Part shown: positions 1 to 64,000 of the stretch, piece after piece
Layout: every line of letters begins with the position of its first letter
Position numbering within the stretch: the stretch's first letter is position 1
Assembly (NCBI RefSeq): GCF_949628265.1
Contig: NC_088786.1
Span: forward strand, 24,573,681 to 24,637,680
Length of the DNA stretch: 64,000 bases
Source: Cloeon dipterum
Lineage: Eukaryota > Arthropoda > Insecta > Ephemeroptera > Baetidae
Reading direction: 5' to 3'
Position numbers and translations under genes: made by a program
Notes under the pieces: generated by a model
What the model was told of the DNA's origin: nothing
Databases searched by the model: none
What the model saw: only the letters and a program-made list of their open reading frames with translations

Positions 1-34
1 TAGCATGATAGATTTAAAAGAAAGCTGTAAATAC

Positions 35-1818
35 CTTAGCCTTATCGTCTTTAATGAAGCTCAATTTCAATCGAGCCATCCACAGTTCAGCACACTTTGG
101 GTTTCTGTCAGTTGCCATCGACAGCACTTCGTCAATTTTTGCTTCGTCATCATCCAGCATATCAACCTGAAAATTACTTTAAAACTACTGCGAAAGTGTG
201 ATACTCATTGAACATTTACGTAGTGTTTGTAGAATTCAGCCGGCAGCTTGGCCTGAATGTGAGCGCTCTCAAGGGCTTCTTTCAGCTGCCTGTTCAGTAG
301 GTTCGGGTACCTCTTCCCAACACCGTTCTCTTCCGACTTTTCAATCAAATCCAACCACATGTTGATAAACTGACTCCAACTGTCCTCATCATTGATATTG
401 TGAGCGGCAGTTTCCAAAATTTCGAACGCGTATCTGCAATTAAGTATTAGACAAGCACTCAGAGCAATATGGTTAAAATCTCACTTGATCTGGCGTTTTG
501 AAGGCTGCAGCTCAGGATTCTTTTGTCTTGTGTAGTACAGCCTGATATTGAATCTACCCTCTAGAGTGTAACTTTCCAACTCCAATTGCGCCAAGGTTTT
601 CCACGTCAGGAAATCGTCGGAAAATTGTTTCATCAACTGTCTGCAAAAGTATATTTCTTATTTTTTTTACCAAACAAGCAAATCGTTCGTGCCGCGGAAA
701 AAGTCCAATCTTGAACTTTTTCACACGGCACAAACGAAATTTTCCGAAGTAGCTACCTTTTGATGATTTTTTGGAGTTCAGTGGCGAATTCAAAATCAAG
801 GGCGATTTTCAGCGCAGCACAAAGGTATTTGCAAGAGTCCAGCTTCTCAATAGCACACTGGTACATGACAAACCCTAACTCGCCTTTCATGATCTCGTCA
901 CCTAGAGAAAAGGCGAATTAAGAATTGAATTTAATATTTTGTCTCCTCCAATATTGCATACCATCTAGGTTCGGTGCTGTTTTATTTAGAGTTGCTCGTC
1001 TAATCTCCTCAAGCCGCAGGTCACTTGCGCCCTTCAACTCAAGCCACAGGGCCTGCAATAAGAAAATAATTTAAAATGATGATTTTGTACAGTTGACTTG
1101 CATTACTTCCAAGTAAATTAACTCTGATTTTGGATGGTGGCGCATTCCTGAGAGAAGGAAAGCTCGAGCTCCTTTGATGTTGTTGCACTCAAGGTATTCC
1201 CAGTGGGCTGCAAGCTGCCACATTTCTTCCTTGCTACCGTGAAACTTTAGCATTCTCTCCAGATTCCGACTGACCTCAGAGTATCTGGCCTGTAGTTAAC
1301 CTTTAGTAATTTGGACTTTAAATCATAAAACGAGCTTACTTCAGCTTTGCAAAACTTGACGTAGGTGAACCACATTCTGGCGTCTTGTGGGAATTTGTTG
1401 ACGGCGAAATCAAGCAACTTAGTGATTCTGTTCACAATGAAGCGGCACAGCTCCTTCTTAATCTTTGTAGTTTTGCCAGATGTCTTGAAATTCTGTAGAG
1501 ATTCGAATTCAGTCGCTTCTTTAGAACAGCAAAACTTTATTGGCATACCTTCAGTTTCAGACGCAGCAGCCTGAGTAAATCTACCTCGTACTGAATGTAT
1601 TGCAGGTAATCCTCTTTCCCTTTTACCCTCTTGTGCAGCTTGTATTCCAGGTCTTTTCTTTTGATTGTGATATCTCTAAAATGGAATGGTTGATAAAAAT
1701 AGTTTTAAATTAATTTTGAAATTTACCTGATCTCATCTAATCCAAAGAGTTCGAACTTGGCATACTGCTCCAGTTCGGGCCGCATTTCTTCCATGCGGAG
1801 CTGAATAAACTCTGCCAT
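35..1818 (-). CDS. UTP6: UTP6, U3 snoRNA-associated protein 6 homologue (5' part, continues off the left edge)
   Basis: Component of the small-subunit processome that matures 18S rRNA in the nucleolus; built of HAT (half-a-TPR) helical repeats. Coding exons in transcript order: 1727-1818, 1549-1675, 1340-1492, 1098-1289, 962-1052, 757-901, 485-640, 220-433, 35-166; all have GT-AG borders and keep one frame, giving about 434 residues. The protein opens MAEFIQLRMEEMRPELEQY, the typical UTP6 start, followed by LEYKLHKRVKGKEDYLQYIQ and HAT motifs such as ARMWFTYVKFCKAE and MWQLAAHWEYLE. UTP6 is usually near 600 residues, so the last quarter lies outside; the final exon here ends in a normal donor (GT at 34-33). 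The ATG at 1818 is the only one giving the family N-terminus. A read-through of the donor at 219 would hit a stop at 205, so that apparent end is intronic. Introns are 40-70 bp. Confidence 0.93.
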
Positions 1819-3177
1819 TTTTTATCACCGAGTTTATCTAGGCTTCGAGTAAAATGGCAAGGGGAGCAGTCAACTCCACTAATGGGAAATCAAGGACTCT
1901 AACGAAAGGCAAAATAATCAAATTGCAAGTTGCAGACGCAATTACACGTGCGTTCAGTGCGTTGTGCGTTTGGAACACCGGCTGTTTTTGTTTTGTTAGT
2001 GTTCCCCACCACTCATCACCATCTGATGCCGTGATTGGCTATAATAGGCTGGGAGAGCAGTGAAGCTTTAAGCGCGAAGGTTTGAACAAGGAAAAAGGCA
2101 AACTTGCTTGAAAATGAGTGCCAATAACAGAACAAGGAGTAGAAAGATCCTGAAAAAATGATTTTTTTTATTTGTTATTTCTGTTTTAAAAAGAGTTTAG
2201 AACAAGATAAAATGTGCCGCGTAAACTTGACGTTTTATAGTTTATGAACGCTCAAATCTCAAATTTTGAAAACTTTCCACAGCTTTAACACTTTTTAAGT
2301 TAAAAATCTTTAAACTTTTTTAAACTATAAGATTGTCAAATATTTTATAAATAGAATAATTTTTTTAAATCGAAAACATTTTGACGAATTACTTAGGGTT
2401 ACAAAGGGTTGGTTTTATTTTCCGCAACTATCAGTGCTAAATCAAAAATTGTTTCAAATTCGGAAAACTGATCGATAAAATGCGGAATGTTTTGCATACA
2501 CGATAAAATTTTCCTCTGCCCAATTTCCAGGAAAAGCCGGCTGAAAAGTTGATACAGTCTTATCAAGAAAGTTATGCAGCCCGCAAAAAATATTTTAAGA
2601 TAGGTATTTTATTATATTGAAAGTCCAGGATTTAATATATTATTGAGGTAGCACGGCGTACTTTTGCAAACTATAATAAAATTATGTTTCATAAATAGAA
2701 TTTGTTAAGCAAGATCTAGAAAGGTTGAGGCAGCGATTGAATTAAAATTTAAAAGATTATTTTAAGTGTGAGATGGTATTGAATTTTAGAAAAAATTCTA
2801 CTTTCAATTAGCAGACTTTTTATTTTCTCTTGATCCAAAATGTAAGTTTCCAAATCAATACAACATAGGAATCTTTCATTGATAATGCGTTAACAGAATT
2901 TATTTCATAACTTGAACAAAGGAATCTACACTGGAGAAGTGGTGCGGATTATACATCTCTGCTTACTTGGTATTTATTTGAAGTTTGCACATATCCCATA
3001 TCACAAAAAGTCTATTTACACCAGTCAACAGAAGACTAGTTTACTGCACACTGATATGTTAACACAATTTCAAACATAAATGTCCATCGGAAAAGCCACT
3101 TTCGATAATATACTTAATAAAAACACTCTAGCGTAGGTTTAAAGTATAAAAGTATTTCGTTAATGTTTCTCGATGCG
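1819..3177. other. intergenic: UTP6 promoter side and BCOR-like 3' flank
   Basis: AT-rich DNA between two minus-strand genes. The right part should hold the 3' untranslated region of the BCOR-like gene and the left part the UTP6 promoter. An open frame at 1854-2063 on the plus strand resembles nothing and is judged chance. I see no RNA gene or repeat. Confidence 0.6.
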
Positions 3178-6100
3178 TCATCTTTTCTGTTTCTGCCCTG
3201 CAGATGCGAGGAGTTTTGTCAACTCCTTATCAACTTTGATCAGAACAATGCTACTTTTCAATTTATTCGGATCCGGATTCCAGTTGGCGCCTAGAATGTG
3301 TGAGCAACGAGCGTTCTCAAAAAACTCGGCTTTGCTCATCTCCTTGGTGGCAACCTCACTTTTCAGGGACTTCTTCAGCCAGTCTTGCGAATGTCCAAGG
3401 TGAGAGCATACTTCGCTCAAGATCATGTAATTGTCTGATTCGCCGCGCACCCAAAATGTGGCAGGTTGTGAGAAGGGGGAACAGTTTCCAGGACCCTAAA
3501 AGTACACAAGAATGTAAAAAAAAACTATTTTTCCCGCAAAGCGAGAGTTTTACCATCAAAGGGGTCAGATCTTCAAACTCTGGCTCCTCTTCCTTGAGTG
3601 ATGCACACTCAGAGATGGGAGCGTCATCAAACACATCAAATCCATTATCTTCAGGCTCTGTTTCATCAGAATGTAAATAACAAATTCTCAAAGATGCCAT
3701 AGGAAACAATTACCTAAGTTAACATAAAATTTAAAATCCCAAGCGGTTGAAGGTTTGCCTTGGACATCGTTGAGGTGCTCACTCAGCAAAATCTGCGCAT
3801 CTGGAGTGCCAAGGTCCATGGACGTTTGGTTGGAGTAGTTGAAGAGCAGAGGGTCTGCGCCATAGCTGAGCAGCAGGCGCATCAGTTCAATGTGGCCACA
3901 CTCTGAAGCCTCGTGCAACGGTCTGCAGATAATTTTGGGGCGTGAGTTAGAGTTTGGTGCACTGCAATATCTGTGGCTAGCCTACCTTATCCCTCCCTGA
4001 GCGCTGCTGTCGACCAGAGCTCCATACATGAGCAGCAGCCGCGCCATACTCAAGTGCCCTCGAGCGCACGCAACGTGAAGAGGCGTGTAGCCGGCGTTGT
4101 CTTTTGAGGACGGGTCCATGCCCAATGACTCAAGGCAGTAAGCAGCCACATCCTGAAAAGAAATTCAATTAAAATGAAATTTAATTTGGTTGAAGTACAT
4201 TAAAAGAAAAAACAAGCGCGTTTTATTTGTACCCTATATTCATTTAATTCAAAAGAAATTTCAATTCCATTTTAAATTTTCCAACACATAAATTTGGATA
4301 GAAGTCAACTGAATAAATTGATTTTGACGATCAGAGAACCAGATGAAGCAAATATTAATTTCAAATTGATTAAAGCCGTTCAAGCTAATCATATTACGCT
4401 CTTTGTTAAATTGAGGAAATGAATGTTTAGATAACAGGCTCATTTAAAAACAAAAGAGATTTAATATAGACGAAAAACTTACATTTCTGCAGGTTCTAGC
4501 TGCGCGGTGTAGAACAGTCTCTCCAAGTCCTTTGTTTACCACCCAACTTCGCACCTCGTTAGCAATTTCCTCTAACGACTTTTGCTTGTTGGAAGACGAT
4601 CTCTGATAACAAAATATATTCATTAGAAAACTCAATAGATTTTTAAGCATCCTTGCTCAAGAGAAAAATATGAAAATATAATGCACTGCTCATAATCTAC
4701 CCTGAGCAAAAAGCTCACCTTTTTTGTGGTAGTTGTGCTGCTGGTTTCGCTACCTTCCTTCTTTTTCTTCTTTTTCCGCAAATAGTCAAACCCTGACGAC
4801 CTGAGCTTTCTTCTTGTCTTAATTGGCGATTTCTTGACTTTCTGCGGACTATCTCCAGATTTCTCCTTGTCCATGATATCCCTCCTTCGCAGATGTTTCT
4901 TAGAGTTGAGCAGGATCCTGTTGCTCCGGTGTTGAGCTGCACTGCGTAAGTGTCTCCTGTCCATGTTTCCGCTGAGTCGAGAACTGCGTCTTCTTTGTCT
5001 CAGTCCCTTTCTCAGGGGTGAACAGATTTTCTTCGGTTCTCCCTCAGTCTGATCTGGCACTGACTTGGTTGTTCTTTTTTCTGGGGCGGTGGTTTCAGCG
5101 GCCTTGTTTTTCAGTTTGTTCGCCAGCTTTTTCAACACCTCCTGGCTGACCTTTTCATTCTTCTTTCTCGGTCTTCCAGGCATGGAGGAGGAGCTGTCCG
5201 AGAGCTCAACATCACGGATGGCCTTTTTCACTAATAATTCTTCAACTTTTTTGGTCTTTAAACTGGAATCACTACAAGGAGAGTCGGTCACTCCTCGGCG
5301 CTTTTTGGTTGGTGTTGGCGGATCAGAGTTTGGTCCCGAATGAACTCTAATTAGCGTTTTGGGCATGCGAAGCGACTCTTTAAACCTGACCAGTTCATTT
5401 TCCCAACCAGGGTAAAAACCATTGTCCATAGAATTTTCACTAATGCTCTTGTCAGGCTTCTCAGCTGCTAGTTTTGTGGATTTCTTGTTAGGCTTATTCT
5501 TTTCTTTCACTGGTTTCTCTTTGGCACGCTTGATTTTAAGTTTCTGGTCTAAGTTAGAGTCTTTTTTATTTGCAACACTTTTTCCTTTCGAATTTCTTGT
5601 TTTCCTAGCTACTGGCGACGGACTTCTAGAAACTGTTTTTGATCTCTTCCCGCTTCTTCTGGTTCGTCTCTTTGGCTGAGAGCTGTCTGAAGAGGAATCC
5701 GACTCATCATCATCATCATCATCATCATCATCAATATTCTCGTCTACTTCATCCTCGTCGTCACTGCTGATAATCCCTAACTTTCTTTTCCTTCCAACCT
5801 TTGCTTTTTTGCCACCCTTGTTTCTCCTAGTGTTGTATGTCCTTCCTTTGTTTCTGGGGTTCCTCAGTCTACCTGCGACCGATTTTCCCACGTCATCAGA
5901 CCAGTCTGATTCTTCTGAAGAAGAACTTTCCTCAGACGACTCAGAACTTGAGGACTGCAACAATCCTCTATGGACTTGTCTCTCAGCAAGGGTTAGCTCT
6001 TCTTCGTAGTCTGACTCTGAAGAACTGGGGGCTGGAAGTTTTTTCTTCAGTCTTGCAGGTACTGCATCAGCGCTAGAGTCAGACAGAACACTCTTTTCTT

Positions 6101-9100
6101 CATCCTCCTGCAGTTTATCGAGAAGCACTGAAGGTTTTAGCACAGGCTCCAATTTAATTTTCTTGTCTGTCAGTCCAAGGAGCAAATCACTTTCACTCGT
6201 GGTTTTGATAACTGATTCGATAAGTTCATTCTCCTCCTTCATTTGGGCTTCAAGCTTGATGATTTTGGCTTTCATCTTGTCTTCCTGCACCTGTTTGCGC
6301 TTTCTGGCAGCTTGGAAACTGTGTTGTGCAGTCCTAATGCACTTGCTGACTTTGGTTTCTAGGCTGGTGACTAAGTTGCTGCACACACTGTCCCATTCAG
6401 GATCTGGCTCAGGCTGCTCGACGAGTGGCAATGCGGGTGCTTCTGAGAATGGCTGAAAACAAATTTAAAAATCAAATTATAATCTAGTTTTCAGACACTG
6501 TCTTTACACTATTTGTAGTTAAAATTAAGAAGAATTTATAACAACAAATTTTTACACTTTGGGACAATGGGAACGCAAACATATTAGTGCAATATAATAA
6601 AAAGTTAATAAACGTATTTTTCAGAGCTTTTATCAAGTTTACGCGGGCATGAAACTGATAAAAATAATTGCGGCATGACAGCGACAAATAAACAATATTA
6701 GCCACGTGAGACGAAATCAATTATTCTTAAAATTAATCACCTAGTTTCGGCGCAGACAAAATTTAAAATTATAAAAACAAAAGAGATATTATTGATTGCG
6801 AATATTTCCATGTTTGATATTTTTCATTAACCCAAATACAAAAATTCTTACAAACTACGTCTCTAACGTCTAACACGTCGTTGTGAGTGGTGTACCTTGT
6901 TCCTTGGATTACAATATGTTTTGTAAATTAAGATCGACAAATAATAGTTGAATTTCCTAGCAAGTGTATGAGTCAAAACAAGACATCCAGAATTCAACAG
7001 CTTGGAACTAAGATTGGGCAGGTCTAGATGAAAATATGTTTCTGTTTACTTTCAAAAAATATTTTTTTCGTATCTGTTTGACTTTTGTTGTGGATCGTTT
7101 AGAATCACTGTTTTCACACACATTGGCACTTGTCTTATTTAATAAAATATAAATTTTAAAAAATTAAACATTGCACATGCGTTATTGCTGACTGATTCCC
7201 ATAACGCACGCGCTGTTTGTGCACAATAGAAAAATAAAAATTATGCGCTTTCCTGTTTGCAGAGATGCGCTTTTGGTAGATCTTGAAGAAATGGGCATCT
7301 TTCATTAAATGAAAATGATGCTCACACTTCCAGCTTATGCATTCTTTGCTAGTTGATCAACAAGATTAAAAAAATAATAACAACTACTCAATATGTGTCT
7401 GATTGTTGTAAATATTATTGATTGATGTCGCAACCTAAACAAATATTTCCTTAGTAAACCTAAAATGGGCGTGGATCTGTTTTTCCCTAACTCACTGCGT
7501 GGTTTCATTGACAACTATTACTTGATCAAAATGACTCACTGGTGTGTCTGCATTAGGAGCTTTTCTGTTCTTTCTAAGGTCGCTGACCGACGTTGGACCA
7601 CTGGTCTCTGGATCACTGTCAGGGAAGTCAAACACAGAAGTTTCAGTGGAGCTTCTGGTGTCTGAAACCTTCCTCGACGACACCGGTGCAGCAATCTTGT
7701 CCTTCCTGCACATGCAGGGCGCTCCTTCGGGGCAGTTGCGACACTTCTGGCAAATACAGCCTTGGTGAGAACATCGGCCACAATAGGAAGCCGTGGGACT
7801 CAGCAATTGGGTCTGCTGGAAGTCGCCACCGAGCTGCAGGTGCAAAGAAAACAAAACCAAAATAGCATTCAACTACGGTAAATGAAACCACACACTTCTA
7901 CCATCGTTTCGATAAAACGGATAACTCAGTTTAAAGAACTAAGGGGACGCCGTTAAAGAGCGAGAGAAAGAGAAATAGAGAGAAATAATTGTGCGACTTG
8001 ACGGACCTGTTTCAGTTCTGCCTTTGTCCTGATTCTGGAGGCCGCGAGATCAGCCAGCCCGTCCAGGTCAGGAGTTAGCTGCTGAGGAGTGAGCGGGTAC
8101 GAAACTTGGCTGGGGCAGGGAATCTCACTATGTTGCTTCGGCGCAGTCAACTTGGCTGGTTGCTGGGGAGGATGAGGAGCGGTCGGCACTTGCATTCGAA
8201 TTCCTTGCTGCTGTTGCTGCTGCTGCTGTTGATTCGCAGCAGCCTCCTGAAATGGAAAAATAATTTTAACTGTCAGCCAGGTGGACCAAATAAAAATGGC
8301 ATGCTATTAATTATTCGAAATGAAGAGTTTTGCATTTTGCTGTGGACTTACAGCAAGCAATCTCTGTTGGTTGGCATTCTTAGTTTCAAGACTATTTCGC
8401 AAAATGCTGAGTACCCGTTTGTCAGCAGCCAGGTTGTTGTGCTTCGGCATGGGAATGGGAAGTTGAGGGGACTGATTGACCTTCTGGTAATACTGGTAGT
8501 TCATTTGCTGGTACATCATCTGCTGATTGTTGCTGGTGGGAGGGTGGTGGTTGTACTGGGCCACATTCTCCTACAATTTTGAATCAACGATGAATTTGAA
8601 TATTTTAACTGGGGCAGCAGACGTACCATTTTGGATGGCAAAAAGTGGTGGAAGGTGGGCAAACTCTGTTGCTGGGGGTGCTGTTGTGCCTGAGAGGGTT
8701 GATGCTGGTACTGGTAATGGGGCGTGTGGTTCTGCTGGGAAGGCGACGGTTGCCGATGGTTGCTTAGTGTCGCAGGAGAGTGATTAGTATGGTGTGGTGA
8801 GGGTGAATGAGGCACTGCTTGCTTGGCCGGCTGAGGACCAAATTTGTGCTCTAAGCTGAGCAAGGAAGACACAGCCATCGCCTCTCTGGCCTTTTCAGAT
8901 TCGTTTGAATTGCTAGAAGATTTATAATTGAAGAGAATGACATCACAAATCAATCTTAAATTACTTAGGAATTCGAAATGAAGGCCGGTGATAATTGGGC
9001 ATGATTTCTTGAGACCGCAGCAGCGTGGGTAGACTCAGGTCCACCCTGGCCTGTTCACTGGGTGGGGGAGGCTGCACCAGTCGGGGAGGCTGAGTGGTGT

Positions 9101-11341
9101 CGGCTCTGACCATTTCCGGGGCAGCAGAGCCCCCGAGCAGTCTGACCGCTGCCTCGTCATCGTGGGTCGAATCCGCACTACGGCGGATCGTCCTCACTGA
9201 TAGGTCGAGAGGCGAGTCTCTTTTTGGTCCTAAGCGCTGCTTTTGCGCCGGTGGTGGTGCGAATTTAGGTGGCTGAAACATTCATCACTAAGTGAGCTAA
9301 TATGCTGGAAACATTATTTGTCTGTATTGCAGTTATGACTTGGATGGCTAAAATGGTGACTCACGTACATAATAAGATAGCGGGGGAAAAAATTGAAAAG
9401 AGATTAAAGAAATATTACCATCTATGTCAAATAGAAACCATCATCAATGATGAATTGCTGAGTATTAGTTCCATTAAATATAAACAAATAAGGAAAATTT
9501 TGTCCACCGGATTTAAAAATAAATGATGAGGATAGACATTATGTTAATTTACATTTAACTTATGTATGATAAAGATTAGCTTGTTAGTTGGCAGCCCTAA
9601 TTAAAGAAACTTGTCGCCAAAAATGTAGCAAAAATGTGTAAAAAGGTCACAAACGAGTTGCGAAAATGCTGCATTAACGTTAACACAATATAGCTGCGAA
9701 ATTTCGTTTAATTGTTACCTGGAGGGATTGTTGCTGTCGTTGTTGTGGAGGTTGACTATGGTTTTTCTGCTCTGATACGTGGTTGACTACGCTAGGCCTG
9801 GCGGCCTGCTGCTGCTGCGACAACTGTCGCTGCTGCTGCTGCTGCTGCTGACTGAAAGAGCTCATCCACGAGGTTGGGGTGTGCATGGTCGGGTAATTGG
9901 GGGTGGTGGCTGTGGCGCTCGCGACAACATGGGATGCTGCCGTCGCAGAGGTGGAGGGATAGGAGGAGTAGTAAAGCTTGCTCGTGGGGTAGCCTTGGTA
10001 TTGCTGGGCGAACGAGTTTCTATCCAGGGGGCTGATCTGGGGGTACCTGCTGGACAGATTGTTTGCTCTTTAGTTAGTGCGCCTCCAGATTTTTTTGCTA
10101 CAGCTTTCCATTCTTTGCAGCTCTTTTTGCTACAGCGGTCAGTGTGATCAGGGGATCGGAATTTAAAAGCGAGCAAGCTCTCGGCATACAACGCTATGGC
10201 TGGTAGGAATTCGGGGAATCCTTACTCGGAAATCGATCTCACAATCGGCTAGTTCGAGAGGTAAATGAGATACCTAGCCAAGTCAATGGAGCTTGCTTCC
10301 AGCTGAGCCTAATATTATTATATTAGGTCTGTATGCCACCACAAAACAAATTTTACGAAAAATCGATTTCAGCTATTTCAACATCTCTGATAATTTCGTA
10401 ATCATTACTGTAAACATTGGTTAATTATTACGAACTTCTACATTATTTATGAAACGAAGATAAGTATAAAAGAACTCCTTAAAATATGAATGGATAATTT
10501 GGTGACTGTGAGCAAAAACATATTTGCTGCTGATTTGAATTTTAAGGCAAATATCGTTAAATTGAGTAAGAGAATTAGCTGCTTCTTGTTAATGTGAGCG
10601 ATATTGCGTTCCCACAACAAAGTAATAGAGACTTGTTTGAATCATTTAAATCACAATTAGGCCGCACTGAGCGTAAGATCGACCGTGCCAACTCCAGGCT
10701 CCAGACAAAAGGCAGGCAAATTAAATTTACCTAGACATGTTGTGGTTAGTCATGGAGGCCGCCGGGGCGGACGACGACAGCTTTGCCGTTGAGGAAGCAC
10801 TGTTAGCAGTCTTGGCTATGGCCACCGGCTGCACCTTGGACGTTTCGAACACCTGCGGAAGCCCCCTTGAATTGAATTGGGGGTACGTCTGCTGGTTGGG
10901 CTTGTAGTAGGCTGGCGAGGGTGACGAAGACGGCGGCAGCGACGTCAGCCCCTTGGCCGGCGGCTGCTGCTGGTGGTAGAAGGAGGCAGGCACAGCCGGT
11001 GACTTGCTCTGCTGTGGCGGCGCCGCGTACGGCGACGCCTTTCCGGCGCTCGGCGGCGTGTACGGCGGGGTCCGACTCGACACCGGAGGGTAAGAACCTA
11101 GTTTGGCGCCGGTGGACGACGGGAAAGTGGCCGCAGAGCCCGGCGGCGCCCATCTATACTCAGTCTTGGCTTGCGGAGGAATGAAGACCTGGTGCTGCGG
11201 TGGTGGCGCCGATTGCGAGGTTGCGACCGGCGGCGCCGCAGGCGCCTGCGGACCCGGGCCGCCCCCGGGATCACCCTGCTGCGCCGACGGCAGCCCCTGG
11301 AAGTATTGCCGTGTGCCTTCCAGGATGTTTGAGTAGTTCAT
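3178..11341 (-). CDS. BCOR: BCOR/BCORL1-like Polycomb (PRC1.1) corepressor, complete coding region
   Basis: Transcriptional corepressor; in vertebrates the C-terminal PUFD domain pairs with the PCGF1 RAWUL domain in the non-canonical PRC1.1 complex. Coding exons: 10731-11341, 9719-10046, 8965-9272, 8627-8912, 8352-8570, 8007-8246, 7540-7833, 4719-6452, 4483-4602, 3986-4152, 3714-3922, 3554-3657, 3178-3495; 1645 aa, all phases agree. Residues 1-660 are Pro/Gln/Ser-rich and disordered with poly-Gln; PLDLS (CtBP-binding type) at 334-338; eight clustered cysteines at 682-706; a 578-residue exon that is acidic and basic by turns; ankyrin repeats at about 1367-1470 (TPLHVACARGHLSMARLLL, PLHEASECGHIELMRLLLSY); PUFD at about 1525-1640. 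The ankyrin-to-LNDVQG-to-PUFD order matches vertebrate BCOR. A TTTCAG acceptor lies 5 nt upstream of the ATG, so a non-coding first exon exists elsewhere. Larger introns (6453-7539, 9273-9718, 10047-10730) show nothing recognisable. BCOR and BCORL1 cannot be told apart here. Confidence 0.93.
5704..5732 (-). repeat. GAT trinucleotide run coding for poly-Asp
   Basis: A pure CAT/ATG-type triplet run on the plus strand, read as Asp codons inside the large exon of the BCOR-like gene. It sits in an acidic tract before basic Arg/Lys-rich sequence. Likely length-polymorphic. Confidence 0.85.
7708..7782 (-). other. eight-cysteine cluster in the BCOR-like protein
   Basis: Residues 682-706 carry the spacing C-x2-C-x4-C-x-C-x2-C-x2-C-x5-C-x-C, lying between disordered regions and followed by Arg/Lys. 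This is dense enough to bind zinc. I do not recall an equivalent in vertebrate BCOR. It shares CGxC and CxxC steps with CXXC fingers but not their full pattern, so I leave it unassigned. Confidence 0.7.
8205..8230 (-). repeat. CAG/CAA repeat coding for poly-Gln
   Basis: Eight consecutive glutamines encoded by mixed CAG/CAA codons at the start of exon 8007-8246 of the BCOR-like gene. Confidence 0.85.
9198..9212 (-). other. PLDLS motif (CtBP-binding type) in the BCOR-like protein
   Basis: The PxDLS consensus binds the CtBP corepressor; BCORL1 is known to contact CtBP in this way. Here it is residues 334-338, in the context KRDSPLDLSVRTIRR, in otherwise disordered sequence. Confidence 0.7.
9806..9850 (-). 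repeat. CAG repeat coding for interrupted poly-Gln
   Basis: Two glutamine runs (seven and four) separated by RQLS, encoded mostly by CAG, in exon 9719-10046 of the BCOR-like gene. Confidence 0.85.
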
Positions 11342-14300
11342 GCTGACTGAAACAAAAGACAAGCAAAAATTAGCCGATATGAACAAGATTAGCACTTAAA
11401 AAATATTTTTGTAAATGTATCGGACGTTTTAGGCTAATCTAGTTGTAATTTGAACCTCAAAAATACACTACCCTTACATTGTTTTGTAGAGAGAGATTCC
11501 ACTCTCTTTCCAAGTTTACATTGATTGAAAGCTTGAATGACACTCAAGTCAATTACTTACGCTTCTCTCAACTTGTCAACCTGTAAATCGCGTTTTGATT
11601 GGTTTAGAAGATTTAGGAAACTTCCATTTAAAATTTGTATACTGCATGCTTACGATTGACTTAATAAATCAATTTTATGAAGCATGGTAGATTGAACTAA
11701 TTTACTGCAGTTTGGCGCTGTTTATAAGCGGGCGGTGCAGCCGTAAACCTGAAGCCAATTAAAATCAAATAAATCCTAACTGCGATATGCACCGACCAGC
11801 ATCATTTTCCGCGCAGCTTGAGCGCAGAAAGAAAACCTGTTACGCGGCGATAAAATTTAATTGCAAGGGCGACTCTTGCTTTTCGCGCGGCGACTCAAGG
11901 TCAGCAGTTCGTTGCACATTAGTGCACGTTCTTGCCGTTAAGAAATGATAAATGCGCGAGAACGGCCACAGGGCACGAGTGACGCTCGAGATTATTTGTG
12001 CTTGGTCATTAGTAAAGCACTGCGTTGACAACTCAATTCGCACATTAGAAAAATTGGCGAGGCGGCGAACGTGTGCCAAGAGATAAATTATTCAGGTGCG
12101 TTTAGTCTGCATATATGTATACAATACATTGAAACGCGCGCGAGCATTGTTGACCTCCATTCTACCTTTTATTTGTATATTTGTTTTAACCTTTGCTTGC
12201 CACATGACACCGAGAACCCAAGGCCGCCATGTAAAAAGCTTTGTCAAAGAGCCTGGCCGTCGCACGGCTCTGTGCCGCCAAACGAAAATCCCACGTGACA
12301 GAGATTTGTTTCGGATAAAAGCTGGGAAAATAGTGTATATAGGCCTGAGCACGAAACGTTAATCACGCTGCTGCGACTGCTCGTTTTGAATGTTGTTTCG
12401 AGATCATTTTTAGCGTTTGAACACGTCAACAAAAAAAATCTTGTGGCTGGTTCAATTCTGCTCTATTTCAGCGTGGCGCTTTGAAACGCTACGCTTGCAC
12501 CGTTTCGGTTCTCTACGCTAATGATCCCTTTAATTGTTTGCCGGCATGGCTCGCTCACAAAAAGAAAACTAACGGTGCTCACATCTGACCGACGACGCTT
12601 TGCAGGGATGATGAAACACTGTGCAATGCGTCAAAATTTCAATACAATACGCATCTATTTCGAAAGTAAGCTGTGCATTTTTTACTGAAAGCTACTTCAT
12701 AAAGCAGTGAAGCAGGCTGAGTTAATATTTATTTTAAATATGCGTGTGATTTAAATATGAAGCTCCATCTAGGGAAAAACCTCCAAAGTTGAAAATCATC
12801 AACACTATAGCGAGTTGGAATTGAAATGCAGCATAGTAAGAAAGTATAGCCATTCTGAAAAATCAATCAAGTTTTTATTGCTTAAAAGCAAGTCGTTATA
12901 TTTATAATTGGCCCAAGGCCAACAAATTCATTTATTAAACAACACGTGTAGTCTCTTTTAGTTAAGAATGACAAGTTTTGACCCTACGCAGCCCAATTTC
13001 TCGTGGGAAATATTTTCCAAGGGCAATTTCAGCTTAAATACGTGCAATAATTCAATTAACAAGTGATGATTACCGCCACAAAGCTACCGCTAAATCACTC
13101 TTTGTTGAGCAACGATGAAAATTCCGCGGCAAATTTTTTCAAGGCATGCCGCGGCGAAATTCATTATTTAGTCCCATACAGCAGACGATAATGCGCTGAT
13201 GGTGCGATAAAAATAAAGTATCTGCTGGCAATGAAAAGTGCGCGCGCTCGTTACGCTGCCTGCTTTCCTGCCTGCCGGCCTGGTTGGCTGGCTGGCTCGC
13301 GAACGCTGAAAAGGAGGTGAAAGTCGACTCGGCAGAAATAACGACGATGCGGCTGCATACGACACGCAGTTCACAACAACTGCAGTGTCGTCTCCTCCGA
13401 ATCAGATTTAAATTCTCTTTCCGGCCGAACGGGCCGGGAAACTGAGTCGGCGGCACCGTGGGCTGCAGCAGGAAATTAACCGGCCCCAAGCCCGAAACGC
13501 TTCTCAGAAGGCGCCCACCTCTTCTTTTCAGCCGAATCGCGCTCTTCCCGAAAGCGATTCCGTCCAGACCAACGTGAGTCGTCTGTCTTCTCGGCGTGAA
13601 AAATAAGAAACTCGGTGCGCTAACTGCTGTTTTGTAGACGAGAGAAGGTGCACCGTGTTGCTTTTGATGGTTGCCCCTAGCGACCGCCTGGGATCAGTCT
13701 GGGGGTATTTTTTACACACGAGGGGGGTGGGTGGGTGGGCGAGCGGCTGCGAGGGCGGACGGCGGGCGAGGGGTTGAAAACTGAAAACAGATCCCTCGCT
13801 CGTTCTTTGTGACTCGCGTTGTAGACGCGCGTGCGGCGCTTCCAACCCGGCCACTTTTTAATTTCACGCGACAACAAATTGGCTTCAATTAGGCCCAAAG
13901 TCGCTTGAAACCAACGACTGTGCCAAAAGTCTGCGGAAAAATGATCTTGACTCACAGCTTAAGTTATATCGCACCACCCTACATTTAAATGGGGTGACAC
14001 TGAGCCGCTTATCAAAAAATTACTGCGAGCTTAAAATGAAAAATTTTTGCGTATTGTGAATTTTCCAGGTCATTTATGGATTATTCGCATTGTTCGAGTT
14101 AGTTTTATAAGAGCCATAACTGTATTCTGTAATTGAAGAGCAGCTTTTATAGTTAGCGATGCGCTTTTCCTTCACGCTTCGTCGGGATATCGACTATATA
14201 CCATGAATCATTACGAAGCATGCCTCCCATTCCGCAATCAATTGTAATTGATAAGCGCACACAAGCTTTTTCCATTCCTCGAATTGTTTGTTTATTTGCC

Positions 14301-16743
14301 CACCTATTACCCAGTGTTTATTATGATCGCATTCAAAATATTCCACCGCTATATATTCTGAATACTTGTCACTATGGTGCACGCGGATAATGAGCATGTC
14401 CCTCTGTGCGAATGTGATGCTCGTGCTTGTGAATTATGAAAAGGGAGAAGCAGCAGGACGTCTCGCGCACTCGGCAAGCGGCGCAATAACTTTTTTTGAC
14501 CCACTTTTTTACGTCTATTACGCACCGTTCTCTTATAACAAGGAACAAACAAAAGAGTGCGAGAGCAAAGAGGCTTCCTTTCTTGACGCTAAAGAAAATT
14601 GCCTCGGTAACAAATTATTCTAATTAATTCTGGAACACGCTGCCAGCGCTGCCGCTGCGAGTATTATTCCAACGAAAGTAGGTTTTAACGTGTGACAACA
14701 TTGAGCGCAGCAGAGCTAATTAACTTTCAATACTATGGAGTTCCTACAGCAACTCTGAAAACAAAAATGTTTTCAAATGCCTGTTTTGGAATTTATTATT
14801 GAGTTCAAACTGTCATAAAATGATGCTACAAAAATGATAAATATGAGCCTACGTGGCAGCCTTCGATGACCAGAAAAATTTAATCCTGTGATCAATCGCC
14901 GCAAAGTGGGTGGCTAGTTAATTTCGATTTTCGGCCGTTTCTGCTAATCACATTATAACGCCTATTGCAGACAGCCGACTCATCCAGAAAAAAACAGACG
15001 TCACGGACGAAATACAATTCATAACCCGCCTTGTTAAACTAGAAGACATGCTTGTGGCTGAGCAGGTTTAGTCAGCCGTCGAGGTGGATTTATAATGTTT
15101 GATCTGGAATATTTATACTTATTGTTAGTTCCTCGGCACAGTTATCGCGAAATTAACTCTCACTATCATTGGTCAAATATTCGCAGCGGTTTGCGAGCAA
15201 AAATGCTAAATTCTCAAGAAAAGTGAATGCAATCATCATCTTTTTTACATTGCCAGTAAATTTTAACACGTGGATTTTTGTAACATTTTTAAACCTATTA
15301 AATTATATGTACAATTCATTTCACAACAAGAACTTTCTTAAAAAGGTTAAATGGGGGAAGATGCCACACCTGCGGAGCCGTAAATGCTCAGCGGTCAAGA
15401 AAAAAGTAGGGGAGGAAAATTCAAGTGAATACACCATTTTTGGGTAATTTCCCAAGACCATATTATTTGAAAGTAAAAAAAACACTTCAAGATTGTGTTA
15501 TAGCTGGGCAGGAGCCCAAAAACGTTGTTATTAAGAATACAAAATTATTTGTTTACATTGTTGCGTGCTTAAAAAAATCTGAATGAAACAAGGAAGTGGC
15601 GATGGAATTCTCGATAAATTTGTCAAAGCAATGAGGTGAAAAATCGATGCGCGCAGCGGACCAGCTGGGCGAGGGTTTTGCTATGCGAGTGTCGCTTTCG
15701 ACGTCGGCGAGCCGGCGGCGGCAAGCAGGAGGCAAAACCAAGCTCAATTCATTATACAAACAGGCAGGCAGGCACTAGAAGAGCGATCAGCAGGCCCAGA
15801 GAGCGGGCGCGCTCACACACATATTGCAAGCGGCACACAATTATAGCCACCGCCGCTAACTAAGTTCAAAGTCGAGCTGCTACTAAAAATAATGACATCA
15901 TCGCCGCTATTTGAGCGGTTGCAACACGCGCGAAGCGGCCGCGTTTGATGCAAGAGGACCAATATCTTACACGTATTGGAATATTAAGCGCTCAATAGAC
16001 ACTCATCGCAAGCCAAATTTTAATATATTCGGCTAGGCTGGCGCGGGTGAGCGAACGCGCCGACGGAAGCTCATTAAAATCACGACAAGCGAGAGGCGAG
16101 AACGCATGCACTCAAACCACCCGGGCCGGGAGTGCATGCATGCTTCGCTTTCCCAAGGCTTTCTTCCTTCATTCTGATGACGGCGGCAGCGGTTCACTTG
16201 CACTCGCCGCTGTGAGAGCATTGGCTGCAGCTTTCATCTAAATTGCGTTCCAGCCTCTCGGGGAAACTACATCGACTAAAATGGCCTCGTAAAACTGCAC
16301 TATTCTATTGCAAAATTAGACTTTGTCCTCGCAGCTTCTATTTATTTTAGCTCCCAATAGTGATTTGATTGTAAACGACGATAGGATTGGCTTAGGAGCC
16401 AGATTTTAGCGCCATGTGAATGTTATCAAACGCCAGTTCCATCCGACCTTGGCTCGTTTTCTTAAGTTTGACGTTGAATTTTGCATGAAAATCGGCACAT
16501 TTGAGATTTTATTTTATGAAAAAGGAAGAAATACACACGCAGGTTAATCGGTAAATTAAATGAACTTAGTGGCTCTACTCTGCGTGGCAAATTAAATCAG
16601 GATTGTCAGCTATTTGTGAAAAGTCCGAGGGGAAAAATTAAATAACAAAATTTTCAATCTTAATCCATCCATTAAACTGAGATGAAAGGCCATCCCTTAA
16701 TATACAATTTGCTGCTGCGCGGAAATTTAAGGGTGCTATGTTG

Positions 16744-16761
16744 GTGATGATGATGATGATA
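16744..16761. repeat. (GAT)n microsatellite
   Basis: About six TGA/GAT triplets in non-coding DNA followed by an AT-rich tract. Confidence 0.8.
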
Positions 16762-19102
16762 ATATAATAAATTATTCTCTAACTAACGCGAGAGAATACA
16801 TGCGTATGTCAGACCACCCTTCACATTTAGGACGTTGATTGAAATTCTCAATTCTTCAGTTTCGACTATAAACATCGCAGGTTGAAGAGATGCAATACAA
16901 AAAACAAAACAACATGATTTAGTGTTATTACAATTCTTTCCTGAACTCAATTGGGGTGAAACACGAATAAAAATTACTAATTTATTTGCACGCTGAAATA
17001 TTATTTATTTCATTTTATACTTGTCTTGCTAAAATAGCATAGGTGCACTACAAGTGCCTTTCGATAGCTTTTAAAAACAACCTGGATGCATTAAAAAAAA
17101 ATCAGCAGAAGTTAATGATTCTGAAGCCACTTCCGTTATCTCTGAACCTTACATGATAAAATCTATAATTAAAGGGTTTCGCACGCTGACGCAGATAATA
17201 CTATCACATGGCACTATTCTGGCCCGTTTCACGGCGATGACAACTGCCCCAAATAATGAAACAATGCTAAAAGCGTACATTCGTGCGAGTGCCTCTAGGT
17301 CAAAGCGCAATAATTCTCGATACGCGTCACCGCCTTCCGGGGACAATCCAAATTCAAACGCACATTCCGTCAACAGTGAACGCTTCTGCTACGATTCCAT
17401 CGATGCGGTACACGTGAGGCACTAGCTCATTGATAAATAAGATTAGGCCAGACAAGCCAGCCCTAATACTTTGCTTATCAATTAGCGATAAGGTCGCGTG
17501 TGGTGTTTTTTAAGGAAATTCTCGTCGTCGGCTAGAGTACGCCCACGGGGCAACGCTTTGTGCAAGTAAAAAGGCGTCGAAAATTAGACTTGCAGTAAAG
17601 GTCGGCCGGCGTGCGTGTGTGAATTTGAAACAGCGCGATAACGTATTATTTCCTGAATTCAAAAAAGCTAGGTCATTGTCGCTGCTAACGGGAAACACGC
17701 CGCTGGCTGGCTTCGAGCAGCCCAAGAACGAACGACGGCAGCGAGAAGGAACGAAAGAAAGAAAGAGGGAAGCGCGGCTGGCTGACGGACGAGTGGCTCC
17801 AAAAGCGGCTCTGTTGCCATAGCTGCTTACGTGCATATTATTCGTCCCCCTTGGCGTGCGGCAAGATAAATTTCCCCTGCATTCACACCCCCGCGAAGAG
17901 GCGAGATTTTGTCTTGCGCTCGCTCGCGAGATAAGTTTGGAATGCAGATTAATTGATGGCCTCGTTAGACTAATTAAACGCGGCGTTTGTCAGACGCAAA
18001 GTTAGTGTGCTTGCGCGCTAACAAAAAATATTTGTTTCCCTTTCGACTGACGTAAAGCGCGACATCTCCGGTTTTGCGCCGATTGGTTTCAGCGCTCAAA
18101 ATGTGCAATTGTGCAGTCTTGTGTTTAGAACCCGCGAGCCAATTATGATGAAAGGATTTTGAAATGCTTCGCTAATTGCTGATGAGTGCAGAAAAGCAGC
18201 TTGCGACACACCGACCCGTCTCACAGTCAAGGTATCTCGGCACTCGTGCGCTGGTCATTTTCGCGGCGAAACGAAAATAACAGCAATCAAAGATAGCTAC
18301 GGCTCTGCCTTTTACTCGCTTCTGACATTTACTCTTCGTCATATAATAAGTAATATGAGTCTCGAGAAATAAAAATTTTGCGAACTCAATGCAAGGCTGA
18401 GCAAATTATACTGACTTTAGCTTTAAACACCGATTAATAGTCAGTAATTTCAGACCCATTTTCGTTTAAGTATAAATTGGTCCTCTTGAAACAAAGCAGT
18501 CGGCCAGAAGCGACAGTTGGAGTGCATCAAGTCATCAAGCCGAAGGCATTTAATTGAAAAGCCGTCGATTTCCAAGGCTATCCATCCAATTTACAGCTGG
18601 AGAGGTGGAACCTTTATGCGAGCGGAAATCCATTCTCAGCCCACGCGTGGTGCACACTTTGGGGGAAAACTTTGTTCTTCCGTTTACCCGAGCATAATTA
18701 AATCACTTCGTTTTCCATTTTCCTCTGCAGCGTTTCGCCACCCGGCGGATAGAGCAAAAACCGACCGGCAGCATATTATACTACATTAGCGTGCGCGCGC
18801 GGAGACGGCACTTTTGGGAGTTCCCTTAATTCCGCCGGCGCGAGCCAATTATAATTGCGCCACTGAATTCAAGAGCTCGAACTCGGCAAAAAACAATTCG
18901 TTTCCGCGAAGAACTCACACATGAAAAAAGGCACGAAATTCCGATCGCTGCGCCAGATGGGTATCATCGAAAAGAAACGTCCAATTAATCTGCCGGCAGA
19001 GCGTTTTTCCAGTGAAAATCCCGCGGTCAAAAAGTGCCTCGCAGACAGAACTATTGAAACGGGTGCGTGAGTTTTATACATAATGTATATGTATGAGTAA
19101 AT

Positions 19103-19180
19103 TGAGAGAGAGCAGCGCGAGCGGGCGAACGAGAGAGCGATGTAGCATGGGGGAGTCCCGCCGCGAGAGCGAGAGAGAGG
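19103..19180. promoter_or_regulatory. GAGA-rich block
   Basis: Several GAGAG runs interspersed with GCGAGCG, the sequence type bound by GAGA factor in Drosophila. No transcript start can be assigned; a regulatory role is inference from motif density. Confidence 0.3.
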
Positions 19181-20657
19181 CTGCTGATAGCTCAAATTTT
19201 CCAGGCTCGCCGGCTGGCTGCTCTGCTCTGCTTGTTCGTCCCAAGTTGAGCCCTGAAACAGCCGCGCCGCAATGAAGGCGGCTCTAAATTTCCACGCACC
19301 ACGATTAAACTTGATTACTAGTAAGAGAAAAAGTTAAACAGGAAATATTCCCAAACAGCCGCAGCATCGGTGGAAATGCTAATTATTTTAAAATAGATTT
19401 GATTTAATGTATATAGAGACTAAGCATTTAGATTAAATGTTTGACGAACATAAAGTCAAGGATCCAAAAGGCTGCATTTAAATTTAATTCGTCTACCACA
19501 GCTTTTTTCCGCTGCTTATTTTGAGCAGATCAAAGGTCGAGCAAAACGAACACTAATTGCGCGATCCAAACTTATCACTCGATATATTCCACTGACAAGC
19601 AGTGATAAAACTTAAGCTCCCCTTACAGATTTTCCTTTTTTAATGGCCGAACGTCGTCCGCTTTATAATTTATTATTTAAATCCGAGCCGGGTGAATTCT
19701 AGGCTTGGCTCGAGTTGCTCTCATGCATTTTTCACGATTTTCGTGTAGTTTGCCAGCGATGAGGCCACTTTTCGCATGGACGTCGAAAAGTTTTCGTTTC
19801 ACCTTATGTGTATTTCTCGTTGTCGTCGGCACACTGAAGTTTGTGTTCTCAACGCCGCCGAGTGAGAGAGAAATTCTCGAGGTCTTGGGAAACTTGCGAG
19901 CGCGAGAAGGAGATTATTAAACCAACGAGCAGAGAGAAAAAAGTTTAAATTGCGTTGTGTTTGCTTAAGCATTACAGAGCACAACGGCGAAAACAGCGTG
20001 CAGGAAAGGAGCTGTGCATATCGTCGTTGCTCTTGTTATCTTAATTACTTGCGGGTTCATTCACTCGCAGTTTGTTTCAAATGCCGCTTTCTAATAGTAA
20101 TGTCCAATTTGGAATATCGTAACAAATGAAACTATATATCTAATAAACTAAAAGAAGAATTTAATAGAAAAAGAGTTTTTAAGTTTTTACTGTTTGGTCA
20201 AAACACAATAATTTAAAAATAAAACTATCGAACTTTTTTTGAGGTAAAGATATAGCTTTATACAATTTGAAAAGGAACTTTTGATTGAAATTTTTATCGG
20301 TTGTCCCCAGCTATATTACTGAATTCCCAAGAGGACCGTCTTGAAAAATGCGAGCCGGAAGCCGCCTGTAGAGCGAATATTCCGAGAATGCGGCGTGACG
20401 ACAGTTTGCAGATTCCGTGCCTGGACGTTGCGATTAATATCGGAATGTATCAATTATGGAAGCGGGCGCGCGAGTGCACGGGATGCGGCGGCGGGGCCGA
20501 CCAAACGGCCGGCCGACCACCCCATGCATCCCTCACCCCTGCCGCTGTGTGATCCCTGCCTGTATCGTCGTAGTCACGCTGCCTCTATGTACTTTGGGCC
20601 CCCGATCGATCGACCAAACCTAAACGCAGAGTGAGCGAGCGAGCGGAGCGGGCGGGC

Positions 20658-20687
20658 GGCGAGAGAGAGAGAGCTCTTTCTCTCGCC
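20658..20687. promoter_or_regulatory. GAGA/CTCTC near-palindrome
   Basis: A GA run continues through GAGCTC into a TC run flanked by GGCG and CGCC, so the whole block is nearly self-complementary. It lies in a GC-rich island. Candidate GAGA-factor site cluster or simply a simple-sequence hairpin. Confidence 0.3.
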
Positions 20688-23600
20688 ACCGCTGGCGCGC
20701 GTATTATTGTGCAAAGATTACCGCCGCCGAATAATAACAACTTACTTGATTGCGCCCAACGCGTCCCAAACGACGAATTTTCTCCCAGGCTGCGGCCTGC
20801 GTTCACTTTTTTGTGCTCTATCAAACCCTTCCGCGCCTGAGGTCGTTTTTCGAGTGTTTTATTACACCAGCTAGGCGTGCAGGTAGAGAAATAGTGAGGC
20901 AAACACACCGGCCGAGAATACATTTTCCTGGTGCGTGGCGTAGGCCACTCAGCACTCGGGGAAGAATAGATTCTGTATTTGTTACATACGTATTAGTGCT
21001 GTTTCCCGCAAAGAGTCGTAAAATGCTTTGATGTAACAGGAATTGTTCGAATATTCGGCGAACGCAAGGAAAATGGCTGGCTGGTAAACAGTTTGAGACA
21101 GCGGGGAAATGATTTAATATCTGTGATAATTAATTGGAATCATTGAATGCCACTGCAAACAAATTTACTATCAATAATATTTCGGTGATTTTAGTAAAGA
21201 CTTTGTCGGTGTTTAAAATAGAGTCACCGTGATGGCATCTATAAACTGAGTGTTTTTTAACTTAAACCCTACATTTAGTTTTTGCCAATTTTGAAAACAC
21301 CTAGAGCCATCTATTTGATTGCATAAAGATAAGGCGGAAAGCTAAATATATTGGCTGTCTCATTCGCTCTCAAAAATTAATATATGAGATATGAGATTAA
21401 AAATGAAGGTATACCCATATTTTTTCGGCGAGTTTCGATAGGGATACTAGATTCAGACCAGCTGGACCAATAAATTTCCGTCAAACGCGTCTCAATGAAT
21501 TCTGAGGGGGAAACTAAAGAATTTCGGCCAGCATCCCCAGCGAGCCATTTCCATTCTTTTCTGTATCTTCTGGTGGTGGTGTCGGCGTTGCCGCCGAGTT
21601 GTGCTCGCTCGCTGGGCTCTCCCACCCGCCGCCGCACTAATAATAGCTGGCGATGACGCGAAGGATGCCCAACGCGGCCACGTGATTCGCTTCTTGACAA
21701 AGAGGGTAAATATTTTGCAATTTCACACCGCCGATCGCGCGCGCAAATTGGGACAAAATGGCCGACCTTTAACTAGACACTTGGCTCGCCAATTACGTGC
21801 ATTTCGATTAAATATTTCAGTGTGCGGTGCGCGCCGAGAGGGGCGGCCGTTTTGTGTGTTTGTTTGCTAGTCGGCACAGAACAGTAATTAAACAAACAAC
21901 TCCGCCGCCGCGATTATCTGCCCTTCACGCGCGCTCGCGTCCCACCACGTTGACGGATGGACTCTCCGTTTTTATCGTGTTATTGAAATTAGATTGGCTG
22001 CGCTCACCTGCCTCAAATCCATAGCAGCCCTCAATTTATCGATAACGACTTTTATATGCGCTGCGAAAGTGCACAATAAAAACGATTGTTCCAGCGCCAA
22101 CTGTGATACGGCAAGTGGCGTGGAGGCGAAAATTGGCAGCCGCCCATGCAATATAGGCGCGCGTATGTGGCGGCGCAAATTGAAAAATAAAGTGCGCGCC
22201 CTTCTCTTTGAGACTTAGTAAACGCCGTAAGTGGTGTTATTTTGGAACCGAACAACGCTTATTTCTGCGGGGAATCGTGCCAGCAAAAAGTCCGCACGAG
22301 ACACACGGTAGATATCAGAATCGGCAATAAATTTTCCGCCGGAAAGTAGGCAGCAGCACGACTCAGTTCGTAAATTTAAAGTAAACCGCTGTTCATTAAA
22401 ATTTGCTCGTTGAACCGTTTCGTTAGAGTCAGCGTTGCAACGTTCAACCGCGAACATCAGCAGAATCGACGCATTTAAACCAGCTGCGCGCCGTGATTTG
22501 CCTCGAAATCCGCCGCGAAATCCTCACGGAGCGAGAAGGTCGGCCACCGGCGGAGTGAGAGAAATTGCGATCCTTTCCTTTGTGCATGCAAAAAGTGGTG
22601 TGCATTGCGCAAGTTGCACGCTGTAGTTTGTATGTGCCGCATGCACGGAATAAAATTACACACAAAGAGTTTAGCGACCGTCCATGCGCGAGTGAGCGAG
22701 CGGCGGGCGGCCGTTTGGTGCCGCCCGCCGAAGCTCTACACATGTACGTATACATACATAAAATACGCTCAGCGGCGGCAAAAAGGGGAGAGCCGACCGG
22801 CCAGCCAGGCGCTAACCAAGGCCACGTTGTTTATGCGAAAATAGATTAATGAGCGCGGCTGCGGAAATTCATCATATTTATTTATTTACCATGAGCAGCG
22901 CGGAGGAAAATTGTAATAACTGGGCAAGAAAATGAAAGCGTAGACCTCAAGATATTTCGCACCCAAACGTCAGGATATCCGCCCCGTTGGCGGCTGGGCC
23001 AGATAAACTTTTCAAAAAGGAAGTTGGAACGGCCGCGACCGCCAATGCAAGGCAGATCAAAAGGAGGCTAAATGCAAGGAATGTCTATGGTTTCTTTACA
23101 CAAGATAACTATTTATCAGGTCCAATATCGTGAAAAGTTGTTCATCGCGGGAAATTTTCGCGTCTTTTTTATCTAGTTTATCCAAGATGCAAATTTAACC
23201 AACGGCTCGCTACTTGCTGGTTTGCACCTTTCCAGCATGCTTGGATCAATTTAATGGGACGACTGTCTAGCGTTTCAATAAAAGACCCCGGTGCGGGGAA
23301 TCAACATAGCTGGTCCTTTTCTGGATTGGGCTTTCTTAATTGAGGCCAGTGCGCCCATTTTATTCGTTCGCGATACGTTATGTGGACACGAATTTTCCGC
23401 GAGTTGTTCGCTATCAGGGGGTCGCCGCCGCCCATCTCGATCTCGAAAGAGGTACATCGGTCTATAGAAATCACAGCTTGCGGTTTGCTGTTCATTAAAA
23501 GGGCCGTTGATATTGAAACGGCTAGCCGTCCATCTACAAATAGTTCAAATGAACACTTTTAACAACTTTGAGGCAATTGACTGGAGGCTCAATTGTTTCA

Positions 23601-25589
23601 CTCTCTTTAGTGCACGTAAACAATTTGAGCGCGAATTCGAATAAATTTGTTAATTGGGCTGCGACGCTGTGACGGCGGGCCGATTGAATAAACAGGTTTG
23701 AAACTATCGCGGTGCGCGTGTGTCATTTAAAAGGATCGACCTCGGCTCCGTGAATGGGTTGCTGAAGGAAAAAGACACACGCGGTCGCTGCTTCGAGCTG
23801 GAGGAGGTTAAATTATTTTTCTGCTCATATGTCCGCTGCTTATAAAAACCCTTGCTTTGTCTTGGAATGCGAGAGAACTCGTTTTTCAAGGGTCGCTCGC
23901 TCCGCGTGTTGTTGAGCGACCGCCGACGAGGGCAGATGACCCAGTGCCTACGCACTTTTATCCTTTTCGTCCGTGTCCGTCTCTCGGTTGGGCAGGCCAA
24001 ACCTGCGTTTTTTGCCGCAAGGACCGCACACCGACGTTAAAACCGATCGATCGCGACGGCGGAATCAAATTAGCTCTTTCGCAGAACTTGTCGGAAGCAA
24101 GATATTTTCAATTTATGGGAAAATAAGCGCTCATCGATTTTTACTACACTTTCCGCGAGCGAGCAGATGTGTGCTGAACGGGTTTGAGGTATAAAACACG
24201 CTGGGCATTAGTTCTCGCTCGCTCGCTTGCTGCTGGCTAGCCGACAGCGTGCACATGACATACAAAGCAGGACAGATTTTATCGACCATCACGCAAAAGA
24301 GTACGTATAACATGTGATGAGGTCAACAACATTTTCATGAAAATTGCATGAGCCGCTGTCAGAGGAATTCGCGCGCACGATCAATTTAAGAGGCAATAGC
24401 CGTTAATTTCAGGAATTAATTACTTTTCTGTGTCATTTGACGCGGGGCGGTCAATCCGCGTGTTGGCGGCAGCGTGGACTTCCTTATCGCCGCCAAACTA
24501 CATCATAGCAAAATGAGTCGGTCGCAAGCGAGTCTTTTGACGGTTGACGGGGCGTTCATTTATTCTCGCGTCGGTGAAAAGATTTTTTATTATTTTTCTG
24601 ACAACGTGTGTGGTAGGGAGCTTGCAGATAATATCCACCCAGCAAGTGTGAAGAAAAGGCAAAAATTTGAAGGGATTGATGTGGAACAAGGTCTGACAAA
24701 TATGTCGGATAAGAGCGAGAGCTGGAAACTTTCCCAGCAATGCGGGAATAGCATCTTGAGAACGTCTCCAAGAGCACAATAACATTATTAATTAAACATT
24801 TTAATCCCTCCTTGTCACAAATTTGTGTGACAAATCTTTATAAGTAAATGCCCATATTAAATGAAATCAAAAAAAAAAATTAACAGAAAAAAATAATGAT
24901 AAAAACAGTTTTTGCCACAGAAAATAAATTTCATCCGCGCGAATAGCGGGCTCTGCAATTTATCTTCAACCTCGCCAAGCAGACATACTGGTGCATCACG
25001 CAGCTCGTGCAACGTGCAATCAGAGTTGCCAGTGGCGCGGGCACTCTTGCGAGGGGTGTAGCTCGCGAATAATCAAACTTATTATACTGAATTGAACAAT
25101 TTGTCTGGCGGTTGGGCGGACGAGCGGGCCGAAAAAAAGAGAGGGCCTCCAGCGCCAGCGGCAGCGAAACCTTCGCCGATTCGTACGCGGGCGAGAAAGA
25201 GAGACTGACCCAGATAATGAGCTCGCACGAACAAGGTCGCCGCTCAGCGATCGCTCTTCTCGTTCTCGCGCCACTGCGACTTCTCGTTGGGATCGGCCGG
25301 CGTCGCCAGCACAGCTGAACAGCAAAATGGAATTGTTTGTGAAGTGCGTGGAGCAGGCAAAGCGGCGACGTAGCCCTCTCGCTAGAGCGTGCGGCAAACC
25401 AAAATATATGTACGTATATCGCATTATATATGCCTGTACGCGCCGGCCGCTCAGAAATAGCTGCTGCGCGCGTGAAAATAGCAGACCGGCAGGTGCAACA
25501 GCCAGCCGGAAGTGGGCTGAATGAATGAACTTTTAATGCGCTCACTCATAAAGCTGATTTAATCCGACGCAACTATTGTCTTTGCTTTC

Positions 25590-25609
25590 GTTTGTTTGTT
25601 TGTTTGTTT
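25590..25609. repeat. (GTTT)5 microsatellite
   Basis: Five tandem GTTT units in non-coding DNA. Confidence 0.85.
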
Positions 25610-28600
25610 CACCGGCTGGCTGGGAAAGACGGTGACATCGATACGCGCACGCTCGACTTTTCAGCCGATTTCACGCCGCCTCCGCGCATTGTGGAAAGTG
25701 ATCCCTGATTTGCATGCGCTGCGCATAAATTGACCCAGGCTTTGATTCGGTTTTATCAAGCGGATACATCAAGTGGAATAGATTTTCCGTGATTTTTTAT
25801 GAAAGTTTTGGGTTAATGTGTCAGCCAAATAAAAATCTATTCTTAGTATTGTTTATATTTCTAACAGTATTAATTATTGTTGCTTCGATTGGTACTTCTC
25901 ACGTCAAATCCTTCATGGCATTCACTCCCTCGCGCCTAGAAGGCTGGCTACATGCTAATAAGCTTACAATGAATAATGAAGGACAATTTATGCATACATT
26001 TCTGAAACTGAAAACGGGCGACAATTTTCTCACTTTTACTCCCCTTGACCAGAAGACAAGCTCCAACGAATCAAACCTTGTTCTCATTAGCGCCAGTAAT
26101 GAGTGATTATACAAGCACACGGCGCGCAAAAATCACAGAGTGACGAGCGAACGAGTTCCCTCGTGCGATGTCAATCAGTGGCAAAGTCGTTTTCAATTAC
26201 GTAAAGGCGCTTCCATCTGATTTATAGGCTCGCCATAACAACGATTTATCTTGCGCTGGAACGAGCGTGTGTGTGCTCGTGCTGCGGCGCGGCACGCGGT
26301 TCAATAACAAAGGCGCAGTTTTTTTATTTCACTGAATAATACCAAAAATCAGCGGCAATAATCCTGATGCCTTATGGGATCAAATACATTTAAAACAAGT
26401 TTGTCAACTCAATCTGGCCACACGCGCTCACAAAAATCAGGCGCATACTCTACGGCTATTATTTTAAAACATGTGCGCGAGTAAAGAGCGAGAATAGTAT
26501 TTACGTACTCGCTAGCATTTTACCGCATTTATCATTGTTAGTGCCAAGGTCGTCCGAGAGGCGAGCAACGAGCAATAATATAATAGTAGTAATGAAGCCG
26601 ACGACGCCAGATCAAAACAAAGTGCAGAACAAAGCGCCACCATATGTGCAGCGATTTCGCTTTTCTCTATGGCAGATGTACTACGTGCCGTGCGCTCTGT
26701 TTTCGCACAAACTTTTGCGCTCCTACGTGTTTAGATCGCTCCGTTTAAGTTTTGCACATCAATCTTTAGTCGAAGTAAATTTTACAGGCGTTAACTTCCA
26801 AGACGGCTGGTTGAACGAACAGCCTCATGCGCTTGAGTGATATTAACGTTATTATGAGTTCTGCCTGCAGCCTGTGGCTCACTACTAGACGTTAAATCGT
26901 GTCTTGGTCTTGGTTTCGGCTGGATGACAAGGTTGCGGCTGGCGTATATTGTGCACGTCTTCAGCGGACAGCTATATTTTCCACAAAGATAGTCAAGAAG
27001 CTATGGTAACTAATTACATTTAATGCCGAGGTACATTTTAATTATGGGGGATTGCTACACCAAAATAAAAAAATTAATCTCGTGTTATTGATTGGAAAGA
27101 GACAGTATTCGAGATCCTCGACACGCGTTAACAATTGTGGTGGTGACCAAATTTTCAATATTCCTTGCACTTAAGCACTTATGCTCTGTTTACGTAACAC
27201 AAGTCAGATTATGTTGATTCCATAAGAAATAAAAAATTAAAAAGCGCAGCGCAATAGGCGAACGACAATTATCACAGATCAATTTTAGCACGGTTTCACT
27301 GTTAATATCTAGGGAGTCATATTTCACATGCCATACACATTACAATATTATGGTACTATTAACAAAACTCTCCGAAAAATTAACATTTACGATCAAAATT
27401 GCTTTCTATTTTTGATAGTAAAAAAGAGCAGCTTAAGATAAAAAATTATGATATACTGATTTAAAATAAATGATAAACAGGATAAGCATGACAAGAACGA
27501 CATGGACTGACATTGGGTTTCTTCATTAATTGTACTTTTTTCTAATGCTCGTTGGGGTTGCACCACTTATGTCGTTATTACAGGACTGAATTAGCAATTA
27601 TAGAGAAGCAAACAATTAGCGCAAGCCCAGCAACGCAAATAAGGCGAATTTGCTCTAGAAAGGAAAGGAATTGCGAAAAGCTTCTCGAGCATTGATCGCA
27701 ATTAGCATGTTGGCTGCACAAACAGCGAGCGCGCGCCCTTTGCAACCCTCTTTCTCAACCCCATACGCTTTAAGCGGGAGCGCTGGTGAAACGAAGCACT
27801 TTTAGCATACATGCACTCTCGGAAGACGCCCAGCGACGGCGGTTAAATCTGCATCAGCAGCATTAATTTTCTACTCTTTTTCTCCCGGCCCGCTGACACA
27901 ATTGCTCCTCACTCAGTCAGTCAGTCAGATGCAATCGCGCGGGGGCTGGTTGGCAGCGCGGCGCGCGTTTTTCCTATTTTTCGCCACATGCAGGCAGCCC
28001 GAGCGCACAAATAGCGCGCGCGGCGCGGCCCGATAAGGATCAATAAGTCAGGGCAAGCACGCGTCAGGCGCCAAAATAAATCGCGATTATCCCCAGGGTT
28101 ATCCGGTCAATAAAACATCACGTGTCCATGCAATATGGATGAAGAAGAATGGCCGCATGCGTTAAAACAGCTTCGGTGTCAACAAACGCGGCTGGCAAGA
28201 AAACCCGACGGACTAAACAGCCTGTTAGCCGCGGGCATCAGCGCGGCGGCGGCAGTGGCTACGACGACCTCCGCGTTTGAATGGTGCCAGGTCTAAATAT
28301 GATTCACCCCCACTCGGATGATTCACGCGAACGCAGCGCGCGGCAAACGAGATGAGTGCGCCTAGTGAATGTGTGAAATGAGACGGTCAAAATAGCCGTG
28401 CGCACCAAGTTGCGAAAAATGTAAAAGGTAAAGAAAACAAGCGTGCCACTGAGATCTCCGCGGGAGAACATTTCGCGCACACGCTGGAAACTAAAAGACG
28501 GAAAAGATTTCGACGAAAGGAAGGAAAACGTTTTTCGCTCTCACTAAATGTTACTTCATTCGTTTGAGCAAGCCTAGTTTAACATGAAAAGGGAAAGATC

Positions 28601-31199
28601 AACAATTCTGGTAAAGGAAATACAAAATTTTTGACATCGTTCTAACTTCATTGTTGCGGGATTATTATTTCATTTTAATCTTCACTTGAATAAGCGTAGT
28701 AATCATGAAACTAAGCTTTCTTTGACTTTCGTTATCACAACATTTTCCGTTTCATTTCTTCCAAACAAGCAAAAAGCGAAACAATTCCACTGCTCATCTC
28801 GCGATAGAGCCAGACTAAAATTTTAAAAGGGTCGACTCATCTAAATGTTTCGCTGGGCCAACTCTTTTCATTTAAATCCAATTTGCCAGCGCAGGCCTTG
28901 GTCCGTTTGATGTCTTGATTAGGCCACTTCAAAAGGGAGACAAATCCTCGCGTATTTGCTCAAAACCTCTGGCGCCGCGCGCGCTGCAATTGAGCGAGAG
29001 CAAAGCTTGGTGCTCTCCTGCTCTCCGCTCACGAGAGAGATTGATAATCTGTGTGTGCGAGTGAGCCGCTCGCTTTTGCTGTCGGCTCACTCGCTTGAGC
29101 GGCGCCGCTCACGGAATTCGAGGCAGGCGAGATGATGATAATTTAATTCGAGCAACAAGACGCGACAAACACACAACAACGCTCACTTGCCAGTTTCGCC
29201 CAATCAGACGAAAAACAAGGCCGCAATAATGAGCTTTTGCGGAAGGAACGATCAATTGTTTTGCTTGAATTAGACAAAAATGTTAACTCAGGCTGCACCA
29301 AACCACACCAAAGGCTTGCCTCATGAATTTTCAAATCAAGAACGATTTCAATGTTGGAACAGTCTGGGTCAGGATTAATTATACTAATTTAATTGCAGTC
29401 AATAACTCTTAATGGGGTTGAGCAGTGCGATTTCATAAATTTTATCGTGTTTATCAAATTGATTATAATAAAATTAAAATCCAATGAAATCCCTAACACT
29501 TGAACAACCATAACCGTGAGCTAAATTTGAGCAAAGAAAAGAAGCGTTAAAGAAAAGGCAATTTGTAACCATCAATTGTATCTGTCAGCTCCTTTATACG
29601 TTATTTTGCACCATGGCCAGGATCGTAAATGAATGACCTGATAATAAAGGCGACCTTTCCTCCTCAAAATAGACAAAGCAAAGCAGGGGGCAGAAATCTT
29701 TCTGGCATCATGGGGTGCGCATTTTGAGCACTGTGCGCCTGAAAGTATTTCCCCTTAACCTTTAGAAATCTTTTGTAGCGTGGAGAATTGGGGAGAGAAA
29801 CCATAAAAACTATTTTATGCGCTTCCATTTCTAAGGCCAATGGTCTTCACAGGAAAAGACAAAAAAGCTTCTAACACGTAACACGTGTTTTTTTTAAATT
29901 TGAAAACATGCTCGAATATTTAATAATGAGCCCATGTTTTTAATCGGTTAATAATTTTCAGAAATTGCAAGCCAAATTTCCAAATTGATTCATCTTTTAA
30001 TAGCGTGCAGTGTACAAACGAAAATTATTGCAAAGAGTTTGTTTGAAAAGCAAAATGAGCTTTCGCTCATCAGCCGACCAAAATCTTCGCTCTTTCTCGC
30101 AGAATCGTTTTTTAATGGGAGTTGTAAACAACCGCTTTAATAAATTAGTCCGCCAGCCAAGTGCGCGGAGTGTGAGGCTGGTCGTTGCGAAATTTTGCCG
30201 TTCAGCGCGACAAACAAAATAATGCTTTGCTTCCTTCGACTAGTGCACGTGCCTCAACAAGGGAAATGCTTCTTCCGAAACGAATTCGAGTGAGTATGTA
30301 ATATTCAATCACGAAGCTTGCTCAAAATAAAGTTATATCGGATAAGCTGGAGATCAAACAGCCGCTGAATACCAATTCCGAGCACCATATTTGAAGAGGC
30401 GAGTTCCGCTAATCGATTAAAAGTGCAGTCGCCGTTTCGCTCGGCACGTTCACAATAAATTATTCCCCGCCTCTGCCACTCGCTTCGCGTCCATCCACTT
30501 GCACCGTTGCAATAATTGACGTCGTCTTTATGCAAATAAAGCGTAACCAGCCGTACTCACGTAACACAGCCTAAAATCGCACAGTTCAACAAATAATGCG
30601 GAAAAATTGTCTCAAAATTAAGTAACAAGCTAAAAAATGATAGATTTCAATGGGGACAATGAGGAACAAAGTTTCTTTAGTAATAAATTTTCAGCTAACA
30701 ACATCGTAACAATTTTTTAAGCATGTATGTAATCAGAAATTGAGTCATTCTTATCTTCGTCACGAAACTTATAACTTTATTATCATTTCTAATGATTTTG
30801 AGATTACTAACCCTTAGTAAGTGTATGAAATTTTTAAAATAATTCTTTGGTAAGACGGAAAGGTAAATAAAACGATTCGACTGTAAGGCACTCTTTGGGG
30901 AGAAATAACGCAACATTCTGTTCGACCGACGCCATCAATCTCGCGAAAGCCGTCTTTTTACCTTTGGAAAGTGACGATTAGTCGTCGGTGTTTTAAAGGA
31001 ATCACAGAATATAAAACTTTATCCATGTTTATTAGCTAATTTCAGGGAAAACTGAACATCTGCAAAGTGAAAAAACCTCGAGATCGTCGACGCAATTGAC
31101 TTGGTTGTTATAATATTATATTATCGGATGGTACGAGCATGATACGATTGAACCTAACACACGTTTCAGTGGAGAGCTGCGGAGCTCCGTTTCGGCGGA

Positions 31200-31960
31200 T
31201 TGGGATTAATTGTGGGCAATTAGGCTAGACACTCACCGTTTTAGTGAATCTCGGATGCACTTGTCTAGGCAGCAGTCAGGGAGAGTAGGTCAGGAGGCGC
31301 CATTACACGCAGCTAAGTACGTCTTGCTCACGCTGTGTGGGTCCGATTCGCCAAAAATCGACGCACTCGGAACCCAAAGTCTTGCCGAAGGCCGAATGGC
31401 GGGCCCGGCAGGCTCAAGATTTGCACGCGCGGCGGCAGGAAGCGGCGGAAACTGTCCAGAGTATTGCACAACGGAGCAGCTTGCCCGCCGACCCGTCACA
31501 CGAAACAGCTCGCACTGCGTCGCCGAGCGGCCAAATTTGACGCAAATTCGGCCAGTCGGATGCGGCTCGATTCGGCCGATCAGGTGCACTGCGATTCGAT
31601 GCCCGGAGTCAATTAATTACTGCACTTTGCACGTCATTTTCGCACGGAACCGAGAGAGACGTACTGCGGCTTCTACGGTTTCACTCCAACTGGACGAAGG
31701 TGGGGGAAGTGGGCTGCTGGCGGCGAGCGCTGCGGCCATCGTGCGCGAATCGTCAGCACCGGCGCCAACGCCATCTGATCGTACCTTGTTGACGGCAGCG
31801 TGCTACGCGGGTGCTGGTAGATGCGTGTTCTCCGATCCACCGAGCCGTCTCTTCCCACTGCTCTCGCCGAGGGAGGCGCTGGGCGGATAGCGGGCGCGGG
31901 TGGACGGGGAAAAATTTCGGGAGGCACACACATGCAGCCGCAGCAACTGGCAGGCAAGAG
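31200..31960 (-). promoter_or_regulatory. GC-rich island with a strong minus-strand donor; candidate promoter and first exon of the BCOR-like gene
   Basis: This island stands out from AT-rich DNA on both sides. On the minus strand an exon end at 31237 would be followed by GTGAGT, a near-perfect donor, which could splice to the acceptor at 11347 through a ~19.9 kb intron. The link is inference. A 226-codon open frame on the opposite strand (31210-31890) has low-complexity GC-driven composition and no recognised domain. Confidence 0.3.
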
Positions 31961-34606
31961 TTAAAAGGACAGCAGGCGGCGGGGGTTTGTTGATCTTGGG
32001 CGCGCATGTGTGGGAATTTTAATTGAATCGCTTATGTACTCGTCGGAATGGAAACAATTAAACCAGCAGTTTATTATTAACCACAAAAATCGATCAGGTT
32101 TAGATTCCTTCAAAGTTATTAATAACCTATTACCTATAATGTAGCAAAAGCAAAAATTTAATTTAATACTCACATAAAAATCAATTTTAATACATATTGA
32201 CGAATTTTACATGTTTTGTACAGATAAAAATTATATTTAGATAAAAGCTCTACGATGATTATCATATAAAATTAAAAGTGAGAAATTTATTTATTTGTTT
32301 ATATATTTAAAAAAATTATAATTCAAAGTCTTCGCCACTCGGAAATTTATTCAGAACGGTTAGAATAGTGAAAATTATAATTTCCGCGCAGAGTATAGAG
32401 CCATTCGTTAAAGTTAAATTAAAAACAACCTCTGCGTGTTTATGTAGTTCTTTATTTTTCTGTTTTGAAGAATTGTTACTCAAGGTTTAGTGGGAACTAA
32501 TAAATTACGAAATAGGCAAAATAGCTCTATCCTACGTGACATTAACTATAATAAATAAACTGACGATCGGTGAAAATTGTTGATTCCGCACACTCCCCAG
32601 AACCTATTTTACAAAATATCTTATTGAATGTTTTCATAAAAATCCCAGCATTGCGTGTCCTTCTATTTTTTCAAAGTACATTACAAAATCGTTTTTCAGG
32701 TGTATGTAGTGTTTCTTTTTGTTATAAAGGGAAAATAGAGACGAATAAACTCGTACTTTATATTTTCAATGAAGTGGTGGTTGTTGGGCAATAGAATTCG
32801 TCCTGGTCCCGGTAAAATTGCGCAACTTTCAACAACCAAACGCGAATTACCTTGTTGCAAGAAAAAGTCAACAATCAACTAGACAATGAAAATGTGGGTG
32901 TTTGTTGAACGTTGCGCAATTTTAGCAGGACGAATTCTACTATCCCTTTATCAGTTGGCCGTTTTCTTTGTTATGAACGTTATGAAGGAATCGCAGGTTG
33001 CAATCCCCGCCGTGAAGAAACTTTCGAAACTTTTGTTGCAGTTTTAAAAGCTTTTTTTGTGTTCATTTATGCTGAGAATTTTAGGAATTATGTTATATTG
33101 AAACCTTGAACTCGCTGTCAATATTTTTTTTAACTTCTTAGCAACGTTTTTATTTTGCAATGCATTATCAACTCAAAAGCAACCGTGGGCATGAAAACTT
33201 TCGATAAGAACTTAGAACTTCTCTTGATAAATGAATGCAACCATGAACATTTGCTTAAAAATTTAATACAATATTAGGTGAATATTTTCCATATTTTCAT
33301 TTTGATTTTTAAATACAATAAAATATTTTTTCTTAAATAACTAGTAGTTAACGAAAACATGCGTTCAAATGAGATTGAAAACTTCGATTTTAAATAACCA
33401 TAATTTGGTGCTTAAATTCTTATCAAATGCACAATTATCGAAAAAAATTCGGTGCATATGCTCCTAAATTTTTGATAGTGACAAAACTGCACTAAATTCA
33501 AATTCTACCAGTTTTTAAGCCCGCTTTATAATCAAGACTTGCTTGGAGATAACTGTCGAGAGAATTTGGGTCAGCAGAGATGAAAGTCGAATAGCGCAAT
33601 TTTCGTTTCACTGCCAAAGAGTGTAGCAGCGGCATCGCGCGCGCTTGGCCTTGAAAGCCGTAATATTGGCAAAGGCCCGTCAATTTACGCTTTTGTCCCA
33701 CCTGTGAATTGAGGCTATGTTCTATCTCACAAGAAAATACTGGATTGGATTTTTGTGCATTGAAAATTTAAAAATATATCATAGTACGTATTTATTTAAA
33801 CGTTTTTTTTTAATTGGAACTTACATCTTGCATAAATTTTAAAAAGCGTCGTAGAATTAGATATTGCATATTATGTTGTGTATGACTCAAAGAAATAATT
33901 CATTTTTGTGGAGACTACTTGTAGACCATAAAGAATCAATTTTATAAGCATATGTAAGTCCGTTTAGGTCCTGCTAGTTCTGTCCGCATTTTCTTGATAT
34001 TTATTATTACAATACTTTTCCATTGCTTGAGTAATACAAAATTGCTAACATCCCTTTATGTCACTTTAGACAGACTTAATTTTCTTTGGCAAAAATTAAC
34101 TATATCAGTGATTAGCATCACACAAAATTCTAATGAAAGCAGAGTGAACAAAATTTAATTAAACAGAGAAAACCAGGAAACCCGTTGGTAACTATCTATT
34201 TGCTGGGGATTATTGACTCAAAAGCTTGATATTATCTAGCCAAGAGATAAATTCCGTGAAGCACAATTTGCATATAAAATATCAGCTCTGCCACTCAAGT
34301 CACTGCTAGGACAATCAATGCATCTGATAGGTTCCAACAGAAAATAAATAAAGAGCTATTATGTTTTATGGTAATGATGAGCAAAATTTGGAAAACGAGA
34401 AACTTTTCCTAGATTTTAAAGGTAAACCCATCATACACTTCGAAACTGACCCAATGCTGTGCTAAAAAACTTGTAAAATTGCTAAAACAGAATTTATTGA
34501 ACCTTTTTCATGAAAGAGGGTAGTTACTGATCTTTTAAAATAGACACATATAAAGATTACAGTAAAAGTTCCTTTATTATTACAATTTTTGAAACAAAGA
34601 AGGATT
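31961..34606. other. AT-rich intergenic region downstream of NKAP
   Basis: No gene seen. Its right end should contain the NKAP 3' untranslated region (TTTATT at about 34573 is a reverse-strand AATAAA). A small foldback element lies at 32791-32943. Confidence 0.55.
32791..32943. mobile_element. short foldback/MITE-like element
   Basis: The left arm (32791-32835) and right arm (32902-32943) are inverted copies sharing AATTCGTCCTG and AAAATTGCGCAAC blocks, separated by ~65 bp. There is no coding capacity. Related arms occur in a robo intron at 59271-59406, which supports a dispersed element rather than a one-off hairpin. Confidence 0.65.
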
Positions 34607-36741
<2,135 letters not shown>

Positions 36742-37872
36742 CGCTATTTAAGAATTAAAAATGATAAAGAATAAAATGCAAGGTCTAAATTATTAAAAAG
36801 TCTAACCTACAGCCTTTGAAATTTCAGCTAGACAAACAAGTCAAACTTCAAAATACTGGTAAACAAACCGGAACCGTGTTTTCTTTAAGGTATTTTTGCT
36901 GTCAGAGCTATAGCAGTGCCAGTGCCGGCCAGAGCAAATTGTACATTCGTTAAAGAGCCGCTAGAGGGCAAAACGATGCGGCCCGGGTCGAATTCATATA
37001 TGACACGAAAAAATACAAAAAATTAAATGTTCTGCTCTTATTTGGTCATTAGTCAAATTATACACTTAGCAAAACACTTAAAACAACCTGACTGATTTCC
37101 TATCGAAATAAATTTTTATATATCAATTACATAAATGTTGTAAAAAAGGTCTCAAGAGTTAACGCAGATACATAGTGCCTCTTTTACTACATATAAATAA
37201 TATATTATTAAAGAAAGAGGAATTTTGAAGAAAAATTATACTGCAATTACATATTTATTATAATCTTTTACCTTTTTTGCAATTTAGGTCAAATTTTCAT
37301 AAAAAGAGATGAGACGAGTCGGATGAGTCAAATAAAAAAATTACATTCCTAAATATTTAACAATAATAAAACGGTTTAACATTTGTACGGTGCAAATAAC
37401 TTTAGTAAGCATTCACAATTCAAAAATTAGTATTGTAATGAAATTTGAATTCTGAGACTCGCTGCATTACATATTGCTTTAATAGGAAAAGTCCGGGGCA
37501 AGATAAAATTTAAAAAATGTCTTATTTCTCTGCCACAATAATGAAGTTATTTAGTTAATATTATTTAAACCAATGATTTTATCTTTTCATCGCAGCCCAA
37601 CAGGCACAATATTCAGCACACTGTATAATGGTCTTTCACATTGCAGAATTTTGGTGGGGGAAATTCTACTTCCTGTAAAATTATGGTCACATAAAATAAA
37701 ATTACATATAATATTGATGTGGGAGGGTAAAATTTCTCGTTTTTGAGGCAGATTCACGTTAATTACATTTGGCGTGCGCACGCTCCAGGAAGAGAGGACA
37801 CGCTCCACTGGCTTTTAAATTCTCTTAACTATAAGCAGAAAATAATATATATTATAGATTGCGCCACGTATC
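36742..37872. other. intergenic between NKAP and lectin gene A (divergent promoters)
   Basis: NKAP (minus) and lectin gene A (plus) are transcribed away from each other, so both promoters lie here. A GC-richer patch at about 36.9-37.0 kb is nearest NKAP. The rest is AT-rich with no recognised gene. Confidence 0.55.
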
Positions 37873-40800
37873 ATGAAATTGCAGCGCAATAACACATTTT
37901 TTTCTGTCATTTTCTTGGTTACAATTTTGGTTACAATTTCTAGAAATTGGTCTCAATTGAATACTAATTATAGCTGAAATTGCAGGTTTACAGTGATGCT
38001 TCCCCCAAAACAATCAAAGTAAAAAATGGGCTCGGAAAATTACCTAATTTTAAGGTTCAGAAGATCGTGATCATGAGAATTAAGCGTATTTATAATTCAA
38101 TTCTTTCGTTAATTTGGAAATCATTAAATTTTTATAGAAAGGAACTCAACTAGAATCCGGATCAAAAAATGCTGTGGACACTCCAAGTGTAGCGATAGCA
38201 CGACCGCACTACTCACAGATTCCCCTCTAAAAGTACATGTATAGTACATTTTGAGATTTAGTAATTGTTTTACACATTATCTACCTTTTTAGCCATCAGA
38301 AACGCAGATAGCACCGATATTAACTAAAATAACTACAGCAGAAAATATTGTCGAAAATCAGCCGTCAATATCAAATCCACAAACAGAGCAGACAAACACA
38401 ATGTCCGAAACTCCTGATCCTTTAACAACATCAGATTCGTTTTCAAATGACCTAATCCCGACGGCATCATCCTCAGTGTTTGAAAGAACAGTTACAACGC
38501 CCAAAGCTACCATATCAGAATTTACATCTAACAAGAGTCCTCTGTTGGATCCGACAAACCCAGGAGCAGCAACTGTAGATGTTCCATCGGTGACCAAAAC
38601 ACCAACAGATATTGGGAAAATTGCATCAGATGCTGCGACGTCAAGTGCACCGTTAATAACAACAGCATTGTCCACCAATGGTCTAACCATGGGTTCGTCT
38701 ACAATCGCAGCGGCACCGACCAACCCCGCAGCAACCACAATCGCCACCAAAGGAGCCACGGCCGCTGCTGGTACGACCACCACAGCAGCCGCAACCACCA
38801 CAGCAGCTGCAACCACCGCAGGTCCAACCACCTCTGCAGCAGTAGGAGCGCCCACGAAAACAGTCGCAGGGGCTACAACAACTACCGGAGCGGCCACCAC
38901 CACCGCTGGTGCGGCCACGAGCGCCGCGGGAGGTGCAACGACCGCTGACGGCGCGGCCACCACCACCGCTGGTGCGGCCACGAGCGCCGCGGGAGGTGCA
39001 ACGACTGCTGCCGGCGCGGCCACCACCACCGCTAATGCGGCCACGACAACAGCGATATTAACAACCACAGCCGCAAATAAACCTCTTTGCCCCCCTTACA
39101 ATTGTTCTTCTGCTGTGAGCAAATTAAAATGTCTTCAGAATGAAATTAGCGTGCAATTTATTAAATAGGGCTCTAGCCTTGGAGCGGATGGCAGAGTGAA
39201 AGGTTGCATGGCATCGTCAAAGAACAAATATATTAATAAACTTTAACTTTCCCCAAAAATAGACTCATCAGTTATTAATGGAACACTTAAAATATCTGGA
39301 GATCGACAGTACATGTTCAGCTCAATGGAAGTATATACAGGTTGCATGATTTTAATTTATTATGCTTTGAAAATTGTCTTTATCCAGAAAACTTGGACGG
39401 ATGCTGCCAGTGCTTGTTGTTCTCTGGGAATGAAATTGCTGAGTTTAGAAACAAAGGATGAATATGCAGCTATTTCAAAGATTGCAGACTGTATGGGAAA
39501 ATGTTTTAAGATATACGAAATATAATAATGCGAGCAACTTGTGTTTGTTACAACCAGTTAACAATGCATTAATCGGAGAATATTTCACATCTGGAAGCGA
39601 CCATAAAGTTGAAGGCTCGTTTGTATGGTGCTCATTGAATAATGTTTCAATCACAACTCCACTTTGGGGTGCTGGAGAGCCGAACGACTCAACGGGAACA
39701 GAAAATTGTGTTACCCTGACAGTTTCTGCGACTAACGCAACAATTGGTGACAGATCATGCACGACACCGATGAAATATATTTGCGAGGTTTTATACCGTA
39801 TTATCTTTGACGGAATGTTTAATTATATTAACCAATTATCAAAAGTTTCCGATCACGCCGAAAGCTGCCCTCTATTCTTGCCTAGCTGACGTGAGATGAA
39901 TTATATTTTATCAGGGGTGCCATAAATTGTCCTACTGTAAAGGATCCAAATAAGGACGAGCCCCACCTCTTGGCATTTTTCTTCCAATTTTGACGAAAAT
40001 TGGTGGAGGTGTTGCCCTAGTGGACCTATGACGCACCCTGAATTAATATTAAAAGTCGAAATGTTCAAAATTGACTATTTTTCAAGGGCTCAAATTTTTA
40101 CGATTTTTACAAAAGTCGACACAATCAGGCGTTTGTAACTCTCATTCTAGTTGAGATAAATTAAAAAATTGTAGACTAAAATTAAGTTCAAGACATGCTG
40201 AACACATTGCACACGTTTATGGCGTTGTAGGTCAAATGTCAAGGTCACAAAACTGTGCTGGAAAGTTGAAAAATCTCACCGTATATCGATTGATAAAAAA
40301 TTTGTTGAACTTTAAGTACACCATAATTCGCGTCATTTAACGTAGAAAAAATGGTGACTTTTCTCATTTTCAAAGTTGCAAATAAATGCGTGTGTTTTGG
40401 CTCTTCTGTGAGTAACGGCCGTAGCCAGGGTAGCCAGAAGTTTGACTGCATGTTTTAGAAAATTAATTATATAACAAATTGGCAAAAATTAAAGTAATAA
40501 AAGTTAAATTATTTGAAGCTAGATTTCTATTTTGTAGAATATACATATTTTTTATGAGTTTTAAGCACAACCTCCCAAGACATTGCAAACGGAGTTGGAC
40601 ACTCGGTAAAGGAAATTATCTATCTGTGCGCTGTGTGCGCCCATAGATATAGAGAACAGGACACTTTCTGAAGCCTCGTAGACCATCGTAGGGCACTTTC
40701 TGTAGAACACTTTGATGGCACCCATTTTAACATATACCCTAATAGCTTATTAAACTTTCATATTGTGTTCTTAGGCCAAGTTTTTAGGCGCTGACGGTCA

Positions 40801-41437
40801 AGTTAATGGTAATACATTTGGCTATGAACGTATTACTTTAAGTATTAACTTATAAAACATAACAATATTCCTAGTGGCTGCACCAAATCCTGACGGGAGC
40901 TTCCATACAATATGCAACAAGCTGTATTTTATTGGAAAAACAGCGGTAATTAAGGGAATAAATTTTAAAAATAAGATAACGGCAATTACGAATATCATTC
41001 TAGAAAAGTTGGGCTAACAGTGGCACTGAATGCTGCAAGAGGAAGATGATACTTGCTGCCATAGAGACAGACGCAGAACAAAAATGCATAACTACCTTCT
41101 TCAGTACTATAATTTACAAGTGCGGCTGTCATTTTAAATCCTTAATAATTATTTGATAGGCGGAACAGGTAAACAGCTGTACTCGGGAATCTTGTTGTGG
41201 AATGCAGGAACCGACCAAATACAGGAGGGAGTCTTCAATTGGTTCTATCCTGACACCAGTCTGGTGCCAGTCGTTGCTTCAAACGAGCTGCGGTGGGACG
41301 CACGTCAACCAGACAACTTTTTCGGCAAAGAGGACTGCATTCAATACATGGAGAAAGGCGGCTCTCCCCCGACAAATTTGGTCCTAAATGACGTAGATTG
41401 TTCAATCAGCTTGAGATACATTTGTGAAAAACCATAG
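37873..41437 (+). CDS. secreted mucin-C-type lectin, gene A (two CTLDs)
   Basis: Predicted secreted lectin of 678 aa. Exons: 37873-37929, 37986-38085, 38138-38232, 38293-39114, 39169-39202, 39263-39330, 39388-39490, 39558-39787, 39846-39890, 40775-40808, 40875-40945, 41004-41103, 41160-41437. Signal peptide 1-19; a RNSTRIRIKKCCGHSKC motif shared with B and C; mucin region 85-358, nearly all Thr/Ala/Ser/Pro with a 63-bp repeat; CTLD1 359-503 (ACCSLGMKLLSLET, EPN, ENC, YICE); linker; CTLD2 519-678 (ECCKRKM, QPDN, YICE) ending at a stop where gene C has a donor and continues. The donor of exon 1 (GTTACA) and the 45-nt linker exon are the weakest calls. A ~0.9 kb intron (39891-40774) holds a possible transposon. 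EPN and QPD predict mannose-type and galactose-type binding respectively. No membrane anchor is seen. Function is unknown; glycan recognition is inferred. Confidence 0.85.
38890..39055 (+). repeat. 63-bp coding minisatellite in the gene A mucin exon
   Basis: Units start at 38890, 38953 and 39016, exactly 63 bp apart and nearly identical, coding for a 21-residue Ala/Thr/Gly-rich repeat. The repeat is much richer in GCC/ACC codons than the rest of the gene. Confidence 0.9.
39914..40723. mobile_element. possible ~0.8 kb element with terminal inverted repeats in a gene A intron
   Basis: The left end (39914 onward) and the reverse complement of the right end (up to 40723) both begin GGGTGCCAT followed by similar ~12 bp ending in TCTAC or CCTAC. 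The intron is ~15 times longer than its neighbours, and the matching intron in gene C is only 50 bp. No coding sequence and no clear target duplication seen. Confidence 0.4.
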
Positions 41438-42793
41438 AAGCCACTTAAGTAATTTACTCATTTCAAACAGCACCCCTCTTAATAGCGAGAAGGTGAGTGT
41501 TGTTACTGACAATGAGTCGGTTAAAGTGCCGACTCGATTCCTATTTTCATAAAATTAGAGTATTGACTATAGCGAGCTACATGATTTTACCCTTTACCAA
41601 AAATATAAAATGTTGATTCAAATCATAATTAAATATTAAATTTTATTTAAAAAAATTATATTATTGCTCTCATCCGTCTGATCTGTGGTGGAAGAACGCG
41701 GTTTGTGGCCTGGACCAGTTGAAAATTTGTTGAATAAATCAAAAGTGCACCTCAGTAAAAAAAAATCCAAGCGTTTTGTTCCAGTAAAATGTCCATACCA
41801 ATATACAAAGTGGTTGGGGCTAATATTTTCTGCATTTTCATGGGTCATTCATTTTTTAGAAGTGTCCTTTATGTTATGAAACGCACTTATTTATTTATTA
41901 GATCATAGTGTTTTATTATTCGAAAATTAATCGAGTTCCTTGCCGTAAAATATGAATTTAATTAGACACTAGGCTATGCAACCTGCAATGCTGAATAAAT
42001 TCGCAGGTTGCCTATCTATAGATTCCTGCTAATATCTCCCTGCAAAATATAAAATAATGATATTTCGCGCATAAAAAATTAGCGATCATGCTGAAAAAAC
42101 ATTGTATAACTGTTCTAGAGGTTTGAATACAACTGTATTTAAATATCATTTCATCAGCAAAGTCCTGACCACGATTTGGCATCATTTTAAGCACGCACTG
42201 GATTAAATGTTGTTTAAAATTTACAATAATGATATATTTTATGACTACGCCTGAAATATAACTAACAGGGTTTAAAATTTTAATGCTGATGTTCTGCTTT
42301 CCAACATTTGCTACTTAAACTTTGAAACTTAAAATATTATACTTTGGATGTGCCATACGAATAGTGAAAATTGCAGAGAACGACGCACAATTTCAGTACC
42401 TCATACAGCAAGGGAAATTCAGTTTCCTGTGAAACGATGGTGATGGTTATGATTTATTATATCGTTAACATTTTCTACATTAAATTATATTCAGTTTATA
42501 ATTGCCAAAAATTGAAATTTACCATTGAATCAGGGCTTGGCCTTTTGGGAAAGGTCTCGGTCAAGTAGCTTATCAGATATGTGTGCCTTTTTCTCGCGTT
42601 TCACGTTGATAAATTAAAAACTAATTGTGAAAGTGAGCATTCAGTTTTTCAGTTTATAAATTTCTACGAAAGGACAATGCGCATGAGTTCTAGCTAGAGA
42701 GGAAACGATTTTTACTGGAATTGTGAAACCAACTGACGTTGATAGAGACGCATTCTGCTGTCCATTGGCCATGATTGTGACACAGTTGTTGCA
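41438..42793. other. intergenic between lectin genes A and B
   Basis: AT-rich. I looked for remains of CTLD3-5 following gene A's truncated end and saw none. Holds the 3' flank of A and promoter of B. Confidence 0.55.
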
Positions 42794-45700
42794 ATGAAAT
42801 TGCTACGCTGCTCTTCTCTAGTTACTCTCGCCATTGTGATTAAAATTTTAGTAGCCATGTCATTTTAATCTATTTTTTAAAGAACTCAAATTTAAATTCT
42901 GTTTCAGACAAACACCAATGAAGCCGTCTCTAAAACAATCAAAATAAGGAATGGGAAACAAATCAATATGAACATTGGAAAAATTCTAGTCATCAAAGCC
43001 AAACGTGTCTGATCAATCTGGTTTAAGATAATATTAATTAATTAATATTTATGTAGGAAGAAACACAACAAGAATTCGCATAAAAAAATGCTGTGGATAT
43101 TCTAAGTGTGGCATTAGCACATCTGATCTACTAACGGATGCCACTACGAAAATTTACGTAACTATTTTACCATCAAAAATCTCTTGGCTCATATATTTTT
43201 AATCTCTTAATTTTCAGTCGTCGAATTTAAATAATGGTCCCACTGATGCCGCAATTAACACTGCCAAAATTAAACCAGGCACAAATCAGAAGTCTACAGT
43301 GGACGAGCCCTCACAAACAGTCATCCAAGATCAGCCAAATACAATATCTGACTTACCAGACTCCTTGTCATCACTAGATCAATTACCAAATGATATAACT
43401 TCGGAAAAATCATCGGCAAGTAACGTTGAAATAGTCGGATCAACGTCTCAAAACGCTCCAGTTGAACCATCAACGCAAAATTCCGTGCCCATTCAGTCCC
43501 CTACGTCAAATACATTAAATCCAGAATCACCTGCCGCAAGCTCTGATGCAACTTTGGCGGGCCCCATTGCTAGTATTGCTGGAAATCAACCCACTACTGT
43601 AACGATCAGCAACACAGCTCAACACACTTCTACTCCTACTCCATCGCAAATTATCTCAGGAACAACTGCAAGATCAAATATCTTAACAACAAACACTGCG
43701 TTTTCCCCAACACAGAGCATAGCATTAACCACTACAAGCATTAAAGGCGCAGCAACAACTGCTGCTTCTAGTCAGTTGTCAACTACGACAAATGCAAAAA
43801 GTGTATCAACGTCTTCTGGTGTCGCTACTACAACTAATTCTCAAACGCAAAATGTGCTGTCGACCACGAAGGGTCCTTCAACTACCGCTGCTGTTGCTAC
43901 TGCAGTAATAATGTTCAACAAAATATCATTAATAATTAACAACGACAAATTAAAAGGGCGCATCTTCAACTGCCGCCGCCACCACCACTGCTAGTACTCA
44001 AACAACAAGTATTGATTTATTAAACCTCTCTATGTTTCAAAGACCCCATTCCTTAAATTATTAGAAGCAGTCCCATTCCCCGACTGTCCAGCTGTTGCGT
44101 GTCAACAAGAGGTAACGTCATTTTTGTGGTATAATTATAGTTGATGTAATGTTTATTTTTCTAAAACATCTGCAGCCGGCGAAAGTAAGCGAATCACAGC
44201 TCTGGAAACGTAATCAATCAACTAAGAAGCTAAAAATTTGAAATAAAATATTTAAACTAGCATCTACAAATGGAGATTTCTACAGTGGATGTAGCAAACA
44301 ATATTTTATCAGCAAGGCTGCAGTAGGGAAATTTCAAGTCTTGAAAATTGGAATATGCGTTAAAAATAATTTAAATTCAGAAAAAACGAGACGATGCGAT
44401 GATTGAGTGCTGTAAATACGGTCTGCAACTGCTGAGCATCGACTCATTTGATGAAATCGCTTGCATAATCGACTTCAACTCAGGTAGGCCGAATCCATGA
44501 CGAATTTTCGATAGTTTTAATAAAATTATTTCGTCAATATAATTACAAATATAAAGTAAACGATTATTTGTTTGGAAATTTATAGTGTGTATAGTTTTCA
44601 GTTGAATTTAGAAGCAGCATCCTTGGTGTGTAGCGAGTTGTTTCCCGAAAATAGTTAAGCAGGGCGTTTCTCTTGAATTATATAGAGAAAAATAAAACGG
44701 CGGTAAAAACAGCTTACTCACCAAGGAAACTACTCCTAATTTCAACTGAATATTACTGAAAATTTTGACGGTCTCGAGCGGTGCATCTGCCGTTGTTGGC
44801 ATACACCAACGATATTTTGTAAATATTTTTATTAATTTTGAATTAAATGTTACCAGCTGAGGCCAAGGAATCTGGACAATTCTGGACATCGGGATCCAAT
44901 CTTGGTGATTTGACCCAAAATACACCTGGTTGGTGCACAACAAAAACATTCTTGCCCAGCACCAGTGTGTGGTTCAAGGGCCAGCCTAATAACCCCAGCA
45001 CGGAGAGATGCATTTCCTTTCAAATGTCCAACACTGCAGTTGGAACAGATTATGGTTGTCACGATAATACATGCACCAACCTATATCGATTTATTTGCGA
45101 GGTTCTTTTTAATTTTTCCCTTTCATTTAAAAATTTTAATATTTAAAACTCTATGAAGGGAGATGTCTCAGTATGCAACGTGACGTGCCCAAGAAACTGT
45201 CCATCTAAATTAGACGTATGTTTTATCATATGTAGAAAGACAAATAAATTGAAGACTTCACCAACATTAATTTTTACAGAAGAAACTTTTCAATTCAAAA
45301 AATCAGCTAATGGGTGAGCCTATTCAAATCTTTCTCTTAATTTAACTTGATAGCAATAACAAAATAAAAAGCAAATAAAATAAGAGAGCGTTGAGGAATA
45401 ATTAAATAAATTGAGGAAAAGTTACCGTTATGTTTAAATCCAAAAGATTTAATAAAAAATGAGTATTTTTCAGGTATTTCTGGATTTTTAAAAACTCAAA
45501 ATGCAGGATAATACTCTGTCTATAGTTGAGAAATAGAAATGAAATTTTCGAAAGCATGTGTAACTTTTTACGCATAACAACTTGCTCGAGAAATATTATT
45601 TTAGATCAAAGGTTAAGGTCATTAATTTCAGGTCAAAATTAAATATATACCAAAAATTTGCCCCCCGTAACGCATATTATCTTGTACAAAAAGTGTTACT

Positions 45701-47105
45701 CATGTTTAATACCCGACTACAACAAAAAATTCCAATAGATTCCAATTCTTACGGCAGATGGATCACGGGTTGTGGCAGTACTTATTTATTTTCTAACACT
45801 AGGAAGGTAAAGCTTTTAATTGATTTACAAGATAGTGCTTTTAATTGAAATCAGTTTGGTTGGACTGGCTCATATGACTTCTGCTGCAGTATGGGAATGA
45901 GCATGGTAAAGTTTGAAACCCATGAAGAATTTAAATGCCTCTTTGACCTTAATAAAAACGAAGGTAATGCTTTCACATATGTGCCTTTTGAAGTGTGTTG
46001 AAATTGAATTTAAAAGTTTCATTAAAATTTAATGGGGATTTTTGGACATCTGCAAGCCAACTTGATTGCGCGTATAAATTTGAATGGTGTGACAGTGGAG
46101 TTCGACTTTACAGAAACGACACTAGATGGTTTGTTCGGTCCAAATTAAATTGAACTCTAAACGCTAAAAGAATAATTAAAGGTGGCCTGGAGCCGGCGGC
46201 CAACCTAATAATTTAGGGGGAGCTCAAGCTTGCACTTTTTTGCACTTCCAGCCCGGAGTACTTCCAACAGATGGATATTTAAATGATTGGGATTGTGCGG
46301 CTCTGTATGATTTCATTTGCGAGGTTCGCATATAATTTAAATTGAAAAATTGCGCCTGCATGTTTTAACATTTTTAGATGCCAGCAATAACAAACCCAAC
46401 CACGGTCACTTGCAATGATGTTTTACCATGCTCGACTGACGTAACAGCATATGAACGAATCTCTTGTAGCAAAGTAATTAACATGATAAATTCCTAACAG
46501 GCAACTTATGCACAGCAGCTCCAAACAATGACATGTAATTTTTCAACTTGCAACTTTTTAGACTTTTAATATATGAATTTACAGCCAAGACCGGAAAGTT
46601 TTTTGAGGCTTGCAGCAGGACATATTTCTTTAGCACAAACACTGTAATTTGAAACAATTTAAGTTGCGTTTAATGATAATGAAACATCAACAACAGCTAA
46701 CCTATGACGCGGCTATTACTGAATGCTGCAAATACGGTTTGCGGCTGGTCAGTTTTGAAACTTTGGCCGAATTCCAGTGCGTTTTGGATTTGAATAACGG
46801 TGATTATTTTCGTGTATGAGCCTCAATAATTAATGTATCCTGACGTATTTTTAGCAAACATGAAGTACGCTGCAACATTTTGGACGTCAGGGACTAACGA
46901 TGGCATAGGCATGGAAAACTCATGGGGTTGGTGCCCTTCGGGAAAATTGCTTGAAAGCGGATTTTCTTGGAAAACAGGAGAGCCGAATAATATTTACACG
47001 GAAAACTGTCTTGCGTTATCAACTGCAATTGGTGATTACAGTTTGTCTAAAATCGCATCCACTAATTGCAAATTAGCATACCGATACATTTGTGAAGCTG
47101 CCTAA
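42794..47105 (+). CDS. secreted mucin-C-type lectin, gene B (three CTLDs, equivalents of CTLD3-5)
   Basis: Predicted secreted protein of 833 aa. Exons: 42794-42835, 42908-43004, 43057-43157, 43218-43904, 43957-44008, 44065-44111, 44176-44209, 44261-44322, 44381-44483, 44857-45101, 45159-45215, 45280-45313, 45739-45806, 45855-45963, 46017-46128, 46182-46323, 46378-46440, 46501-46534, 46585-46643, 46697-46799, 46855-47105. Signal peptide MKLLRCSSLVTLAI; RNTTRIRIKKCCG motif; mucin region 81-326, Thr/Ser/Pro-rich without a tight tandem repeat and split by a 52-bp intron. CTLDs at 343-490, 510-664 and 686-833 carry QPN, QPN and EPN at the sugar-binding position. They match gene C CTLD3, 4 and 5 in sequence, linker and exon lengths. 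The linker before the first CTLD (VPFPDCPAVACQQE) equals the one that follows CTLD2 in gene C. AATAAA at 47108-47113 nearly overlaps the stop. Confidence 0.87.
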
Positions 47106-48305
47106 TTAATAAAACACTTATCACAAATAATGTTACATTACATTGATCAGGAAGCATGATGATATAAGGATCAAATAAATAAATTATTTGAGCACAATTA
47201 AACTCTCGTGTGAGTCGTCAACATCTTAACCCTTTTCAACAAATCACTGAATACAATTATTTCAAATTCAATTTTAATTTGAAAAGTAACCAGATGCACC
47301 AGGTTAGTTTCAAATCCGCGATGAGTGGAGATTTATTTATTTTCTCTCGTTCCAAAAATTTTCTTACTTGCGTATTTATTACAATTTTTATCCGATCATA
47401 TGAATTTCTTGGCTAACGTATAGTATCTATGGACGCGTTATCAGCAATATTTTAAACTAAGTGGCATATATCTTTTTTCCGAAATATCACCGTCCCAAAG
47501 GATATTTCAGTAAATCATCGAGTCAAAAATTTTGAATGCTCTATCAGATTTTAGGGTTTTCTGAAAAACAAAAAATTGGCCATGTTTTGGAATCTGTATT
47601 AAAGATATCTAGTTAAACAAATCCTCTTTTAAATAAATTTTTGTGCCAAACAATCAAGCCGTTGGCTCACATTGTTGATTGTTGAGTGCTTGCTTCGAGT
47701 GCACTTGCTATGTGAGAATCTGAGCGATATTTGGGGTCGAGTGCGGGCTGATATTATACACCTGTGGGTGCGCCCACCGCCCACTGCGCCCTCAATTGGG
47801 TGCGCCAGACAAGCTGAGAGCCACGTCGATGATTTTTAAAGAAATGGAGCTAACAGGACGAATTCAAAGATCAAAGAACGCCTGGTCGTCGGCACTTCAC
47901 ACCTATGATTGCCTCTCAGCCATTCGAATTTGGGAGGATTGTAAAAGCTTTCCGACTCGCTCCTTGCTAGGTAGCACCTTACTAGTATTCGCTAATTAAT
48001 TTCTCGGAGACTTAAATTTGCAATTAAAAGTACCATTATAACAACACCGTTACACCGAAACCCTATTTCGTGAAGGAAAAATTTGCTAAAAATCGTCTTA
48101 ATCAAAGGCAACTTTCCCGTTAAAAATCGCTCCCTTCCGACGAAAACAGTTCAAAATTTCCAACCAATTAATTTCACCAAGGGAAAAGGAAACGCAGGCA
48201 GTCAATTGACGCAGAAACGAACCGTCATTCGTTCTGTGCTTTGATTTTTGCATGGAAAATCCCATTTCCACTCCTATAACGACTCGTTGTTAGTTGCTCA
48301 TTGGA
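47106..48305. other. intergenic between lectin genes B and C
   Basis: AT-rich apart from a short GC-rich patch near 47.75-47.95 kb that matches no gene or RNA I recognise. Just upstream of gene C, TATAAC (48275) lies ~25 bp before TCATTG (48298), a possible TATA/initiator pair. Confidence 0.5.
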
Positions 48306-51300
48306 ATGGAGGTGCTGCGCTTCGTTGCGATCACTCTTGCTCTTGTAATTTAAGTTAAGTTTCGTTTGCATAAAACCTTATGCTTATTTGTGAATAATTT
48401 AGGGAACCATCGATGCAGACGCCTCAAATGTGATCAAATTACATAATGGATTTCTGCAACCGAATAGAATATATAAAATAGGAATCGTCACTGCAAAAAG
48501 TATCTAATTTGTGATATACTGACTTCAACAGATTATTTCAATATTGAACAGAGAGAAATGCGACAAGAATTCACATAAAAAAATGTTGTGGAATTAAAAA
48601 GTGCAAAGGCGGAACAACCGTTTTGGTGGGGTCTACTTCTAGACTGCAAGTAAGTTATATCAAACCCAAATATTGTGTGGGTTTACACGCTATATAATTA
48701 TTTTATGATTATTATAGACTCCAGTGACGACCAAAAACCTTGCCACAACTACAGTTAGCGCCCATGGAAGTTCACCTGATAGTGCTCAGCCGCCATTACA
48801 GGAAGATACCTCTGTTGAAACACAGCCGTCAATCAAATCAGAGACATTGTCTCTAACAGGCTCAACAGCCATTTTATCAACGGACACGACAACAGGCGAA
48901 ATCACGTTTTCAACCACTGCTACTTCAACTGAACTATTTGCAAGTGCATCTGCGTCTGCATCTACAAGTTCTCAGGAATCTACAACAGTTTCTGGAACAT
49001 CAACAATTACACCTGCTGCAACAATTAGTTTAGCTGCCACAACAACCACACTAGCTGCTACTACCGTTATGACCACAGCAGCTACAACAACCACAACAGT
49101 TACGACAACCACAGCAGCTACAACAACCACAACAGTTACGACAACCACAGCAGCTACAACAACCACAACAGTTACAACAACCACAACTCCAGCTCCTCTA
49201 TGCCTACCTTACACTTGCACCTCCGTTAGTATTGAAAATAAATGTCAAAACAAAAAATCTCATTGGAGCAACAGAATTTTAGCCTGGGAACCGATGGAAG
49301 AGTGAAAGGTTACATATTTCGATAGAACTAATTAAATGTTGTTCATAAAATTTTAACGCGTTAAAATAGCCTCGTCAGTTTTGGATGGTATTCTCAAAGA
49401 ATCTGGTAACCGACAGTATATGTTCAGCACAAGTCAAGTATTTAATATGGAGCATTGTTAATTACATTACTCCTACTTATCCGTTGGTGTCAATGATTTC
49501 TCACAGAAATCGTGGACCGACGCCGGCAGCGCGTGTTGCTCACTTGGAATGATGCTACTGAGCTTAGAAACAACGGAAGAATATATTCAAATTTCTAAAA
49601 TTGTGAAGTGTAAAAAAAGAACTCCTTCTTGTTTTAATCGTAACTAAATTTTCGTCCCACCCACGCAGTTAGCACGGAGCTAGTTGGAGAATATTTCACA
49701 TCCGGGAGTGATAATAAAGTGGAAAACTCATTTGTGTGGTGCTCATCCAACAACACGGCTGTCACGTCTCCATCATGGGGCGCTAGTGAACCAAGCGATA
49801 AAACAGGAAGTGAAAATTGTGTTACTGTGACCGTGACAGCTAGCCAAAACGCAACTATTGGGGACAGGTCATGCACGACACCCATGAAATATATTTGCGA
49901 GGTTTATATTTTCTTCACAAAATAATTTCACCAAGTTTAATCTGATATTCTCGTGGCAATAGCTGCCAATCGTACCGAAAACTAGTTCCTGCTTAGCTTA
50001 CCCCTGCGAAACCGATGTGAGATATATGTATGTTTTTTTAACATCATTAAAACTATACGTATTTAGCCAAGGTACATAGGCAGCGATGGGGAAGTAAATG
50101 GTAAATCATGGTTGATTTCGGATTCCATATATCTAGGGTTTAATTAAATTCCAAACATTAAAGTTACTGCAGCTAATCCTGGTGGAGATTTCTTGGCAAT
50201 CTGTGGGAGGATTTATTTTATAGGGCAAGCCGGGGTAACACTAACGATTTTTTCATTCATATATATTTAAAGGTGATTTGAATTTGTTTTGAAGCAAAAT
50301 TGGTCCAATAGTGGCGTGGAATGCTGCAAGAGGAAAATGACGTTTGCTGCTATCGAAACTGACGCAGAACAAGCTTGCATAACAAAATATTTTAGCAGTT
50401 ACTTATATTAATTTACATTAAAACATATTTTCAAATTTTTCTACTGAAAAAGGTATTTACGGAAGACCATTTGCTGGGCTCAATGCGTGGGTTGCAGGAA
50501 CTGACTTATTCCATGAAGGAATTTTCACATGGTGTTACGCCGACAATACTGAGGAGAACGTCACGTTTTCAAATATTTTGAGGTGGAGATTCAATCAACC
50601 AGACAATTTTGGAAACAATGAAAACTGCATGCATTACATGAATGATGGAGGATTGCCACCAACAAATATGGTCTTCAATGATGAAAATTGTGCCGGCAGC
50701 AAAAGATTCATTTGCGAGGTATATATTTGTAAATTTGATCTTAACAGTTTTATCTAATTTAATAAAATAGACAGCATTGGCCACAATTCCATTTCCTGAG
50801 TGTCCAAGCATTACTTGTCAGCAGGAAGTAAACATGCGTTAATTAATAAAATTTTCCATCTTAAATGTAAGTTGTGATAGCCTCCAAAAGTGAACGCGTC
50901 AGTGTATTGGAAATGTAAAAATCGGCAAAAATAGTGATTTTTTTTATGTTCAAACTTTTAAAATTAGCAACATCGGATGGTGACTTTTACAACGGGTGTG
51001 GCAAACAGTATTTTGTCAGCAAATCTTCTGTAAGGATAAAATTTGGTAATATAATCTGGTTAACCACCATTGTGATCTCATTGTCAGAAAACTCGAGATG
51101 CTGCGATGGCCGAGTGCTGCAAATACGGTCTGAAACTGCTGAGCATTGAATCAGACGAAGAAATCGCTTGCATAGCTGACTTTAATGCAGGTTAGTTTTT
51201 GTGTTTATCAATCATATTACGTTACTATACATATTTATACATGAGTTTAAATATAAACCCAAAAAGCAATCCCTAGGCTGCTCTTACAAATGTCATGCCT

Positions 51301-53472
51301 TTAACAAACTCGTACACCTGTAGAATAAATTTGATAAATTTGCATGCTATATATTTAAATTTATTGCTCTCATGATTTATTTGTCGAAAAGAAAAAGTAT
51401 CACTGATAAGTAACATGAACAATGGCAAAAAAAATATAAGCAGAAACTGCATGGAGGCGCAAATCAAAACATTGAGTGGACTAAGTAATTTAAGTTGCAA
51501 TATATAAATTCAAAAAATTATTAGCTGAGGCCAAGGCTAGTGGGCAGTATTGGACATCAGGCTCTACCCTGGGACCTCTGACAATAAGCACTCCTGGCTG
51601 GTGCACAACCCAGAAGTTTTTGTACAACACCAGTGCGTTTTACACAGGGCAGCCTGACAACCCTAGCACGGAAAGGTGTATTGCCTTCCAACTTAGCAAC
51701 ACGGCGCTACTATCAGGCTATGGCATACACGACGTGTCCTGCAGCGCACAATATAATTTCATCTGCGAGGTCTCGCTTTTCGCTGAAAATAAATTCCCAA
51801 AACCTCACTTTTATAATTATAAAGGGAGACGTTCCACCCTGCGAAGCGACGTGCCCAGGAAACTGCGCCAGTAAACTCAACGTGAGTCCGTCGCTTATTG
51901 TTTAGATCATAAAATCATTATCATTTTAGCAAGCCCTTTTTAATTCTAAAAATGAGCTTGTTGGTGAGATAAAATAACTTTTGCAATGTTGAGCATTTGT
52001 TAATGATTTTATTTTTTTAGACACAAACTCGTATGGGCGTTGGGTCACTGGATGTGGAGGCAGGACATATTTATTTTCACCTGACTCAAAGGCAATACCC
52101 AAATGATTATTTCTTGCATTTCCCCTTAATTAAAAATTGCAATTAGAGCTGGGACCAAGCTTACGATATTTGCTGTAAAATTGGAATGACTCTCCTAAAA
52201 TTGGAAACTGTTGAAGAATTCAATTGCTTTTACGAACTTAACAAAAATAACAGTATTAAAAACAAATTCAGAATTTTAAAAACGGTGACTAACAAAGAAA
52301 CAGGTTACTTGATGTATGCAGCTGATTTTTGGACAGGAGCAAATGACAGAGACTGCTTATACCGGTTCAAATGGTGCGACACTGGAGAAGTACTGTACAG
52401 GAATGACTCAAGATGGTGCTGAACCAGTCAAAAGACATCAAATTTTATCCAATAAATATCAATTTCGTGATTTTGCAATGCAGGCTATTAAATCAACCAA
52501 ATAACGCGGCTGGAATCCAAGCATGTGTTGTGATGAGTTTGTCTCCTACTGTGACTTTCAGCACGAAGTCTTTGAACGACTGGGATTGTAGCTCAAACTA
52601 CAGATATGTTTGCGAGGTATAATAACAATATTGGTAACACGTCACATTATTTTATTATTGTTTTGGCGTAGATGCCTGCTTTGCCAGTACCAACAGGAGT
52701 TGTGTGTGCCGAATATCCATGCGCAACTCAAGTAAATACAAAATTTTCACATAGAGATTATTTTATCTGAGAAATATATTTTTCAGGCCGCGCAAGTATC
52801 AGAATATCAAAGCATGAGCTGTAAGCAGCATATAGTTCAAACGCGAGCAATAATGTTTCGTGCTAATTCAATTATTGATATTACAGCCACAGCAGGCGTA
52901 TTTAAGACAGCTTGTGGAAGGAAATATTTCTTTAGCAAGAACACTGTAAAAACATTTTGCTGAATCTAAATTTGGAAATTCCATTAATTGTTCTTGACGC
53001 AGCTTTCAAATGACCTAGCTTTGACCGAGTGTTGCAAATACGGCATGCGGTTGTTGAGCATAGAGACTGTAGCAGAACAGAACTGCCTCGTGGACCTCAA
53101 TAATGGTTTTTGCAACATACGTACTTTCGCGCTCCTGACTTAACAGTGTATTTTCACGACCAGCGGATATGAAATATTCTTCTATTTCATTCTGGACGTC
53201 GGCAGTCAATGACGGAATTGGACGTACATATACTTATGGTTGGTGCCCCTCGGGAACATTTGTTGACGCTGGACTTTTCTGGGGATCAGGGCAGCCCGAT
53301 AATGTTTTCACAGAAAATTGCGTGACTATTGTGTTTTCCACCATTTCTGGATATTCACAAAACGTCCTTCATTCCTCAACATGCAGCACTGGTTACAGAT
53401 ACATATGTGAAGTAAGAATTGAAATCTGCGGCAAACGATTTAAATTGATTTACTAATTTTCAGGAGCAATAA
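48306..53472 (+). CDS. secreted mucin-C-type lectin, gene C (five CTLDs)
   Basis: Thirty coding exons, 1077 aa: 48306-48344, 48403-48499, 48552-48649, 48718-49224, 49275-49308, 49370-49437, 49507-49609, 49669-49901, 49963-50016, 50067-50100, 50164-50234, 50295-50397, 50453-50718, 50771-50827, 50881-50914, 50968-51029, 51088-51190, 51525-51769, 51825-51881, 51930-51963, 52021-52091, 52147-52252, 52304-52415, 52484-52616, 52672-52731, 52787-52820, 52887-52945, 53003-53105, 53164-53411, 53464-53472. Signal peptide MEVLRFVAITLAL; RNATRIHIKKCCG motif; mucin region 79-247; CTLDs at 248-393, 412-569, 589-736, 756-907, 928-1075, each with CC in the first half and an ICE/VCE end, joined by short Pro/Cys linkers. 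Sugar-site tripeptides: EPS, QPD, QPD, QPN, QPD. The intron at 52092 begins GC rather than GT. The last exon (Glu-Gln-stop) could be skipped by read-through to a stop near 53455. No membrane anchor. Glycan recognition is inferred. Confidence 0.87.
49071..49186 (+). repeat. 36-bp coding minisatellite in the gene C mucin exon
   Basis: Three near-perfect 36-bp units code for a 12-residue Thr-rich repeat with single Val and Ala-Ala. Base composition (ACA/ACC) and unit length differ from the 63-bp repeat of gene A, so the two arose separately. Confidence 0.88.
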
Positions 53473-53576
53473 AATTTGACCATTGTGGGACGCTGGCACA
53501 TTCACTTGCGATCGTATTCTTTTCATTAACGTATTTGTTTTTGAACGCACTTCTACGCACGCGTAATTTTATTTGA

Positions 53577-53582
53577 AATAAA
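53577..53582 (+). promoter_or_regulatory. polyadenylation signal of lectin gene C
   Basis: AATAAA about 105 bp after the gene C stop and before the promoter of gene D. Confidence 0.6.
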
Positions 53583-53800
53583 ACTTTCGGGATAATAGGG
53601 ATGCAATTTGATTTTATTATTGTTCGCGTGGAAATAAAAATAATGAATCTTGAAAAAAGAGAAAATTTGTTTTATTGCAATTTCTACGTCATTCCTCAGC
53701 TATCTAATCATTAATCAAGAAAAGATCTATTCAATATTTTTCGTTTGACGCACAAATCTTATGGATTGATTTAGCTGTCATTTCTGAATAGATAAAAAGA

Positions 53801-53840
53801 TTATATAGCTTCCAAATAAGACCATAGTCTAGTCATTCAG
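53801..53840 (+). promoter_or_regulatory. TATA box and initiator of lectin gene D
   Basis: TTATATAG at 53801-53808 is followed, about 31 bp later, by an arthropod-type initiator TCATTC with the likely start A at 53835. The 5' untranslated region would be only ~14 nt before the ATG at 53849. Confidence 0.55.
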
Positions 53841-53848
53841 AGTCAAGA

Positions 53849-54536
53849 ATGAAGCAGCTCCGGACGATTCTTCATATTCTTCTTTGCTCTTCTCTTGCTG
53901 TCTCGCTGGCGAATCCTGTAAATAAAGGTACAAAAACCACACCCTTTAAGCGCTTCACAAAACAAAAAATTGATAGAATTATAATGTTCAAATTTCCCCG
54001 TAGATGGGTTAGTGACTTTAAAGAGCGGCAAAGTAGTGTCAAGAAACATCGTTGGGGTAAGTTTCCAGACTCATTATCAGGTTTCTTAAAACAAATCAAT
54101 ATTTCAGCCAGCATCTTGGTATGACGCAGTCAAGGATTGTAAAAGTCAAGGGTTTGAATTGCTGACGATTGAAACTGAGCAAGAATGGACCGATATTCTC
54201 GACTACTTTGGTAAAAAAAATTTGACCCTAAATTTTGATTTGATCTTGCTCAATGAATCTTTATCAGGGCCGGACATCACGAACAGAATTTGGATCGGAG
54301 GCACTGATCTCGGAAACGAGTTGAATTTCTATTGGATCTCCTCGGGTGCTCCATTTGAAATCTCTTCGTGGCACGCGGGTGAACCTTCAGGAAACAACCC
54401 TACCAACGGTATCAAAGAGGATTGTGTACACATTTGGAACAAAACTGGCATTCTGGCCATGAACGACGCTCCTTGCGAACTTGTCTACCCGTACATGTGC
54501 GAATTTTACGACATTTGCGCTCGACGCCTTTATTAA
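53849..54536 (+). CDS. secreted single-domain C-type lectin, gene D
   Basis: Typical small insect C-type lectin, 167 aa. Exons 53849-53927, 54004-54056, 54108-54210, 54268-54536. Signal peptide MKQLRTILHILLCSSLAVSLA; then LVTLKSGKVVSRNIV, the usual strand before the lectin fold; SWYDAVKDCKSQGFELLTIE; WIGGTDLGNELNFYW; EPS at the sugar site; EDCVHIW; NDAPC; YMCEF. The last intron (54211-54267, 57 nt) has no in-frame stop, so retention would insert 19 residues; I call it an intron because it falls at the phase-1 position used by all ten CTLDs upstream and leaves a 103-nt exon like theirs. It lacks the mucin region, the IKKCC motif and the 34-nt exon of A-C, so it is a more distant relative. It lies 376 bp after gene C with its own promoter. 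Confidence 0.85.
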
Positions 54537-55714
54537 ATACCGTCTAGATTATAACGGCATATATAATAATTACGTTTTGTGCTGTTATTTTCAATGTATG
54601 TTAAGAGAGATTATTGAAAGTGAGTAAAGATTCAAATAAAAATCAGCAGATTATTTTTTATTAATATTTAATCATTTTGAATTTCCTACATGAAATATTC
54701 TTAGACATGGATGGTCGTGTCTTTCAATTTAGCCCATTATTACTTATTATATTAGTTTTGTCAGTCAGAATGGCAGTGTTTTCAAAATTAAAAAGAAAAC
54801 CGAAAGCAGTTTTTTACTGTTTGCCATATCAATACACATTTGCGTTTTAACTAGTCAGATCAGAAACACGTTCATTTTTTCCAAAAGGTTTGACATCAAA
54901 CCTATACATTCATTTGATTTTTACATTCCAGCAACATTTCATTTCCTGCACTAGAACATCATAGTTGGCCTTAATCCTATGGTATTACTGACATGTTATT
55001 CAAAGTAGTGGATGCAAACTTGTACAGCAATATTAGCTATTTTACGGCGTGGATCTGTGGCTCCTAAGGTTGCATTGCTTTTCGTTATTTTTTTTTGCTA
55101 TGTCCCATAACAAGTATACAAAAATGGTCATTTTGACACGTTCCTAAGCTGATAACTTTTGACAGTTTCTATAGAGCAATGATTAGATTTACACTGTTAT
55201 CATCTGCAATATTTCATTACGTTCTGCAAAGTTCTCCTATCAAGGTTCCTGTCAATTATAATTGATGGCCAAGGAGAAGTTGCATTTTTTTCTTTTTGGT
55301 GTTGGCAAATTTTAACATCGATTCAAAATGGAAATAGGAAGTTGCAAATCCGAAAGAACCAAAAAACCAAAGAGCCCGCCTTGCGTCTAGTTTTTATTAC
55401 CAAGAATGAGTGTTTGGGTTAGTTTCAAGAGAGGGATTATTCGCGCGTGTTACGTCTCATCCACATTGATCTAGGACTATACACAGCCTTAATAAATTAC
55501 AAATTAACAATGGCGACATTGCCTGTTCATGTTTATCCCCCTACATTTGCTGCATATTACATTTTGCACACCGATAAATGATGTGTGGCAATTATTGCCA
55601 AATCACAGCGTAACAAGAGAGATAGAGATAGAGTACATGTATGTAAAACACATTCTACAGCAAGAAAAGAAATGAGGAGAAATCGATTTGAGCATCTTGA
55701 GAGACAGCGGCTCT
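54537..55714. other. convergent 3' flanks of lectin gene D and robo
   Basis: AT-rich. Should contain the 3' untranslated regions of lectin D (plus) and robo (minus). No gene seen. Confidence 0.55.
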
Positions 55715-58700
55715 CTATTGCTGATGAGCGAGAGTTGGAGGCAGAGGTGGCTTGTGCGCCGAATTAGGACTGTGGGGACTTGTTAGCGGTGACGTGTTTG
55801 ACCAGTAAGGGTGACCTTCTGCAAATTAATTAATTTTTCATTTATCTCCATCGCAGTAAAATTTTTATCTTATCAAAAATTTCGTTCCTTCACGTCTCAA
55901 TTGAATTTCTAGACACTTCAGTTGTCAAAACATTATTGATATTTTTTAATTGCACTTTGCCATTGATTCATATAACGCACAATTAATCTTACCCGGTCTA
56001 TCTAGCGAATTAGAAATATTTGGCTGTTTTCTCCTGGGAGCTCTGTCACGCCTTTGTCGGCCACTGCTGTAGTTCGAATCCGAACTATATGGCGAGGTCG
56101 GCCTTTTGTGCGGACGCTCGAACCTCCTTTGCTGCTGGCGCCCAGCATGCTGACAGATCTAAAATCGAATCAATTGAGTACAATTGTTCGCACAATCATA
56201 TTTTCCAGCTCACCTTTGTCATTGCTTGTTCTTCATAGGCGCCGTCAGCATCGCTGCATGAGCAGCAGTTACCGTTTACGTGGTCATCCTCTTCACTGGT
56301 CTGAGCGCTGCTGTATCCCTGTCCTGGTTCTCCCGCAACACTGTACTCTGCCTCACTGTAGTCAGCTAGAATCATATCACACTATTTTAAAAAATTCGTG
56401 CAGCAATATCAGCTTAAAGACGCAAACAAAACAAAAACAAAAAATGTTGAATTTCAGTGGCATTGATGCATACCAATTTCAGGCACAATGTTGCGCCTGT
56501 TGCTTCCGAGCAGACGAGCTGACTCTCCGGTCAAACTGGGAAGCGAAGACTGGATTCCCCGGTCAGTCAAGCCAAGCTCATCATAAGGAACTCCAGGTGG
56601 TGGCTGGGTGGGTGCCGGGAATCGGGACTCGCTGGACATGCTATTCCAGTTCATGTGGAGCCTCCGGTTTGGAAGTGGACTTGTGCCTTTTTTCAACGCC
56701 TGCAACGACTATAAAATCACAGGAATTAGTGGCAAACTTCGAGCAATATTGATCTTTATAACGCTTCAAAATACCACTTAGAAAAAAACATCATTTATTA
56801 ATAATGGAAATACATGGTTAAATATATAAAGAAAATAATTTTTATAAAAATAAAAATTTCTAGCTAAATATTCACCTGGAGGAGTCTGGCACTTGCGGGG
56901 GTTTCTGGTCGGTCATTCATTCCCAGTGGGGGCGGTTCTTCCTGAGGGGGAGGAGGAATGAAATCCGACCAGCTTGGACCCATTGGGCCGTTGTTTAGAA
57001 TTGACATCTTGTTTCGTATACTTGGTGGCTTTTTGTGACGCTGCAGCAAACCACCGTCCTCTATAGATTGAACATTAATTAAATATAAAAACTTAAAATA
57101 TCGCCGTCTTGTGCTAACCAATATAAAGATTGGACTGATGCTCATGTGAACCCATGCTGCAGTTGTCCTGTCGAGGACATGAGTCATTTGAGCTGGAAGT
57201 TTTTGGATCACTGGCAGAAGAGCTTGGCACACCGCAAAACATTTGTTCGTCCTAAAATTTTGTGTTTCAAAATACTTTTCAAAATTATAAATAAATTTCT
57301 TTTGCTTACCATTGAAGTGTCTCTGCGTGCTGAACCAATGAGGGTTGTGGTTGCATATGGTCCAGGCAATTGGGGTGGCTCCCTCCTTCCAAAGGTAGAA
57401 AGCCCCCTAGGATCAACTTCCGCATAATCAGAACCAGCGTTGGAGCCAGAGAGGAGATTTTGTGTGCCGGGAGTGTTCCTGTCCTGGGCGCCCCAACCGC
57501 GATCAATCCACAAAGGAGCTTGTTTTGTGTTTCCCATGTCTAGGGAAGTCAATTCCATCGCTTTGACCACAGGAACTGCTGGGAATTGAAGGTTAGAATC
57601 CATCATAGTTATTTTAAAAACAAAAACAAGGACGAAATCAAACATGAATGAGATGCTGACATAAGAAGAAATTAAACTTTTGGACTAACCACTTTGATGG
57701 CCGAGCTGCTTTTTGCTGGAGTGATGTTTTCGGACGTAGTAAAGCACGGCACCCATCACGAGCAGAACAAGAGAAACCAGGGCAGCAAAGAGCACATGCC
57801 AATTGTGATGCAGAAGTGGATTTCCCGACTCTCCTGCATTCTGAAGGTTCGAGTCGCTCAGGTGCAGAGAGGCTGGGTCCATGGTGAGGAGGATTGGGGG
57901 TGAGTAGGGGCCCATTCCTGCTCTGTTGTATGCAACCACTCGCACAGCATAGGAAACGCCTGTCGTCAAATTGTTCAGGCGCACGGTCAGGGTGGTCGCG
58001 TTCAGGGTCATCTGGGCAAGAACCCTGCTGCTGTTCGCGCTTTTAACTTGAATCTATAAAGAAAGGAAAAAATTAACCAACTGATTTTTTCGAGAAACCC
58101 AAATATATTTTTATATTTTATGAAATTAATCGTACCTTGTAGCCTTGTAGGATACCTTTGTGATGCTGTGGTGGTGGCGGACTCCACTTGACGAAAGCTG
58201 ATGTATTATTTATCATTCCCACAAGCACATTTTCAGGCGCCGCCGATGGCACTGTGGATAAAACAAGGCATTTGCATTGCGCAAACAAAGAATAAGAAAG
58301 CACTCACAATCCTCGGTTGTCTGGACGGTACGCGAATTGGAGGGTTGGCCCTCAACAGTCTTGTAGAAGGGCACTAGGAAGAACTCATATGTTGTGAATT
58401 CTTTCAGCTGACGCACCACATAGCTCACAGCTCCTGAATTAAGAACTGTGGCCATGGCGTAATTTTGAGAACCACTCGAGACGTCCCTGAAGCGGACGTA
58501 AAAACCCTCTACATACTGCTCTTCTGAGAGTATCTGTAAAAATAAACTTATGTTTAGCATAAAAAGTTTTTTCTTTTCCGTCTACCTTACCTCCCAAACC
58601 AGTCTAACCGACGTGGAACTCGCAGGCTGAGCATCCTTCAGCTCGACAATTTTTGAGCTGAGCCTCTGCCTCACGTCTTGCAAATCAAATTCCACGCCGT

Positions 58701-61489
58701 TGTTCCCTCTCCTCGCTAAGGTAATAATTTTCTCCGACAATGTGCTGGGTGGTGACAGCCCGTGCGAGTTCTCAGCCCTCACTATGAAAATGTAGCTGGT
58801 GTTGGGCTTGAGCTGCGTGATCTTAATACTGCTGCCAGTGACGCGGTGAGCAGCAACGCTCCATCCACTTTGCAGCTCACTGCTGAAAACCTCCACGGTG
58901 AAGCCAACGAGTTGCGAAGCGCCAGGTGAGCTTGCCCTCCAGGAAAGCAGCACGGACGTGTCTGTTACGTTAGACACGAAAGGCTTGCTTGGCGCTCCGG
59001 GAAAGGCGTCTGGATCTGGCATGCGATGGATGTGCTTGTGATCCTGAGGCACCACGATCAGGGAAGCTGCCCACGTTGACTCGCCACTCTCAGAGTAAGC
59101 GGTGCAGGTGAACAGTCCCGTGTCGCTCATCTGCAGTTCTGTAGAATGGGAAATTTGTTAAAATCATAAAAAAGTAATACTTGACGTAAACTGGAAATAG
59201 TTATGCAATTTCATCACAGCTGGCTTGCGCTGGTTGCATAACTAACTCCAGTGCGAAGTAACAATCTGCATAACGTCCCAGTGGCTGTGAAATTGCGCAT
59301 CGCTCAACAAGCACCGTCAAATTGATTCTTGCATCTTTTCTCGCAACAAGAAAAATTGAGTTTTGTTGTCGAGATGCGCGCAATTTCAACACAACCAGGA
59401 CGAATAATTTATTTATGTTTCTTAGTTTATCATCTACTATGATAACACGGCCAGTTTTTTTATATCACTTACCATCAATAATAAGAGTGCCTTTATCACT
59501 GACAGACACCCTTCCAGTCTTATCCAAATTCAGGTTGACCCCGTCTTTGCTCCATCTGACCTTTGGCTCCGAATCTCCAGACACTGAGCACGGAAGCACG
59601 GCTTTTGTATTAACAGGGAGCGTTTGGTTTGATGGTCCGATTTGGATCAAAGGCGGGGGGTTGTCGTCCACAGAGGTCACCTCCAGAAGGGCTTTAGCGA
59701 TTTTGGAGCCAGCGACGCTCAAAGCCGAGCAAATGTAGTAGCCGGAATCGCCCCGTCGAGCCCCCCTGACCACAAGTTCGCCCGCCGAGCTGACGTGCAG
59801 ACGCCCGTAGTCGTGCCCGGGGAACATCAGCACCTAAACACGCAAAGTAAACAGTCAGCATAAGTGCCTTTAATCTCTCTGACACCCAGTGGCAAACTTC
59901 ATGACGGCTTTCCGTGAGTCAATCGGGGGAAAACCGTCAACATTAATTAATCGAAATCCCTGTCAGGCTAAACGTGCCAGTGTCAAGCAAATGAAATCGA
60001 GGTTCGGGTAAAGCGAGTTTTCAAGCGGTCATACATTACCTGACTATTGCCCTCCTTGCTCCAGAAAACCGAAGGCGGTGGCTGTCCGTGAGCTGAGCAA
60101 GTGAATGTTGTCACACCATTGACAGCTACTTTGCGGTCATCAGGCCTGACAATGAAATCAGGCGGCGCTACAACAAAGTCAACGTTTCGCATTACTTACG
60201 GTTCAAGGCATAGACACCACTAACTTGAAACCACTTTTTAGAGAGTAATAAAAATGCGTTTTTTTTTAATAATCAGAGTACACTTCTTGTTTTGTAGATG
60301 TAAATCTACTCGCTTTATAAAAGCAACTCACAGTGCACGGTGAGATGGGCCTGAGCTGTAATCGATCCAACAACATTTTCTGCATTGCAAATGTACAGTC
60401 CGTCGTCTCCGGGTTGCAGGTCTTCAATGCGTAGTGACTTATCTTCTAAAATATGCGCTCTGCCGTGCGGCATTTTCCCGTCTGCCCTGCTCCACAGGAT
60501 TTTGGGCACCGGGTCACCGTCAACCCGGCAGCTGAACTCGGCGCTCAATCCCTGCAGTTCAGTCACATCTTTTGGTGCCTTTATGATGTAAGGTTTGACT
60601 GAAAAAACGAGAAACGAGTAGAAATTTAGAGACGCCTGAAACCGAGGAGAAAATTCAAAGTGGATGAGCGGAATTTCAACTCACCGTGAACTGAGAGAAC
60701 GGCGGCCTTAGAGCTGCGGTGCCCGACGACATTTGTGGCCACGCACTGGTAGCTACCCTCGTCACTTTGTCGCGCATCGTTTATCAGCAAATTTCCTCCA
60801 TCCACAATGCGAATTCTGCAGAATATGGAAAAATGTGAGCGTGGAAAGCGAAAGGCAGAAAAGTATGGAAGTATGTTAACATGTTTTTTATCTGTCTACT
60901 CCAGCTGGAGGTCTTTGAAAGTAAACCGAGAAGAGTTCTATCTGATTAATAATATTTTCTGCATCATTGATAGTGGTTTTTGTGTAATTTTTCTGTTAGA
61001 TACCAAAAGTAAAATGCCGGTATCACAGTATTTAAAATAGTCATAGCTCGACAGTATTTTAACATTTACTCGACTTAAACCACGGGCGATGAAAAGATAA
61101 TTACAAGTTGTTCTAGGAAAATTAAAAAATATCTGAGAATATTTCAAATACACACCACTAAATAATGTTCACTTTTTATTGTATTTTTCAGTTTTTGATT
61201 TTATTTTTATTTTAAACGACTATGTAGGCTGTCGGGCAACTGTGCCACTGTCCAATCTACTTTAATAAAAAATTGTCTGATAATAATCATGATGTTTTAA
61301 TTTTAACGTTGCACATTGATTGAAATTGAACTTACCTTCTAGTATTTTCGGTGTCGATGGGGCGGTTGTCTTTCAGCCAACTGATGGTGGGCTCCGGGTG
61401 ACCTTTGGGGCCACCGCACTCGAGCAGGGCCGGTTCGCCCTGGGCCACGCTGGTGCCTTTCGGTTCCACTCTGAACTCGTCGCGCAACA
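55715..61489 (-). CDS. robo1: Roundabout (Robo1-type) axon-guidance receptor, 3' part (Ig2 to stop)
   Basis: Slit receptor of the neuronal plasma membrane. Exons: 61336-61489, 60685-60815, 60332-60598, 60040-60167, 59473-59833, 58591-59138, 58308-58533, 58136-58251, 57690-58053, 57310-57575, 57119-57251, 56876-57060, 56474-56708, 56214-56365, 55993-56158, 55715-55818; 1178 residues here. Ig2 starts [20 protein letters not shown]; Ig3, Ig4 and Ig5 follow with both cysteines each; three FN3 domains (for example [44 protein letters not shown]); one membrane helix at 57733-57795. The tail has CC0-like SDYAEVD, CC1 PYATTTLIG and CC2 [15 protein letters not shown] (Ena-binding type), plus a proline-rich end (HKPPLPP) that may stand for CC3. 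CC2 marks it as Robo1 rather than the Robo2/3 type that lost it in Drosophila. Ig1 and the signal peptide lie beyond the window. The donor at 55992 (GGGTAAG) avoids a nearby intronic stop. Confidence 0.96.
57733..57795 (-). other. transmembrane helix of Robo
   Basis: About 21 hydrophobic residues ([20 protein letters not shown]) followed by VRKHH, placing the downstream residues in the cytoplasm. Confidence 0.9.
59200..59406. mobile_element. foldback/MITE-like inverted repeats in a robo intron
   Basis: Inside intron 59139-59472. Arms at 59271-59312 and 59360-59406 are inverted and share CGTCC and GAAATTGCGC blocks with the 32791-32943 element. A further inverted partial arm lies at 59200-59240, so this looks like a nested or composite copy. 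Confidence 0.5.
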
Positions 61490-64000
61490 CTGAAATCAAA
61501 AGCAGACGGGCGGCTCGTTAGAAGAAATGATATAGTGCGCGAATCTGTCAGAACGAAATATGTGTAAAGTGGAAGTCAGGGAGAGAAAATATTCGTAAAG
61601 TGCTTTCTGCTGTTTATTCAAGAGGCGATTTTCGAGCAGAAGCGCAGGTTTAGTGCCTGGCCAGACGCATAAATCAATTTTTTATTCCGAAATGCGACTT
61701 CTTAAAATGAGTCACGACGACTGCGAGTTCCGGTTGCAGCGAAATCTTGGCGCGTGTCATCCCGAAAGAGAGATGGATGGCTCGGCGCGTTTGAGGAGTA
61801 TTTTTAACAAAACGTGGAAAAGGCTGGCTTCCTCGGTTTCATTAGCACTCGGCGCACACACCGCCTGTAAAGCCAGCAAGGGGAATAAAACATGCCATTT
61901 AAAACTACTGCAAACGGGCCTTCCGCCTTATTGCGCTCGAGGAGCCAACTGCTTAATATTCCCGACAGACACAATAGGACGTAAGGCCCGCTTCTCTCGC
62001 CTGCGCAAACTTTTGAATTAAAATAGCTTTCCAAAACTTGGCTGAACGCTTTTATTTTCGCTTCTTACTGCTCTCAACTTTGCTTTTGTGTGTAGCGAAA
62101 ATCTGCCTTTATGCATTTAAAATCACCGGATGAAAGCGAAATTTTCCAAGGCGTGCTTCTTCGCTTTGCGAGAGCGCGCGTGTGTTGTTTTCAATTACGC
62201 ATCACACACTCGCTCGAGTTGCTTTAATCTGAATTTAATAGGCGCGCCGGCGGTTTCCTTTCGCTGTTGCTCAGCACGTGTTTCCAGCCGATGTATTTAT
62301 TTACGTTGGTTTTACTTGTGTTTGGATGTACGCATAGGAAAGAAGGAATAGCCGCGACAAACGCGCATCAAGTAATGGGATCACGTGGGAAACAATGGTT
62401 TTCTCGAAAGAGCTCAACGCCCATGGTGACGCTCGCGTTTTCGTTAATAATAAATGCGCGAGAGAGCACATTTTTCATTTTCGCCCTTCGTCTTTGAGCC
62501 AAATTATTATTATTACTAAGGCACATTGTGCTCAGCGCTAGAAAGAGTGGCGGAAAATCCCTCTGAGAATAAACGACTTGTTTAATATTCTTTGGATGAA
62601 ACGAGTAGTGCAAGAGAGAGAGAGAGGAAAGAATAAACCTGAGGCTGTGCCGATTTTTAGAAGTGCGTAATAAAAGCGTTGTATACAAAGCGAATGCTGT
62701 GTACACGTGGGAAATGCAAACACGGAATTGGGCTCGGCCGTCGGCTTTCACGCCTGTTTGTCAAATTAATTGACTTCATTACGCCCAACAGATAATCCTC
62801 GGTGTGATTTGTTGTTTCGCCTCGAACCGTTTTCTGATTAACCTATTCCCTATTTATTTCGATGCATATACAAAATTCAAATTTGTTTCCCCGCATTTAG
62901 CCTGAAGATTATTGCGTTTTCCCGTAAAAGGAAAACGATGCGGTGGTTTGTACTGTTTCCCTACAAATTACCCAACATATCCGATTTTCTCTCACAGGCA
63001 GCGGACGTAATTTATCTTTTAACTGCGTTTCGGGGCAGCCAGCCTCCGTGGGTACCCGCAGCCGCAACAAAACAGCATCTCGTCTCCATTTAGGTGCAAT
63101 CAGCTATGCCTGCGTGTGAATATTTCCGATTCAGCCTATCGCATTATTCGGATCCCATTAGGTCCAGGCCAGGAAGCAAGTGTGGGGAGTCATTCAATTA
63201 TCTCGCCATTCGGAGCAGCCAGCCGCGCGCGTTTTTATCTGAAACCGCATGCACACAGCATCTCTCTCTCGGCTGCTCCTTGTGAATAGGCAACGCCAGG
63301 GGAAGTGTGCGCGGGCAAAGTCACCCCCGGCAACGTGCCTCCCTCGCAAATAAAACGTACTCGGCATCAGACGGCGGGTTTCTGGCCCCCTTAGCCTCAT
63401 TAGTTGCTGTTTGCCGCCGGATCCACAATGATAATACAAATAGAGAATCAATAGTACGTACGGCAGAATCCACCTGCGACTGCAGACATGCTGACGCAGA
63501 GGGTTCGCGCCGGTCGAAATCGTCAACGTCAGTGCAAGAGGCCGGGCAAATAAATAAAAAGGAAACGCGTAATGTGCTGCGTACGCGCGCGGGGGATGAT
63601 TCATTGTGAAATCAAACAGCCTGCAGGAATGGCAAACACCGGGCCGGCCTGATTGCTCAGCAGCAGCCCCGAAAACCGCCCCGCAGCTGCTGATTGAGCC
63701 GGCCGAGGGCAGGTTAATCAAATTTCGCGCATGCCGACCAAATTTACCCACCGACCGTGCGTGCTCCAGCTTTTTGTCCGCATTTTCTGTGCAGGCGTTT
63801 CAGCACGGTGGCTTCGCTGCTCGTGATTTCGAAAGGGATGCCGAAAAGGGTAAAAGAGGCGCGTTTGAGGGAATCTGATGCGGTCTTTTTACTTCATTAT
63901 CCAAATGGAAAAGGCTTTGTGAGTCTGTTTCATCAGAATTGTGAAAGATGATATCCAGCACGTCAGAAGCGCTTTCGTTGAGTGGTCTATTCATTTGCCG
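61490..64000. other. robo intron (left part of the interval before Ig2)
   Basis: The Ig2 exon begins at an acceptor (61490-61491), and phase requires one base from an earlier exon not found in the window. The stretch alternates AT-rich DNA and GC-rich patches (62.1-62.3, 63.2-63.8 kb); open frames there resemble nothing I know. Ig1 exons are not visible. Confidence 0.6.

Follow-up and report, generated by a model that had tools for sequence, protein, structure and literature searches.

Ordered tandem arrays of CTLDs are found in the vertebrate mannose-receptor family (LY75/DEC-205, PLA2R, MRC1/2), whose members add a Cys-rich/FN2 head and a membrane anchor. Among insect proteins, immulectins (IML) have two CTLDs and dual and triple CTLD proteins are mentioned for Lepidoptera (PMC7379682), duplication and merging are described within the immulectin group (PMC9954269), and CTL-X proteins are defined as having a single CTLD together with other conserved domains (PMC7379682, PMC9954269). 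Within the window, the 64,000-nucleotide stretch of Cloeon dipterum DNA analyzed here, three tandem genes depart from these layouts, with two (A), three (B) and five (C) CTLDs following a signal-like start, an IKKCC exon and a mucin region. From their sequences and those of their paralogues, we consider it quite probable that an older five-CTLD gene stands behind all three, with C keeping its layout and A and B being complementary reductions of it (Table 1).

Table 1. Features of genes A, B and C, in positions of the window; paired figures are tree supports.
Feature	Position	Strand	Details
Gene A	37873..41437	+	mucin-lectin with CTLD1-2; 13 exons, 678 aa
A front end	37873..38232	+	signal exon 37873-37929, ex2 37986-38085, IKKCC exon 38138-38232
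A mucin exon	38293..39114	+	274 aa; 26% Thr, 22% Ala, 9% Ser
A CTLD1	39263..39787	+	exons 1a-1c; pairs with C1, 100/99
A CTLD2	40875..41437	+	exons 2a-2c, stop codon after ICEKP; pairs with C2, 100/100
Gene B	42794..47105	+	mucin-lectin with CTLD3-5; 21 exons, 838 aa
B front end	42794..43157	+	signal exon 42794-42850, ex2 42908-43004, IKKCC exon 43057-43157
B mucin exons and linker exon 3l	43218..44111	+	mucin 43218-43904, 43957-44008; 3l 44065-44111
B CTLD3	44261..45101	+	pairs with C3; ten-CTLD tree 97/95, 35-CTLD tree 100/100
B CTLD4	45739..46323	+	pairs with C4; ten-CTLD tree 98/96, 35-CTLD tree 73/83
B CTLD5	46585..47105	+	pairs with C5; ten-CTLD tree 81/92, 35-CTLD tree 95/91
Gene C	48306..53472	+	five-CTLD mucin-lectin, ancestral-like layout; 30 exons, 1077 aa
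C front end	48306..48649	+	signal exon 48306-48344, ex2 48403-48499, IKKCC exon 48552-48649
C mucin exon	48718..49224	+	169 aa; 38% Thr
C CTLD1	49370..49901	+	
C CTLD2	50164..50718	+	QPDN ... FND
C CTLD3	50968..51769	+	
C CTLD4	52021..52616	+	exon 4a followed by a GC-AG intron (donor after 52091)
C CTLD5	52887..53411	+	

The likeness to CTL-X and immulectins is that of insect proteins with CTLDs, and the differences lie in the number of these domains (up to five here and six in the paralogues K1 and K3), the mucin stretch, the IxKCC front and the Cys-Cys pair in every CTLD examined. A, B and C carry two, three and five CTLDs, reach the Pfam cut-off for no further domain and fall outside CTL-X as defined there. 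The immulectin count of two is shared by A, but its domains are positions 1 and 2 of a five-CTLD family and follow a mucin region, a placement taken from a tree without immulectins. The best PDB profile match was LY75 (7jpt, E 3.2e-22), a likeness confined to the CTLDs, as A, B and C gave no Pfam match to an fn2 or ricin domain at E up to 1 and no membrane-like segment (none above 1.3 beyond residue 30, Kyte-Doolittle, window 19). The third distinct sequence in this search, mosquito mosGCTL-1 (9t9z, E 2.3e-20), is likewise an arthropod CTLD, but its chain of 151 residues with one matched stretch leaves no room for either a mucin region or an array.

The models of A, B and C are open and in phase throughout with consensus splice sites, all introns being GT-AG except the single GC-AG intron of C exon 4a, and the ends of the region are exact, with 37873 the ATG of A and 53472 the end of C's stop. 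A spliced aligner given C's CTLD protein alone recovered base for base 7 of the 9 aligned exons of A and 14 of the 16 of B, the four missed exons being the first and last of each alignment. Pfam PF00059 (Lectin_C; cut-off 22.6 bits) was exceeded by A (70.7), B (46.8) and C (113.3), in two (E 2.1e-19), three and five (E 1.1e-32) stretches, respectively. Upstream of the genes, one 30-bp match between A and B provides a lead to a shared promoter (1 of 300 shuffles as high); the upstream matches of A with C and of B with C were not above chance (123 and 50 of 300 shuffles as high).

The correspondence of A with CTLD1-2 of C and of B with CTLD3-5, proposed in the initial annotation, is borne out by a tree of the ten CTLDs, in which all five A and B domains pair one-to-one with their counterparts (A1-C1, A2-C2, B3-C3, B4-C4 and B5-C5), four of them with starred support, and no departure from such pairing was seen. 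Cognate identities are 72% (A1-C1), 54% (A2-C2), 66% (B3-C3), 54% (B4-C4) and 54% (B5-C5), against 27-44% for non-cognate pairs among the three genes. The linkers also correspond, as in 'PFPDCPAVACQQE' of B and 'PFPECPSITCQQE' of C. The exon structure follows the same lines: among the 25 exons common to A or B and C from 1m/3l on, 15 are identical in length and 24 differ by zero or a multiple of three, and the micro-exon preceding the CTLD measures 34 nt in all ten cases.

A reading of A and C or of B and C as haplotypes or an assembly copy was rejected at 67-87% DNA identity in the aligned pieces, the longer of which are 67-71% identical (67% in the longest A-C match). NG86 estimates in the three of five CTLD pairs where they were computable (dN 0.18-0.37, dS 1.4-1.6) point to purifying selection. 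Several dS estimates failed or ran off and, because synonymous sites are near saturation, the A-C and B-C splits are not datable as one event.

Whether a five-CTLD ancestor lost complementary halves or C arose by joining was a choice that the initial annotation had left between its two proposals, and it is the paralogues, on three contigs of the same genome, that favor the former. K1 and K3 (contig C1:17.98-18.01 Mb) carry CTLDs in the order 1-2-3-4-5-6, and M (contig C5:11.84 Mb) and N (contig C2:31.47 Mb) in the order 1-2-3-4-5, each behind an IxKCC-type front match; K2 has positions 1, 5 and 6 only, and its front match is weak by itself (E 0.17). An open Ser/Thr-rich stretch separates front from CTLD1 in M and N, and the corresponding stretch holds 38%, 58% and 37% Ser plus Thr in K1, K2 and K3. 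In a tree of the 35 CTLDs of A, B, C, K1-K3, M and N, each position forms one group, with five label changes for six positions, the minimum possible (0 of 200 shuffles as low), although group support is weak for D4 (64/37) and D5 (66/9), and the pairs of A or B with C are nested within the position groups. The five-CTLD order thus predates A, B and C, since K1, K3, M and N share it and A and B pair with C within each position. The K, M and N models are automatic spliced alignments, with uncertainty at exons 2m/2a of K1, 1b of M, and 2l/2m and 5l/5m of N, and where K1_6, K2_6 and K3_6 end. A supermatrix tree that left out K2 joined A to C before B (83/84) and is silent on A versus B, because these two have no columns in common.

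The gene order A-B-C and the shared domain order would also be expected had C formed by joining A-like and B-like genes, and joining does seem to happen in this family, as K2 combines an M/N-type CTLD1 (77-80% identity) with K1-type CTLD5-6 (71 and 77%). In tests of clades chosen after the tree was seen, forcing K2_1 with K1_1/K3_1 and K2_5 with M_5/N_5 gave p-AU 0.0027 and 0.0035, and forcing the first domain of C with K1_1 and K3_1, apart from A1, was rejected (p-AU 0.0006). K2 is probably a chimera; over 37 columns, its front gave p-AU 0.32 with M and N and 0.03 with K1 and K3. For C, joining is disfavored by the ordered paralogues: with the order 1-2-3-4-5 already in K1, K3, M and N, and C grouping with A or B inside each position, C itself is younger than the joined state, and the old order would have to be re-created after its relatives had it. 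We regard such an origin as very unlikely.

The junctions bear on the step by which the five-CTLD layout became A and B. In C, all five linker-plus-CTLD blocks are bounded by phase-0 introns at both ends and so can be dropped or joined with the frame intact. The partitioning, described as clean in the initial annotation, is so at the level of domains but not at B's junction, which was rebuilt off the phase-0 boundary: exon 3l starts in phase 1 with 47 nt in B and in phase 0 with 57 nt in C. A terminates two residues (KP) past CTLD2, at a point occupied by a splice donor in C. With A and B on the same strand, 1.36 kb apart and complementary in their domains, the two could instead be one gene, in which a long transcript skipping the end of A's last exon and B's front encodes five CTLDs and the short forms are alternatives; this is highly improbable, as A's CTLD2 exon has a stop in place of that donor and B has signal, IKKCC and mucin exons of its own.

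The front end (signal, ex2, IKKCC and mucin) is common to the three genes, as first noted, but weakly so, with 42-49% amino acid identity over the signal, ex2 and IKKCC exons, and a genome search with B's ex2 and IKKCC exons matched only A, B and C. The mucin regions contain 35% (A), 37% (B) and 52% (C) Thr plus Ser, B's being divided between two exons; tandem repeats occur in those of A (63 bp, 38886-39046) and C (36 bp, 49072-49185). Match scores of the DNA from signal to IKKCC are 83 for A-B, 53 for B-C and 31 for A-C, and the A-B match extends 15 bases into the upstream intron. Separate trees of the front exons grouped A with B (85/95 for 6 rows and 96/91 for 10), and forcing either A+C or B+C gave p-AU 0.05 in the 6-row set and 0.23 in the 10-row set, over short alignments of 36-37 columns. 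A sister relationship of the A and B fronts is therefore favored but not proven, the rival groupings not being rejected.

Sister fronts fit the division of a five-lectin copy by an additional front end. In a five-CTLD copy adjoining C, a second copy of the front end, comprising promoter, signal, IKKCC and mucin, would have been placed between CTLD2 and CTLD3; A would then have been closed by a new stop codon, and B would start from the new front. We give this origin of A and B about an even chance. The same final pattern is expected from three full five-CTLD tandem copies, from which separate deletions removed CTLD3-5 in A and CTLD1-2 in B, a tentative alternative that we place below even but take seriously. 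It shares the core of the preferred explanation and differs in the last genetic step alone. An imprecise deletion end would leave B's junction off the canonical boundary, as observed, and a short layout occurs elsewhere in the family in K2, though that gene is probably a chimera. This route, however, calls for an extra duplication plus two deletions, where the split needs a single duplication of the front end, and no CTLD remnant was found in the spacer separating A from B, at the junction of B or anywhere else outside annotated exons at 37-54 kb (best E 0.07; 328 matches at E up to 10, minus strand included); neither point is decisive.

If the five-CTLD copy was indeed split by a second front end, A and B could represent a true animal gene fission, giving two independently controlled genes with the unsplit sister alongside, a classification in which we have middling confidence. 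On that fission reading, and to a degree that we judge equally balanced, the family's phase-0 lectin blocks may have been repeatedly dropped (A, B and K2) and recombined across loci (K2).

As to function, A, B and C have a hydrophobic, signal-like start in their models (Kyte-Doolittle 1.4-1.7 at the N-terminus, window 19) and are probably secreted. Judged by domain content, they are most likely secreted, O-glycosylated, multivalent mucin-lectins, whose mucin stalk would project the CTLDs into a mucous, gut or haemolymph matrix, where the array would bind microbial or host glycans. Calcium site 2 of CTLDs is marked by EPN or QPD plus a downstream ND. In a motif scan, only A2, C2, B4 and C4 (4 of 10) had both the motif and the ND, with QPDN and LND kept in A CTLD2 and QPNN in B4 and C4; the other six had an EP/QP motif or variant without the ND. 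The 1-2 and 3-5 halves retain differing sugar-site residues, and their split would permit separate expression.

A Cys-Cys pair is present in all 35 CTLDs examined, and the combination of IxKCC exon, mucin and ordered CTLDs with this pair extends from A, B and C to K1-K3, M and N (weakly for the K2 front). By sequence, the IxKCC-mucin-CTLD genes are a large multi-gene family in this genome, sampled here from a minority of the listed genome CTLD matches (20 stretches of 10 kb, six further stretches and short loci). The initial annotation knew of no described family with this architecture, which is better put as a multi-gene family within this genome for which no published match was found in the literature searched, itself of partial coverage.

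Lineage-specific expansions are common among insect lectins, but it is seldom readable in which direction, and by what mechanism, domains were gained or lost. Here, one genome holds the split halves, their unsplit sister and, as outgroups, four genes with ordered CTLDs, so that fission, block loss and chimera formation become distinguishable by sequence. Genes with CTLDs 1-2, 3-5, 1-5-6, 1 to 5 and 1 to 6 form a natural set for asking what role each lectin position plays, and, if the reading of fission and block recombination is true, the family would represent a germline route to diversify secreted lectins.

The three tandem mucin-lectin genes placed in the window by the initial annotation hold up as complete plus-strand genes (see the table), and their exons were modelled manually, guided by splice sites and reading phase. 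Each reads open from ATG to stop, and the introns are GT-AG throughout bar one GC-AG. A purpose-written spliced aligner given C's C-type lectin-like domain (CTLD) protein as its sole query reproduced the exon borders of A and B, with the exception of the first and last exon per alignment. Pfam recognizes two, three and five Lectin_C stretches in A, B and C, respectively; no further family reached the Pfam cut-off. In A, an exon expected to splice onward after CTLD2 reaches a stop codon instead. In B, two exons share the mucin, and the start of the linker-3 exon is in phase 1, versus phase 0 in C. At 39900-40760, the A intron between exons 2l and 2m, 884 bp long versus 50 bp in C, contains a degenerate dispersed repeat that is partially matched at 27 further genomic sites.

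Features in the window and the paralogue cluster elsewhere in the genome
Feature	Position	Strand	Details
Gene A	37873-41437	+	13 exons, 678 aa
Gene B	42794-47105	+	21 exons, 838 aa
Gene C	48306-53472	+	30 exons, 1077 aa
Single-CTLD gene	about 53849-54536	+	just downstream of C; Lectin_C E 1.7e-10 for main reading frame
Ig + fibronectin-III domain exons	57000-61500	-	3 fragments scanned
Arg/Ser-rich reading frame	35899-36747	-	283 residues
K1-K3 cluster	C1:17.98-18.01 Mb (L032/L033/L034, G000:C1:17986000-18010999)	-	L032 plus flanks, three genes

The single-CTLD gene is no close member of this group, since the matches found to the CTLDs of A, B and C reach only 22-27% identity. We take the Ig and fibronectin-III exons to be probably a Roundabout-like axon-guidance receptor, and a Pfam scan of 275 of the 283 residues of the Arg/Ser-rich frame detected nothing at E up to 0.01.

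The proposal that CTLD1-2 of A and CTLD3-5 of B together correspond to CTLD1-5 of C is borne out by the domains themselves. Cognate pairs share 54-72% identity versus 27-44% for other pairs, and a ten-domain tree recovered all five one-to-one A/B-C pairs, four with starred support and B5-C5 with 81/92; the linkers and 34-nt micro-exons also correspond. The contrary tree pattern that the initial annotation had named as fatal to its proposal was thus looked for and did not appear. Purifying selection on the CTLD pairs is indicated because NG86 dN lies well under dS in the three of five pairs with computable dS.

The 190-Mb assembly (G000), which includes the window, was searched for relatives. 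The ex2 and IKKCC exons of the B front end matched at A, B and C only (4 rows). Among twenty 10-kb stretches fetched around genome CTLD matches, L032 carries CTLDs and linkers of the A/B/C type and, with its flanks, the genes K1-K3. By automatic models, as for all K, M and N genes, K1 and K3 have the order 1-2-3-4-5-6 and K2 has 1-5-6. In all three, the front is separated from CTLD1 by an open stretch in which Ser+Thr make up 37-58%; the IxKCC-type front matches at E 2.9e-8 in K1, 0.002 in K3 and only 0.17 in K2. Downstream of K3, a CTLD5-like stretch with in-frame stops (L035, about G000:C1:17983788-17984162, minus strand) may represent a decayed copy or else an alignment that spans an intron. 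A search with part of B5 reached M (C5:11.84 Mb) and N (C2:31.47 Mb), each with a front, a Ser/Thr/Pro-rich stretch and CTLDs 1-2-3-4-5. Related genes with an IIKCC front lie at C3:13.74-13.78 Mb and C5:13.17 Mb; judging from unmodelled hits, they appear to have a different layout of about three CTLDs, and a Ser/Thr/Pro-rich stretch was flagged in three of their five loci. A front exon from this set has 19 genome matches, the weaker ones (E up to 0.11) uncertain, of which 16 lie within 8 kb upstream of a listed CTLD match on the same strand in a by-eye count without a control. Family counts are lower bounds. The CTLD repertoire of the assembly is very large: with 150 candidates scored, there were at least 106 matches to PF00059 (E up to 0.001) and at least 148 to one CTLD1 exon (E up to 0.01), many in tandem clusters.

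Each of positions 1-6 occupied one side of a branch in a 25-CTLD tree and again with 35 CTLDs, where group support was 98/94 (D1), 92/88 (D2), 96/93 (D3), 64/37 (D4), 66/9 (D5) and 100/99 (D6). The six positions required five changes, the minimum possible and a value as low in none of 200 shuffles, and within every position 1-5 C pairs with A or B. Because the positions form groups with the A/B-C pairs inside, the domain phylogeny places the ordered five-CTLD array before the A-B-C divergence. C retains this layout, with 3-5 absent from A and 1-2 absent from B. Thus, of the two origins initially put forward, a five-CTLD ancestor with complementary loss agrees with the position groups, whereas the assembly of C from A-like and B-like genes is disfavoured by the same tree, as joining would require the old CTLD order to be rebuilt.

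The front ends bear on how A and B parted. Their IKKCC exons form one group, supported at 85/95 in a 6-row set and 96/91 in a 10-row set, a sister relation that is favoured but not proven because forcing A+C or B+C gave p-AU 0.05 in the smaller set but 0.23 in the larger. From signal to IKKCC exon, local DNA alignment scores were 83 for A-B, 53 for B-C and 31 for A-C, and the A-B match also takes in 15 bases of the upstream intron. Most simply, A and B would derive from a five-CTLD copy split by a duplicated front end, which would have come to sit between CTLD2 and CTLD3; the main rival to this split posits three full five-CTLD copies followed by two deletions. A 30-bp element starting GGGAAATTC lies upstream of both A (37658-37687) and B (42412-42441), with a score that 1 of 300 shuffles reached; its first bases resemble a candidate NF-kB-type site.

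Hydrophobic stretches begin all three proteins, no membrane-spanning-like segment was seen after them, and the mucin exons are 35-52% Thr+Ser. A Cys-Cys pair is present in all 35 CTLDs and a later aromatic-Cys in all but A2 (34 of 35), together likely a putative extra disulphide. A sugar motif with downstream ND occurs in A2, C2, B4 and C4 of the ten CTLDs. Our best guess from these features is that A, B and C are secreted lectins, multivalent and carried on a mucin stalk, which would bind glycans at a mucosal or body-fluid surface. The closest solved structures by profile (LY75, mosquito GCTL and PLA2R) resemble them through the CTLD alone. Insect CTL-S, IML and CTL-X classes are set by CTLD number and added domains (PMC7379682, PMC9954269), triple-CTLD proteins are mentioned for Lepidoptera (PMC7379682), and duplication with merging is already described for immulectins (PMC9954269). 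No mucin-type five-CTLD insect family was found in the literature searched, covered partially and mostly at the level of titles and abstracts.

K2 appears to be chimeric, combining an M/N-type CTLD1 with K1-type CTLD5-6 from a second lineage, because its domain identities are split and the forced groupings were rejected. Its CTLD1 is 80% identical to that of N and 77% to that of M, versus 47% for K1 and 45% for K3, while its CTLD5 and CTLD6 share 71% and 77% with K1. Forcing K2_1 with K1_1/K3_1 (p-AU 0.0027) or K2_5 with M_5/N_5 (p-AU 0.0035) was rejected, for clades chosen after the tree was seen; the short front exon of K2 does not decide the question. The family therefore seems to join pieces as well as lose them. 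Such losses and joins would be frame-neutral, since all five linker-CTLD blocks of C are in phase 0 at both ends, and these block borders are likely the feature that enables them.
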